From Amanita rubescens (lineage: Eukaryota > Basidiomycota > Agaricomycetes > Agaricales > Amanitaceae), in assembly GCA_015039365.1 (NCBI GenBank), contig WION01000296.1, positions 1 through 64,000 of the forward strand: DNA of 64,000 nucleotides, given 5' to 3'. The notes beneath the pieces were generated by a model. That model did not search any database. It saw only the letters and a program-made list of their open reading frames with translations, and was not told the origin of the DNA. Position numbers and translations under genes: made by a program. Of this stretch, positions 1 through 64,000 are shown piece after piece. Numbering within the stretch: position 1 is the first letter of the stretch; each line of letters starts with the position of its first letter.

Positions 1-657
1 ACGATTAGCGGTGTCCTCTGTTGATCCGAAATTTTTGCAAGCTGACCGGTAACCTACGGGCCGGTTCTCCGGAAGTTCGATAGTTATCTTGTGTTTCACC
101 AACGAGGTAATACTCGGGTATCGTTTTTATAAGTTCGACTTAATTGTTATGATCACGTCAATCTCCACCTACAATGTGTCCACGCTATGAGCGCTTGACA
201 AAGTAGACTAAGTCCAACGGACAAGTCAAACAATAGGTGAACGAATAAGCTAAGTGATAAGACGACTAGAAGAAGTCTTATCCTTGAGAGCGGTAATGAA
301 CGGAGTAAGAACGACGTTCTTTAGGTGAGATGGGGTGTGATATTGACAAAGACAAACTTAGTCGAACTTAAGGTTCGACGTTACAGTACATCGGTTTATA
401 TACATGTACAGAAACACAGCCATGTCGCAAGTAGAACAAGGGCGATAACAAGTATAGGTAAAACAGGGGGCATGGGGATGGTACGTGTATGAACAAGGTT
501 GGGCATAGGGTAAACGGAATGGGGATCGATAAGGGAACGAGGTAGTCCGTTTGATGAACATAATGGGGATGTGGCGAAGGGGTAGACATATACGAAAAAG
601 TAAGCATGTCCGACGTGTCATGTAATCATAATGTAGGAGTCCGTACCGTGTTTGTAA
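1..657. other. no recognisable gene
   Basis: This stretch contains only short open frames without recognisable domains or convincing splice structure. It is different in character from the AT-rich intron-like array that starts abruptly at about 658. I see no feature I can support here. Confidence 0.5.
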
Positions 658-2003
658 CAGCATGTATGATTATGACCCACAGCAGGTGAGTGACATCATT
701 ACACAGTTTGTTGAGACAATCTCATGCCTACATACAAACACAGGGAGTGAGTAACCTTTATGCAAGAAAATCTCATCTCATCCTCCCTTTGTGACCATAG
801 GTGGTGAATAATATCACACATTTTCCTGAAACACTGACTCATCTTATCACATCTTATGACTGATACATAGATTGTGAGTGAAAATCCACTCTCCTTCAAA
901 GTAATCTCTTTACATCTTTTTCCTATGGCTAACAGTTAGTAAGCAACATTCCACATTTCTGAAAGGACATTCTCCTACTACAATGCACAGAGAGTGAGTG
1001 ACACTCCATGTGTTCAAAAAAATAATCTCACTAATCAACAGGTTGTGAGTGCATATTGAACTTTTTTCTGAAGGGCTGCTTCATGGTATCTTCTTCTATG
1101 ACTGTCAACAGCAAGTGAGTCACATCTCACATTTTCTGGTGACAATGTTATCACATGATCTCAATAGCATGTGAGTAACATCCCTGATAATTTCTGATGA
1201 CAACATTATCAATTCTTTTATGGAAAATAGTATGTGAGAAATGTTTCACAATTTCTGAAAGGATATTTCTTCACATATCTTCTATACCAAAGGAAGTAAG
1301 TACTCCATGCAATAATTTTCTGGGAGCCAGTCTCAATCCTATCATTAACAGAAAGTAAGTGACATCACACATTTGTTGAAAGGCAGTCTCATCACCTCTT
1401 GTATACGGCCAAAAGCAAGTGAGTAACATCATCTTTCTCTGAAAACAGTCTCAAATTTCCATGAATAGATTGTGAGCACATTACAATCTTTCTAAAGTCT
1501 CATTACATTGTTTTTAAAACAGGAAGTAAGTGGCTTTGCACATTATCTGAAAGACATCCTTCAATGAATTTTCCCCCATGCTAACAGGAAGTAAGTGGGA
1601 TTACACATTATCCTGAATAGATGTTGTCATCACATTTGGAATATGACCATCAGCTTGTGAGTCACCTGGATAAATTCCTACAAGGGAGTCTCATGATATT
1701 TTCCCTTATGAATGATAGCAAGTCAGTGACATTCACAAGCCTTCACTTTACCTAAATTCATAACTGCTCCCTATATTACCCGGATACATGAAATGAACAG
1801 GAAGTGAGGAATAACCCAACCTTGTTCTCCCTGTGTTTTTTTTTGTGACATTGCTATTATTCATAGGTTGTAAGATACCACTTGTTCTGCAACCCTGTCT
1901 CCTCACACCTTATTCCTCACATTTGTGATTTGGATCTGCAGGTAAGTGGTGATGATGCATTGAGAGATAATAATCTCAAAACAAATTGACATGTTATCAG
2001 TGG
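658..2003 (+). repeat. tandem array of ~61-bp intron-like units separated by 3-nt spacers
   Basis: Donor-like hexamers (GTGAGT, GTAAGT and close variants) start at 686, 747, 804, 874, 939, 994, 1045, 1115, 1171, 1234, 1296, 1355, 1419, 1472, 1526, 1591, 1657, 1722, 1804 and 1870. Each is preceded by exactly three bases and then by AG. The 20 triplets are CAG GGA GTG ATT TTA AGA GTT CAA CAT TAT GAA AAA CAA ATT GAA GAA CTT CAA GAA GTT, none of them a stop. Unit interiors share a loose pattern (CACATTTTCTGAAAG, TCTCAT, TATGAC, AACAG) but are strongly diverged. Some have branch-site-like CTAAC, CTAAT or CTGAT near the 3' end. A 21st unit (donor 1942) directly abuts the preceding AG, and one more triplet (TGG, 2001-2003) follows an AG at 1999-2000. 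The array is either a chain of real introns with one-codon exons or a degenerate minisatellite. Confidence 0.85.
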
Positions 2004-2766
2004 GTAAGCCAATTCTTGATTGGATATTTCAGTCTTCTTATAATCAGTCTAAACTTTTCTCCTTGTTTGGAGATCAGCAAGGCCATTTTTCAGCAACAGT
2101 ATGTTTTTTGTTACTGTTTTTAGAAAAAAATTTGACCCTAGCAAACAAGCCCTCAACCTGCCAACTCTTGGCCGGTAAATCTATTCCATTCATATTATTT
2201 AAGCTTATCCTCTCAAGCAACTATTATCATTGGCAAGCTGTCATTTTGGATAAAAAAGCCACTTTCTCCATCAGTCAGGGAGGCATTAGACATAATCATG
2301 AAACAGGATTATGTTCACAAACTGAAGACTTGCATCAATTCCAAGTCTCTTCCCTATGATCATAAAGATTTGCCTGCATTCTTATATGATCAGATTACCC
2401 ACATTTGATGGTGTGTTCTTTATCTGCAATTTACACGATTTTTATACAAACCCAGGTCAGGAATTCTCATTAAACAACACTTGCACAAATATTTTCCTTT
2501 TATATGGCTTCCTTTCTTGTACTACAAGTATTTCAATGTCCCCTTCTTGGTGAAATTTCTGCTCTTGATGTACATATCTTGTCAAGATGATCTCTTCTAC
2601 AAATGTATACTGATCCCAAAGTACAACAAACCACTGGTGGCAATCACTATTGGAAGATGAACAAGGAACTTCAGAAATACTTCCATTCCATTATTGCAGA
2701 CGAGGGCAAGTTTATACACTGCCACCTAGTACTTCAACAAAGTTATCCCAAATGCAATCAGTGATA
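658..2766 (+). CDS. candidate gene with one-codon microexons followed by ordinary exons, function unknown
   Basis: If the intron-like units are spliced, their triplets join in one frame into a 20-residue stop-free peptide, starting QGVILRVQHY and ending EKQIEELQEV. Downstream, AT-rich open stretches look coding in the same strand. One at about 2222-2407 encodes IIGKLSFWIKKPLSPSVREA and continues to FLYDQITHI. One at about 2455-2655 is rich in aromatic and hydrophobic residues. One at about 2605-2766 includes TTGGNHYWKMNKELQKYFHS and ends in a stop. I recognise no domain. The 5' exon is not visible, and the array seems truncated at about 658. The last open stretch nearly touches the 3' end of the SDR gene on the opposite strand. 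The gene could be a transposon-derived coding unit, a host gene, or a decayed remnant. Exon joins downstream of 2000 are not resolved. Confidence 0.35.
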
Positions 2767-2803
2767 CAATAGTAGCAAGGGCATAATATCACCAATCCAT
2801 CCC

Positions 2804-3728
2804 CTATCCCCCGTCGTCCAAAAACTGGCCTATAAGAACGGCCATGAGTAATTAATTCAACACCAACACAAAGTGGCACAACGCTCACAAGTCGGCCCAT
2901 CCGTATTGAGCAATGCCCAGGGCAACAAAGACTCTGCCCCCTGTCTAGTCGTTTTCCCACCTGCATGGAAATTATTCAACTTGGTCGTCGTAAGTCCAGG
3001 CGTTACAGCGTTAACTTTAATTCCATCCTTCTTCAACTCCTGTGCGAGCGTGATGGTGTACGAATTGGCAGCTGCTTTCGAAGTATTGTACGCGACGACG
3101 TGGATTCGGGCATTTGGACCTGCTTGCAAAGAGTTGGAAGCCATTTCGGTGGACACGTTGAGAATGACGGCTTGTGGAGAGGCGCGCAGTAAGGGTAGGA
3201 ACGTTGTAGTGGTTTGTACCAGACCAATCAGGTTAACTTCAAGGCAATCCCGGATGGCGGATACGTCGGCCGTACTGGCATTTTGGTCCCTTTCAAACGT
3301 TCCGATGCCTGTACGCAAAATCGTGGTTGCATTTTGGTTAATTGGCTTCCCAGTATAGGAGAGTTAAACCTTACCCGCATTATTGACGAGCACGTCCAGT
3401 TTGCCGTCACTCTGCTCGATTGAGTCCTTTGCAACCTTGATAGTTTCGATACTCGTGACATCGAGCAGGACGAACGTGACGTCGAGATTCTCCTTCTTAT
3501 GAATGAATAACGACGAAAAAGGCATACTAGGAGATACTCACGCAGCATCCCTGCCAGCTGCTTCGTTCCTGGCACCAAGATATACTTTGTGACCCTTTTG
3601 GGCTAACAGGTTTAAAAGTTCGTAACCAATACCAGTGTTGGCACCTGCGTAACTAAGGTATGAACGACGTGTATAGACAGCCTGAGATAGTGTTTCACTT
3701 TACCTGTGACAAGAATGACTTTTGACAT
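2804..3728 (-). CDS. short-chain dehydrogenase/reductase, paralogue 1
   Basis: This is a classical SDR with a Rossmann fold, expected to be an NAD(P)H-dependent oxidoreductase of the carbonyl-reductase-like group; the substrate is unknown. The start MSKVILVTG is followed by an intron and then ANTGIGYELLNLLAQ, giving the cofactor motif TGANTGIG. Further on are LDVLVNNAG (NNAG motif), a serine-containing strand NVSTEM and the catalytic YNTSK (YxxxK). At least four short introns are visible, including GTAAAG at 3703 and a 3' intron ending at 2830. The last exon (2804-2829) reads CQFLDDGG and stops at TAG. The paralogue at 15740-16682 has GAG at that position and runs five residues longer, so this copy is shortened slightly at the C-terminus. 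Its catalytic motifs are intact and it is probably functional. Confidence 0.88.
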
Positions 3729-3770
3729 GACTGTACGGTTGCTTGTCGACGTCGTTGCTCCAATACGAGA

Positions 3771-3778
3771 CTTATATA
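3771..3778 (-). promoter_or_regulatory. TATA box of SDR paralogue 1
   Basis: TATATAAG on the minus strand lies about 45 bp upstream of the ATG at 3728. SDR paralogue 2 has the same octamer at a similar distance (16730-16737), and the bases after it are also similar, so it is a conserved core promoter. Confidence 0.6.
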
Positions 3779-3779
3779 T

Positions 3780-4500
3780 GCTAGAATACCTGCCATTCGA
3801 TCACAACGGCTGGTCGATTCGTAAACATGATGCTGCCAGAGGCTTGGATGACGTGACCGTGTGCCGGCCGCTGTCGTTGCAGTGGCATGCTGCCACTGGT
3901 GTTCATTCTGTTGATTTGTGAACATGTTACATAGCTGGCACGGTTAGAACTATCCCGGTCAGAGCGACATACAGATTATGTTATCCAGATCGATTCGTAA
4001 ACTTTTAATGCAGCAAAGACGTGGCCATACGCCTTTGAAGTATATGCCGACCGTCGTACGCAAGCTGCGCTAAATATGGTTTGATCATAATGGTCGGCGT
4101 TGCGGAAAAGTCCGTGCCGACCCTGCATTCTTTCCACTTCTTGTAAAGGCTGCGCGCCGTTGACCATCGCAAAATCCATAAATTCATTAAAAAGAATCAC
4201 TACTATTCCTTTAGCACAATTGCATTCCAGGTTCTATATACCTTCCTCTGAACGTGAACAAATAACAAAGCCGAAAACGTCACGGAGAATAATTAATAAA
4301 CTCCACACGCGCCAAGCACACCAAATATAAAAACATACTACACGATATGTACTCAACTTTTATGTTTACTTCAAGCAACAACAGCCCCAAGCCCTGCAGC
4401 GACTGACTATAACAATAATAACAAAAGAAGCAAGAATCTTCTCTTCATCATTTTCATGGGTAGTCCGTGCCGTTAACCTTCTTCCGAAATGTGATCAGTA
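3780..4500. other. intergenic region between SDR 1 promoter and DUF6534 gene end
   Basis: Short open frames only, with no domain or splice evidence. The left part is the upstream region of SDR paralogue 1 and the right end is the 3' flank of the DUF6534 gene. Confidence 0.5.
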
Positions 4501-6698
4501 TCAATACATTCGAAAGCGGCAAACAACACCCACGATGGTCGAGTCTTCCTTCTCATTCAGCGCCAATTCCAAACTGCTCCGTCGGATATCCCTGCCAGCC
4601 GAATTTTTGTCCGACTCCGTAGCTTTGGTAGTGTCGATCCTGATTGAGATGTCAGCAGTCCGCTATTCAAGTGAATGAAGTCAGCAACAATGAATTTTCG
4701 CCGCGCAGTAGCACCGCATTCGAAAACACGAGCGGGCTACTAGCGCGACTCAAAACAGGAAGGGAACATACCCTAGAACCAATTGTCGTGTTCTTGGGTA
4801 CATCGCGCAAAGAGAATGAATAATCTTCGCCAGTGCTTTGGAAACCGCCGTCCCCGCCCCGAATCATCTTTCTTGCATTTAACGTGGCCAGCAACGAGTT
4901 GGAGTAAACTTTATTCAAGTTACGTCAATACCAACCGCGAGCGAAGGCGGGGGAGTGCTTACGTCGCCCAATGCAGAAGTAGAAAGCGATGTAAATGAAA
5001 TTTTCCCCAGCGACTACGATCTAAGATATCAGTTAGCAAAAAATGACAATGAATTAGGAATGTGATCAACCGAAATCAGGGACGCGAGGGCGCATAGACT
5101 AGGAAAACCAAGTCAGCCCGATAATGTAGCTATAATTTCAAGAAAAACAGACCTTGTGAGAAGACCAGTGTTAACCGAAAACAGAATCTGCCACGTGTAA
5201 GTTTGGTAATATGAACGTCAACGGGGTTTACTGACGAGCTTGTTGATCATGGTATTGGACCTGATTCACGATGAGTACGTAGTAGAAGCTCGAAGTTTGT
5301 ACATCACCTATGGAAGCCCGTTCGGGATTTGTGGAGCAGCAGGCATAATACGGCTGCGATTGACACATCACCCGCTGCGGCTAGGGCGTTTACTGCTATC
5401 GACAGTCGCTGTTGATAGACGTTAGATGTATCGACCTCCCGCAAAAGCTTAGCTTACCTTGAGAGTCTCCAGTTGGATAAAGTTTTGCATGGGGAACCTG
5501 GAGGACGTCGCCTGGCTTGAACCCTGCTCTTGAAAATGATAGAATATTATGTACGTACGCCAAGCCCGTGTATACTGCAAAAAAAGAAGAGTTAATGAGA
5601 TTAATGAGAATCCTCGTATATGTAAAGCCTCCGATACTAACCAACGACACATACTGCCACGCTGTGAGTATCATTGACGAGTAGGATTGCTGACGGACTC
5701 ACCGAACTCTGCAATGACAAAAATGACCTGCCAATACCATTTTTTAAGCCATGAATGAATGCGCCAATGACGACGGCGTAAGACTTGAAGCTTGACTCAC
5801 GATGATAGAAGTCACCCAAATATTACGATTGCTCACTAACGCATTGAAGGTTAGCGCTTCCTAAAATGATAGGCCCCGAGGGTACTTACTACGCCACACG
5901 CGCATAGTCAAGAAGCTATCGGGAGAAGGTGGCGGAATTAAATTTACTATTCGGGCCATTTTGTCCAAGTTCCGTACCTTTGGACCAGAAGACACGTGAG
6001 ACCCTGGAATCGCAACGTTATTGGGTGCATGTCTTGTAAATGATCGAAACTTACGTTGAACAAAACTTCGGCCTGTCGTGAGGAGTTACGATGGGATGCG
6101 AATAGGCAAGATAACCTTCACTTACGATAAGACTCCTATAGCAAGAGCCCGTCCGAGTCAGACATGCGCATATACCCGGTAAGAAAACGTACCAGACGAT
6201 GTTCCCTAGCTGAGCAGCTTCTCCAAAGTATGTAATAAGGTAAGTATAAACTGCTCGCGTTAGCCTGAATGCGCAATGAGTGAGGAGAACAACGGACTTG
6301 TATGCGTAATCAGGGCTTGATGCATGACATCGCAAATCATAACAGCAGAGACCTGAAAGATCAAGCTCAATTTGTGCTGTGCAACGGGTATGAATGAGGG
6401 CTTACCAGTGTCTTGAGTGGCCATCTGTCGTTCTGATGCGTATAGTAATACCACGCTTGTATGAGAGACACTTGACGCGAGTTAGTCGTGAACTGGGGAT
6501 GCAGTAACGACGAACCGACCTCCAAGCAGACTATATGCGCATGATCTAGTCATTATTCGGTTCATATACCAAAGCGGATGCTCACGTTGAGGCTATCACA
6601 ACGCCTATGAATGCGGCCCCCAGTCTGTAATCGGAATATTAGCCAGCCAAGTCTTGAATATGGAAGGATGCTAACGTGTTTCCGAGAGATTGTGGCAT
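4501..6698 (-). CDS. DUF6534 multi-pass membrane protein
   Basis: This member of a large agaricomycete membrane-protein family has no known function. It is split by about ten short introns. It starts MPQSLGNT and splices in frame to LGAAFIGVVIAS, the usual first membrane segment. Later exons encode WYYYTHQNDRWPLKTL, VSAVMICDVMHQALITH, YTYLITYFGEAAQLGNIVW and the family-typical GDVSIAAVLCLLLHKSRTGF. After these come SNTMINKLV, NTGLLTSLCALASLISIVVA and ENFIYIAFYFCIGRVYSNSL followed by LATLNARK. Together these match the DUF6534 layout of seven hydrophobic segments, a T/SRTGF-type loop and the NSLLATLNAR(K/R) signature. The hydrophilic tail contains DIRRSSLELALNEKE and ends FRMY before a stop at 4501-4503. 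I saw no break in the exons read. The last acceptor could be chosen in two ways, changing only a few tail residues. Confidence 0.85.
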
Positions 6699-8538
6699 TG
6701 TGCGCAGCGCGGGCTAGGATGGGAGACACCCGCGAGTAACTGTTCCTTTAAATCCTTTTGACTCTATACTTTAGCGGAAGGGGCAATGCAGGGCGAAATG
6801 ACAGTGTTACGTGTTTGCCGTGGAAACAGAAAGCAGGAAAGAAAACGACGGGCAAGAAGGGACGGAAGGAGGGAGAAGTGGTGTGCATGTGGGAAGGGCA
6901 TTACTATCTGGAATTAGATGAAACGAAAGGGATCCGCGATCCTGTCCACACTATAATGGAAGCACCCGGCTTCCTTGATATACTTGTATAAGTTTGCAGC
7001 GGCGATAGCATAGTATATCCTATATGCGTTTTATCATACAGTTAAAGGAAATATCTTGATGCGACCTATGAAGTTGAATTTCGCTTTTTGCCGAAGAAGC
7101 TGTACGCTGCAGTTTTCTCTCGTCGGAATTGGGGATGATCACTTCCTGGTCTGTCCGTGGAATCCCGATCGAAGTTCGGCGGTCCCGATGGAAGGCTGGT
7201 CGAACGACGATATTCTAGCCCTCGGCGCCACAGGTAGTATTCCGCCTATCAATGATAGCAACCGCTATTGACACATCTCGTCGTGAGGTTTGAGCGACTA
7301 GGCTTGCGATGATCCTTTCCACTACGCTTACTCGTGAAAAAGCCGCCCCACGTGCGACCTTGACCTATTTCTCATGTTTCGAGGACCAGTATATAGTACT
7401 GCGTCATGAAACGTTTCATCCAGTATCTATTGCATTCAATCCATTTCCAGCTAGCTTACGAAAAATAGCTAGCTTATCAAGAAAATACAAGGACACCGAT
7501 TCAGGCTCGTAAAAATAAGCTATTCCCCTGACATTGTGTATGTTTTTAATTACTCAGGTGCGCAATGTTGTGATCTTGCAATCAAAATCATGATCATTCA
7601 CTCGGAGATTTCCGTGTTATATCTGGTATGTCCAGCGATCACCCCGGCGGTTTTGTCATATATCATACGTATGCGGAGGTTTTTTCCTCCACTAGCCTCC
7701 TTTCACTTCCCCATACTATTCGTTTCGCAATCCCTTCTTCCACGTTGGTTGACAAACCGCCGCGCGAGTCGGACACAGCACACTTACCCATCAAGCTTTC
7801 AGGATCGCTTTAGTCTCACAGCTGCGGCCAAGAGTACTTCCCATGCGTCGGATGTCCAAGCTGAGTTTCCCTTAACGGGAACAAAGGGCGGGGGAACCAA
7901 CATTTTGATCATATCATATGTCTGGTGAGTTTGAACACGAAACAATAAACGCACCTTCCTAGTACTCTATCTCTTTTGGAAAGGTCTACCCGTGATTTAC
8001 GGAGAGTTATCCCAGCTAGCGTCATTCAATCTCTTTCGTCTGCGCGTGTCACCCGCCGTTCACGACTTCAATGAATGGCAATGGCATTTTCCGAAAGATT
8101 TTCAAGTTAATTCTGTGACAGTTCCGCCAGGTACGGATCCCGGTAAACGTGTTGCTTACCGCTAGTTCCCGCGCCTCCTCGTATCAACGTCATATAGCTT
8201 GCGTAATAGTGGCACGCCTCTTCCCAGTTGAGGTACCGGGGGCCGAATGCCAAACTGAATCACGCAATCAAAACCTTTTGGCCTCGTTCGAAGTCGGAAG
8301 AACACCTGGTAGACAAGCAGTTTTCTTGCTCTGCGTATTGTATACAGGTATACAGGTACCTGAAACCGAATAAAGGTCATTCCACAGCGAGATGCGATAG
8401 TTAGGTTGAAATTTGTAAATATAAAACAATAAGAGGTAATCTAGTTTGCTGCATTTGACTTGACATCAATCGTCACAGCTGTACTAAAAATAGAATAATA
8501 CCGCGGCTTTTATCTCTTTATCTTATCAATTCCGAGTC
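6699..8538. other. unassigned region with possible decayed exons
   Basis: No complete gene was recognised. A plus-strand stretch at about 7981-8132 reads GLPVIYGELSQLASFNLFRL and continues NEWQWHFPKDFQVNSVTVPP. It is followed by a GTACGG...CTAG pair that could be an intron, so it looks like an exon. Just upstream (to about 7921) an open frame ends at a good donor, TGTCTG|GTGAGT. The frames I can join soon hit stops, so this may be a remnant. The ORF at 7056-7271 has no known domain. The last part (from about 8380) is the promoter region of the PLP enzyme gene. Confidence 0.35.
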
Positions 8539-10217
8539 ATGGTAATCAGCCTTGAAGCTCTAGACACTGAGGCACTTTACGCCCAACCTCCACCTAAATT
8601 TGGCCACGATCTACTCAAATATTTTGCAATAGACCCTGGATATATAAATCTCAACCATGGTTCGGCGCTCTACCCTCCTCCTTTCAGAGCTCTTCGTCAT
8701 CTCGCATTTCTTAGGATCATTTGGCTCCACTCCACTGCCTGTTCTCAAAGCCGCCAATGAGATTTCGCTCGAGGCAGAGGCAGAACCAGATGTCTTCCAC
8801 CGCATAACTTATATGCCAAGGCTCGTCGAAATGCGGGAACAAATAGCCAAGTTCATCGGTGCCGCCAAAACAGACGAAGTCGTGCTAGTCGCGAACGCCT
8901 CTGTGGGGCTCAACACCATCCTGCGAAACATCGAATGGGAAAAGGGAGATGCGATCCTCGTCAGTACGTACTAAAACCCCACTTTTGTTCCGGAGTTCCA
9001 CTTACTCTGGGTCCAGCAAACGCAACATACAACTCTATTTACCGCACCGCCCAGTATCTCTCGAACACACCGCCGTATCCCACTCTCGCCGTTCTGGACC
9101 TTGATTTCCCACTTTCGCATGACCAAATCATTGATTTGTTCCGTGAAAAAATTCGTTCCCTTCCTCCAGGCAAGAATCGCGTGGCCGTTATCGATTCGAT
9201 CGTGTCCAACCCAGGTGTCATATTACCTTGGAAGCAGATGGTTAAAATATGCGCGGAGGAAGGCGTATTGAGTGTCGTCGACGCAGCTCATTCTATTGGG
9301 CAGGAAATGGATATAAATTTAGAAGAGGCGAATCCTGATTTCTGGGTAACCGTGAGTTACTTTCTATTATTTCGTGTAAAACAAGATGGAGAATTCTGAC
9401 GAAATGTTGTCCCCAGAACCTACACAAATGGCTGTACGTCAAACGAGGCTGCGGTGCATTGTACATCCCGGAGCGGTATGAAGATTCTTGCAACGTAATG
9501 CATAATCTGGCTAATCGTTGTCACCGGTCATGTTACAGGAATCAACACATTATCAAATCCGCGATTCCTACATCATACGCATATATCCCAATGGAAGAGC
9601 GCTCCTATCCCGGCCAAGGGTTAATCGAGCAGTTTGAATGTGAGCTTGCCTCCTCCATCCTCGTTTCCTTCCAGAGTCCCCTGACTAACCTTTATCCCCA
9701 GGGAACGGCACGATCGACTACAGCCCATATTTTACCATCCCCTCTGCCCTTGCATTTCGCCGCTGGCTGGGCTCTGAACATGCTATTAATACTTATTGTC
9801 ACGCCCTTGCACTCCAAGGCGGCAAGGTTCTCGCGTCTATCTTGGAAACTCGCGTGTTGGATCCCCAGGGAGATTTAACTCTCAATATGGTCAATGTACA
9901 GCTCCCGTTACCCGGAACGGACGTGTTACCCCTCAGCAACGAAGTTTATTTTAAGTTACAGGATAAGCTATTGAAGGAGAGAAAGATTTATTCGGCCTAC
10001 TTTGTTCATAATGGGAATTGGTGGACGAGATGCAGTGCACAAGTGTATAATGAAGTAAGCCTACTAACTTTCTTTTTTGATTGGAAAATGAGCTAATGCC
10101 CTGGAACAGGTGTCAGATTTCACGAAGTTGGGCGAAGCATGGCTCGAGATATGCAAAGAGGTATTAGAAGAATTAAATCTTCCTCCTTATAAACCCGACG
10201 TAGACGTCAAGCACTAG
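8539..10217 (+). CDS. PLP-dependent class V aminotransferase, isopenicillin N epimerase-like
   Basis: This is a fold-type I pyridoxal-phosphate enzyme. The family includes isopenicillin N epimerase, cysteine desulfurase-like proteins and the ergothioneine lyase Egt2; the substrate here cannot be told from sequence. Seven exons (8539-8659, 8715-8963, 9017-9351, 9417-9475, 9539-9639, 9702-10054, 10110-10217) sum to 1326 nt, or 441 residues, all in frame. Landmarks: INLNHGSFGSTPLPV near residue 40; NASVGLNTIL; the PLP-binding aspartate in VLSVVDAAHSIGQ; the Schiff-base lysine in NLHKWLYVKRGCGALYIPER; and a C-terminal small domain ending PPYKPDVDVKH. The GTACGT donor at 8964 is needed because reading on meets an in-frame TAA. 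The length is normal for the family. I see no cluster partner indicating a biosynthetic pathway. It appears intact. Confidence 0.9.
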
Positions 10218-10826
10218 AAGATATCTAGAGCATAGTTTTTATACCGTTTTTAGATCTCGCTGCGCCATAGGCGCATGGAAAGATACATAGTTATTTCTCC
10301 TCATATACTCTGCTAAATCGTTAGAATGATCTTGAAGACTGATGGTCATACGGAGGCTAAGTAGTATAGAGATCAGGCCCAGGAAGGTCGGCAAGAATTT
10401 AGTTACCGAATCGTGCATTCAAGGGCACGGTCACACACCTCCGCTGGTCGTAAATGCACATACACTGGATTCCAAGTCCAAGATCATTGCTCTTCGATCG
10501 GAACAGTTTATCTAATAGGGTGCCGCCCATAGCAGTGAACTATTACCGAAAGATGGCAAGAAGCCAAAGAACCGTGGCCAAGAATGGCGCGTTGCGGTGA
10601 TCTGAACCAGTTTGCGCCCACACAAATGCATGTCACGCCCTTCAAATAGCACATATCACGCGGGTACAACAACTTCTACCCGTTCAATCCAACTTGGCAA
10701 CTATCACACAGCGTTGGCACAGCCTTATTCACGGGGTAAGTGATGTTTGAAGCCCTATCGCAAGCCTGGGATAGCTTATATGTGGCATAGGATCGCTTTG
10801 TAACTCGTTTAACTCAATCGCCCACG
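10218..10826. other. intergenic
   Basis: No open frame with support. This is the 3' flank of the PLP enzyme gene and the promoter region of the following secreted-protein gene. Confidence 0.5.
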
Positions 10827-11965
10827 ATGTTTGCTCTCAGCCTTCTGGCTCTATCACTATGCCTTCCCCATGCGCTGGCGAAACCGACTCATGAACAGAA
10901 GAACTTTGAAGAGCCTATACCTGTGCCGGCGCCCATCGGGCATTGCAACAAATTCTATTCCCCGACACTAGTTGGAATGCCTGATGCCAATCGACTGCAA
11001 GAACTCTTGAATTCGCTCGTGAGTTATCACTTCTTGAGGCCATTTTCAGTGCTTTAGCTATGTAGGAACTGAGCATAATTGCGTATGTCAATCCGTCGTG
11101 CGGTGTGCGTTGACGATTCCTATAAAGGATGTAGGGCGACCTCTAACTCTACCATAGCCGCCAATCGATCAGTACATCGACGCCCTTCGTAACACTGGAC
11201 TATGGTTTCCTGCCTATGTCGTCAATTGCGATAATTCATCGATTAGTCACATGTGTCCGGTGTCGACGTGTCCTGAAGCGAGCAACGAAGTCGTTGACAA
11301 GCTTCCTAATGTTTGGGTTAGTAATCCCTTTGGATGTGCTCCAGAGATATAATCATATTCCATCATAGGTGTCACCATTGCAACTGGAGGTAGAACTCGA
11401 ATCAAACGCAACATTGTCGACCGGGGAAGAAATACTTGAATTTATTGCAGAGTGCTTGCCCAACTATATAGACAAGATTTCGTCCGTAGATGACGCTGGC
11501 CAGTGGATCGAGAAGGTACCTGTATCGGCTCGCAGGGCTGTCATGTTGTGCTTATACAGTTCCGCAGTATGGCAGCATTCACCGTGTATTGGTGGAGACG
11601 GAAGACGGTGAACTTCCACAAACGTGGAATGTGCTGGCTTCTCGATTTTTAGGACGCGCCCGCTTCGGAGTCGTCAATAACAAAAACGCGAACTTGATTC
11701 AAGAGTCCGGGTTGGAACGAGGACTTATCCCGAAATGGAAAGTACGGATTTACCAGGCAAAGACGAAGATGGTGATAACATATTTCCGTGGTGAGCGATA
11801 TTTTCTAATACCATGAAGAGATCTATATCATGTTCCTTAGATATTGACTTTGCTATGATAGCGAATATCGTGGACGGATTAGTTCCACCACAGCCTATGA
11901 GCGTGTGGAGGAAAATAGGGAGAAAGCTGAAGCAATTTTGGTCGGTGATATGGCGCGTATACTGA
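10827..11965 (+). CDS. secretory-pathway protein with thioredoxin-like C-terminal region, copy A
   Basis: Six exons (10827-11018, 11066-11104, 11158-11316, 11369-11515, 11568-11790, 11841-11965) sum to 885 nt, or 294 residues, in frame. The first about 18 residues (MFALSLLALSLCLPHALA) are a signal peptide. The body has SLIIAYVNPSCG (exon 2), FPAYVVNCDNSSISHMCPV and ECLPNYIDKI. A region near residues 185-250 (HRVLVETEDGELPQTWNVLA, then SRFLGRARFGVV) resembles the thioredoxin-like fold seen in ER J-proteins and DNAJC16-like proteins. That assignment is an inference from pattern, and no CXXC redox site is visible. A basic tail ends in WSVIWRVY. The next gene downstream is its paralogue, with identical lengths for exons 2 (39 nt) and 3 (159 nt), so the two arose by tandem duplication. 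Confidence 0.7.
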
Positions 11966-12531
11966 GGCGGTCCATATCACGGGCTTTAACCAGTGCTTTG
12001 AATAATCTTGCTATGAGTCCGAGCAATGCAATAGCCTGTTATGAATGTTGAGCGCTAAACTCACCCTTGTGATCTTGATATATAGAAGGCAACGGGCAGC
12101 ATATTCCGATGTGGCAGCGCTCAGTGTGATTGATGAACTGACTCACGGGCACGCCAATACAATAGAATTGGTAATAAGTATTTTCGTATCTGATCACTAT
12201 CATAATATCACCGCATCAGCGAATTCGAAAAAGCCACGTTCCAGTCTTCTTCCTGTGCGCGTCTGGTCCACATACGACACGATTGGCCCGCAGATTATCA
12301 TGCAAACGATGCTTCCTGGCTAAATCACAGTCTAAGCGATACGCAATGGCTCCTGATAGTGTAGATAGGAGGGCAAGTGCTTCGAATGCAATCGCACACG
12401 TGGAGATAACGTGGCACCTTGTCCTGCAAATGGCTGCGCATTTCAGATCTCGCACGAAAAGGAAAAATCCATAGCCACGGTGATAGATATAATGCGACTC
12501 GCGATTCCCCTGTCCGATCCCATTGCCAACC
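11966..12531. other. intergenic between the thioredoxin-like paralogues
   Basis: Overlapping open frames on both strands, none with domains or usable splice sites; probably promoter and 3' flank. No feature supported. Confidence 0.5.
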
Positions 12532-14021
12532 ATGTTTCTCATGTTCCTGATCATATCGCTAGCTGTGTTAACTTCAGTGGCATTTCAGGCTGAGGACGCG
12601 CCAATGACAACGCCAGTGCGACCTATGAAGCCGACTGAACTCTGTGGCTGCAGTGCCCGTGTGGTATTGCAAGAGCTCGATGGACATCCGAGGCCAAGAC
12701 TTAATCAGAGGCGACTCTTTGAAAGCCCAATTGCTGTGACGAGGCTCGACAAAGCCAAACTCCAAGAAGTCATGAAATCGCCGGTGAGCTTTAGATGGAC
12801 CCTATCAGTTCCTAATCAATAACGCATTTGACACAATAGCGCCTTGGGATAGTAGCATACGTTTCCTCTACCTGCGGGGTAAGTTGAGGGGTCATCATTC
12901 GAACGATTACCTCCCCTAATCACGAGGTAGTATTCCATCACCCAATATGCCGATGCCCTACAAAATCTTCCACGATCACTGCCTTCCTACGTCGTCGACT
13001 GCGACAACACCACTCTCAGTCACCTTTGTCCGGCATGTCCCAGGGTAGAACTTAGACAACAAGCCGGTCTCGACACGCTACCTGTCCAGGTAATTTCTTG
13101 TGACAACCGAGAAGGAATGGGAGTTGATGTTGATAGATTTTACCTTGGAAAACCATGGTACAGCTCGACCGCGATGCAAAATCTGAGGAAAACGTTCTCG
13201 AGTCGATGTCAAATCACCTACCCAACTACATAGATGAGCTTTCCACGATGAGAGAAGTCAACCAGTGGCTAGAAAAAGTTCGTTGAGCTTGCCTTCATTC
13301 TTCCTATCGTCTTCATCATGATCTTATAGTATAACGATGAACAACGTGTTCTGGTGGTTGTGGAAGACGGGACATTTTTGCCGACGTGGAAAATACTCGC
13401 CGCCAAGTTCCTCGGACATATTCGCATTGCAACTATAGCAAGGAAAGCAATATGGCCCCAGGGATACGTAGGTATTGATCCAACCTGGAAATTCAAGATA
13501 TACCATGCAAAAACATCTAGTATTGAGACGCACACTTATGGTATGCATTTTTTGGAAGCCACGCAGATATGATTATCGTATATATTTCAGACGTTGATTT
13601 CAACTATATTTTGAGAATTCTCTCAGGATGTGATCTGCCCTCGCAGTCCGGTGAATGGGCCGAAATCTACCAGGAGACGCAATCTGTGATGAGGAAGCTA
13701 TGGGGGAAGTTTAAACGTTTTATCAAAACGCTGGAGAGAGGTTTTTGGCGCGTCAAAGGATTTTTGATCAAGGTAGACACCAGGATTATACGGAAGATAA
13801 GAAAAGTTATTGCCAGAGTAGATTGGGGGTTTTGTGTTGCCGTTGCCGTGGCGGTAAGGTTCTTGATGAAGGCAAGGAGACGTTTGGGGATTCCCGATAG
13901 ATTACTGCGAGGAAGCCTGAAGCTATTGCTTATCGGCTTGCCAGTGGGCTTGTGGAGAGTCATGACACTATTGTGGATCATCTCCGCGAAGCTGACGGGC
14001 ACGGTATGGAAAATATTGTAA
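12532..14021 (+). CDS. secretory-pathway protein with thioredoxin-like region and long basic C-terminal tail, copy B
   Basis: This is the tandem paralogue of the preceding gene. Exons 12532-12783, 12840-12878, 12931-13089, 13164-13277, 13330-13540 and 13591-14021 sum to 1206 nt, or 401 residues, in frame. It begins with a hydrophobic signal (MFLMFLIISLAVLTSVAF). RLGIVAYVSSTCG, SYVVDCDNTTLSHLCPA, NHLPNYIDEL and EQRVLVVVEDGTFLPTWKIL align with copy A. It differs by a C-terminal extension of about 130 residues that is rich in arginine and lysine (for example KLWGKFKRFIKTLERGFWRV). The extension includes hydrophobic stretches near the end (FCVAVAVAVRFL; LLLIGLPVGLWRVMTLLWII) that could anchor it in a membrane. 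I chose the ATG at 12532 because it starts the signal peptide directly. Function unknown. Confidence 0.68.
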
Positions 14022-15739
14022 TGTAGTTGAAAATTTAAAGCGTGAGATGAGAATTAATTACGATCGTGGATTGGATGCAGAGACGATTATGGTTTATTTG
14101 GTCAGTCACGATTCTCGCAGAACTCATCACGTGGACAGATAATCTCGACGCGTTTCCAGCTCCGCCGTCTCGCGTCTCTTTCTCCTTTTCCACCACCATC
14201 CACCTTCTCCCCTCTCTCCATCCTCATCGCATCCTCCACCCGCTCTTAGGCTCTCTGATTTCTTGTCTTCTGCTTCAAGGCTTCAATCCTTTCAACTTTC
14301 AGCTCAAGAGCCCTTTGCCAGCTCAAGCCCCTATCACAACGTCGCCCTCGCTTAGTGCCCGGAGCAAAGTCCTTGCTTCTCACCCGCGCACGGCGCCTGA
14401 TACTGCCACTCGACAATTTCAGATACCCCTGAATCCATGGAAGCCACTCCATCGGAGGGCGGGTGGGTTAGGAGTGGCTTCCGTCAGACGTGCTTTCGAT
14501 GCAAGTTACAACGTCACGCCAGCTGTTATATCATCACGGCGAGAGCGACCACTCTTTGGCGATGCCTGACCCGACTGTTTGCCATCAAGTTATGACCTCG
14601 AAGCTTTTGTGAAGCATCTCAAGACTCTTTGATGTAGAATCTCGGTAAGATGTGTGTCAAGGCGTGAACCACGCTGATCATGTTTGAAACGTCAACCGCA
14701 TTGAGTTGAGAGTCTGGTACGTGATCACTTCTGTCATGGATCAATCCTCACTCGCGATTATAGATGAGATTAAGCGCGCTTGCGATGCTAAAACTGGCTT
14801 GTGAGGAAGACGTCATTACGTCGAGGCGGCTTGACCGGGAAATTCCAGCCTAACAACTAACAACCTTATAAGGCTCTTAATTTTCTCGTCCACTTGGAGC
14901 TCGCGCTGACACTGGCTTTATGAGCGCTCTCATCTGAAAAGACGTTTGATGGATAAAGAAACCAGACGTCAAGAAGCTGAATCGCCAAACTCTTTCTGTT
15001 CTTTTATTCTGTCGTCGAACCGGAACTCGCACTGACAATGGCCTGATGAGCGACTTCAACCAAGAAGACCTTATTCGTCAAGGTGACACGACGCTTTCTG
15101 TGCCCTTGATTCTTTGGAGCTCTCCTCATCTGGGGTCGTTGCAAATTACCGCTAAAGTTTATCACGAAGAGGAGAACGTTACTTGGTTGCGATGATTCAC
15201 TAAAACTCTTGGGCTTGAGCGTTGGAGTGTTTGATTATTATTTGGCTGCGGCGGCTAACTTTTCTAGGTTCTCGGGGAAGGTGAGAGCAGCTTGCTGTTC
15301 TTTCCTCGTGCTTCCTTGCCGTGGGCCCCGGGCTTAAGACCATTCGTCTTTGACGGATGGTCGAACTAAAGCACGTTAAATCCTACAACCTACATCCCAC
15401 GCTACTAAAGTAAGAGGTTGAATCCTTATACTGACATTGAACTAATTAATGCAACCATAGATCAGAGTGCTATTTGATCCTGCATGCTACGCTTTCCGTG
15501 TGAAGTCACTAGTTGTGGCCGGAATTAGGACATCACGCACTTCATCTGAACCGGGAGGCACATGGATTAGTGATTTCTACTCTGAAGTTGATTACGTCTT
15601 TTGCTACAAGTTGTAACATGCCGTCCTTGCGTATCTAAATATAAGACTTGTAGAAGTACAGCAATCATCTAAAACACATCCGTTCCATCCTTCTAAACGA
15701 TAACAAGTCATGTGCAATACGTTGGGCATAGGAGCAATA
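14022..15739. other. intergenic region without a supported gene
   Basis: A 167-codon open frame at 14066-14569 has low-complexity proline/serine composition and no recognised domain, and I do not support it as a gene. A short imperfect direct repeat lies at 14896-15115. The segment around 15500-15610 resembles 17350-17460 (for example CTGAACCGG, then GAAGT(C/T)GATGAC/TTACGTCTTTT), so it belongs to the duplicated SDR neighbourhood. Confidence 0.45.
14896..15115. repeat. imperfect direct repeat, two copies
   Basis: GAGCTCGCGCTGACACTGGC at about 14897 and GGAACTCGCACTGACAATGG at about 15021 begin two related stretches of roughly 110-120 bp. They share further similarity (TGAGCG, GAAGAC/AAAGAC, CTTTCTGT). 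This is a diverged tandem duplication of unknown role. Confidence 0.45.
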
Positions 15740-16682
15740 TCACCAGTCCATCACCTCTCCCTGGCCATCCACAAACTGACCTGAAAGAACCGCCATGAGC
15801 ATTTCAAATGCAAAACAGCACAATACTTACAAGTGGGTCCATCTTTACCGAGCAATGCCCAAGGCAACAAAGACTCTGCGCCCTGCCTGGCCGTTTTCCC
15901 GGCCTCATGGAATTTAGTCATCTTGGTTTGCGTAAAACCAGGGGACACTGCGTTAACCTTGATCCCATCCTTCTTCAACTCGTGGGCAAGCGCGATCGTG
16001 TACGAGTTGGCGGCTGCTTTGGAAGCACTATACCCTATATCTTGGACCTTGGGAGTGTAACTTGCTTGCCAAGTGTTGGAAGCCAATTCGCTAGATACGT
16101 TAAGAATGACGGCTTGTGGAGAGGCTCGTAGGAGGGGTAGCAACGTTGTCGTGGTTTGTACTAGGCCAACCAGGTTAACTTCAATGCAGTCCCGGATGGC
16201 AGATGCATCAGCCGTGCTGGCGACGCCTTGCCAAGTCGTGCCTGATATGCCTGCGTGCAGAATCCTTTTAATCATCTAGCCCAGGGTGGAGCGAAGTTAA
16301 CCTCCTACCTGCATTGTTGACGAGTACGTCCAACCTTCCGTCGTTCTTTTCGATTATGTCCCTTGTGGCCTTGATCGTTTCGATATTTGTGACATCGAGC
16401 AGGGCGAACGTGACGTCTAGATTCTCCTTCTTCAACTTCTCGCTATCGATATATATATGAACAACGACAATGACCAAATCCGTGAGACATAACTACTCAC
16501 GCGGCTTCTCTACCTGCAGTGGGGTTCCTAGCTCCAAGATATACTTTGTGACCTTTTTGCGCCAGAAGGCTAACGAGTTCGTAGCCAATACCGGTGTTGG
16601 CACCTGTACCAATAACACATGGTAAGTAATGTGTATAGATGAACGACGTTTCATTACCTGTGACAAGAGTGACTTTTGACAT
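15740..16682 (-). CDS. short-chain dehydrogenase/reductase, paralogue 2
   Basis: This is an intact SDR closely related to the gene at 2804-3728, with the same intron positions. It starts MSKVTLVTG and splices to ANTGIGYELVSLLAQKGHKV, giving the TGANTGIG cofactor motif. LDVLVNNAG and NVSSELA follow, then the catalytic YSASK in VQDIGYSASKAAANSYTIAL. The segment GIKVNAVSPGFTQTKM carries the usual family proline-glycine turn. The 3' intron (GTAAGTATTG...TTTCAG) joins GPT to CQFVDGQGEVMDW before a TGA at 15740-15742. It is expected to be a cytosolic NAD(P)H-dependent reductase or dehydrogenase; the substrate is unknown. The two copies lie 12 kb apart in the same orientation and share flanking motifs, pointing to a segmental duplication. 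Residues differ enough (MIKRILHAGISGTTW against MRTGIGTFERD) that specificities could differ. Confidence 0.9.
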
Positions 16683-16729
16683 GGCTTTGTAGTGCTTTTC
16701 GTTGCTTCAATAGGCTGAGCCTAGCGGGA

Positions 16730-16737
16730 CTTATATA
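16730..16737 (-). promoter_or_regulatory. TATA box of SDR paralogue 2
   Basis: TATATAAG on the minus strand, about 50 bp upstream of the ATG at 16682, matches the element upstream of SDR paralogue 1. Confidence 0.6.
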
Positions 16738-17525
16738 CTCCAGAATTCCTGAGATTTACTGCTGATGTGATGGATTTCAGGTAAACCGTCCTGTCAGCGA
16801 TAACGTAGCCTCGCGCTGGACGCCACCATTACCATATCGTAGTGTTGTCAATGTGAATTTGGGCGCAATACGTAAATTTGCTTACGTCGTCTAGGCAGAT
16901 CCGTAAGATCGATGTGTAAAACAGTCCTCCGCAAGCTGCCGCAAATGGAAACGGCGTGGGACGTTTGTAACGCTTGTATTTCTCTGGACGATGCTTAAGC
17001 ATAGGTCGTTCAGAAGCACGATCTTCCCTTCCTTGACAATAGGTTCCGTCATTGGCACTTAAGCACAATCAAATGATTCGTATTTCCATTTCCAACCCAA
17101 CACAAAGCGTGTTGGCTGCACATAGGCGATCATTTAGACTCTCGGAGGCAATAGCATGGAGTTGACGTTATATACTCCATGAAATACCTCGACTGCAGGT
17201 ATGAAAACTGCATATCATCTCAGCTTCCATCCATATAGACGACGCGTCAGGCGGCGACTCGCCTCTCATCTGATGCCAGATGACGGTTAATAGAGATACA
17301 AATAAAAGCGTGTGCCACGCTGTCCATACAGATTCTTGGTTGGCATGCGATTACTTCTGAACCGGAGGGACGATGGTCCAGCTAAAACGCCAGACCCCTT
17401 TTGTCAGCATAATCCTGAAGTCGATGACTTCTTTTACCGCAAATTGTATCATGCGAATAGAATTTACATAGGCAATGAAATAAATACGTCTTTCGAATAG
17501 TTGGAGGACGTACATGCGTGACATA
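16738..17525. other. intergenic, SDR 2 upstream region
   Basis: No supported gene. The part near 17350-17460 is similar to sequence 3' of the same SDR gene (about 15500-15610), a trace of local duplication. Confidence 0.45.
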
Positions 17526-18466
17526 TCATCCTTCTTCCATATCCTCTACGCCCTCCATCTGTGCGCCTTTCCACCATACGACGGGCCCAAGACCTTGTTC
17601 TGCGATTGAACACTAAGTATCAATTAATGTTAGGTATACGACCATGTAGTTTGATCTGGACGCACAATGATGACATAGGGTGCTCTTTTTGGCTCAAGTT
17701 TAACGGTGACACCGTCCTGGGCTTTTGGTGGACCAGGTTCAAAATCGTAAAATTCGTCAGCTTCGACGCGTACTCGGACTACTTCGCCTTGGTCGATGTA
17801 CATTCGTTCTGCGACGGGGGTGTCGAGCAGTTCGTGTGTAGTTGTGAGAGACGAGTCGGGTAGCCAGAAGTGGGCTCGTTCATTTGGGTCACTGGAAGGC
17901 ACGAAACGGGAGTCAACTGAAGAATGAGAAGGGGAACAAAAGATGACGAACAATGTGTTGGGTTGGGGTAGATATGCAGTGGGAACATAAATGTCGTCAA
18001 AGAAGCCCGTTGTCACTGTCGTCGCGTCAAGCAACGTTTCGCGAGTCTGAAAACAAGAACGTACGCCTGATCCCGTCCTCATCCGACGACTTGACCTTCG
18101 CCACTATCACTTCTGATACAAACGGTCGGAATACGACCAGCCTGAACACCACTACACCATATTTATTGGCCGTTCAGAACTGCAACATAACGAACAGCTC
18201 CTCGTACCTTTGTACCACAGAAACCCGTCGCCGTATCTCACTTTTCCTTCCCCCGCCTCTACTAAATCAAAAACGCAGACACACAAGCCAACGTCGTGTA
18301 ACAACCTGTTCGCATACTTTTTGTTGATCTCGGCAATAATAGCCTGTTCTGCGGGTCCGCCAAAGTTGGCCGGGTGTACCGGTATCGTGTCCTAGACAAG
18401 TCCAAGGATTTAGACCAGACTTAAACGCGTGCGTGAACGTACCTTGATAATAGAAACGCAAAACAT
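17526..18466 (-). CDS. RPC25: RNA polymerase III subunit Rpc25 (RPC8), Rpb7-like
   Basis: This is a subunit of the Rpc25-Rpc17 stalk of nuclear RNA polymerase III, needed for initiation on tRNA and 5S genes. It starts MFCVSIIK and splices to DTIPVHPANFGGPAEQAIIA. INKKYANRLLHDVGLCVCVF, GEGKVRYGDGFLWYK and VVFRLVVFRPFVSEVIVAKV (SHS2-like N-terminal Rpb7 domain) follow. The C-terminal S1/OB part contains GFFDDIYVPTAYLPQPN, FVPSSDPNERAHFWL and the very conserved YIDQGEVVRVRVEADEF. A final intron joins APYVII to CSIAEQGLGPVVWWKG, and the protein ends in an acidic tail (VEDMEEG) at 17526-17528. Six or more short introns are present. This is a single-copy housekeeping gene, apparently intact. A broken partial copy lies at 24549-24825 inside the F-box array. 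Confidence 0.94.
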
Positions 18467-18858
18467 ATTTTGCGTTGATCTTTGTGATAGAAATCACGTG
18501 ATTATTCAGGATTGAGCGCGCCGACGGCAGAGTTACATTGTCATCCCGTCTTACGAAAGATTGTATACGTTATACCATCAGATGGCGAACTAACTTGGCT
18601 TGCTGCGCCATATAACCTCCAATTCTGTTGACAAAGGAGTAGATGAATTTCAGTTTATTAAGTAAGGGACCTTTAGAACGATTGCTCGTCCTAACCAGGT
18701 CAAGAGGAAATGTGGCGATGACATTCTTCGGACTAGATCTCTTGTTGATGGCATGGGCGCGTTGAATCACAAACAAGCCACAATGATACCTTTGATTCGT
18801 TACCACGACTAGCCACTGCAAGAACGCCACCTCGGAAACCTCATTCAAAGCAAAGCCC
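18467..18858. other. divergent intergenic region between RPC25 and F-box gene 1
   Basis: About 390 bp shared by two divergently transcribed genes. I see no strong TATA box, and the CCTAGGGTTAG motif found before the other F-box genes is absent. Confidence 0.45.
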
Positions 18859-20280
18859 ATGCAAACTGTCGGTAGTCGGCGCCCTCGCAGAGACGCTGAA
18901 AACAATGCTCACCCTATTCAAAGTTCGCATGCCGTCGGATCCCGTGGCACCTTCGCCAGATTTCGTGCTTCACGCGCCAATGCACCTATTCATTCTCTCC
19001 CTTTAGAGCTCCTTGGCGAAATCTTCATTCTTGCCTTGCCCACCATCCACGAACTTTACAAGAGGCACATTGACGAGGGAAAAAAAAGAACAAATCCTTT
19101 CGTTCTTTGTGCAGTGTGCTCCTCATGGCGGTTTCTTGCTTTTTGCACTCCTCAGTTGTGGATGCAGGTGTTTATCCGTGTCCCAATCGACATGACAAAA
19201 GATCAGGCTAGGAAAAAGGCCGCCGACCTCGTTCCGTGGATCGAGCGCTCTCGCACGCTGCCTCTTACCCTCCACATATCCTGCGATTTCGACAAGTCTC
19301 TGGATGGGACAGGGCCCGAAGCTCCCATTGTATCGGTCCTTAATGATTACTCCACCCGTTGGCAATCTCTGTATCTCCAGGATTACTTTTTGCCGTTTTC
19401 GGCGCCGCAGATCCCGTCATCTCCAAAACCCTTACCTTTGTTTCACTTTGATAGATGGTGCTCATTGCGGCAAATATCTTCCTTTTGCCGACATCGCGTA
19501 CCGCTCACGAACAAAGCTATTCCGTGGGCCCAACTTACGCGTCTCCAAGTCCAGGGCCAGATCTCTTGTCAAGCAGCAGAAACCATTTTCATGGAATGTC
19601 CGAAACTCGTGCAGCTATCAATTTCTGTCAATCCGACGCTCGGAATGACAGGAGTTCCTATAATCCTGCACGACTTGGTTACGTTCTCTCTTGGGGCGGT
19701 GCAATGTCTCCCGATGCTTGTGCATCGGCTGTCTTTGCCCTCTCTTCGAGACATTTTTTTAGACGTAGTTTGGCAAACAGACATCAAACCACTTTTAAAC
19801 TTTTTTACACGATCATCTTGTACCCTTAACAACTTGAAGATCTGTGGATCAGATCTCACGCCGAGCGATTACCTCGACGTTCTCGCACACCGGTCATGCA
19901 ATTCGCTCACTTCGCTCACCATGCGTTCCATTTATTGGCTCAGGAATCCTCCGTTTATTGACGATGAAGTGCTCCGGAGACTTACCTTACATCGAAATGA
20001 CACATTGTGCCCTTATTTAAAATTCTTGACGATCGACCTTGACATCCAAAGCTCTTCGCATTCAACGTTATTGAACATGGTGAAGTCTCGTTTTCATGCT
20101 GGCCAATTACCACTGCAGTACCTTTACTTCAAAGTCGAACGTCTCAATAATTTTGGAAAACTCTACAGAATTGGCAAGCGAAGTGGAATGGAATACACTC
20201 GTCAAAAGCTTAATAGGGCTGACGATGTTTACTCGGTTTTGTTACGAAGGCGAGGCGTCACGATGCATAATGATCGTTAG
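18859..20280 (+). CDS. F-box-like protein 1 (473 aa), intact
   Basis: This is an intronless gene of the large agaricomycete F-box-like family, predicted substrate-recognition subunits of SCF (Skp1-cullin-F-box) ubiquitin ligases. The F-box-like helix is at residues 41-62 (PIHSLPLELLGEIFILALPT). CAVCSSWRFLAFCTPQLW follows at about 86-103, a family signature (CsvCr.Wr..a..tp.LW). The rest is an irregular leucine-rich-repeat-like region with HISCDFD, LQVQGQISCQAAETIFMECP and FFTRSSCTLNNLKICGSDLT. It is the left-most of seven homologues. Unlike the other six, its N-terminus lacks the NGP(I/V/L)TRSR peptide and its upstream region lacks the shared motif, so it may be the oldest or a promoter-switched member. 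Target unknown. Confidence 0.88.
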   Translation: MQTVGSRRPRRDAENNAHPIQSSHAVGSRGTFARFRASRANAPIHSLPLELLGEIFILALPTIHELYKRHIDEGKKRTNPFVLCAVCSSWRFLAFCTPQLWMQVFIRVPIDMTKDQARKKAADLVPWIERSRTLPLTLHISCDFDKSLDGTGPEAPIVSVLNDYSTRWQSLYLQDYFLPFSAPQIPSSPKPLPLFHFDRWCSLRQISSFCRHRVPLTNKAIPWAQLTRLQVQGQISCQAAETIFMECPKLVQLSISVNPTLGMTGVPIILHDLVTFSLGAVQCLPMLVHRLSLPSLRDIFLDVVWQTDIKPLLNFFTRSSCTLNNLKICGSDLTPSDYLDVLAHRSCNSLTSLTMRSIYWLRNPPFIDDEVLRRLTLHRNDTLCPYLKFLTIDLDIQSSSHSTLLNMVKSRFHAGQLPLQYLYFKVERLNNFGKLYRIGKRSGMEYTRQKLNRADDVYSVLLRRRGVTMHNDR

Positions 20281-20630
20281 CTTCCTTGAAGAGATTTAAT
20301 CGTCTACTAGCTATCACGTTACATATGCAAATGCGCTTCTCTCACATTCATCGAGGTTTTCTTGAATGACAATTTATTTTCTACTATATGGCCACTATGG
20401 ACTGTTCAAGTTTTGTAGAACATCATGATGTCGGTAGCGCCAATCTACGTCACATAATTGTGTAGCCTGAACGGATCCGAAAATCCAAAAACGCCTTCGC
20501 CATTCATACCTCCAAGAGCAACAGCAACAGTGCCACCGGAATCAACATTGACACCTGTATGCCGCCAAGGTGATGAACTTAATGAGTCTTAGGGGGTCGG
20601 GATTCGGCGGCAGCGGCGAGACCAGACTCT
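20281..20630. other. intergenic between F-box genes 1 and 2
   Basis: No gene supported; 3' flank of F-box gene 1 and upstream DNA of F-box gene 2. Confidence 0.5.
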
Positions 20631-20650
20631 GACCCAAACCTAGGGTTAGG
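20631..20650 (+). promoter_or_regulatory. shared F-box upstream motif (telobox-like), gene 2
   Basis: GACCCAAACCTAGGGTTAGG, about 25 bp upstream of the ATG at 20675. It is the reference copy of a motif repeated before six of the seven F-box genes, and its core AACCCTA/TAGGGTT matches the telo-box core. Confidence 0.6.
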
Positions 20651-20674
20651 CTCACATAACTCACGTCGACGAGA

Positions 20675-22120
20675 ATGCCACCTCGAAAAAGGGCAAAGCC
20701 AAACCCTTCTCGGAACTTTCACAGAGAAGCCAAAAATGATGCTCACCTAACTCATTCGCACACCGTCCAATCACAGAGTGCTGTGGGATATAACGGCCCC
20801 CTCACCAGGTCTCGTCGCTTGCGCTCCCATCTGCCACCTATCTATTGCCTCCCCCCCGAAGTCCTCGGCGAAATCTTCATTCTTGCCTTGCCCACTGACC
20901 AGGAGATTCACATGACGTTACAATTTTACGGTAGTGGCGAGCTATTGACAAATCCTCTCATATTCTCCGCAGTGTGTTCATCATGGCGGCTGCTCGCTTT
21001 TTCTATCCCTCAACTGTGGAGGAGGATCTCCATCAAATTTCTATCCAACTTAACAGTAACCCGTGCTGAGAATAAGGCCGCTGTCCTCGTTCAATGGATC
21101 TTGCGCTCTCGTTCGCTGCCTCTTACACTACACATATCCCGTCACTATATGAATGGGATAGGGCATGAAGCTCCCATTACATCAGTTCTCAATGACTATG
21201 CCGCTCGCTGGGAATCCTTGTATTTTAAAGATCTTCAACGATCCTCGCATTTGTTTCGCTTTGATGGATGGCCTTTATTGCGGCGATTATATTTTCCCTG
21301 TGTGTCACCCACCAGCGAAGCTGTTCCATGGGCGCAACTTACGCACCTCCAAATTCAGCGGTATATGTCGTGTCAGGAAGCGGAAATCATTTTCATGAAG
21401 TGTCCAAAACTCGTGCACTTGTCGATTTCTGTTGATTCATGGCCAATTGGATCGGCTTCAGTTCCTATAACCTTATATGACTTAGTCACCTTCTCTCTTA
21501 AGGCCTCTAATCTCCTCGGAAGGCTTGTGGATCAGCTTTCTTTGCCCTCTCTACGTGAATGCTCGATTAGCGAACCCCAATCAGAAGACGTCGGTTCACT
21601 CTTGAACCTTTTTACGAGGTCATCCTGTACACTCGACAAGTTGGAGATCCGCGTTCAATGGGGCCTCATGCGTAGCCACGACTACGTCAAGATCCTAGCA
21701 CATCGGTCTTGCAGTTCGCTCGGTTCGCTTGCCATACTTTGCTTAGATCATCGCGATGGTACGCCAGCATACGATGAAATACTCCGGGGACTCGCCTTAA
21801 ACTCGAGTGAGACACTCTGTACTCATTTAAAGTTCTTGGTAATTGACTATTGCTTTCCAACTTCTTTACTTTCTGCACTACTGAACATGGTGGAATCTCG
21901 AATTAAGCCTCACGATGACCAGGCACCAGAACTCCAGTATCTTCGGCTTCACGTCAAATATCTCAAGGGTAGCATGAAGGAACTGGATAAAATTGGAAGG
22001 ACAAACGGAAATCGATTGGAATACAGCCGTGAACCATCCAAACTTGATTGTTGCAGAGTCCGGTTTCGAAGGGGAGGAATCGAGGCACCGCCCAACTTCA
22101 GCGAACTGCTCCAATCATGA
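20675..22120 (+). CDS. F-box-like protein 2 (481 aa), intact
   Basis: This intronless F-box-like gene begins with a basic N-terminus (MPPRKRAKPNPSRNF), then NGPLTRSR, then the F-box-like segment IYCLPPEVLGEIFILALPT at residues 56-74. FSAVCSSWRLLAFSIPQLW and an LRR-like body (VPWAQLTHLQIQRYMSCQEA, FMKCPKLVHLSISVDS, FTRSSCTLDKLEIR) follow. The ending, IEAPPNFSELLQS, is shared across paralogues as (A/E)PPN(F/I)(S/D/G)EL. It is predicted to be an SCF ubiquitin-ligase adaptor with an unknown target. It is tandem with genes 1 and 3 on the same strand. The ATG at 20675 is supported by the conserved MPP start in paralogues and by the motif just upstream. Confidence 0.9.
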   Translation: MPPRKRAKPNPSRNFHREAKNDAHLTHSHTVQSQSAVGYNGPLTRSRRLRSHLPPIYCLPPEVLGEIFILALPTDQEIHMTLQFYGSGELLTNPLIFSAVCSSWRLLAFSIPQLWRRISIKFLSNLTVTRAENKAAVLVQWILRSRSLPLTLHISRHYMNGIGHEAPITSVLNDYAARWESLYFKDLQRSSHLFRFDGWPLLRRLYFPCVSPTSEAVPWAQLTHLQIQRYMSCQEAEIIFMKCPKLVHLSISVDSWPIGSASVPITLYDLVTFSLKASNLLGRLVDQLSLPSLRECSISEPQSEDVGSLLNLFTRSSCTLDKLEIRVQWGLMRSHDYVKILAHRSCSSLGSLAILCLDHRDGTPAYDEILRGLALNSSETLCTHLKFLVIDYCFPTSLLSALLNMVESRIKPHDDQAPELQYLRLHVKYLKGSMKELDKIGRTNGNRLEYSREPSKLDCCRVRFRRGGIEAPPNFSELLQS

Positions 22121-22796
22121 TCAAGAGGTTCAAGGAGATCGCGACTATTTCGGTTACGTTAGTACAAACCCCCAGGCTATCCTATCTAATTTATGTTATG
22201 TGTATCATTGTGCGTAGAATTCTGTTGTCCCTTTTCCGCCAGCGGCGCTAAATGTTCAAGTTATTGTGTCGACAGTTTCCCCCAAGATCGAAATTGTTTT
22301 CTGAATCACTGCATCTAATTCGTCATTCCAGACATTTTCTCAACCCCGCCCCTTCTATCGACATCTCCATTGATCATGGTACCAGTCTTGTCTTGAGATA
22401 AAGTAACGCCTGAATCAAGCCTGGAAACTAGAACAACAGCCCTAGCCTATGCAAGCCGTTCAACGACGGCAGCGATGATGAGCGATAACCTTATTGCAGG
22501 ACTTGAATTGCCGGACAACTTGAAGTACATTCATTTAAGATTGGAGGAGCGGATAGTGGTGGATTGGGATGACGTACGATGTGCTTTACTTGACAAAGAC
22601 TTTGCAACAGATCCGGCGTTTACATCATCAATTACTATTAGAGCACCTATACTAGCTTCAACAGTGATTTTTTTGTTTGCAGGCTCACTAATTGGTAGCT
22701 AGTCGTTGGGGGTTTTGAAGTGTTGTTTCATGGCGTCGATGAACGTTTGAACGTCCAGTCTCTTAGTGGGTTGATGTATTGGTTGCGGTAGTGGTG
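22121..22796. other. intergenic between F-box genes 2 and 3
   Basis: A 75-codon open frame at 22475-22702 has no recognised domain and no support. The rest is flanking DNA carried with the F-box units. Confidence 0.45.
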
Positions 22797-22818
22797 CAGA
22801 CCCAAACCTAGGGTTAGG
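22797..22818 (+). promoter_or_regulatory. shared F-box upstream motif, gene 3
   Basis: GACCCAAACCTAGGGTTAGG again (identical core), ending about 23 bp before the ATG at 22842. Confidence 0.6.
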
Positions 22819-22841
22819 ACACAACTCTGACTCGCACGAGA

Positions 22842-24332
22842 ATGCCACCAAAGCCAAAACCTTTCACGAGCACTCGGAACCTTCACAAGGAAAGCCGAAA
22901 TGGTGCTCACCCTACTTATTCACGCGCCATCCAATCACCCAAGAGCGCTGCGGAATACAATGGCCCCGTCACCAGGTCTCGTGTTTTGCGCGCCCCTTCA
23001 CCACCTACTATCCATAGCCTCCCTTTAGAGATCCTCAGCGAAATTTTCACTTTTACCTTGCCAACAAACCGGGAACTTTACAGCATGCCACAGTTTTACG
23101 ACAGCGAGAGACGAAAATTGATAATTACGACTCCCGTATTTTGCGCAGTATGTTCTTCATGGCGAAGTCTCGCGTTGGCCACCCCTCGATTATGGAATAG
23201 GATCCTCATCCATATCCCACGTCGCATAAACAAGGCCCAGGTTAACAGGAAGGCCGCTGACCTTATTCAATGGATTTCGCGCTCTCATTCTTTACCTCTT
23301 ACACTACACGTATCTGGTGATATCGTCACTCCTCCGAATGGGAAAGGTCCCGAAGCACCTATTATATTGGTTATCAAGGACCACGCTGCTCGCTGGGAAT
23401 CCTTGTATTTCCGAGTTTCTCAACCATCATCGTTTTTGCTTCATTTTGATGGATGGCACTCATTGCGGCGATTGTACTATCCCTATTTGGATCCTGTGTC
23501 ATGCGCAAACGAAACCGTTCCTTGGGCGCATCTCACGCACCTCCAAATTCGGAAATTTATACCTTGTCCGGATGCAGCAATGATTTTCACGAAGTGTCCG
23601 AAACTCGTGTATTTTTCGATCTTGGTTAATCCGGATCCATCGACAATTGGACAAAGTACAGTTCCCATAATCTTGGAAGACTTAGTCACCTTCTATCTTA
23701 AGGCGTACAATGCAGCCAGTCTCCAAACAGTCCTGCATCAGGTTTCTTTGCCCTCTCTACGAGAAATTTCTATTAATGAAATTTCATCAAGAGATATTGA
23801 ACCGCTCTTAAGCCTTTTTACACGATCATCTTGTACCCTTGACAGGTTGGATGTTTGTGGAGTAGACCTCTCGTCAAGAGACTACCTCGATGTTTTAGCA
23901 CACTCGTCTTGCAAATCACTCACTTCGCTCTCCATTCGTCCTTTATCTCTCAGTTGTGCGCCACTCGACGAAGAAGTACTTCAAAGACTTACCTTACACC
24001 GGGATGACACTATTTGCAGTCACTTATCGTTCTTGACGATCAACTACTGCATTCCGACTTCTTTACTCTCCGCACTCCTGAACACGGTGGAGTCTCGAAT
24101 TAAATGTGCTGCCGGCCAGGTACCGGAGGAACCAGAGCTTCAGTATCTCCGGCTTCACCTCAAATATCTCAAGAAAAACGCGGCAAAACTGGATAAGGTT
24201 GGAAGGAGGAGTGGAATGGAGTACAGCCACGAAAGATTCATATCTGGTGACGGTGACGGTTGTTTGTCAGTTTGGTTTCAAAGACAAGGATTCAGGGCAC
24301 CGCCTAACTTTGACGAACTGTTTTGGGTTTAG
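22842..24332 (+). CDS. F-box-like protein 3 (496 aa), intact
   Basis: This intronless F-box-like gene starts MPPKPKPFTSTRNLHKESRN, followed by NGPVTRSR and the F-box-like segment IHSLPLEILSEIFTFTLPT at residues 57-75. CAVCSSWRSLALATPRLW is the second signature. The body is LRR-like, with WAHLTHLQIRKFIPCPDAAM, LFTRSSCTLDRLDVCGVDLS and SLLSALLNTVESRIKCAAGQ. It ends FRAPPNFDELFWV. It is closest in wording to the two degraded minus-strand copies at 24981-26437 and 27044-28510 (shared CAVCSSWR, NTVLIHxP and FTRSSCTLDRLE blocks). It probably recruits an unknown target to an SCF ubiquitin ligase. Confidence 0.9.
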   Translation: MPPKPKPFTSTRNLHKESRNGAHPTYSRAIQSPKSAAEYNGPVTRSRVLRAPSPPTIHSLPLEILSEIFTFTLPTNRELYSMPQFYDSERRKLIITTPVFCAVCSSWRSLALATPRLWNRILIHIPRRINKAQVNRKAADLIQWISRSHSLPLTLHVSGDIVTPPNGKGPEAPIILVIKDHAARWESLYFRVSQPSSFLLHFDGWHSLRRLYYPYLDPVSCANETVPWAHLTHLQIRKFIPCPDAAMIFTKCPKLVYFSILVNPDPSTIGQSTVPIILEDLVTFYLKAYNAASLQTVLHQVSLPSLREISINEISSRDIEPLLSLFTRSSCTLDRLDVCGVDLSSRDYLDVLAHSSCKSLTSLSIRPLSLSCAPLDEEVLQRLTLHRDDTICSHLSFLTINYCIPTSLLSALLNTVESRIKCAAGQVPEEPELQYLRLHLKYLKKNAAKLDKVGRRSGMEYSHERFISGDGDGCLSVWFQRQGFRAPPNFDELFWV

Positions 24333-24548
24333 GGAGGTTGCGACTGTCACGGTTGTTTTCACGGTTGCCTTGAAACTCCCCAAGTCACTCTCGTATCTAA
24401 ATTTAGTTACTACTGTAGGTATTATATCATGGCTAGCCCATTTTCTCATATGATTGGCGTTGCATTGGTCTTCCCTGGCGATTATTAGTAAGGTCTGATG
24501 CAAAGTTAGGTCTGACAAGTTGCCCAACTGTCTTGCCATGCGCACCAT

Positions 24549-24825
24549 GCCTGTCCTCGTTCGACGACCTGATCTTCGCCGCGATCTCTTCTGATACAAG
24601 TGACCGGAATACGACCAGCGTGAAACCACTATGTCATGGCCCATAATCGTTGTTTTCTACAGTGCCATTTGCGAGGCCCTCGCACCTTTGTACAACGGAA
24701 ATCCGTCGCCATATCTCACTTTTCCTCCTACCAAATAAACGTCATATAGTACAACACACTGTTCGCATACTTTTTTTAGATTTTGGCGATAATCGTATGT
24801 TCTGCGGGCATGCTAACGAGTATTC
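24549..24825 (-). pseudogene. partial, degraded copy of RPC25
   Basis: The segment aligns base by base with 18071-18365 of the intact RPC25 gene. Shared blocks include TTCTGATACAA, GGAATACGACCAGC, CACCTTTGTAC, CGTCGCC(G/A)TATCTCAC, TGTTCGCATACTTTTT and GTTCTGCGGG. It covers about two N-terminal exons and the intron between them, with deletions that break the frame and no flanking exons. It lies between F-box units, so a stretch containing RPC25 (the neighbour of F-box gene 1) was duplicated together with F-box DNA and then decayed. Confidence 0.8.
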
Positions 24826-24980
24826 CGAGTTGTTGGGCTACCGAAGAAAGAGGGACAAAATAATCCTGCGCATGATGATACATATAACATACATTAAACT
24901 TTAGGATAGTTTGGAGATTTGTAATGTAACCGCGACAATCGGTGCCTCCCTAGTAAACCGTACGATCACAGTTCGTCGAA

Positions 24981-26437
24981 GTTAGGCGGTTCCCTGAAGC
25001 CTCAGTCTTCGGAACCGAACTGAGAAGCAACCATGTTTGGCTCCAGTTCGGTCACGGCTGTATTCCATTCTACTTCCTCCTTCCAACCTTATCCAGTTCA
25101 ACTGCCATTTGCGTCTCACCATATCCGAGATGAAGCCGGAGATAACGAAGCACCGGTTCTTCCGGTTCCTGGCCAATATGCGAATTGATTCGAGACTCCA
25201 CCATGTCCAGTAGTGCGGAGCTTAACGGACGAATGCAACAATCGATTGCCAGGAATGTTAAATGATGGCACAGGGTGTCATTTCGGTGTAAGGTGAGTCT
25301 CCGAAGCAGTTCTTCGTCAAAGGACTGGCCAACACTCGCCAGGATATAAGGGACATAGGGTAAGCGAAGTGAGTGAGTCGTAAGACGAGTGTGCTAGGAG
25401 ATTGAAGTATCCTCTTGGCGCAACGTATAGCATTGGACAAATCTCCAACCTGTCAAGGGTACAAGATGATCGTGTAAAAAGGTTTGAGAGCGGTTCAGTA
25501 TCTATTGACACGATTTGATTGATAGAAATGTTTCGTAGAGAGGGCAAAGAAAGCTGATGCAGGATTGTTTGGAGACGGATCGACTCATAGCAGAGCTTGA
25601 GATAGAGGGTGACTAAGTCTTCCAAGATTATGGGAACTGTGCTTTGTCCAACTACCGTTGAATCAACCAAGATCGATAAATACACGAGTTTCGGACACTT
25701 CATGAAAATCGACACTGCATCCCGACCAGATATATATTTCTGAATTTGGAGGTGCGTGAGATGCGCCCAAGGAACACTTTTGTTTTCGCATGACACAGGA
25801 TAATATAGTCGCCGCAGTGAGTGCCATCCCTCAAAGTGAAACCGAAACGACCATGGTTGAAAATTTTGGAAATACAAGGATTCCCAGCGAGCAGCGTGGT
25901 CATTGATAATTGATATAATAGGAGCTTCGGGACCTTTCCCACCCGGAGACCGAATGATATCACTGGATATCTGTAGTGAAAGGGGCAACGAACGGGAGCG
26001 CTCGATCCATTGAACAAGGTCGGCAGCCTTCCTTTAGCCTGGGTCTTGTTCATGTCATTTGGGAAGTGGATGAGAACCGTATTCCACAATTGAGGGGTGG
26101 AAAACGCAAGAAACCGCCATGAAGAGCACACTGCGCAGAAGACGAGAGTCGGCGGAATTATTAATTTTCGTCCCTCGTAAGACTGTAACCTGCGGTAAAG
26201 CTCCTGGTCGGTTGGCAACGCAAAAATCAAAATTTCGCTGAGGATCTCCAAAGGGAGGCTATGGATAGCAGAATGGGCGCGCAAAACACGAGACCTGGTG
26301 ACGGGGCCATTGTATTCCGTGGCGCTCTCAGGTGATTGGATGGTACGTGAATAAGTAGGATGAGCGCCATTTCGAGCTTCTCTGTGAAGGTTCCAAGTGC
26401 TCGTGAAAGGTTTTAAAGGCTTTTTTGGAGATGGCAT
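24981..26437 (-). pseudogene. F-box-like gene 4, frameshifted
   Basis: This minus-strand homologue starts MPSPKKPLKPFTSTWNLHRE. It has NGPVTRSR, IHSLPLEILSEILIFALPT and CAVCSSWRFLAFSTPQLW intact, but the frame changes near 26035 after MNKTQAK. Reading continues in another frame (SLPLSLQISSDIIRSPGGKG, FTRSSCTLDRLEIC) to about 25320. A second shift and stops follow before the C-terminal remnant (NLIRLEGGSRMEY-like and EPPNFDEL-like) near 24981. No single frame longer than 245 codons remains. It carries the shared upstream motif at 26469-26496, so it was a complete unit before it decayed. Confidence 0.85.
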
Positions 26438-26468
26438 GCCAGTGCTTGTGCGAGTCAGAGTTGTGACC

Positions 26469-26496
26469 TAACCCTATACCTAGGTTTGGGTTTGGG
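26469..26496 (-). promoter_or_regulatory. shared F-box upstream motif, gene 4
   Basis: On the minus strand, CCCAAACCCAAACCTAGGT is followed by ATAGGGTTAG. It is a slightly expanded version of the motif, about 32 bp upstream of the start at 26437. Confidence 0.55.
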
Positions 26497-27043
26497 CAGG
26501 TTCGTCCCGACTCCAGCCTCAAAGCGCTCGCAATGACATCATTCCGATGCCCGAATATGTGAGTCTCTCTCCTAGTCTCTCCTAGTAGTTAGTAAACGGT
26601 TGCCAATCTATTGCTTCCGCTGCAACCAATGTTGATTCCAGTGTCACCATTGCTGTTGCCCCTGGGATGGTGTAGATGGTTTGGTTGATGTCGAGTAACA
26701 TGCTATGAATGTATTCGCACTGTTATTCACGGAAAGAAATGTGGATTTGTTATATGATACTAATACATACATGCCTTTCCTGAGCCCATCAAACAATTAG
26801 ATGATTCGTATTGAGAACAAGAACAAGTGCGCAAGAAAATAAAGTTAGTAAAGCAACAAAAAGAACCAAGACAAAGAACAACGGGGTCGAATTGACAGAA
26901 ATTGATAGCTGCAAGAGTTTCAGATATTGATTTCCCCGTTCAGAAGAAGGAAGTGATGATCTTACGATGAGCGTGAATCTGTACGGAAAGTGTGGTTACA
27001 CGCCTCGCGACAGTTGCAGCCACCCTAAACCTAACGATCATGA
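26497..27043. other. intergenic within the F-box array
   Basis: No gene supported. The right end (about 26950-27043: GTGATGATCTTACGA, CATCCTAAACCTAA-like) matches the 3' flank of F-box copy 6 (about 29178-29281), so flanks were duplicated with the genes. Confidence 0.5.
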
Positions 27044-28510
27044 TCAAAACAGTTCGCCAATGTTAGGCGGTTCCCCGAAGCCTTGTCTTCGAAACCAAAC
27101 TGAGAAGCAACCAGGTTTCAATCCGGCTCCTTCACGGCTGTATTCCATTCCGCTCCTCCTTCCAATCTCATCCAGTTCTGCCGTGTTCGTCTCGGATATT
27201 CGACGTGAAGCCGGAGATAACGAAGCGCCGGCTCTTCTGATACCTGACCAGTATGCAATATGACTCGAGACTCCACCATGTTCAGTAGTACAAAGCGTAA
27301 CGAAGCTGGAATGCAATATTCGATCCCCAAGAATGTTAAATGACGGCACACGGCGTCATTTCGGTGCAGCGTGAGTCTTCGAAGCACGTCTTCGTCAACT
27401 GGGAGATGGAATGAGGGACGTATGGTGAGCGAAGTGAGTGAATCGCAGGACAAGTGTGTCAGGACGTTGAGGTAGTCTCCTGACGCGAGATATAATCCAC
27501 GAATCTCCAACGTGTCGAGGGAACAGGATGATTGAGTAAGAAGGTTTAAGACCGGTTGGATCGATCTTGTCGAAATCCCATCAATAGAAAATTCCCGTAG
27601 AGAGGGCAAATAAAGCTGGTGGATGAGTGTTTGGAAACTGTCCACCGAGTTCATGCGAAAATGGAAGGTGACCAAGTCTTCCAACACTATGGGAACCGTG
27701 ACTGAACTTTGTCCAAATGTTGGTGGATCAACCAAGATCGATAAATAGACGAGTTTTGGACACTTCATGAAAATCATCAGTTGCATCCCGACAAGGTATT
27801 GATTGCTGAATTCTGAGGTGCGTGAGATATGCCCAAGGAGCGGTTTCATTTGCGCATGATTTGGGATCCGAATAGGGACAATATACTCGCCGCAACGAGT
27901 GCCATCTATCAAAGCGAAACAAAGATAATGATGGTTGAAAATCTTGAAGATACAAGGATTCCCAGCGAGCAGCGTGGTTATTGATAACTAATATAACGGG
28001 AGCTACGGTCCCTTCTCATTCAGAGGCTCGATGGAATCACCGAATATGTGTAGTGTCATAGGTAGTGAACGGGCGCGTTTGATCCATTGAACAAGGTTGG
28101 CGGCCTTCCTTTTAGCCTGAGCTTTTCCCATGTTATGAGGGACATGGATGAGGACCGTATTCCACCAATTGAGGTGTGGAAAACGCAAGAAACCGCCAAG
28201 AAGAGCACACTGCGCACAATACGAGAGTTGGATTAAACAATTTTAGTCTCTCGCTATCGTACTTGTTGCAGAGTTCCCGGTCGGTGGGCAATGCAAGGAT
28301 TAAGATTTCGCCAAGAATTTCTAAAGGAAGGCTATGGATAATAGACGACGACGAATGGCCGCGCAAGACACGAGACCTGGTGACGGGGCCATTGTAGCCT
28401 GCAACCCTCTGTTGGACGGAGTGTGAATGAGCAGAATGAGCAGAATAAGCGTCATTTTGGGCTTCTCCGCAGGGGTTTTGAGCGCTCGCAAAAGGCATTC
28501 GCTTTGACAT
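27044..28510 (-). pseudogene. F-box-like gene 5, multiply frameshifted
   Basis: This minus-strand homologue probably started at 28510 (MSKRMPFASAQNPCGEAQND), with NGPVTRSR and IHSLPLEILGEILILALPT. After LAFSTPQL the frame breaks (about 28145). Fragments in different frames continue: NTVLIHVPHNMGKAQAKRKA, then LQDFQPSLSLFRFDRW, then KCPKLVYLSILVDPPTFGQS, then GFGEPPNIGELF at 27044. At least four frame changes are needed, so it is clearly dead. Its upstream motif is preserved at 28536-28556. Confidence 0.85.
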
Positions 28511-28535
28511 TTTTGTAGAGCGCGGCAGAGTTGCG

Positions 28536-28556
28536 ACTAACCCTAGGTTTGGGTCT
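28536..28556 (-). promoter_or_regulatory. shared F-box upstream motif, gene 5
   Basis: The minus strand reads GACCCAAACCTAGGGTTAGT, 26 bp upstream of the inferred start at 28510. It is nearly identical to the copies before intact genes 2 and 3. Confidence 0.6.
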
Positions 28557-28639
28557 GTGCACTCCAAGAGGTCTCGGATGCAGACCTCAATCGGATCCTT
28601 ATTCCCACTGATGCTATCCACACCTGCCCCACGCGCTGA

Positions 28640-29130
28640 ATACTGATTCAGGCCCGGAAGAGATTATGAGTCATTCAACGACTTTGCCCACGCCAAAAGA
28701 CTTCTTTTGAGAGCTGCCAGCCCATCTAATGGTCAACTCGTCTTTCCTGTCTCTCTCGAACAGGCTCGTATACGTCTCCATTGTGCTGCCATCATCGCCT
28801 GCCTACGCCTATCTTCTCACACGCAGGCATCTCGAACGCGCTGCCTATCTCACCCAGCCCGGAATTTGCACAGCCCCCTGTCCACTGGACCCTTTGCTCA
28901 GCTTACTCAGCGTCCAATACTACAGTCTCCCCAGTGAACAAGGCGAGGCAGAGGCCAAGGTGGCTCTCGGAAAATGATTTCTCTGTGGTTCAGGCGACGA
29001 TCCTTCTTCTCCAGGTTACTTTGAAACTTGCTTCGACTTTTGCTGACTGCAAGGCGGCTCATCGCGGCTTGCATAGCGCAATACGCTGAGTCCGACTTAC
29101 TACATGCACCCTTGCGTATTGATCTCAATC
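28640..29130 (+). pseudogene. remnant of a Sel1-repeat (Skt5/Chs4-like) gene
   Basis: One frame reads TQPGICTAPCPLDPLLSLLS and then EQGEAEAKVALGK, a stop, and FLCGSGDD. Another continues KLASTFADCKAAHRGLHSA and AESDLLHAPL. This pattern resembles the GEAEADMALSKWFLCG...LAYTFAEKAARKGLPSAEFA core of Sel1-repeat chitin-synthase activators of the Skt5 type. The match is from memory of the family pattern and is interrupted by stops and frame changes, so it is at most a relic. It lies in the upstream DNA of F-box copy 5. Confidence 0.4.
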
Positions 29131-29281
29131 ATTTCCAGTGGGAGGGAGTTGCAACTTGCATGATGAATGTCATTGGAAGTGATGATCTTACGACGACCTT
29201 GAATCTGTAGCACACGCCTTTGTTTGCATCTCTGTAATTTAATCGCAACAGTTACAGCCATCCTAAACCTAATGATCATAC

Positions 29282-30753
29282 TCAAAACGGTTCGCCGATG
29301 TTAGGCGGTTCCCTGAAGCCTTGTCTTCGAAACCGAACCGAGGTGACTATGAGTCTTTTAGTACGACTGTATTCCATTCCACTCTTCCTTCCAACCTTAT
29401 CCAGTTCTGCCGCAGCGTCCTTGAGATATTCGACTCGAAGCTTGAGATAACGAAGCGCTGATTCTTCTGGTACCTGGCTGGTATGTGATTTGATTCGAGA
29501 CTTCACCATGTTCAGTAATGTGGAGTGTAACGGGGTTGGAATACAAAATTTGATCGCCAAGAATGTTAAATGATGGCACACGGTGTCATTTCGGTGTAAA
29601 GTGAGTCTTTGAAGCACTTCTTCGTCAACTGACCCATGCTCATAATAAGTTGAGGGACCTATGGTGAGCCAAGTGAGCGAATCGCAAGACGAGTGTGTCA
29701 GGACGTTAAGGTTGTCTCCTGGCGAGAGGTATGATCCACGAATCTTCAACCTGTCAAGGGAACAAGATGATCGTGTAAGAAAGTTTAAGAGTGGTCGGAT
29801 TCCCTCCGGCGAAATATCCTTAATTGAAAATTCTCGTAGAGAAGGCAAAGAAAGCCGGTGTACGAGTGTTTGGAGACTGAGCAAGCGTTGCGTCTTAAGA
29901 ACGAAGGTGACTAAGTTTTCCAAGATTATGGGAACTGTACTTTGTCCAATTGTCGATGGGCGTCGATCAGTAACCGAGATCGATAAAAACACGAGTTTTG
30001 GAAGCTTCATGAAAATGACTGCTGCATCCTGACAAGATATAAGCATCCAAATTCGGAGGTGCGTGAGATGCGCCCAAGGAACGGTTTCGTTCGCGCAAGA
30101 CGCGAAATCCTTGAAATAGGGACAATATAGTCGCCGCAATGACTGCCATCCATCAAAGTGGTATGGATCACCAATACCCAGGAAATACAAGGATTCCCAG
30201 CGAGAAGCGTGGTCACGGATAACTGATATAATGGGGGCTTGAGGACAATTCCTATTCTGAGAATGGAAGAGACCACCGGCACCTGATACGTGTAGTGTAA
30301 TAGGTAGCGAACGAGAGCGTTCGATCCATTGAACAAGGACGGCGGCCTTCCTTTTAGCCCGGGCCTTGTTTATGTTTGCTGGGACATGGATGAGGACCGT
30401 GTTCCACAATCGAGGGGTTAAAAATGCAAGGGATCGCCATGAAGAGCACACTGTGCAGAATACAAGAGTTTGATTTATCACTTTTGTCCCTCGCTGTACT
30501 TCTTGTAGAGCTCCTGGTCGGTGGGCAATGCAAGGATTAAGATTTCGCCAAGAACTTCAAAAGGAATGCTATGGATAGGATGCGACGAATGGCCGCGCGA
30601 GGCTCGAGACCTGGTGATAGGGCCATCGTAACTTGCAACGCTGTGTGATTCAAGTTGAACGGCGTGTGAATGAGCAGAGTGTGCGTCATTTTGAGCTTCC
30701 CTATGGGGGTTTTCAGTGCTCGTGAAAGCCTTTCGCTTTTTTCGAGGAGGCAT
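29282..30753 (-). pseudogene. F-box-like gene 6 with a single frameshift
   Basis: The start at 30753 (MPPRKKRKAFTSTENPHREA) leads to an intact F-box-like segment (HSIPFEVLGEILILALPT) and ELYKKYSEGQ. The frame then meets TGATAA at about 30478. Shifting by one base restores VINQTLVFCTVCSSWRSLAF, and the rest (399 codons, to a stop at 29282) is open through FLTRSSCSLDRLKIRGSYLS to FREPPNIGEPF. This is either a very young pseudogene or a sequencing error. The 399-codon part alone starts at a methionine inside the linker and lacks the F-box, so it would not be a normal SCF adaptor. Confidence 0.8.
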
Positions 30754-30780
30754 TTTTGCAGAGCGGGGCAGAGTTGCGAC

Positions 30781-30805
30781 TAACCCTAGGTCATGTTTGG
30801 GTCTG
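30781..30805 (-). promoter_or_regulatory. shared F-box upstream motif, gene 6, interrupted
   Basis: The minus strand reads AGACCCAAACATGACCTAGG followed by GTTA: the shared motif with a few extra bases (ATGA) between CCCAAAC and CCTAGGGTTA. It lies 28 bp upstream of the start at 30753. Confidence 0.5.
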
Positions 30806-31535
30806 TTCCAGACATGTCTCACATTGTCTCAACTAGCAGCGGACCTTAAGAGGGCAGAATTTGCGATGCTGATTTTGGTCGAGATACTAGGAGTGCCAGA
30901 TGACAATTTTAAATGGTCAAATATATCCTATACTATAGCACATCATAGCGCTGCGGCAAACGAGTAAAGAATCGAAGTCAAGAGGAGACCTGGAAGAAGA
31001 GAGCAAAAAACAGACATTAAACCACAAAGCAACCCTCCGCGTATTCAATCACCTCTCCGCCTCATGCGGACGCCGTCCCATTATTGATGCATGATGCATT
31101 GATGATCCATCGGCCTGCTTAGGCCTCAATGAAACGGACAAAGAGATGTCATACCCGAAGTTGTAAAGTCCGTCAGTTCTCCATCTCTGTCACCGTACTT
31201 GACAAGGCTTACCAGATTTTCCGCCGGCGTTGACAATGATATCATCAATCAGAGCATAAATAGCTCCAGTAGCGAATGTGTTGTTCGCAAATCATTCAAG
31301 AGCTCGATTTCCTAAGGAAAATTAGATCAGCAACCACCCCGATTTCGACTAGAGAACAACTTACATCCGCCAATCACTGGCTTGGTCAACTACTACTCTC
31401 ATCGATTCTTGGGAGTTGAATTTGGGGAATAAGGGCGGTGTTGTTGTTGCACTGGGTGCATCTCGACATTCAATACTTTTATCAGGGTCTTGGTGCGTTG
31501 CTCGACAAGTGTGTCAAAATGTCGTAAGAACATGA
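30806..31535. other. intergenic between F-box copies 6 and 7
   Basis: Divergent upstream DNA. A minus-strand stretch at about 31210-31390 has VNAGGKSG-like and intron-like signals, but I cannot assign it. No gene supported. Confidence 0.4.
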
Positions 31536-31555
31536 GAACCCAAACCTAGGGTTTA
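31536..31555 (+). promoter_or_regulatory. shared F-box upstream motif, gene 7
   Basis: GAACCCAAACCTAGGGTTTA, about 50 bp upstream of the ancestral ATG at 31604 and 72 bp upstream of the ATG used now at 31627. Confidence 0.55.
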
Positions 31556-31626
31556 TCAAATCTGACTCGAACGCACATACTCAAATCAGTCGTGCTTTAA
31601 CAAGATGCCACCTCATCCTCATAGAA

Positions 31627-33075
31627 ATGCCAAGACATAGAAATGCCAAGAGTGACACTCATCCTGCTGTGGGTCCGGGGCACAATGGACCCATCACCAG
31701 GTCTCGCGGCGTCCAGTACGCCAACGCACCTACTATTCATCGCCTCCCTTTAGAGGTCCTCAGCGAGATCTTCATTCTTGCCATGCCCACCATTCAGGAA
31801 ATTTACGCCTGGCCGTCGTCACACCAGCCCGGCGAGAGAGAAAAAATAGTTGATCCCTCCATGTTCTGCGCCGTGTGCTCGTCGTGGCGGCTTCTTGCTT
31901 TTTCCACCCCTCAACTGTGGAAGCACGTGTTCGTCCATGTCCCGTACAGTATAACAGAAGACCGGGCTAAAAAAATAGTCGCCGACCTCGTTCCATGGAT
32001 CGAGCGCTCCAAACCGCTACCTCTTACCCTACACATATCCGGTGATCTCAATGTATCTGTGCATGGGACAGGACCTGAAGCCCCCATTGTATCCTTTCTC
32101 ATCGACCATGCTGCTCGGTGGGAATCCCTGTACTGCAAACGTGCATTTCTAGACCCGTCATCGTATTTACCACCACCTCGGTTTCACGTTGATGTATGGC
32201 ACTCTTTGCGGCGAGTGTGTCTTATCGGTATAAAGTCATTCTATCTCACATCATGTGTCATTGTAAAAGACACTCTTCCATGGGCGCAACTTACACTTCT
32301 CAACGTTCAGAACAGTATCACTGTTTCGCAAGCAGAAACCATTTTCATCAGTTGTCCTAAGCTCGTGCAGCTATCAATTTCAGTTCGTATAGCGCAGGGG
32401 GCGGGTGGTGTTTCTATAACCCTTCGCGACTTGGTCACTTTCTACCTCAGTACGGATTCGTCCTGTCGCGGACTGACCGTGAATCGACTCACTTCCCCGT
32501 CTCTACGAAACATGTTTATAAATGGATTTTCATCAACAGACATCGGGATACTCTTGGACTTTTTTACACGATCATCCTGTACCCTCGACAAGTTGGGGAT
32601 TCGCGGAGCACAGAACATTGCGTCGAGAGATTACATCAATGTCCTACAACATCGTTCTTGCCAGTCACTCACTTTGCTCTCCCTGCGTTATCCCCTTTGG
32701 CACAAGGATGATATGTCATTCGACTGTGACGAAGCACTACTTCAAAGACTTACTTTACATCGGAATGATACAATTTGCAGTCGTCTAAAATTCTTGACGA
32801 TCACCTATAGCGTTCCAAGTTCTTTACACTCCACATTCCTGAACATGGTCGAGTCTCGAATTCGTTCTCGTGTAGGCCAGATAACAGATGAGCCGACGCT
32901 TCGATATCTCCAGCTTCACGTCCGCTGTCCAGGGAAAAAGATGAAAGAGTTGGATAAAATTGGAAAGAGGAGCGGAATGGAATACAGGCGTCAAAGAATC
33001 CAACCTTGTCATTGGGCAGTTTGGTTCCAATGCGAGGTGCCGCCTAGCTTGAATCCCAATGATTTGCTGTTTTGA
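31627..33075 (+). CDS. F-box-like protein 7 (482 aa), intact after start-codon shift
   Basis: This intronless F-box-like gene has NGPITRSR, the F-box-like segment IHRLPLEVLSEIFILAMPT at residues 37-55, CAVCSSWRLLAFSTPQLW and an LRR-like body (FTRSSCTLDKLGIRGAQNIA; SLHSTFLNMVESRIRSR). It ends LNPNDLLF. The ATG at the position used by paralogues (31604, MPPHPHRNAK) now runs into TAG because a 16-bp unit (ATAGAAATGCCAAGAC) is duplicated at 31621-31652. The duplicated unit itself supplies an ATG at 31627 in the main frame, so the protein loses only its first few residues. It is predicted to be an SCF substrate receptor. Its 3' end overlaps the end of an open frame on the other strand. Confidence 0.88.
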   Translation: MPRHRNAKSDTHPAVGPGHNGPITRSRGVQYANAPTIHRLPLEVLSEIFILAMPTIQEIYAWPSSHQPGEREKIVDPSMFCAVCSSWRLLAFSTPQLWKHVFVHVPYSITEDRAKKIVADLVPWIERSKPLPLTLHISGDLNVSVHGTGPEAPIVSFLIDHAARWESLYCKRAFLDPSSYLPPPRFHVDVWHSLRRVCLIGIKSFYLTSCVIVKDTLPWAQLTLLNVQNSITVSQAETIFISCPKLVQLSISVRIAQGAGGVSITLRDLVTFYLSTDSSCRGLTVNRLTSPSLRNMFINGFSSTDIGILLDFFTRSSCTLDKLGIRGAQNIASRDYINVLQHRSCQSLTLLSLRYPLWHKDDMSFDCDEALLQRLTLHRNDTICSRLKFLTITYSVPSSLHSTFLNMVESRIRSRVGQITDEPTLRYLQLHVRCPGKKMKELDKIGKRSGMEYRRQRIQPCHWAVWFQCEVPPSLNPNDLLF

Positions 33076-33663
33076 TCTTTAGGGAGATTTCAACCGTCGC
33101 GATGGTCTCATTCGTATCTCCACCATCATCCCTCCTCCAGGACCGTCGGCACTGGACTGTTCGTTCTCTTGCTCGCGCGCGTGTATGGCTGTCCGCAGCG
33201 TATGTCTCGGTCCCCCGATACGCTTCACCCAGCTCTTCTGGTTTCATATTCCTTTTATTCACCTCCTCGAGGTCATCGAAGTTAAAGTCCAGATCGTCCC
33301 TTAGATAGTCCATGTCAAATTGCTCGCCCCAGACATTAGGGAGAAACCTGGTATCCCGTTCATCAAGTGCAAGGGCAGGGCGGAAACACTTGACATTGTA
33401 ATTTATCGACGTGTACGGGCGCGTAGTCATATATATGTTGAAGGCAAAGTCAACTTGCTGGAGATTCTCCCTTGGGACCTTGAATGAGACGTTAGACGTA
33501 CCCTGTTAGATATCGACACCACCTTGTAAATCATGCCTGACACTGGAATAATCTCTAAGTTAGAGACATTCAGATGAGCTCGACTAGTCCGTTCCGGGAT
33601 GCGTGATGGCCAAATACCCAAGGCCCCTTCAGTTTCTCTCCCTCGCGTTCGTCGCGCACGCAC
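33044..33663 (-). CDS. uncertain hypothetical gene
   Basis: An open reading at about 33490-33240 gives TSNVSFKVPRENLQQVDFAF, then INYNVKCFRPALALDERDTR and DYLRDDLDFNFDDLEEVNKR. It has biased acidic composition and looks coding, but I recognise no domain. Upstream (33500-33663) there are further open pieces (IPVSGMIYKVVSIS) whose joining is unclear because the candidate introns do not keep one frame. It lies downstream of the HNH gene on the same strand and converges on F-box gene 7. It may be a real small gene or a decayed relative of the HNH/NTPase neighbourhood. Confidence 0.3.
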
Positions 33664-33765
33664 ATGTACTGTACCCCGGAGTTAGGTAACATTTGTATAC
33701 ACGTGTCCTAGTATGTATGCAGGATAGCTTGTCACCGAGTCTATGTAATTGTGCTGTGCCACCAA

Positions 33766-35074
33766 CTAAGCTACAAATTGAAGCCATTTTTGAATACTCT
33801 CCCGGGTTTGCTCCTCCTCCATCATACGTGCCCGACGCATATCCTTCCTTGCATTATGCACCCACAATCCCGCGACTACGTCTAAAACATCAATTGCCTC
33901 ACTGTCTCCTGCCTTCTCCAGCGTCTCAGTCCACGAATGACGATCTGCTCGAACCGTCTTATTCCGACGAACCCTCGCCCGCTTCCCTGCACCCCTAACC
34001 GAATGACCGTTGTCACTGTCGTCATCGTCATCGTCATCGTCATTGTGATAGTAAAACTCCTTGGTTTTTTCCTCAGCAAACTCCACAAATTCCCCCACTC
34101 CCCATGTCTTGAGGGCAGCACAACCATAGGCGACATCGAAGAGAGAACGCGGCGGCCAGTCATTATTTGATTGCATCGCAACCGAGTTGTGAGGTACTAT
34201 GTGCTGGACCATGTAATCACTGCATTTGAAGTTGTGAAAGGTGAGGCGACTGTTCGCGACTGATGGATGCACATCGAATTGAAGATGGTCGAGAACCCAT
34301 TGGGGTTGCATGACGAGGGGCACATCGTCGACATTCATCGCGAAGTTTGGTGTCTAGAAACCCATTCAACTCAATCACATTGAAGATGACTGCGCCGAGT
34401 AGATGACCTGTAAAAAGGCGACCTGGGAGGTTCCGAATGGGGCGTGCAGCTCTCGCTTAAGCAGGATCCCATTCCGCGTATCGTTGATACTCTCTAAGGG
34501 TGGATCGACGACTTCTTCCCTGTGCGCGACGAGGTTCTTTATGTACTTTGTCTGGAATGAGCGATGTGAACAGTACAAAGGGCCGGAACGTACCTGGTCA
34601 CCCTTTGCATGCGGAATTATATGACACGCCTCAAATTGTGTCGTACCAGTCATCACGCAACACCTATCACGGTTGACCACATCCTGTTTGAAGTTGGCCC
34701 GGCAACTAGTGACGTTCGATGTGTAGGAGGTTCTGTCATCCATTCCCTTCGGATCAAGCAAACGCAAGTCGTTGTCTATCATTAAAGATGAGTGACAAGT
34801 CCCGATTTGCTCGGAATGACTCACCTTGCGATATGTAGTAATAATTACCAGCCGATATAGCGGCGCCGTCAGGACGATAATCTGCGACCTGTTCGCCATC
34901 GCGTTCGCGGGAGATGTAACCTTCCTTGCCGTATATGGCGTATCCTAGAAAACGTATCCAGGTGAGAGGATGCAATGAGAATTGCTGACAGACATGAACG
35001 GGGATGGAGAGCGCATGCTGATATTCATCGCCGAAACGGATCCAGAGCTGAACGTTAACGCTCAGTGTGGCCAT
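33766..35074 (-). CDS. HNH endonuclease-domain protein (387 aa)
   Basis: Exons 35074-34825, 34775-34594, 34551-34408 and 34353-33766 sum to 1164 nt in frame. The N-terminal about 90 residues (MATLSVNVQLWIRFGDEYQH...) form a domain common in fungal HNH proteins. The nuclease core reads VNRDRCCVMTGTTQFEACHI followed by IPHAKGDQ, then NDTRNGILLKRELHAPFG. The cysteines (CCV..G), the H of ACHIIPH and the N/H of DTRNG..L...LH fit the HNH_2 type, so it should cut DNA with a metal ion. An intron joins FLQ to TPNFAMNVDDVPLVMQPQWV. A run of aspartates (coded by a GAC/GAT repeat at 34018-34045) and a basic stretch (RVRRNKTVRADR) follow. It lies 104 bp downstream of the NTPase gene on the same strand. 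Confidence 0.82.
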
Positions 35075-35177
35075 GATTAAGATTTATGTAATGAGTCTTG
35101 TGCATACATGAGACTCAACTTAAAAATAGATCTACTGGTACAAGTCTGCTTACACTTAATAATTTCTATAACGAGCT

Positions 35178-38100
35178 TCACAATCGCTTGGCACCTCGAA
35201 CAGCAGCCCAACGGGACCAATGACCGCCGTCGTTCGCAGCTCCTGGGTTCATCGACCTTCGAAGTTCTTTCTCTACATTTGTTGCCACCTTATAAATATC
35301 TTTCCAACCGTATGACGCTTGCAGGAGGCCATCCCAAATGTCAGTCGTCTGTGGGTCAATCGGACCTAGAAAGTCGGATGAAAGACCCGCACTCCAAATG
35401 TCATAAACGACAGCATTATAAGCTGGTGATGGGTCATGCCTGGTCACATGAAGACTTGGAGTTTGGGCAGCGAGGGCGAAGATTATTCTGATGACGGGAA
35501 CGGGGGCATCCCCCTCCTTCAGAATCCCAACGTCGTAAGGATTCATGGATTCAAAACATTTTGGTTTGGGGATGTGGGTGTAGTGAGGGTCGTTCGAGAC
35601 CCGGTACAGGATGAGTCCGAGATTATCGATGGCCAATTTCGTGCCAGATTTCAGAAAGACGGTGACTGCATTAATCGAGGGATGATTATCGGTGCACTGC
35701 ACGGCAGCACCTCGGGTCATTAGAAGCAAAAGGCATTTCTTGTCGACGGATTTGAAATCGAGGAGTTTGATGAAATGGTTGAAGTGCATCTTTGCATCAG
35801 GGAAATCGTGCCGCAGCTTCTCCAATCCTGAGGCTGATGGGGACTCGCTGAACAGATATCCATACACGAAGGATGCAAAGTTGAAGAATCGACATTTTGG
35901 GTGTACACCCTTGCCAACTGGAGGCCCGACAGCCTGATCACGAGCCAGAGTCAGCAACAACAGTACAAGAAACTCGCCACGATCGCCTTTATGTATGGGA
36001 AATCCTTCCAGTACAGATTTGAAAGATTTCAATGGATCAAAGGATTCCCGCGCCATGATGACATAGGCGGCTTCGGAGAGAAGCGGCTCGGAGGATGATA
36101 CTGTCTCCATGCTCTGGAAGGCAGCGTCGATCTTAAGGCAGACTCGCATATGTCCTTCCACCTGCTTCCTCTCAGCGGTTTGAGAAATGTAGGTTGTTGA
36201 ATTGAATTGGATAGGTAAGCGTTGAGATAGGCAAGCAAGCATCTGGTCGTCAGTGAAATTTTGTGTGTTGGGTTTTGCGTTAAGGAGCTTCCCGACGGCA
36301 AATGTCAGGATGTCTTCTCGAACACTGCTATCCCCAGCATAATAACGTGACCCGAATCTTAAGGCGTATCCGCATCAGCATGATTAATGTTACGAAATAC
36401 AATTATACTTACAAGGGGCGACCCATATAAACAATATGCGAATCAGCGGTGACGCGCTCCAAATCCCAATTGCCGTCCAGGGCTACTTGTTTCGCTAACG
36501 TGTCAAAGCCGAGGTCTGTGAATGGTTGTATTAAGGTCAATTCACCGAGGATGATTCTTTTCGAAGTATCGTCACCCGGCGATATGAACTGTGATATCTT
36601 GCCCGTCGTAGACAGAAACAGAGCGAACAATGGGAAGTGATCCAAAGCACGAAACACGTGTCTCAGAACACTGAGATTTGACCATGTAGCGTAGCCAGTT
36701 TCATTTCGATTGGTCAAAGTATGGGCCTCATCGAAAGCCAGAATGACGAGAGGATAGTCGTCCTCTGTTGCCTTTTCCTTCACCGGGGACGACGACGAGT
36801 GCGCCTTCAAGGATTCAACGAGTTTGTGGCAGGAGGCAGCGGGGAAGAAGGAATAATCTAGGGCGTCCTCTGATGTCTGGGGCGAAGCGTAACCTGGTCC
36901 TGTGTCGCTTCCTGGGTGAGGAACCTTGTGGGACACTTTTAGTCGACGAGGTAAAGAAAGACATACATCTCCTGCCCTAAGTGTTTCTGTCGCAATTCGA
37001 ATCACCTGTCGATAAAATTCTCTCCTAAACTCGTTATGCACTTTCATTGTTTGACCCGCCGTCATACGGATCCTGAATTCACGAGCCACCTCCTCAATCC
37101 CCCACTGCGAATTGAATTCCATTTTCAATGTATAGTCGGTATGCTGAAACAAAGCGTCGACAAAACAGCAAGCTCGGCGATACGATCTGGTCTCTGTGTC
37201 TTTCGTGGTCAAAAAATCTCGAACCTCGTGGTCGGCAGGAGGGTAGCCTGGAAAGATATTATTGGTCACTGCGAAACTAACGATGACGCAAGAAAAAATA
37301 CCAGTAGATAGTGCATCCCTGAGGTTAATCGGTATGGAAAAGTGTTTTTTCCCAAGTTCATCAACTGTTCTTGACTTGCCCATACCGGACGATTGAACAA
37401 TAGAACAAAAGTGCGCATAAACACTCTTGCTGTCGGGATCAAAGTGGTTCCGGATGTGTGTCCATAAGGCTTCCGCCGCTTGGCCATCGTATGGGCGTTC
37501 CCAAGAGTCCTTGGTGGCTAAGCGGCCCAGTCAGTAATGGACAGGGGGTAAATTTTCAATAGGAATACCTTTTTCCTGTTGAGGAGATAGCTCAATCGTG
37601 GAGGCTGGAATTTTGAGTTCCGCTGTGGTCGCGATTAAATGCGATCGGATTATCTGATAATCCGAAATATACGTACGACGCGCAAGCAGGTCACTCCAAT
37701 CGCCCCTTTTAACACCATTCCGCACGCCAACCTTCCACTCTTCCAACTGGTTTTCGGTGAAAATCTTCACGATGTCATCTGCGTGCTGAAGGGTCAGATT
37801 CGCGATAACGCTGTCTTTCATGCTTGTGGACGCTAATTCCAGCGTGAGGACCTGCAAAATGTCCGAAAGTATCGACCGCCACCGGGAGTCGTCAGTGGCA
37901 GTCTCGGCCTTATCGACCTGAAATTCCCACATCCTAAAATCGGATTTCCTATTGATGTTGGAGCTGAGCGTAGCCAGTTGTATATCCGGCAGAAGGATTT
38001 TGGCGCGTTTGTCGGCGGAAGAGGAGGCGGGAGGAAATTCAGCAGGGCGTTTTGAACTAGAAGAAGGAAGGTCGACATCCATGATCTGGTTCGGAGTCAA
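35178..38100 (-). CDS. large P-loop NTPase of the agaricomycete Crinkler-like type (920 aa)
   Basis: Exons 38100-37569, 37517-37302, 37247-36413 and 36357-35178 sum to 2763 nt in frame. The N-terminus is serine-rich with a basic, possibly nuclear, signal (SSADKRAKILLP). The Walker A region is IVQSSGMGKSRTVDELGKK (around residue 235), followed by FSIPINLRDALSTGYPPADH. Walker B is PLVILAFDEAHTL, and a sensor-like strand is FPLFALFLSTTGKISQF. GRPLFGSRYYAG and a long C-terminal helical region follow. The family is expanded in mushroom genomes and resembles the NTPase module of Crinkler-RHS-type proteins, in which an NTPase is fused to a nuclease. Here no nuclease is fused, but an HNH gene follows directly. 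A start at 38082 (MDVDLPSS) is also possible. The upstream region is disrupted by a retroposon 47 bp away. Confidence 0.75.
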
Positions 38101-38138
38101 GACTGAACGAGTACAGCCACAACAATGTGACGTTTGTT

Positions 38139-38146
38139 AGCACATC
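38139..38146. repeat. left target-site duplication of retroposon
   Basis: AGCACATC directly before an 18-T run; identical to 39659-39666. The pair brackets the retroposon. Confidence 0.75.
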
Positions 38147-39658
38147 TTTTTTTTTTTTTTTTTTAAAAGTAAAGGTGATTTCATTTGAGCAAGAAGTAAT
38201 TTAATACAGGTAGGCATTGTGACACAAGTCACATAGTGGGGTAATGCGCGTTCACGCACATGTTAATGTGTTTAGTAGAAAGAAGAAACGTTCTTTGGAG
38301 GTCAATATATGGAAGAAGGTAGACGTACTCTCAATGTAGCTAACCTTCCTAAAGAGAAAAATCTAATGAACGTCCCGAGGGACGCGCTCAAAAGAGAACG
38401 CTATGGAAGCGGGCTCTAATGAGCCGGTTAATAAAGCAAAGTTGGCACGAATGCCAAATAGGTATCGTCGGCGTCTCACTTTGGAGCAGCGCCGGCATTG
38501 GTGGCAGGAGGCGGGGATATCTGAAGTGACCGAGGCCACATATTGTTTCTGTTGAGGTGCAACGACCTCAGATAGATGTAATCGACACCGGCGATGTCGA
38601 GGGGGCATTATGATGACGGTGGGTAGAACCACCAGTGTTGTTTCAAGAGGAAGCACAGGGGCTTCAAGGTTGCTAGAGGACGGTTCAGAGGTGAGCTCTT
38701 CGACCGTCTCAATGGTCGTTCTGGGGAGGGGGGAGGGAGGAAGGGGTAGAGGAGCAATGTCTGCCGGAGGCTCTGAGGGGTTATTCTGAAGCTTGGAAGC
38801 TTTCTTCGCTTTTCGCTTCTGCGATCGGGATAATTGTTTAGATGATGAGGTGGTAGCATCGATATCATCATCAACGATGGGCGTCGTCAATGCGGGGAGG
38901 GGAAGCGCCATCAAGATGGGCAGGGGAGGCATCGTTGGTGGTACAGGAAGAGAAGGGACCGGAACTCGGACCTTCCTTAAGTTTTTCAGTCTGCTTGGTG
39001 GGCAGTCGCATGACGTCGACAGCGTTATGTCATGCGTCAAGGGTATGGATATTTTCCCACAGTCATAAAAGTCGGCTATGGGGAAGGGAAGCAAGTTCGT
39101 CCTGCACTTGAGGCAAGACTTTGAGAAGCATGACTTGGCTATAAACGTGAGGTAGAGCGCCTCCACGTCAGGCAAGTCTGGGGTGCAAGTGACGTCACAG
39201 CCATCAAGGCACCATTTGTGAACCCATATAGCGGTCTTGGAGGAAACTGCAAGGTTAATTGACGGGGTGATCCGGACCCAGTCAGGATGGGAGAGCGTTT
39301 GGTAACGGGGGTTGCCATGTCTGTCATCAATGGCGTGACGACGGAAAGGCGTGTTGAGGGTAATGAGTACGTCAGAAGTTGACGAGAGGTTATCGAGCAT
39401 TGTCTGTAAGATGATGAACTTGGATTCAGTGGGCAAGTTGGGGTTGGCGAGACTGATGTCGCAAACGGTGGTTTTGATTGTTAGAATGCGGAGTCCATGG
39501 CGGGACTTGCTGGAGTCATGTGACACATGACCAGACATTTGATCACGTAACATGTTTCAAGGGCCAACGCCTCGCGGCAAAGGCAGGGCAAGGGCAAGGG
39601 GCAAGGCTAGTAGTCGAAATGCACCAAGGTGCGGAGGGAGTAGAGGGAGTAGAAAGCA
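38147..39658 (-). mobile_element. poly(A)-tailed retroposon, 1.5 kb
   Basis: On the minus strand the unit starts near 39658 (TGCTTTCTACTCCC), carries one long ORF (39553-38363), has about 200 bp of 3' untranslated sequence and ends in 18 A (T-run 38147-38164). It is bounded by 8-bp direct repeats AGCACATC. These are the marks of target-primed reverse transcription: a non-LTR element, or an mRNA copied in trans. The right duplication overlaps the outer bases of the large element's TIR (CATCAGG), so it landed at that border. Confidence 0.75.
38363..39553 (-). CDS. ORF inside retroposon (396 aa), function unknown
   Basis: This single uninterrupted frame is the only long ORF of the poly(A)-tailed unit. 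The N-terminal half looks globular (TVCDISLANPNLPTESKFII; DWVRITPSINLAVSSKTAIW) and contains a cysteine cluster (CFSKSCLKCRTNLLPF, with CDCPP later) that might bind a metal. The C-terminal half is rich in proline and serine and has a lysine/arginine patch (RSQKRKAKKASK). No reverse transcriptase, endonuclease or RNase H motif is present, so the unit cannot move by itself. It could be a LINE ORF1-like protein or a retrocopied host gene. An upstream in-frame methionine choice (MSGHVSHDSS) is also possible. Confidence 0.6.
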   Translation of the reverse strand: MLRDQMSGHVSHDSSKSRHGLRILTIKTTVCDISLANPNLPTESKFIILQTMLDNLSSTSDVLITLNTPFRRHAIDDRHGNPRYQTLSHPDWVRITPSINLAVSSKTAIWVHKWCLDGCDVTCTPDLPDVEALYLTFIAKSCFSKSCLKCRTNLLPFPIADFYDCGKISIPLTHDITLSTSCDCPPSRLKNLRKVRVPVPSLPVPPTMPPLPILMALPLPALTTPIVDDDIDATTSSSKQLSRSQKRKAKKASKLQNNPSEPPADIAPLPLPPSPLPRTTIETVEELTSEPSSSNLEAPVLPLETTLVVLPTVIIMPPRHRRCRLHLSEVVAPQQKQYVASVTSDIPASCHQCRRCSKVRRRRYLFGIRANFALLTGSLEPASIAFSFERVPRDVH

Positions 39659-39666
39659 AGCACATC
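39659..39666. repeat. right target-site duplication of retroposon
   Basis: AGCACATC, identical to 38139-38146. Its last bases (CATC) are also the first bases of the left TIR of the large element. Confidence 0.75.
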
Positions 39667-39712
39667 AGGTAAATGGGGAAAAAACTAATCCTGTCTAATT
39701 TTGTCTAATTGT
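39663..39712 (+). repeat. left TIR of the large element
   Basis: Begins CATCAGGTAAATGGGGAAAA and continues into (T)CTGTCTAATT repeats. It pairs with 60440-60489 on the other strand, which begins CATCAGGTAAACGGGGAAAA. Confidence 0.8.
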
Positions 39713-41100
39713 GTCTGATGAGGGTCAGTGCAAAGGAAGAGAGGGAAATTGGCTGGTTAGTAACCCAGGTTACAAGGAATGTAGATTATTATGATGTCAT
39801 TTAACCAGTTACACAGATAGCTATACAATGCTAGACTAGCACAACATCAGTCAAAATGAAAGTCAGACCCTTATGTTAGTCAGTCTTGTTTGGGCAGCTA
39901 GATAATCAGATAGTCATACAATAACAAACAGGCAGATCACCAGAGTGCTATAAAAACAAGGTGCCAGACTACCAGACAGCTATGCAGTCAGATCACCAAC
40001 CAGTGTCAGACAGTCACATTACCAGACCACTAAACAATCAGAATAATATACAGTCAGATAATCAGCTTATTAGAAACTTGCTAGACCACTAGAGAATCAC
40101 ATAATCATCAAGTCAGGGGGCCAGAGTCGCCAGACACCAGATGGTCAGACTAATAGGGAAGCAACTAGGCAGCCTGATAGCCAGGCAGGTGGCCAGATCA
40201 CCAAAGAGAGCATGGCAGTTAGATGAATAGAGAGCCAGACACCAGACACAAGATAGCAAGATCACTAGAAGGCACTATAGAGTCAGAGAGCCAGAGAGTT
40301 TGAACAAGAGAAACCCAGCCTCCAGGCAGCTAGATACCAGATAGCCAGACTGCTAGATAATCATAGAGTCAGACCACCAAAATGTGAGGGAACCAGACAG
40401 TTAGAGTATCAGACAGTTAAACAAATAGAGTATTAAACAATCAGACAATTAGAGAGAATGAGACAGTTAGACAAATATTATGTAAGAGAGTTAGGCAATG
40501 AGAATATTAGATGATTGGACAATTAGAGTATTAGACAGTTAAACAATGAGAGCACTAGACATTTAGACAAATAGCATGTCAGACAGTCAAGTAATTGGAG
40601 TATTAGACAATTAAACAGCCAGATAGTGGGGTAATTAGAGTGTTAGACAAATAACATGTCAGACAGTCAAGTAATTGGAGTATTAGACAAATAGTATGTC
40701 AGACAGTTAGGTAATCAGAGTGTTAGACAAATAACATGTCAGACAGTCAAGTAATTGGAGTATTAGACAAATAGTATGTCAGACAGTTAGGTAATCAGAG
40801 TGTCAGACAGATAGTATGTCAGACAGTTAGGTAATCAGAGTGTCAGACAGATAGTATGTCAGACAGTTAGGTAATCAGAGTGTCAGACAAATAGTATGTC
40901 AGACAGTTAGGCAATTAGACAGTAAAACAATTAGTGTGTCAGACAACAAGCCACTTAGTTTATGAGGTAGTTAGAGTACCAGACAAATAGTATGTCAGAC
41001 AGTTAGGCAATTAGCCAGTAAAACAATTAGTGTGTCAGACAACAAGCCACTTAGTTTATGAGATAGTTAGAGTACCAGACAAATAGGACATCAGACCTTG
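39713..41100 (+). repeat. left subterminal AGACA repeat array
   Basis: Almost 1.4 kb made of short degenerate units built on (C/T)AGACA(G/A)TTAG and CCAGAC, with no coding potential. From about 40640 to 40910 it becomes an exact 40-bp tandem repeat: ATGTCAGACA recurs at 40653, 40693, 40733, 40773, 40813, 40853 and 40893. A roughly 100-bp unit (TGTCAGACAACAAGCCACTT) occurs twice at about 40935-41090. Such arrays near the TIRs may be transposase binding sites, as in other TIR elements (inference). Confidence 0.85.
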
Positions 41101-41900
41101 ATGTTAGACAATATTGGGATTCATAATATTAGTACTACAGGACAACAACAACAACAACAACAAAGGGAGGATGACAACAATGAAGGGAGAACGCAACGGA
41201 GGACGACAATGACGAAGGGAGGATGAAGGGAGAACACAACAAAGGAGGACGACAACAATGAAGGGAGAACAACAATGAAAGAACACAACAAAGGGAGGAT
41301 GAAACAATGAAGGGGAAACAACAACAATGAAAGAGCGACGACAGCGACGACGACGACGACAATGGCGACGACCCCAATGAAGGCGACGACCCCAATGACG
41401 ACGACGACGACGACAATAGAAAAGGGAGGGAAAGTAACAATGGAGTACGACAAAGGTGAAGAAGGAAGGAAGGAAAGAAGCGGGGGGAAGAAGGGGGGAA
41501 GACGATGAAGGGAAAGGTGGAGAGGGGCCCTTTTATAAACTCAAGCCTGGCCATGGGAAAGTTACGCAATGGCCATGGGAAAGTTACGCAACAGCCATGG
41601 GAACGTTATGCAATGATGATGGGAAAGTTAGCGCCATGAACCGTTCACTTGGTGGATGCAAATAGTCCATCGAGCTATCATCTGTTCGGAAAGGCAACAC
41701 GGTGGATGGAAGAGCGGCAGAGAGCGGTTGCCACTGTGCAGGAGCATAGCGATAACGAGGTGCCCGAGCCGAGATCATGGCCATTTCGGAGGAGATTGCC
41801 TAGTACTAGTACTACTAATAGGAGGACGACGAGAGCTGCTGTGACAAGTAGACAGGCGCCGGCACCGAGGTTGCATGGTTGACCGTAGGGCGCGAACTGG
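41101..41900. other. low-complexity purine-rich stretch and gag-fragment leader
   Basis: 41143-41165 is (CAA)n and 41165-41480 is AAGGGAGGA/ACAACAATGAA-type purine-rich DNA with (GAC)n at 41340-41415. Long open frames on the minus strand here are only the translation of this repeat. 41560-41650 repeats GCCATGGGAAAGTTA(C/T)GCAA about four times. No gene supported. Confidence 0.6.
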
Positions 41901-42376
41901 GTGATTTCCCAGAGTCGGTTCATCATCGCGGTACGCCAGAAGCGGGTGTTTGGGCAGTTTGATGGCTCGAACCCTAGACCAAGTCTCACAGACGAAGCGA
42001 AGGCTTCGGACGTGAAGAAGAAAGCTTATGCAAAAGAATTAGCGGCGTGGCAAGATAAAGAGGACCTGGCGTTATATTTGCTTGCCCAGAAACTCCCGGA
42101 TTCAATTTTCTCGAAGTATATGAGCAAGACCACAGTTGCCGAGATGTGGGCTGCGCTCGTCACCAAATTCATGCACAAGTCGATGTTGATGAAGTCACAT
42201 CTACATTTGGAGTTTATGAATATGCATTACGAGAAAGACACCGACTTACGGACACAATTCGATAGGGTTCGTATGCAATACGTGGCCCTGCTAAACGTTG
42301 GTGTTGCCGTGAGCGAGGATGATAATCCCTCGCTCGTTATCAACTTCGTTCCGGCCGAATTATCTTCTTTCCAACA
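41901..42376 (+). pseudogene. Ty1/copia gag fragment, truncated by nested element
   Basis: The frame encodes a copia-type Gag piece (UBN2 family). AAWQDKEDLALYLLAQKLPD is followed by MWAALVTKFMHKSMLMKSHL, HLEFMNMHYEKDTDLRTQFD and VAVSEDDNPSLVINFVPAEL. The N-terminus is poor and no zinc knuckle, protease or polymerase follows. The homology ends at about 42370 (ELSSFQ), exactly where the TIR of the nested element begins, so that insertion probably cut it. The codons after 42377 belong to the nested element. Confidence 0.8.
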
Positions 42377-42412
42377 CTTTACCCTCCCCCACGTGTCCTT
42401 GTGGACTCCTTG
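42377..42412 (+). repeat. left TIR of nested element
   Basis: Starts CTTTACCCTCCCCCACGTG and pairs with 45094-45129. Confidence 0.75.
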
Positions 42413-45093
42413 TGGACTCCCGGACTCCTCAGGACTCTTCAGGACTCCCTGTAGACTCCTGATAAATTGACATAAAATGCCAGGAGTGGACAAGGACTCC
42501 TTGTGGACTCCTTGTTCACTCCCTGTTCACTCCTCATTGACTGCAAAAAAAGCGAAAAATGCCAGGAGTCATCCCACAAGGAGTGGACCAGGAGTCCCTG
42601 TGGAGTCCTGCTCACTCCTGGTTCAAAGCAAAAAAGTAGCAAGTAAAAATTGCAAGGACTGGACAGGAGTCCCTGTGGAGTCCTGCTCACTCCCTGCTCA
42701 TTTGTCATTACTGTAACAGCAACATAAATCTGTTGCACTACAATGCTGTGACATAACAGTGAATCTAAATAACTACAAACCATTTAAAAACATCATCTGC
42801 ACCAATCAATACCACCACCATCACCACCACTATCATCATCACCATCCACCTGTGGCCCACTTGTTTCCTGCTCTGATTGTTTGTTGATGTAGTATGCAGG
42901 AACCAGTTAAAAACATATGGTGTAATCTACCATTACTACCATCTCTTATCTGTCCTGGGATAACAGGTGGCATTTTGTAACTCTTTGAACTGATTATCAT
43001 ACTTATCAATGCTGATGTGGTTGGGCAAGGCTAGATCAGCATTATCATCCTGATACCAGTGATGTAATCTGCCATTGCTACCGTCCCTTATCTGTCCAGA
43101 AATAGCTGCCAGCTTTCCATAATTCTTTCGGCCAATTGTCCAGAATTACCATAGTTATTATTCTGATCATGACATGGTAGTGTTGTACACCAACTACTCA
43201 GGTAATACCATACTTGTGAGAATGTCAATTCTGGGCTACATTGTAAAATTTGCCAACCCTACTGTCCTTTAAATTGAATTACCAATTGGTACATATATCA
43301 GACTTGGGAATATTACAGGTTTTTTATTTATTTTAAGGCTTTATCTAGCCTTATCCAAATTCAGCCAAAATCCTGATGGCCAATCATCCTTTTCAGTATT
43401 TGCTCATAACCACCTAGTAAGGCATTCAATGTTCACATGCCTTTGTATTGAAGGCACACATGTAACTGAGTCACATCTGAGTCATGGAAACTTAATCCAT
43501 CAGGATTCCTACTCATTCCCAGCCATTCCTATTGCATCCTATGTAAGTAGACTGACATCACCAGTACTTCACACTCATGTGCAATTTCATGCTGCTTTCC
43601 AAATTTCAGGTGGGCATGCATGTTGTTTGGCAATGTTTATACTTGCAATAAAAACCTGAAAATTCATATGATCCAGGTCATATATGTAGGACTTATTGTA
43701 AAACCAAATAATCCCAAGCACTTGAAATATTTGCAAAAGACCTTTTCAGATGTGAGTGTGAGGAATTGTAAAGTCTGAAAATAATCTTGAAAATGTCCCA
43801 TGTGATCAAGGACATGCAAAAATTATGATGCCAAACTAAATAAGCTAAAATGTGAATGCAAAAAGTCTGTTTGTCTTTTGGTTTTGCCACTCCATGTGTG
43901 ACCACCTGCAAAGTCAATTTGGGAGGGGTGTCTGGTGATGATCAAGTTTGGTCAGTTTTAGGAAGTTGGGGTTGCTGGTTATGAGTGACTGGAAGTGCCA
44001 CTGGAAGTCAGTTGCAGTGACTTGTGCAATGGTTCAGAGTAGCATCAGAAAACATGCCAATTGAAAAATCTGACATCTGATGGTGTCTGATTCCTGATTA
44101 CCTGACTGGTGCTGGGACACTTGGAGGGTATGGGATGCAAAGCAGCAAATCCAAGGCCCATTCTTCCTGATCATCTTTGTTATGTGCATGGTTTGTACAT
44201 GGAAATTGCTGCCATCTTAAAGTTGTGTTACAAAACATCACAGGGCTCAGCTCTTATAAGATGGAGCTTCATTTCATTCAGCCTTGGAACTGGTTGTTTG
44301 ATTGTCTGACAATCAGATGTCATCAGTTAATATCAGACAACAGACAACCAGTGTTCCAGCACAAGTCAGGCAATCAGAAAATCAGATCAGGTTCAAAAGA
44401 CTGGTGTTCAAAACAGTACTTTGCAAGTATCTTGAGTTTGGCAGCATTTGGCACTGCAATTCTTGCACAGATGTGATCACATGATTTTTTGGGATTTTTG
44501 AGAATTTTTTTGATTTTTTTGATTTTTTTCAAAGCTATGTTTGAAAATGTATTTTGCAAATATCTCATGTTTGACTTTATTTGGCATTATGATTGTTGCA
44601 TATTCTGAATCACAAAAGCTAGGCGCATCTTTTTTGTCACAGTCACATATTACATAATGTCACACTTCTATAAAAGGAAATTTTCAATTTTGTTATATTT
44701 TATCTTATCTTATCTAGGCCATCATATTACTTAAGCTGCTTATCATCTATCTATCTATCTAATCTTATCTCCACTGCCCCCCCTTTTCCCGAGGGGGTGC
44801 TGGGGGATATGTGCCAGATGCCCCCTCCTTATATACCTGTGGGCCTGCGCACAGACCAACTGGTCATGTCACATGACCACATAAACAGGAATGAAACAAG
44901 GAGTCCTTACACTCCTTGTGGACTCCTCATACAGGGAGTCCAGAGGAGTCCCGGGAGTCTACTGGGAGTCTACCGGGAGTCCCAGCTCACTCCCGGTACA
45001 TTTTGGCTGGGATGAGGGGTCTTCCAGGGAGGTGGGAGTCCCTCTGGAGTCCCGGGAATTCCCGGGAATTCCCGGGAGTGAGCCAGGAGTCCT

Positions 45094-45129
45094 CAGGAGT
45101 CCACAAGGAACGCGTGGGGGAGGGTAAAG
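45094..45129 (-). repeat. right TIR of nested element
   Basis: Reverse complement starts CTTTACCCTCCCCCACGCG; one extra base and one substitution relative to the left copy. Confidence 0.75.
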
Positions 45130-45277
45130 ACCTCGAAGATGTGACGGGTAGGGAAGGATCCACAGCTGGAGGGTGAGGATTTTATCTTTTTTCCCGTGAG
45201 CCCCTTGCACTAACACCGCATTCCCAGCGCCCTCAACGTCTTCCGCTCCGGCACCATCGTCCGCCTCACTCCTCACC

Positions 45278-46590
45278 ATGGACAAGTTCCCCGCCTTCTC
45301 CCCATCACATCGTACCATGTCCCACTTCCCTACCTCCCACCTGCCTATGTCTCCCTTTCCTCCCTGCCCTCTTCAAGGCTGGCTAATCTGTCCAATAACC
45401 ACGTCCTCACATTCTCCCTCAACCCCAGGTGGTGATACAACGTCCGATGGGAATGACGACAACATGCCTTCCGTCGAGCACGGAGACGACGATGCCGAAG
45501 AAGACTCCTGGTCTGTCTACGGTGGGGATGATCAGAAAAAGGCAAATGCCACCGACCTCGAAGAGACCTGCGCCACCGCTCTAGCTGCCAGAAAGAAGCC
45601 CCTAAAGCGCAAATTTGACGAACAATATGACGCTCCAGATTAGGTGGTCCCGACACCGACTTTTATATCCAGCTTTCCCTCAGCCGCGCGGAATTTGAGT
45701 CTATCACCGACAAAGCCGTGGGCGCCCTTGCGGAGGGGTATCAACCCGGTCAGTACGTGCGCATCGAGGTGTCGAATGTACCCGTGATAGTGGGTGGTCT
45801 GTTACCTGCGGAAGAGAGGATGGGATACGTTCAGCTCCGCATCAAGAGACACCGCTGGTTTGCGAAAACGCTAAAGACGAACGATCCGCTCATCTTTTCG
45901 CTTGAGTGTAGAAGGTTCGATACAATTGCTATATATTCTCTGGACAATCAAGTACACACCTGAATATGTGCGCTGCTATGCCAAGGCTTTCTGCAGCCCT
46001 GCGGCCGTTCCAAATACTGGGTTTTGTGCGTTCAACTCGCTCAAGGGCGAGACCGTGACGCCTGGTTTCTGAATAGGCGCGACGCCGGGTGTCATCTTGG
46101 ACATTGATCGGTCTGTGAAAATAGTCAGAAGCTTAAATTGACGGGAGTGCCATACAAGGTCTTCAAGAACACGTCGTTCGTGAAGGATGTGTTTACGAGT
46201 GCTCTGGGGGTTTCCAAATTCCAGAGTGGGTATCAAAACAGTCTGCGTCGTGCGATCCGTATTCCAAATCGAAATCAGAGCCACGGGATACGTGATTGGC
46301 AGGGGATGACCGATCACCATCATATTCCTCCGAGCTTGATATGCAAATTTTACAACCGCTCCTTCTTTCCGACAAAGGACACTGGACAGGGATGTGTCTT
46401 ACGGGCGAAGTTTGACGCACGGAGAGGCGGAATCCCATGAACGCCAACTCGGTATAAATTGAACCACCAGCGCGTAATACCCAAGAAACCGCTGGCTGTT
46501 TTGCCTTAGGCGTCGAAATCAAAACTTATGGTGCCACAAGCGGAGGTGACAGCAATAGCGTTGCTACAACATATGAGGGGCAAGGATAGA
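45278..46590 (+). pseudogene. captured, degraded fragment of BMS1 (ribosome biogenesis GTPase)
   Basis: BMS1 is a nucleolar GTPase of 40S subunit maturation. Only its acidic middle and C-terminal part is present. KKPLKRKFDEQYDAPD stops at TAG (45641). Reading resumes as SLSRAEFESITDKAVGALAE and GQYVRIEVSNVP, with residues missing before IVGGLLPAEERMGYVQLRIK. RHRWFAKTLKTNDPLIFSL, KYTPEYVRCYAKAF (another frame), PNTGFCAFNSL, ILDIDRSVKIV and LKLTGVPYKVFKNTSFVKDV follow. The last pieces, near NANSVYKLNH and LAVLP, end at about 46590. It has several stops, frameshifts and deletions, no N-terminal GTPase domain, and no remaining function is likely. Orientation is the same as the other element genes. 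Confidence 0.85.
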
Positions 46591-47241
46591 AAGTGCAGAT
46601 CACTCTGCCCCGCGCGCCGTTTTGTCATTACCAATATCATCACTCGCGTTGTCTTCTCTCCGCCATGACCCTTCCTTCAAGCAAGAAGGAAAATGTCTCT
46701 TCAGCGAGGTGCGCTGTGGCCAGGGCCGTCAATATCCCTCTAGTTCCCCAGCGAAGCTCTTCCGCACTGCATCTTGCCATCGAAAATATATTTACTAGTA
46801 GCCAAAAAAACCATTGTATACTATTACAATTGGTTACAATCGACATTATAATACGTTACAACCTTTTGAAATCCTTACTTTAGTAGGCGGCGTCGGCGGT
46901 TTTGTTGATGCGTGTTGACATATTTGTTTGTGCTTGCAATCACCTTGCACGGATGTGCGTTGTTTCAAGAACATGGTTGACGACGGCGATAAACATCCTT
47001 TGCTCGCGGGTCGGATCCCCGCTGTAGGTGAGGTTTTTTTAATTCGTTTTTTTAATACATTCTTTAGGCAAATGATCACTGTTAGATGCGCGACGCTAAA
47101 TAGCAAGAGGGTAGGAGCCGCCTTTGGCACACCTTCATGCTACCTGGCTGAGCAAGTCCTATGGTTCATAGCCGTTCACAAGGGTGTTTTCTTAACAAAT
47201 TTTTATGGCGTCACTAAAGCTACTATGTTGGGGACATATGT
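46591..47241. other. gap before the TET/JBP gene
   Basis: No gene supported; short frames only. It should contain the promoter of the dioxygenase gene, but I see no clear TATA element. Confidence 0.45.
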
Positions 47242-49001
47242 GTGCTAGAGCGCTTCTTCCATGTCCCTCCCCCCTTTTCATCACGTCGACGCCCGTTATA
47301 CATGTTTTCTGAACTTTTTCACTTTATTCCTGTTGCCAATGCTCATGCTTACCCACTGTTCACAGAGCCTACGGTAGAAATGGCTCCTCGGATGTTAGAT
47401 GGGCCATCCATCATTGCAAAACGCGTATCGATGTGCGAATACCTTTTTGAGCGAATGCTCCATGAAGTCTTATATGGCCCTCTTACCCAAGACGACTTGT
47501 TGGACCACGATGAAAGCGAAGCCATTGGCTCTACATGTGGTCTTGGTATCCAAACCTCTACGCCCACCTCTACGCCCACCTCTACGCCCACTGCCTCTAC
47601 GCCCATGCCCAACTGCGACACACACTCCTCCGACACAGCCTCCCCACAGACCCCACCCAAGCCATCTTGTTCTCGGAAAAAATTGAAGGCTAAGCTTCGC
47701 TCTGCTTATCGCCGACGAATGAAACGGCTTGCCCTGATGGCTGCAGATAAGGCTCGCATTAAAGGCATATGCAAGAAAAGGCGTGCCCAAGGGACCAAGG
47801 ATGCCATTCACGTTGACTTCTGCATGTCTACCAATCCGAACGTTACAAAACCGGGTTGGGTTGGCAGGCATAATTTGAATTTGCCGTCGCAGCCGCTCAC
47901 CTTGATGGAGCTTGTGCAAGGCTACGGGCTGACTCACTTCCCCTGGGATGGCGTGTAGGTCTCATGGCTTCCACCTTGTCTCCTTTCATTGACAGGATCC
48001 ATCCAGCAGGACCCACCTCCTCCAAGAACGTGATGGATATATCATGGGTGTACTATTAGGACAGCCCTATGATACAAGGCAGTGGAAGGAGGTTCACGAT
48101 GATGCATTTAAAACCCTCCACACAGCAGTATCTGAGTTGCCGGACAAAGATAAGGAGTCAGTGAACAGAAGGGGACCTTTCCCCTCAATTCCGCATGGGA
48201 TCTCCTTTGGGGGCGGCCAAAAGGTTTGAGCCACTTTTCTTGCAAATGCTATGCTTATCATTCAAGCAGGAACCTCAGTTCCTCAAGCACAGCTCTAAGG
48301 AGCGAGAGGCAATGTTCGAGTCCCTCCTGATGCGAAAGTCTATACAAAGAATCTGCAAGTTTGCTAGCAGTGAGATAATTAAGAGCTTGGCTTTTGTACT
48401 CATGGCTGACATACGGTTAGGTGGCTTTAAGCTATATGGGGAAAGAAATTATGAATATGTCCGGGAGACAGTTGAAGCAATAAGAGCTAGGCAAGAGGAA
48501 TTAGGAGGGGAGTCCCTTAGACGTCCATATGATGATCAGTTAGGGGTCTTTCCCTGTCGCTCTGTGAACGTGGGCATGCAGTCTATGTCATCCCCGCATA
48601 CAGATGATGGGAACTTAGCCCAGGCGTGGTGTTCTATAACGCCTCTGGGTCACTTTAATCCAAAAAAAGGCGGACATCTCGTTTTATGGGACTTAGGCTT
48701 GGTGATCGACTTTCCTCCTGGATCCACAGTGCTCATTCCCTCTGCACTGATACTTCATTCCAATAGCTCCATTCGACATGGAGAAACACGATTCTCTATT
48801 GTCCAGTATGTTGCAGGGGGTCTTTTTCGTTGGGTGAATAATGGGTATATGACGGAAGAGGACAGGCTGGCGAAGGAGTCCATGAAGGAGCTTGATCTAC
48901 GTGAGACTGAGCAGAAGATGCGTTGGGAAAAAGCTGTCAATATGTTTACAAAGGTGGACGAGTTAACAGATGATGCTAGTACTAGTACTAGTACCGATTA
49001 A
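47242..49001 (+). CDS. TET/JBP-family 2-oxoglutarate/Fe(II) DNA dioxygenase (557 aa)
   Basis: Family enzymes oxidise 5-methylcytosine (TET) or thymine (JBP) in DNA using Fe(II) and 2-oxoglutarate. Exons 47242-47952, 47996-48223 and 48267-49001 sum to 1674 nt in frame. The N-terminus may instead start at MAPRMLDGPS. A (STPT)n tract from a 12-bp repeat (47555-47605) and a basic helix (KLRSAYRRRMKRLALMAADK) follow, then WVGRHNLNLPSQPLTLMELV. The double-stranded beta-helix core includes PHTDDGN (iron ligands H and D at 48597 and 48603), AWCSITPLGHFNPKKGGHLV, LWDLGLVIDFPPGSTVLIPS, ALILHSNSSIRHGE (distal H) and TRFSIVQYVAGGLFRW (the R binds 2-oxoglutarate). All catalytic residues are present. Basidiomycete TET/JBP genes are known to travel with KDZ-type transposons. 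Here the partner is Plavaka. Confidence 0.88.
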
Positions 49002-49106
49002 TGATTAATGCACTTTGTCGAAACAAAGGCCCACAGAGACCTACTCTATCCAGCCCCAATTGATCCGGCACCTTCTTTGGCACTTCAATCGGAAATCCAC
49101 GCTTTT

Positions 49107-50914
49107 TCACCTACTATCCAACCAACCGTGAATCGTGATGACTGCCAACATTATCTTGCGTAAACGCCAAATGCATTGCCTCGACCAGCCTGTCCCAACC
49201 AACATCGCCATCTTCTTCAACAATATCAAGACTACCATCTTCGGGGTCGAGGCCTTCAAGACCATCACTTCCCCTGGACTCATCCACGATCGAATCCAGT
49301 ACCGGTATGTCTCTTTGAACAGTACTAACGACAACCGCGCTCAACGTCCTCGACACATCCGAGTCTTCAATGGAAAAACCGTCGGGGCTGAGTCCTCCAT
49401 GGTCCCCCTGGACTCATCCATGAGCGAACCCTTTCCCAGCAAGTCTCTTTCTTCGTCGAATATAAAATTTTCATCTGACAAAACCTTTATTGCGCCAACA
49501 GATTTCGCGATCTTCATCATCGATCAACACGCACAGAATATCTTCAATAGTAAGCGAACCACCCAGATCATCAACGGTATCATCAGGACAGGTCTCGGCG
49601 TCAAATGTAATCGACCGCGCGCCTTCCGTGATCGTCCGAGCATTGGTGGTCAAATCCTGCAAGGTATGTCGTTCCGTGTCTTTCTTTTCTCATTTAACTC
49701 TTTTTCCATCCCCACGACAATAGTACTCGCGACGATCAAAACATAGATGGCCAACTGTGCTCCACGGCTGCCGCACTGCTCCCCCTGAATCCAATGTCTC
49801 CATTGAGACAGCATCAACACCCAACCCATCTTCGCGACCACCGCCGTCGTCAAAAAGGTTAAAACGGCCGGTATCGACATGAGTACTACGGTCCATGTGA
49901 ACATTCACAACAGCAAACGGCTCAACAATGACTCGGACGGGGTCAACATGGTTTTCCATACCGACAATGATAGCTGCAACCATCGAAACGCAGACAGCCG
50001 ACCATACTCCCCTTGAATCCGGTATTCGCGCCTGAACCACGTCACCGCCCGCTTCAAGTTCACCAGCCCGCCAACCGCTATCAACTACTAAAGCAAATCC
50101 TAATGACCGGCATCCAGGTGACTGATCCGGCCAGGCTCAAGGGTATTTGCTGCCTCGGACAGCTTCGACAACTTCTCAACGATGGTATCAACAGGTTCCT
50201 CGCAATAAACTGACATGTGATGACTCGCGCTCGAGTCATCAAGACTACAGGGTTCATCAACAGGTAAGTTTTAAGTTCGGTGGGAATAACGCCGGCTATA
50301 TCTCCTTTAGATTCGTCTTCACGACTTATCACAGCGCTTCCAGTATGGATTGCACGGCGGTAAAGAGGAGTTTGGCGGGAATACGATGACATCAGCAACG
50401 TTCACAACGCCCACTGGCCTATCGTTTGCATCGCATTCACCCAACATCTCCACAACGTCAGGCTCATCAATCTCGTCAATAGCCTCGTAAGTGGATAATT
50501 CAATAATGGCTCCGATAGCTAACGCAGACATCCCTCCAGCGTCATTCGAATCTTCCTCCAATGGAGAAGCGCTCACGTCCGGATCCCTCGATTTCGACTC
50601 GACCTCTCGGAGTTAGAGCCTGAATGGGAGCCCCCAGGTGCGTTCCCTTCACTCTTATCAGAATCTGATCAACACGTTCCCACAGAACATTCTTCGTCAC
50701 TCATGGCCATATTCGGACTGGGACAGGCACCACGGTTGTGCTCTCGACCCCCGCAATTCCAGCAAACGGGTTTCCCGCGTTTTCGAGACTTCCGACCACC
50801 CGACCCCTTCACAGGCTCTTCAGCAAGAACCTTCACCAGGTCAGTGTTCATATCCATAACCACTCCCTTCGAGGCTAACTCATTTTCAGCCTTGCACCTA
50901 TCCCATTCATCCAC
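49107..50914 (-). pseudogene. degraded gag-like gene with CCHC zinc knuckle
   Basis: On the minus strand a start region near 50914 (MDEWDRCKAENELASKGVVM) leads to a zinc knuckle CWNCGGREHNRGACP (CX2CX4HX4C). An acidic, serine-rich region (SDSDKSEGNAPGGSHSGSNS) follows, with frames broken by stops. Further fragments are VGVVNVADVIVFPPNSS near 50400 and DEPDVVEMLGECDANDRPVG. A last open part (49356-49114) is rich in aspartate and glutamate. It looks like a gag-type polyprotein of a retroelement after decay; no protease or polymerase was recognised. It is antisense to the neighbouring TET/JBP and BRR2 sequences. Confidence 0.5.
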
Positions 50915-51219
50915 GGACCACGGCCATCCGCATCAACGCCTCGGTATATCAGCCGACTAGCTCTTGCCATCATCTCCTGTAGCACTTGCCGACGACAACC
51001 CACCAGTCAACGTGTTGCCTCCATGCACCAGGGAGGCGTTTACTACGGTCTCCAGGTTCAACCGAGTTCAAAGCAAGCTGTATTGCATCCAGGACTGACA
51101 AGCCAATTCTACAATGCGCACCCAGGCGCCAGTAAAGTAAGTAATTGGGTTTTGACATTAATATCCATAGCTTATTTCTTTGTGTTAGTAGCTTAACGTT
51201 GCTACTATGCTTATCATTT

Positions 51220-53420
51220 TGAACGAATCGCGGGAGGACTGAGGGCTGGTTGAGGAACTGTTCTCTGATGGAGTGCTCGTAGTATGCACAGCGACGCTCG
51301 CGTGGGTGTCGATCTTCTCCGTGCATCCTATCTTCATCATCAAGGCGCTCGGATTTGCAAGCCTGAGAAGGGCTGATGGGTGGAGTAATCCTCTCGGGAT
51401 GTTCACCAGATGCTCGGGCGCGCCGGCCGTCCGCAGTACGACACGTTCGGGGAGGGAATCATTGTGAACCATTCGGAACTTCAATACTATCTCGCTTAGT
51501 ATTGAACCAGCAGTTGCCAATAAAAAGCTGGTTTGTCAGCAAGTTGGCTGATAACCTGAATGCCGAGATCGTACTTGGGATGAGGTGGTGCAATGGCTGG
51601 GGTATACCTATCTGTAAGTGCATTTTGTACATCACTTGGTAGAATGAAAGCGCTAACGGAATCTGTTTTCAGGTGTGCTCAAATGGTCAGGTCATCGTCC
51701 CTTTACGGTGTCAGAGTCGGCTATCAACAAGACGACTGGGCTTATTCAAAACGCGCGGGTATCGTGCATACAACGGCTAGGATTTTGGACTTATCAAGTG
51801 TGAGCACTCGTCTGGTCGGTTCCAAAGCACCGAACTGGGTCGTATCACATCGCATTATTATGCGACGTACAACTCGATGATGGTACATAATCAGACTTGA
51901 GGTCAATGATGTCGTCTATCGAGCTCTTCCGGATGTTTGCGCTGTCCCACGAATTCAAATTTCTCCCGTCTCCCGGTTCGACAAGAGGAGAAGCACCAGT
52001 TGAAGAAGTTGCTGGAACGCCCGATACCTAGCGTCGATGACCCTGCCGCCAAGATCAATGTTCAACTGTTACAGTTCGTCCTCGTATCAGATACTATGGT
52101 CTACATCACGCAATTTGCTGGGCGTATCCTGCGCGCGATATTCGAGATTTGCGGGCCGTCCCAGCTAGAGCTGCCTTGGATACGTGCAAGGAGGTCGAGA
52201 AGAGCATTCGGTGACGCCTCTTCGTCAGTTCAAGGGTGTCCTGGCCAAAATCATTCGGAAGACGGAAAACAATTCCCGTGGGAACGCTATTACGATTTGC
52301 CTCCACCAGAAATCGGCGAGCTGCTCGGTATACCTAATAATGCTGGACGACTCGGGTAAATAACTTCTCCGTGTTACAGTTGCAAGCGCAAGTACAGCCG
52401 ATTACGCGCACGCCTACGTATTGATCTCTCAATCATACCTGTTTCCGCCGATGGGATAGGAAGGTTCACGGTGGAGCAGAAACATTCATCATCATGGCGG
52501 AGGACGTGGATAGAGAAGCCGTCCTGTTCCGTGATACGTTCAAGTTCTTCGTCAACGTTACAACGAAGACAAATAAATACGGTGTGACACTGACTGTTCA
52601 CAAGTTCGGGCCTGTCCCGCCCAACTACTTCATTTCCATCGTCTCGGACCGCTGGTTACATGCCGAAACGAGGCTCCCTATTTCCTTCCAGCACCTGATT
52701 CTTCCCGGAGAATTCCCTCCCCCGACGCCTCTTCCTGACCTTCAAGGTTATGGAACAGCCTCGGGCTGTTTGTATAAAACCGTATCAGCAAATGGCTGAT
52801 CAGCGCGTGACAGAATGGAGAGCGAAGTTTTCTGAACTGCAGGGTGGGAAATGAATAGCTCGACAGGAGAGACGAGTACAGATTCGAGGGTACTATGGAA
52901 AAAGGCGACGTACTATTGCCATTCGTACCCCAATAAGGCAAGTTGCTTTAGTACAATCTCTGTTTAGAGCAGCGCTAACCTCTCCTCTCCTCTAGTGTGA
53001 TGTTATATCACGACGATGGCCCCAGCGCAAGAACGTTCAAAATGTCGGTCTTCTGATCGTGGACGAAGCACAGCTCGTCGGTGGTGACCGGTGAAGTAGG
53101 ACCCACCTACAAAACCATCGTTCCTCGGGCACGCTACGTGTCTGCACAAACAGAGAAACTCTTATCGTTGCTTGTGGTGTATCTCTGGCGAACGTGCGGG
53201 ACAGAGTCATCGGTGCCCCATCTCACACTAATACTACTATGTTCAACTTTTCGCCAAGCGCGCGTCCATTGAACACGGATATTCATTTGCCAGATCCCGG
53301 TACCGATGCGACGCGTTTCAGTGTCCGGTACTATGGAACCAGCACAAAGTACGACTCGTGCTTTAGTGGCTAGCGTCGAGCACGACGACGGTTACGACGC
53401 TGACGAAGAGGATATCTAGT
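51220..53420 (+). pseudogene. captured, degraded fragment of BRR2 (U5 snRNP helicase)
   Basis: BRR2 is the spliceosomal Ski2-like helicase that unwinds U4/U6. The pieces are in native order. RecA2 of the first cassette is LVEELFSDGVLVVCTATLAW with the [20 protein letters not shown] part in another frame. [20 protein letters not shown] and AEIVLG follow. The Sec63 part has PVRQEEKHQLKKLLERPIPS and FAGRILRAIFEIC, then KQFPWERYYDLPPPEIGELL. After these come the FN3-like PPNYFISIVSDRWLHAETRL and HLILPGEFPPPTPLPDL. The second-cassette RecA1 follows as MADQRVTEWRAKFSELQG and [18 protein letters not shown]. Many stops, frameshifts and small insertions separate them, so no product is possible. About 2.2 kb of a single host gene was therefore acquired and has since decayed. 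Confidence 0.88.
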
Positions 53421-53816
53421 ACTAGGCCTATCGGCGCTTCGTCAGCCGCCGTGCTTCCTCAGGCTCCTTGCATGGACTATCTCTCTTTTGTTACCGAGAA
53501 TGTGCACACTCACCATGTTGTCTTGCTATTCGTACTCACTGTACTAAATGCTTATCATGGTGAATCTACTAGCAGGCAAATATAGATAAGGTGACAGTTG
53601 TCATGTGCATCACACTGACAAGTGTGGGAATGCTCTGAAGCCATGTATTTAAACAGTGCCTGCCTCCAGTGTGATCTTCTGATCTTCCCTCACTTTGCAT
53701 CTATTGCTTTCAAGTGATTCTACCTTTGCTCCTAATAGTAGTATCCGGTTGATATTGATATCGTAAGACATCAAATATTCGTATTATTTTCTTTTTTACT
53801 AATAGTCCAAAGACAG
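53421..53816 (+). promoter_or_regulatory. Plavaka transposase upstream region with TATA-like box
   Basis: Non-coding. GTATTTAAACAG at 53645-53656 is a TATA-like element about 165 bp upstream of the transposase ATG, followed by a pyrimidine-rich tract (TTCTTTTTTACTAATAG) just before the start. Confidence 0.4.
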
Positions 53817-56800
53817 ATGGCAGATAAGGCAACTCATAATAACCCCCAGAAGTATTACTGCTCCAAAGCCATTAATGGGGCATGCAGGGCAGGCTTCAGC
53901 AGCCTATCTGCATACAACAAGCACAAAAAGATTGTGCATACTATTCCCAAACAACTAGTAGGAAAAACTCAATCAAATGTTCAAGGTGGATACTTCCAAA
54001 AACACCCTGTTATAAATGGTATGTTATGGAGTACTCTTGTGACCTAGCACTATCATTCCTCTAGGCACTCCTTGTGACACAAATGAATATCAACCCTCAT
54101 CTGGCCATGCAACCTCACCCTGGTTACCTTTTCAAAGCAGGGCACACTTTGAATTAGCTGATTTTCTTTACAAACAAAATCAGATGTCTGGGGGAAATAT
54201 TGATAAGCTTATGGAAATATGGGCTTCCTTGCATCCAAGTGATGGAAGCCCATTTGCTTCACAAAAAGATTTATATGAGGTGATAGATTCCATTGAAGAT
54301 GGTGATGCTCCTTGGGATTCTGTTGCCATGTATCACCCAGATCTTGAGGATACCAATGAACTTGATAACCTGCCCTCTTGGAAAAAAGCAAAATATGATG
54401 TATGGTTCAGAGACCCTAGGAAAATCCTGCAGGGCCAGTTATCAAATCCAAAATTTAAAGATGGGATTGATTATGCACCAAAGCTGGTATACAATGATAA
54501 AGGTGAAAGAGTATGGGGAAATTTTATGTCAGGCAACTGGGCATGGAAGCAATGTGTAAGATGCATATTTCCCTGATTTTGATGAGATAGTAATCATATT
54601 TGGCTCAGAATATCTTGTCTGAGGACCCTGAATGCCATGGGGCAATGTTTGTCCCAATCATCCTTGGCAGTGACAAGACAACAGTTTCTGTTGCTACAGG
54701 CCAACATGACTATTATCCACTATATATCTCAAATGGGAATGTACACAATCATATACGCTGTGCACACAGTGGTGCTGTTAGCTTGCTAGGCTTTCTTCCT
54801 GTTCCCAAAGGTCTGTACTACAGAATAACATTGCTCAGTATTTTTGTAAAACCATGATCAGGGACTCGTCAAGATCAGAAATCTGTGGAATTCCGTTTAT
54901 TCAGACGGAAGCTTATTCATTCAGCAATTGCATATATATTTGAGCCTCTCAGATCTGCTATGAGTAAGCCAGAGGTGATAAAATGTGCAGATGGTCAATA
55001 CAGACGAGCAATTTATGGCATTGGGCCATACATAGCTGACTATCCAGAACAGTGCATCATAGGTTGCACTGTCCAAGGATGGTGCCCCCTGTAACTTTAG
55101 TTTTTTCATCAATGACTGTTATTGGTTGACATTCATCTCTACAGTTGTTTAGGACATAGAAATAATTTAGATGGAGAAGGAAAGGAAGAAAGAAGGTCTG
55201 AAAAATTAACAGATCACTTATACCGTTGTCTCCCTGGTGATGAAATATGGTCAGAGTGGGGTGCTGTGGTGGATGTCCTGGTATGGAAAAATCACACTTC
55301 AATGATATTTAACTTCATCATGCCCAACATCTTTATCTAGCCTTTCACCTCCTCCTTCCCCAGAGCAGATATACATGAGCTGATTGCCCCAGATCTGCTT
55401 CATCAAGTAATTAAGGGCACTTTCAAAGACCACCTGGTTGCTTGGATTGAGAAATATATGAAGCAGGAACATGGTGATAGTTATGGGAAAGTCATGATGG
55501 ATGAAATTGATCGGCGGTGATTTATATTATTCAAAGAAATTTAACCCTACTGACTTGAATTATGTGGTTCATTTTTTTTGTGGGCACAGTATTGCTGCTG
55601 CTCCACCTTTTGCTGGACTGAGAAATTTTCCTCAAGGGAGACACTTTAAGCAATGGACTGGAAATGATTCAAAGGCCTTGATGAAGGTCAATAGTGTCCT
55701 CACACTTGAAAATTAAAATCTAATAAGACTCTAAAAGGTTTTCTTACCAGCTATTAATGGCCTTGTCCCAGATGAAATGGTCAAGGCCATTGCAGCATTC
55801 CTTGATTTCTGCTATATTGTCAGAAAACCCTCCTTGGATGAGACTGATCTGAAAGCCCTTGATGATGCCTTGGAAAGGTTTTGCAAGCACCGCACCATAT
55901 TTATTGTGGAGGGAGTCTGCCCTGATGGGATAAATTTGCCTCGTCAGCACTCTCTTCAGCATTATCACAGACTCATTCAACAATTTGGTGCCCCTGATGG
56001 CTTATCAACATCAATAACTGAATCAAAGCATATTGATGCTGTCAAGAAGCCCTGGCGTCGTTCCAGCCACTTTGAGGAGTTGAAACAAATTCTCCTCATA
56101 AATCAACGATTGGATAAGCTTGCTGCATTTCATTCACGCTTATTTGGAGAAGGCCTTTTGGATGTGCCACTTGTAGTACCAGAGGGTACTCAAAAAATAT
56201 CAAATGAATCAGATTCTGATAGTGACAGTGATAACTTGGAGGGTATTCAGACCATTGATGATGATGATGATGATGATGAGCAAGTAGATTCAGTTATATC
56301 TCTTCCAAAGAATCCAGGTGTGCATGACAGCTTGCTTAAATCAATAATTAACAGCTCATCTAATATCAATAGTACCACATAGTCCAAAGACTCTTGGGGA
56401 GATTGCTGATAAATATTCCATTCCTCAGTTTCCTCACTTGGTCAAAGAATTCCTTTACCACCAGTCTAACCCCATGGAAGTTGATCATGCTGTGGACATC
56501 TCCCTCTTACCACCATTTCATCAAAATATTCATCTGTTCCATTCTGCAAGCTGCATATACAGCACACTGAGTAACTCAAGTGGTGGACATAGATCAACAT
56601 GTCAAGTGATACATTGTGCACCATCATGGAAAAAGAGTCAACCTCGTTATGACTGTGTCTTTGTAAACCATGACCCAAGCTCCCCTGGATTCAGAGGACT
56701 TTATGTTGGACAGGTTCAACTCATATTCCGCATCAAATCTCCACGTGGTTCAAGGGAGTCAGACACACCTTGTGTTCTTATTCAGTGGTTCACAGCAGTT

Positions 56801-57043
56801 GGTGATAAACCTTGTGAAATCACTGGCATGTGGATGGTAAAGCCAGAAGTCAAACCAAGAACCAAACAGCGCATCATGTCTGTCATACATCTAGACAGTA
56901 TCATACGGCCAGCACATCTTATTCCCATCTTTTATAAGGAACATGTTGCTCATGACCATCATGTTGCAGATTCATTAACTTCATTCAATGGCTATTATGT
57001 GAATAAATACTCAGATTACCATGCATATCATCTAGCATTCTAG
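53817..57043 (+). CDS. Plavaka-family transposase
   Basis: This cut-and-paste type transposase has about nine exons. The start MADKATHNNPQKYYCSK leads to a zinc-finger-like CRAGFSSLSAYNKHKKIVH. Exons then join as HFELADFLYKQNQMSGGNID, WKKAKYDVWFRDPRKILQ, NFMSGNWAWKQC, NILSEDPECHGAMFVPIILG and SDKTTVSVATGQHDYYPLYI. The next group is QYRRAIYGIGPYIADYPEQC, GWCPLCLGHRNNLDG, PRADIHELIAPDLLHQVIKG, RNFPQGRHFKQWTGNDSKAL, MKVFLPAINGLVPDEMVKAI and NLPRQHSLQHYHRLIQQFGA, followed by SITESKHIDAVKKPWRRSS. These are the standard Plavaka blocks with catalytic acidic residues in the expected regions. A (GAT)n tract codes aspartates at 56257-56280. All joins up to 56380 are clean. The join into the last open part (LGEIADKYSIPQFPHLVKEF, ending 57043) is not resolved and may hold a frame change. 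Confidence 0.9.
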
Positions 57044-57959
57044 ATTGGTACTCTTGCCATTATCTAAATTAAAATTGCAGCATCTAGTATAAGAAATGGA
57101 GTCACTCTAGTGAATTAAGCTTCTTTTTCCTGAATGTGGAAAATGTTGAGGCCTCAAGCTACTCTTTGTGCTACTACTAGTAGTAGTATGTTGTCATCAT
57201 GTTTGATCATTTATGTGAACTATTGGATTTTCCATTGTTCTGATAGTACTAGTACCTTGCTCACTGCAATATACATAAGTCAGAGTACTACCAGTGATCC
57301 CACAGCTCTGAGTCAGTTTGATTATACAGCAGCTTAACTTGTCCTGGCTTACTAAGCTATGTGACTCAATGCAGATGGTAATATCAACACAACCCATGTC
57401 TCCCAATCATGCATTCCATAGCATATCATTGGCAGTACTATGTTGTGGGAGCTTGGGTATTATATTGCTCATACATCCATCTGGATGCCACACTATTAAC
57501 CTGGCAATCACTTTCATTGGCATGTCTGCATCACCATTGTCCAAAATACAGTTGTCATGCAAGCACCACCAATGCTATCAGTTCCAACTTCATTCATGTA
57601 TTAGTAGAACATAATTATACTGTCATACATCACCATCCAATTGGAGCCTCAAGCCCCACCAATAGTACTACCAGTTCTGACTTAGAATGTAATTATATAT
57701 GTGTCATACATATTTACATCCCTGAAAATGTATTTTACAAAGCAATAAGATGAATGAAGATGAACTATGTTTAACAATAATTTAGGTTGGCCAAAGCTGG
57801 TCCAGAAACTTACCTAAGGTGGTTTAGATTTGGCTTCATTCTGGAATGGCCCTGACCTGGAATCAGCTTGGAGCCAAAGTGTGGGAACACTAGTAGTCAG
57901 TACAATAATGTTGAAGATGCGAATATCAGATAAGTCTGCTCAGGCCACATGTATACTAA
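57044..57959. other. non-coding DNA downstream of the transposase
   Basis: AT-rich, with ACTAGTA-type short palindromic runs (57173-57190, 57245-57257). Open frames are short and have no domains. No gene supported. Confidence 0.5.
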
Positions 57960-58800
57960 TGCTTTCCAGACAATCAGATGTTCAAACAATCAGATAAACT
58001 TGTTTCAAGTCCTGTAGACAGTGTCAGACAATCAGAGGGTGTGACATTCAGACAACTTTATGTTCAAGGACCCATCAGATAGCCAGATGAACAGAGAACT
58101 AGTATGTCAATATTGGTTAGACAGTCAGACAGTCAGACAAATCTGTGTTTCAGGCTTTATCAGACAGTCAGACAGCAAGGCAACTAGTGTGCCAGTGCCT
58201 GTCAGACAATGTCAGACAACCAGAGGGTGTGACATTCAGACAACTTTATGTTCAAGGACTCATCAGATAGCCAGATGAACAGAGAACTAGTATGTTAATG
58301 TTGGTCAGACAGTCAGACAGTCAGACAAATCTGTGTTTCAGACTTTATCAGACAGTCAGACAGCAAGGCAACTAGTGTGCCAGTGCCTGTTAGACAATGT
58401 CAGACAACCAGAGGGTGTGACATTCAGACAACTTTATGTTCAAGGACCCATCAGATAGCCAGATGAACAGAGAACTAGTATGTTAATGTTGGTCAGACAG
58501 TCAGACAGTCAGACAAATCTGTGTTTCAGACTTTATCAGACAGTCAGACAGCAAGGCAACTAGTGTGCCAGTGCCTGTTAGACAATGTCAGACAACCAGA
58601 GGGTGTGACATTCAGACAACTTTATGTTCAAGGACCCATCAGATAGCCAGATGAACAGAGAACTAGTATGTCAATGTTGGTCAGACAGTCAGACAGTCAG
58701 ACAAATCTGTGTTTCAGACTTTATCAGACAGTCAGACAGCAAGGCAACTAGTGTGCCAGTGCCTGTCAGACAACCAGAAAGTCAGATAGCCAGGTAACTA
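57960..58800 (+). repeat. 188-bp tandem repeat, about four copies
   Basis: TGTTCAAGGACCCATCAGAT recurs at 58061, 58249, 58437 and 58625, a constant 188-bp period. Each unit contains several CAGACAGTCAGACAGTCAGA blocks and GGCAACTAGTGTGCCAGTGC. Orientation of the CAGACA motif is the same as in the left subterminal array. The copies are nearly identical, so the expansion is recent. Confidence 0.85.
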
Positions 58801-59059
58801 GTGTGCCAGTTCCAAAACAGTTCCTGTCAGACAATCTTGGACAATTAGAAAGTCAGAAAACTAGTGTACCACCTCCAAACACCCAATCAGATTATTCCTG
58901 AAGCCAGGGACATTACTATATGCATAGCATACACACTTTTTGAATCCTTTAAGACATGAGCATTTCAAGCATTGCTGTCACAGGCAGTTGTTCCCTTAGA
59001 AAAAGTAATATATGTAGGACAGTCCTGAAAGTCAGTGTTAATTGTCTGTCTGCCTTAAA

Positions 59060-60439
59060 GGATCAGTATTTGTGCATTTTCTGCTCCATCACTGCACTCT
59101 CTGCAACAGGCATGCAAGTCACTTGAGTGTCTGATAGTCTGAGTCATGACTGAGAAGAGACTGACACACAAGTTGCCCAACTCTCCTGACAAGATCTGGA
59201 ACAAAATTGTCTGATTGTCTGATATTGTTATACCCTTAGTAATGGTATTGAGAATCATTAACCTCGAGGGCAATGAGAGCAAAGCCTCCGGAGTGCTAAC
59301 TGCTCCTATATAGTACCAGTGTGGTAAAAGTTGTAACAGATATTGTCTGACAGACACTGGCACATTAGTTATATAACTATCTGGCTATCTGACACTGGAA
59401 CCTGGAATAGAAATTTTCTGATTGTCCAACTCTCTAGACTCTAATTGTCTGGTACTAGACCTCCTAGTACACAGGTTACAACTTTTATGGTCTGATTGTC
59501 TTATTGTCTGACAGACACTGGAACTCAAGTCACTGGCATCTTGTTGTCAAAGTGTCTGGATGGTGCTAGTGTACTAACTGTCTGACTGTCTGACTGTCTG
59601 ACTCTTCTGACAGGATCTGGAATACAAATTATCTGACCATCTGATTGTCTGACAGACACTGGCACACAGGTTTTCTAAATAGCTGGCTATCTGACTGGAC
59701 CTAAAATACAAATTTTCTGGCTGTCCAGTTTTCTAATTGTCTGGTAAGACCTGTTACACAAATTATCTGACTGCCTGACTGCCTGATTATCTGCCAGACA
59801 CTGGATAACAAATCGTATGATTGTCTGACAGACACTAGACCACAAATTATCTGATTGCCTGGTTCTCTGATTCTCTAACTGGACCTGGATGACAAATTGC
59901 CTGACTGTCTAATTGTCTGAGCCTGTCTGACAGTATGTTGTCTAGTTGTCTAAGTATCTGAAAGGTGCTAGTGCAATGCCTGCCTGACTGTCTGATTGTC
60001 TGACTGTCTGACATTATCTGAAACACAAATTGTCTGACCATCTGACTGTCTGACTGGAACTGGATGATAAATTACCTGATTGTCTGGGTGTCTGAGAATG
60101 TCTGACAGACACTGGAATACAAGTTTGTTTGACTGTCTGATCATCTGACTGTCTGACTGGACCTGGATGAAAAATTGCCTAATTGTCCAATTGTCTGAGA
60201 CTGTCTGAGATTGTCTGAGATTGTCTGTCAGATAAATTGTCTGACCATCTGATTGTCTGAGATTGTCTGTCAGATAAATTGTCTGACCATCTGATTGTCT
60301 GAGATTGTCTGATAGACACTGGCACACAAGTTGTCTAAACATCTGGCTATCTGATGAGACCTGAAATACGAGTTTTCCTGACAGTCCAACTCTCTAATTG
60401 TCTGGTATAACCTAATCTTGTCTAATTGTCTAATACCAG
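59060..60439 (-). repeat. right subterminal TGTCTGA repeat array
   Basis: About 1.4 kb of short degenerate units based on TTGTCTGAC/TTGTCTGATTG, the reverse complement of the left array's motif, leading into the right TIR. A 48-bp duplication (GTCTGTCAGATAAATTGTCT) occurs at about 60225-60310. No coding potential. Confidence 0.85.
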
Positions 60440-60489
60440 ACAATTAGACAGAATTAGACAGAATTAGTTTTTTCCCCGTTTACCTGATG
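60440..60489 (-). repeat. right TIR of the large element
   Basis: Reverse complement begins CATCAGGTAAACGGGGAAAA. It pairs with 39663-39712. Confidence 0.8.
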
Positions 60490-61137
60490 CAGTTGCGCTA
60501 CATAAAGGAAGGATATAACACACCATATCACATGGATTTGGTCCTTCACTTCAGTTGCTTTCGCCTTCTCCTGTATGAAAGAGCATACTTCCTGAAGTTC
60601 CTTCTCGCCTCCTGCCTCGAAACCGGGAGAGTCGTGGAAGATAAATTGTGGGTTGCTATTGAATGAAAACTCGTCATGGACGTTATGGATCCCTCGCTAC
60701 AGAATCAAAGTCAACAACCTGGTTAGAGAAATGCACAAGGATCACCTTCGAGGTCGGGTTAATCTGTCAGTGAAGGGGTGATGATAGTGCCAGGGTATCA
60801 AGGGAAGCGGATATCTTACCTTGTTGTAAACCGGATCCTCCTTTGTATTGCAGACCCGCTTGAGCAGCGTCGTTTTACCAGCATTCGCCCTCCCGATAAT
60901 GAGGATACGGAAGTGGGTGTACTTGGCCCGGAGTTTCGCAGCTTCTACCGGGTCGATCGTCATCGTTGATACAGTGGGTGCTAGATCAGCTGGACTCGGA
61001 GGCACAGCAATGGTTGGAGGTGCCGAATTCGAGAGGCTAGGAGGCGTACCGTTCTGCGATCCCCGTCCGAACATCTTCTTCAGGCGATTTCGAAATCCCT
61101 TGGATTCTTTGGCAGTCTGCAACCGTTGTTCAGCCAT
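60490..61137 (-). pseudogene. G-domain (GTPase) gene truncated at the right TIR
   Basis: The start MAEQRLQTAKESKGFRNRL is followed by a proline/serine linker and the P-loop HFRILIIGRANAGKTTLLKR (GRANAGKT). An intron beginning GTAAGA after EDPVYNK and ending CTGTAG joins to RGIHNVHDEFSFNSNPQFIF, then HDSPGFEAGGEKELQEVCSF (switch II-like DSPGFE) and VKDQIHVIW. The reading then enters the transposon end at 60489 and stops about ten codons inside. The rest of the G domain (TKFD-type motif) and the C-terminus are not found at the left border of the element. This family of predicted GTPases is common in agaricomycetes; its role is unknown. The copy is probably non-functional. Confidence 0.75.
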
Positions 61138-62579
61138 ATCGATGAGGGGAGATAAGAAGAGCTTTAGGGTCTATCTAGTCACTTCAGCTTGGAACGCTAC
61201 TTATGGAAGGCGATCGTTACACGGTTCTCCCACGTCGTCCTTCAAAAATGATAGGCTACCATACCGTCTCACAGACCTTATTCCCTTCCTTCTGCACTGT
61301 TCTCGCGCGAGAACTCAGCAACCCGAGAAGACCTCAGCCAGTCTGGAACTCCCTTGCTCATGTCCAATACGACCTCATCTTCCTCGGTTCCCAATCTTGT
61401 TCTTCCCACGGAAAACCCACCTCTGCTGTCCTTCTTCCTCTCGTCGTCATCGGCGCCATCGTGATCTGGGACATGGTCGAACGACGGTGTTTCCTTTGCC
61501 ACCGACCTCGCCCTTCCACAGATTCTCGTCATACAGCCAGCACTTCTTATGCGCCTGTCCCATCTCTTCTTGCCGTGTAGAGTCACAAAGAAAACTCGGT
61601 CATTGAAGCCGACGTCAGCCTTCGTCCGTGGCAAATTGTCTCACTCTCGGTCCAGAAGATATTTGCATCAAGATACGGCATTTTTTTTAGACTCTCAGGC
61701 TCTGAGTGACGCAACAATATTACAGACGGGCGCTCGCTTACGATGGTGCTCCATCCCTTCCGAATCCTCGATGACTTATCAATCAAAGGAAGAGGTATGC
61801 GGGCTGTTCAGGCTATACGGCCCACGATGGAGACGAACAGAAGGGTCCACTGGCACTTACGAAGGTGCGTTCATCCCTTTCTGTATCATTCATACCTTGA
61901 ACGACCCTCTTCCTCAGGCCTCAGATCCTTCATTCAGGCTGCCAACATCCTTGATCCACACCCGGCGCCCATCCACGACCCAAATGCGACCTCGACGTTT
62001 ATAAACTTCAGATCAGTGCCCCGATTACAGCCCATCGACAAACGTCAGGTTCTTATTGGGCGTTTTTGCGAGATTCGTGGTGAAAGACCAATTTTGACGT
62101 AACCCCGGATTCCGAAATCATCCGTACGTCAGAATCCAACCTCTTTCTTCCAACCGCACCGAGTATCGAGTCAGAAACTTGACGGTGTGCCGATCTCTTC
62201 GCTTTTTCCTGTCCAGTTTAACCACCCGACTACCTCACAGCACTACCGCACCTTCATCATACCCGACTGCTTCTCGATCCTCTGCACATGTGAAAGCCGC
62301 AGGTGATTCCACGACCTTTCTCGTTTGACAAACTGATGACTCCCAACAGGAAGACTGGGTCAACCTCATTTAGTAAACGATCAAACTTGTAGATAAAGTT
62401 TTTAAAATAATGACCAAATGTTAGACGGATGCGTGAGGCACGGCGTACATTCCCGCAAAGTCAATTGATAGTGCAATGTGCCATTAGTAAGAATGCTGAC
62501 GCGATGTCATTTCACGTGACAATGAGCATACATCGAGTACGCGGCCATCGCTGATTCAAACCACCACGATCTTCTCAAT
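61138..62579. other. intergenic region without a supported gene
   Basis: Open frames exist on both strands, such as a minus-strand 118-codon frame at 61278-61634 with KGVPDWLRSSRVAEFSREN. None has a recognised domain or a consistent exon chain. The last few hundred bases are the promoter region of the HUL5-like gene. Confidence 0.4.
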
Positions 62580-64000
62580 ATGCAGCGAATACCACTATTC
62601 GCAGAAGAAGGACGCAGAAGAATAAATCTCGGAGGCACCTCATCCGCTGTCTCGCACGCCACCATCATCGATAGCGCTCGACTGAAACGCCTAGAGCGCC
62701 TCGAGCAGAAACGACGTCACGACAGTGCGTCCAAGCTGCAAGAGTGGTGGAGGGGTGTCATACAGATAAGGCAACTCAAGAAAGAGCTCAAGGCTCGCTT
62801 CGAAGCAGACGTGCTAGGAATCGATGGCATGAGGTGTCTCGTCCTACTTGAAAACGACGAAGAGGCTTTGGCTATCTGGTCTCGTGCCGTATTAGCATCA
62901 GAATCAGGCAAGTGTGCTTGTTAATTCTCCATTGTTGCTTTCTGACGTGCTTTGTGCAAGTGACGAACGTGCATCGACCAGTTGAAAGTTGGCTCGTGCT
63001 TATGCGAAAGCTAAGCTTGTTCATGCTACGGTCCATTGCAAAAGCACCACAGTATGTTTTTGTCTTTGAATCCACGTCGTCAACCCTCTTAACGATGTTT
63101 GCCAGGTCGAGTCATGCACTAAACCACCTTCGCGTATTAAACACCCTATTATCACCCAACCAATTCACGCAACCCTATGACACTCAAATTCCAGAGTACC
63201 TTTTCCATAACGGCCTATATTCATTAATATCCAAGGCGATTCGAGCAATCGTAAGCATCGTGTTCGTCTTTGTGGTGCCTGCTTACAAATCGCGTAGCCC
63301 GTAGAGTCAAAGTCGTCGCCTGCCCTTCCCATGCTTGTAGAGCTCGTCAAAAACGTTCTATCCGTACCACAAACATCCCACCCTCAGACCGTCTGTCAAG
63401 TCGTCGCAAACCTCCTCACTATCCCATTGCTTCCATACCGTCTACCTCTCAAATCCTTAGGCTCCTTTTCTGCAAGCATGCCATTCTCGGATCTCAATGT
63501 TGTTTCCCCGCATTTCGTTACGCCAATCGTAGAATCCCTCGACGAGTCTTCTAGAATCCACCTGCTTTCCAACTTTGTATCATTTGTTCCCCCTCGCTAT
63601 CCTTCCCTGTCAAAAGAAGCCGTGTCTGCGTATCTGCAACTCCTTACGGCACTCCTCAACTCTCTCCCAATATCAACTCTAGATCCATCAGCCGCCGCTC
63701 CGCAGAGAGTATCTCATGCATCAGAAGGCGATGATTCCGATTCAGAGACCCCCGCTCACGTTCTTGCCATGCTCTCCGCTCCTCATCCTGCATTGGACCC
63801 TCGCACGTTGAAGCGTCTAAGCACTCTTCCAGAGCCGTCTTTCATATCATCATTACTTGGTCTCACGAAAACATATCCATCGATTCAATTGCACTTGATT
63901 ACCTTTTTACTGGCACTCAACGCTGTATGGCCGTCGAGGAAGGACCAGGTGCTCGGTGCTGCCGGCATATATGCAAGCGGAGGAGGGTTAGTGAGGGAAC
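62580..64000 (+). CDS. HUL5/UBE3C-type HECT E3 ubiquitin ligase, N-terminal part (runs off the window)
   Basis: HUL5 is a proteasome-associated HECT ligase that extends ubiquitin chains on misfolded proteins. Visible is the family-typical N-terminus: EEGRRRINLGGTSS, then an IQ-like helix (ASKLQEWWRGVIQIRQLKKE), FEADVLGIDGMRCLVLLEND and IWSRAVLASESG. Introns follow at about 62908-62960, 63050-63105 and 63252-63299, then an exon open to the window end. That exon has KNVLSVPQTSHPQTVCQVVA, FVPPRYPSLSKEAVSAYLQL and PAHVLAMLSAPHPALDPRTL. An acidic stretch (SEGDDSDSETP) lies between them. The catalytic HECT domain would lie beyond 64000. No frame break seen. Confidence 0.85.

Follow-up and report, generated by a model that had tools for sequence, protein, structure and literature searches.

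The C-terminal region of a family of P-loop GTPases in Amanita rubescens is very probably encoded by a chain of phase-0 exons of one codon each, separated by introns of about 60 nt, and the 3' part of one such chain is contained in the DNA analysed here. This DNA, referred to as the window, is a stretch of 64,000 nucleotides (positions 1 to 64,000 of contig WION01000296.1, assembly GCA_015039365.1). The array found near its start constitutes the 3' portion of one member gene of the GTPase family, a coding chain whose 5' side is cut by a dispersed repeat at approximately position 660.

The first-pass annotation of the window had described a series of intron-like units separated by exactly one codon, and this pattern is real. 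The strict motif AGNNNGTRAG was detected 26 times on both strands of the 64-kb window, 19 of these matches being located on the + strand between 681 and 2008, where 0.14 would be expected on one strand (Poisson P of about 5e-34). A chance origin of the motif series was rejected on the basis of this expectation and of a reversed two-unit control, which gave no match in the assembly. Splice-site parsing resolved the array into 20 one-codon exons with a mean pitch of 62 bp. The 5' border of the series had been set too far upstream, as the CAT near 661 does not count as a unit, the dispersed repeat reaching up to about 660. The peptide read from the joined triplets, QGVILRVQHYEKQIEELQEV, was correct and runs on into ordinary exons. 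An extra codon unit had been placed ahead of the final TGG; a zero-length exon was found there instead. Tandem Repeats Finder did not report the array of the window, and neither Rfam at gathering scores nor ARAGORN gave any hit within the window. The following features were assigned, all on the + strand:

1..659 (+): end of a dispersed repeat, which adjoins the array and removes the 5' part of the gene.
660..682 (+): 3' remnant of a mini-intron, ending in TATGACCCACAG as other mini-introns do.
683..1869 (+): 20 one-codon exons encoding QGVILRVQHYEKQIEELQEV (splice-site parse and strict motif count), with 19 mini-introns of 48-79 nt between them.
One-codon exons 1-5 (+): CAG 683, GGA 744, GTG 801, ATT 871, TTA 936.
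One-codon exons 6-10 (+): AGA 991, GTT 1042, CAA 1112, CAT 1168, TAT 1231.
One-codon exons 11-15 (+): GAA 1293, AAA 1352, CAA 1416, ATT 1469, GAA 1523.
One-codon exons 16-20 (+): GAA 1588, CTT 1654, CAA 1719, GAA 1801, GTT 1867.
1870..2000 (+): interval of 131 nt with a zero-length exon, CTGCAG/GTAAGT, between 1941 and 1942 (here and below, a slash marks a splice junction).
2001..2003 (+): last one-codon exon, TGG (W).
2048..2098 (+): ordinary exon SKLFSLFGDQQGHFSAT, homologous to ELFSVFGEHSTFFSAT of the JGI sequence P0007.
2150..2174 (+): ordinary exon encoding PSTCQLLA and ending with the first base of a further codon, homologous to ATACQVLA of P0007; the acceptor was picked as the one that keeps the frame.
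2218..2408 (+): terminal exon (A)TIIIGKLSFW...FLYDQITHI with the stop TGA at 2406-2408, its end matching FLYDNIAHI of P0007.

The joined C-terminal tail of the window copy is identical to P0007 at 48 of 87 positions (E 5e-30). The repeat upstream of it was recovered with 92-100% identity and nearly always over the full 659 bases, for the 40 places scored of 446 candidates (window included). When the query was started at position 600, the matches in other copies of the repeat stopped at positions 660-668 of the window. We take the repeat to be possibly an LTR-type end.

It could be argued that the family is real and that the copy in the window is a dead relic, cut by the repeat and no longer spliced; we consider the chances of this reading to be even. 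At about 660 the repeat directly adjoins the array, and it also contains the start of the contig, so that the part with the G1, G3 and G4 motifs is missing from the window copy and neither G domain nor promoter is visible. Against this, all 21 codons and the 3' exons have kept their frame to the stop of the family. Moreover, the repeat sits within an intron, and its insertion could therefore be tolerated, provided that the 5' part exists beyond the end of the contig.

Several other features were observed in the window. Similar long ORFs on both strands at 18796-33075 resemble an F-box gene cluster, the one ORF tested giving only E 0.006 with the Pfam F-box-like domain. ORFs at 2857-3363 (-) and 15751-16275 (-) share stretches of short-chain dehydrogenases (LLRASPQAVILNVS), the former matching PF00106 (5e-20). 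A Copia-type gag ORF (PF14223, E 2e-18) is located at 41889-42470 (+) and an HNH endonuclease domain (PF13391, E 2e-10) at 34375-34944 (-). Tandem arrays built on TCAGACA/TGTCTGA-like words are present at 40395-41086 and 58011-60467. The ORFs at 54043-57043 (+) presumably resemble the Plavaka-type transposases of mushrooms; the one ORF of this group that was tested gave no Pfam match.

P-loop GTPases carry the motifs G1 (GxxxxGK[ST]), G3 (DxxG) and G4 ([NT]KxD) in this order. In the gene on contig C2, the exons located 5' of the array carry GRANAGKT, DSQG and TKFD, and a conserved C-terminal exon follows 3' of the array. The same three motifs were found, in order, in the genes on C650 and C54 and in the JGI protein P0004. 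The domain of the C54 gene reached 22.8 bits with PF01926 (cut-off 21.9), P0004 and P0008 remained below the Pfam cut-offs, and no relative of solved structure was obtained at E 0.01. A KDZ-type transposase had been considered as host gene and was dropped once the GTPase motifs appeared. The G domain of the family is encoded by ordinary exons, and the one-codon exons are located in the C-terminal region.

The assembly of A. rubescens (75.7 Mb, 786 contigs) contains the G1 exon of the family at no less than 150 places (150 scored of 261 candidates) and the C-terminal exon likewise at 150 places at least (150 scored of 214 candidates). A two-unit pattern, YAGNNNGTRAGT-N35..65-YAGNNNGTRAGT, was detected 5,807 times in the assembly (3,096 forward and 2,711 reverse), and its reversed control gave 0 matches. 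In 11 arrays, including that of the window, the pattern finds 200 pairs per 549 one-codon exons, from which roughly 16,000 one-codon exons are estimated for the assembly, a rough extrapolation from these 11 arrays. Most family copies examined have the one-codon-exon architecture. According to the parse, the ten longer arrays comprise 40-79 one-codon exons each, with uninterrupted runs of up to 77. The C-terminal exon served to fetch 30 loci, 25 of which have at least 15 units in the flank examined; the other five (L030, L031, L033, L035 and L037) have only 3-8 units there. Gaps of approximately 700-900 bases were noticed in four of these five loci, which may have received insertions or lost their chains. 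Among the two-unit places listed, eight clusters were distinguished, seven of which lie beside clear GTPase exons; for the eighth, at C1:764768, only a weak match of 19 aa to the GTPase was obtained. At this locus (L018, C1:760-770 kb), the micro-exon pair is isolated beside the 19-aa match and is likely a relic of a dead family member. Many loci occur as equal-scoring pairs on different contigs, which we read as two haplotypes.

The tail is missing from the deposited protein models of this GTPase family that were examined. Among 120 proteins listed, those deposited for A. rubescens cover 56-85% of the query, mostly 73-82%. The model P0003, which is 99% identical to the C54 gene, reads at its end from FPHYW on into the next intron, and P0006 ends in W-ASD, as it would from reading through a GCAAGTGAT donor. 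As the models examined lack the tail, other genomes may contain similar genes that have escaped notice.

The absence of stops argues for a coding function of the triplets. With the strict motif, none of the 474 triplets from 21 array stretches is a stop, where 34.3 would be expected; permuting the first bases against the rest of the triplets never gave less than 19 stops in 20,000 permutations. For this count, matches overlapping within 30 bases were dropped and the leftmost was kept. If overlapping matches are retained, apparent stops appear 4 nt past the real codon, for instance AAG/TGA/GTGAG within CAAGTGAGTGAG. A reversed-hexamer control overlaps the real motif and was not used. With a more permissive parse, 25 loci, including four that are allele copies of other loci in the set, delivered 788 exons of three nucleotides with 4 stops, as well as one 6-nt exon containing TGA. 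One of the four stops is a misparse of CCAG/AAA/GTAAGC and the others are found at damaged or ambiguous sites, which suggests that some copies of the family are degraded. The locus C1a (C1:29-35 kb, L009/L010) displays such lesions, namely an exon of 4 nt (AGCT) within the chain and ordinary exons of altered length. Damaged sites were also noticed in C1b and C124.

Exon length was addressed by a parse with a uniform prior of 0-90 nt, applied to 459 exons in 11 arrays. The length was exactly 3 nt for 387 of them. Lengths of 1, 2, 5, 8 and 10-12 nt were never obtained, and lengths of 4 and 7 nt once each. Another 53 exons of 52-78 nt have the appearance of units merged across a weak site, while the remaining 17 are 0, 6, 9, 13-15, 25, 28, 29 or 39 nt long. 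The C54 chain is shortened by the parse. Codon usage differs as well between the two types of exons: the ratio of NAA to NAG is 71:69 in the ordinary exons of three genes versus 127:19 in one-codon exons (Fisher 2e-11), and that of NAT to NAC is 87:32 versus 100:1. Codons ending in AG are thus avoided in one-codon exons. The codon choice would here bear the mark of splicing, since an internal AG would offer a second acceptor 3 nt downstream.

The encoded peptides are homologous between paralogous chains. For the 45 pairs among ten arrays, with 1,981 aligned units in total, the residues are 35% identical. The intron interiors of the same units are 57.8% identical at the matching position versus 54.8% elsewhere, and are therefore saturated. 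A control with shifted register was lenient, because the alignment maximises the register, and a test with shuffled peptides was used instead. All 28 pairs among the eight arrays of the main subfamily reached z values of 4.9-18.1 (a few short exons of several codons are part of these peptides, and the C54 peptide is missing its end). C1c and C1e belong to a second subfamily, with z 12 to each other. Compared with other arrays, only the pair C776-C1c exceeds z 4, and no significant similarity to three JGI tails was obtained for C1c and C1e (z 0.7-2.3). C124 reached only z 3.4 with P0007. A common frame of the chains could be recognised, starting with WFE-AD--A--ER and ending with KERDKRQQF-K--I, with a variable middle; C650 (WFESADRIARVERNIYEKSDRRKNLDNYGKKMAHLSYKERDKRQQFFKEI) and C776 (WFERAESIARDERQFYDEDGAAEGEYAHEYGGLAHEYYIGIGMKERNKRQQFLKREI) are given as examples. 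A comparison of alleles showed 0 differences in 363 codon bases versus 34 in 6,551 intron bases, which are too few differences to discriminate.

Identical introns can occur within one and the same array. The C228 array contains 21 introns that are identical over 62 nt without any substitution, and these follow seven different codons (GGA, TTT, GAA, CAA, TAT, CTC and CGA). At the conserved ends of the C228 chain, the introns are diverged. In eight arrays, 216 identical intron pairs were counted, 214 of them from C228. Of these pairs, 19% share the upstream codon and 26% the downstream one, versus 8-9% for a flanking codon in pairs below 85% identity. In C228, the sharing between identical introns corresponds to the codon composition of that set itself. 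Since most identical introns are flanked by different codons, two possibilities arise, namely copying or homogenisation of introns between codons, or a much faster change of codons than of introns; the former is probably the case. The minority of shared codons fits some duplication of units.

Near-identical copies of the intron exist at many places, as is the case for introners: a 29-mer piece of the intron, with at most 3 mismatches, was found at 2,089 places in the assembly, and its reversed control at none. At least 44 exact 29-mers are listed for C13:581787-584805, mostly with a pitch of 65 bp, and 25 for the C228 locus (L057). An array of an exact 29-base intron piece, mostly at 56-bp pitch, was also observed at C8:77801-80520. 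The arrays at C13:581787-584805 and C8:77801-80520 are possibly the youngest chains.

From these data we lean towards the view that each codon of the variable region became an exon of its own, built by introns that copied themselves between codons, and that the chain serves as a diversification device. Introns would multiply or become homogenised largely without copying the flanking codons, and recombination between near-identical introns would add or drop whole codons. Gain and loss of whole codons would change the length of the tail without damage to the frame and make the tail hypervariable. If true, the variable region is a series of single-codon cassettes read by the spliceosome, recombination in identical introns alters the length and composition of this series, always in frame, and such a device exists in well over a hundred GTPase copies of one mushroom.

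A less likely, though possible, explanation is that codon and intron were duplicated together as a unit, and that codon-targeted change or strong diversifying selection, instead of intron copying, subsequently altered the codons. The runs of four GGA in C228, the narrow codon set of the young arrays and the more frequent codon sharing at higher intron identity are in favour of it. The length of the chain also varies between copies, as seen in the distance from the G1 to the C-terminal exon (5.0-6.0 kb, measured in five copies whose exons score equally) and in the numbers of 29-mers (44 vs 25). The seven codons preceding 21 introns free of substitution would however require a codon rate much higher than the intron rate.

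The chain was found in joined form in related JGI sequences, of which P0004 stems from a close relative. P0004, a protein of 478 aa from a contig of 1,486 bp, was matched by the whole query derived from a hand-spliced gene in a protein search, and reads without interruption FPHYW-VIREEDDKHNEID-WFESADDAAGKEREYYDDGIHSGGYGYYGGKKISEKERDHRRDFVEREIL-PGLLSLF. The locus at C1:29.7-31 kb (C1a) matches P0004 with 86% and 90% identity over the two exon stretches listed and is taken, from sequence comparison, for its ortholog in A. rubescens. At this locus the tail stretch of P0004 is present as single codons. From W to L, 41 of 50 positions are identical between the C1a chain and P0004, 8 are different and one is ambiguous (shuffle z 36), despite the lesions of the locus. 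This was obtained from a separate count, the ambiguous residue of C1a having been omitted in the BLAST comparison, which resulted in a gap. When the tail of P0004 alone was used as query, only P0004 was returned out of 22 candidates. P0007 and P0008 display a joined tail too, and P0012 and P0013 a tail of the WF type. On the N-terminal side of the chain, P0007 and P0008 share 288 of 303 aligned positions, and on its C-terminal side 84 of 89, versus only 27 of 52 inside, the chains being 69 and 52 residues long, respectively. The two proteins differ within the chain and agree on both sides, and the tail is therefore hypervariable.

We infer that the JGI contigs are cDNA from their lack of introns, and not from the source record. 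They might alternatively be intronless genomic retrocopies, a very improbable reading considering that several distinct members are uninterrupted (P0004, P0007, P0008 and P0012, contigs of 1,486-1,506 bp), and even a retrocopy must originate from spliced RNA.

The chain of 3-nt exons is thus supported by stop-free triplets, by homologous peptides in paralogs and by the joined ORF in a close relative. The alternative proposed along with it in the first-pass annotation, a decaying minisatellite inside one large intron with a founding unit that had splice-like borders, would agree with tandem units of about 62 bp, with identical introns at a fixed 65-bp pitch in some arrays and with codon sharing of 19-26% in identical intron pairs vs 8-9% below 85% identity, but it is hardly credible any more: no stops occur among the triplets, which are conserved between paralogs despite saturated introns, their peptide is present joined in a contiguous ORF, and of the 216 pairs of identical introns (214 from one array), 74-81% have different codons beside them, so that unit and spacer would mostly not have been copied together.

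Regarding the splicing of the chains, intron medians of 56-62 nt in the arrays would fit intron definition, with the spliceosome removing the introns singly. Two spliceosomes are unlikely to assemble around one 3-nt exon, and the introns should therefore leave one by one. After each joining, NNN/GTRAGT would constitute the next donor, resulting in a ratchet-like processing. A zero-length exon was identified directly before the last codon in 18 of the 25 loci parsed, two of which are allele copies, and it always reads YAG/GTRAG; for the other seven loci it is absent from the parse. The two halves around it together measure 98-152 nt. An AG/GT usable as acceptor and donor, which defines a recursive splice site at the sequence level, is present here as read from the DNA, in an interval of these 98-152 nt and not in a very long intron. 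The conserved zero-length exon near the end of the chain may represent a true recursive splice site, at which the ratchet reaches its limiting case. If this holds, intron definition can function with almost no exon, and the family lends itself to the study of stepwise and zero-exon splicing in a natural setting. As some intron copies are identical, the multiplication of introns is also open to direct study.

In the open-access literature searched, by titles and abstract openings, no chain of one-codon exons and no paper on microexons in Amanita was found, and the words Amanita and Basidiomycota are absent from the main text of PMC9860276. Short exons have been described in other fungi, according to the sections cited here: P450 genes of P. 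chrysosporium contain exons of 2-10 aa, the shortest of 6 bp, with frequent introns of 45-55 bp (PMC1184071), and Xlr2 of Trichoderma a microexon of 20 nt (PMC11121469). These microexons have 6 nt or more, and no one-codon chain is described in the same sections. Fungal introner-like elements comprise, in the part of the source consulted, hundreds of near-identical introns per genome in unrelated genes (PMC4457414); the Amanita copies examined seem to belong to one gene family and have a one-codon pitch. Zero-nucleotide recursive splice sites are described in very long introns in the section cited (PMC13149111). Following the definition given there, the Amanita site is similar in consisting of AG/GT with nothing between, at a fixed place and after a pyrimidine-rich stretch, and differs in splitting an interval of 98-152 nt only. 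The bicycle and megacycle genes of aphids evolve rapidly and are rich in small exons, the microexons of one gene numbering more than 100, as stated in the portion cited (PMC9168663). Their internal exons are, according to the same portion, almost all of phase 2, whereas the Amanita exons are of phase 0 and one codon long.

The closest resemblance is to the micro-exon genes of schistosomes, which, in the excerpt of PMC8293314 relied on, consist mainly of exons of at most 36 bp and amount to 72 genes in 25 families. As in that excerpt, the Amanita genes have many short exons that can be removed without loss of frame, and variable proteins; mainly symmetric exons of at most 36 bp are found in their C-terminal region only. 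Unlike the schistosome genes, the exons of the Amanita arrays are nearly all exactly one codon long, up to 77 of them follow in a row within a GTPase family, and the introns of one array can be mutually identical. The schistosome class is further characterised by host-exposed proteins and by microexons that are alternatively spliced. We therefore rate the Amanita chains as an extreme form of the micro-exon gene, in which exon size was reduced to one codon and kept so for dozens of consecutive exons.
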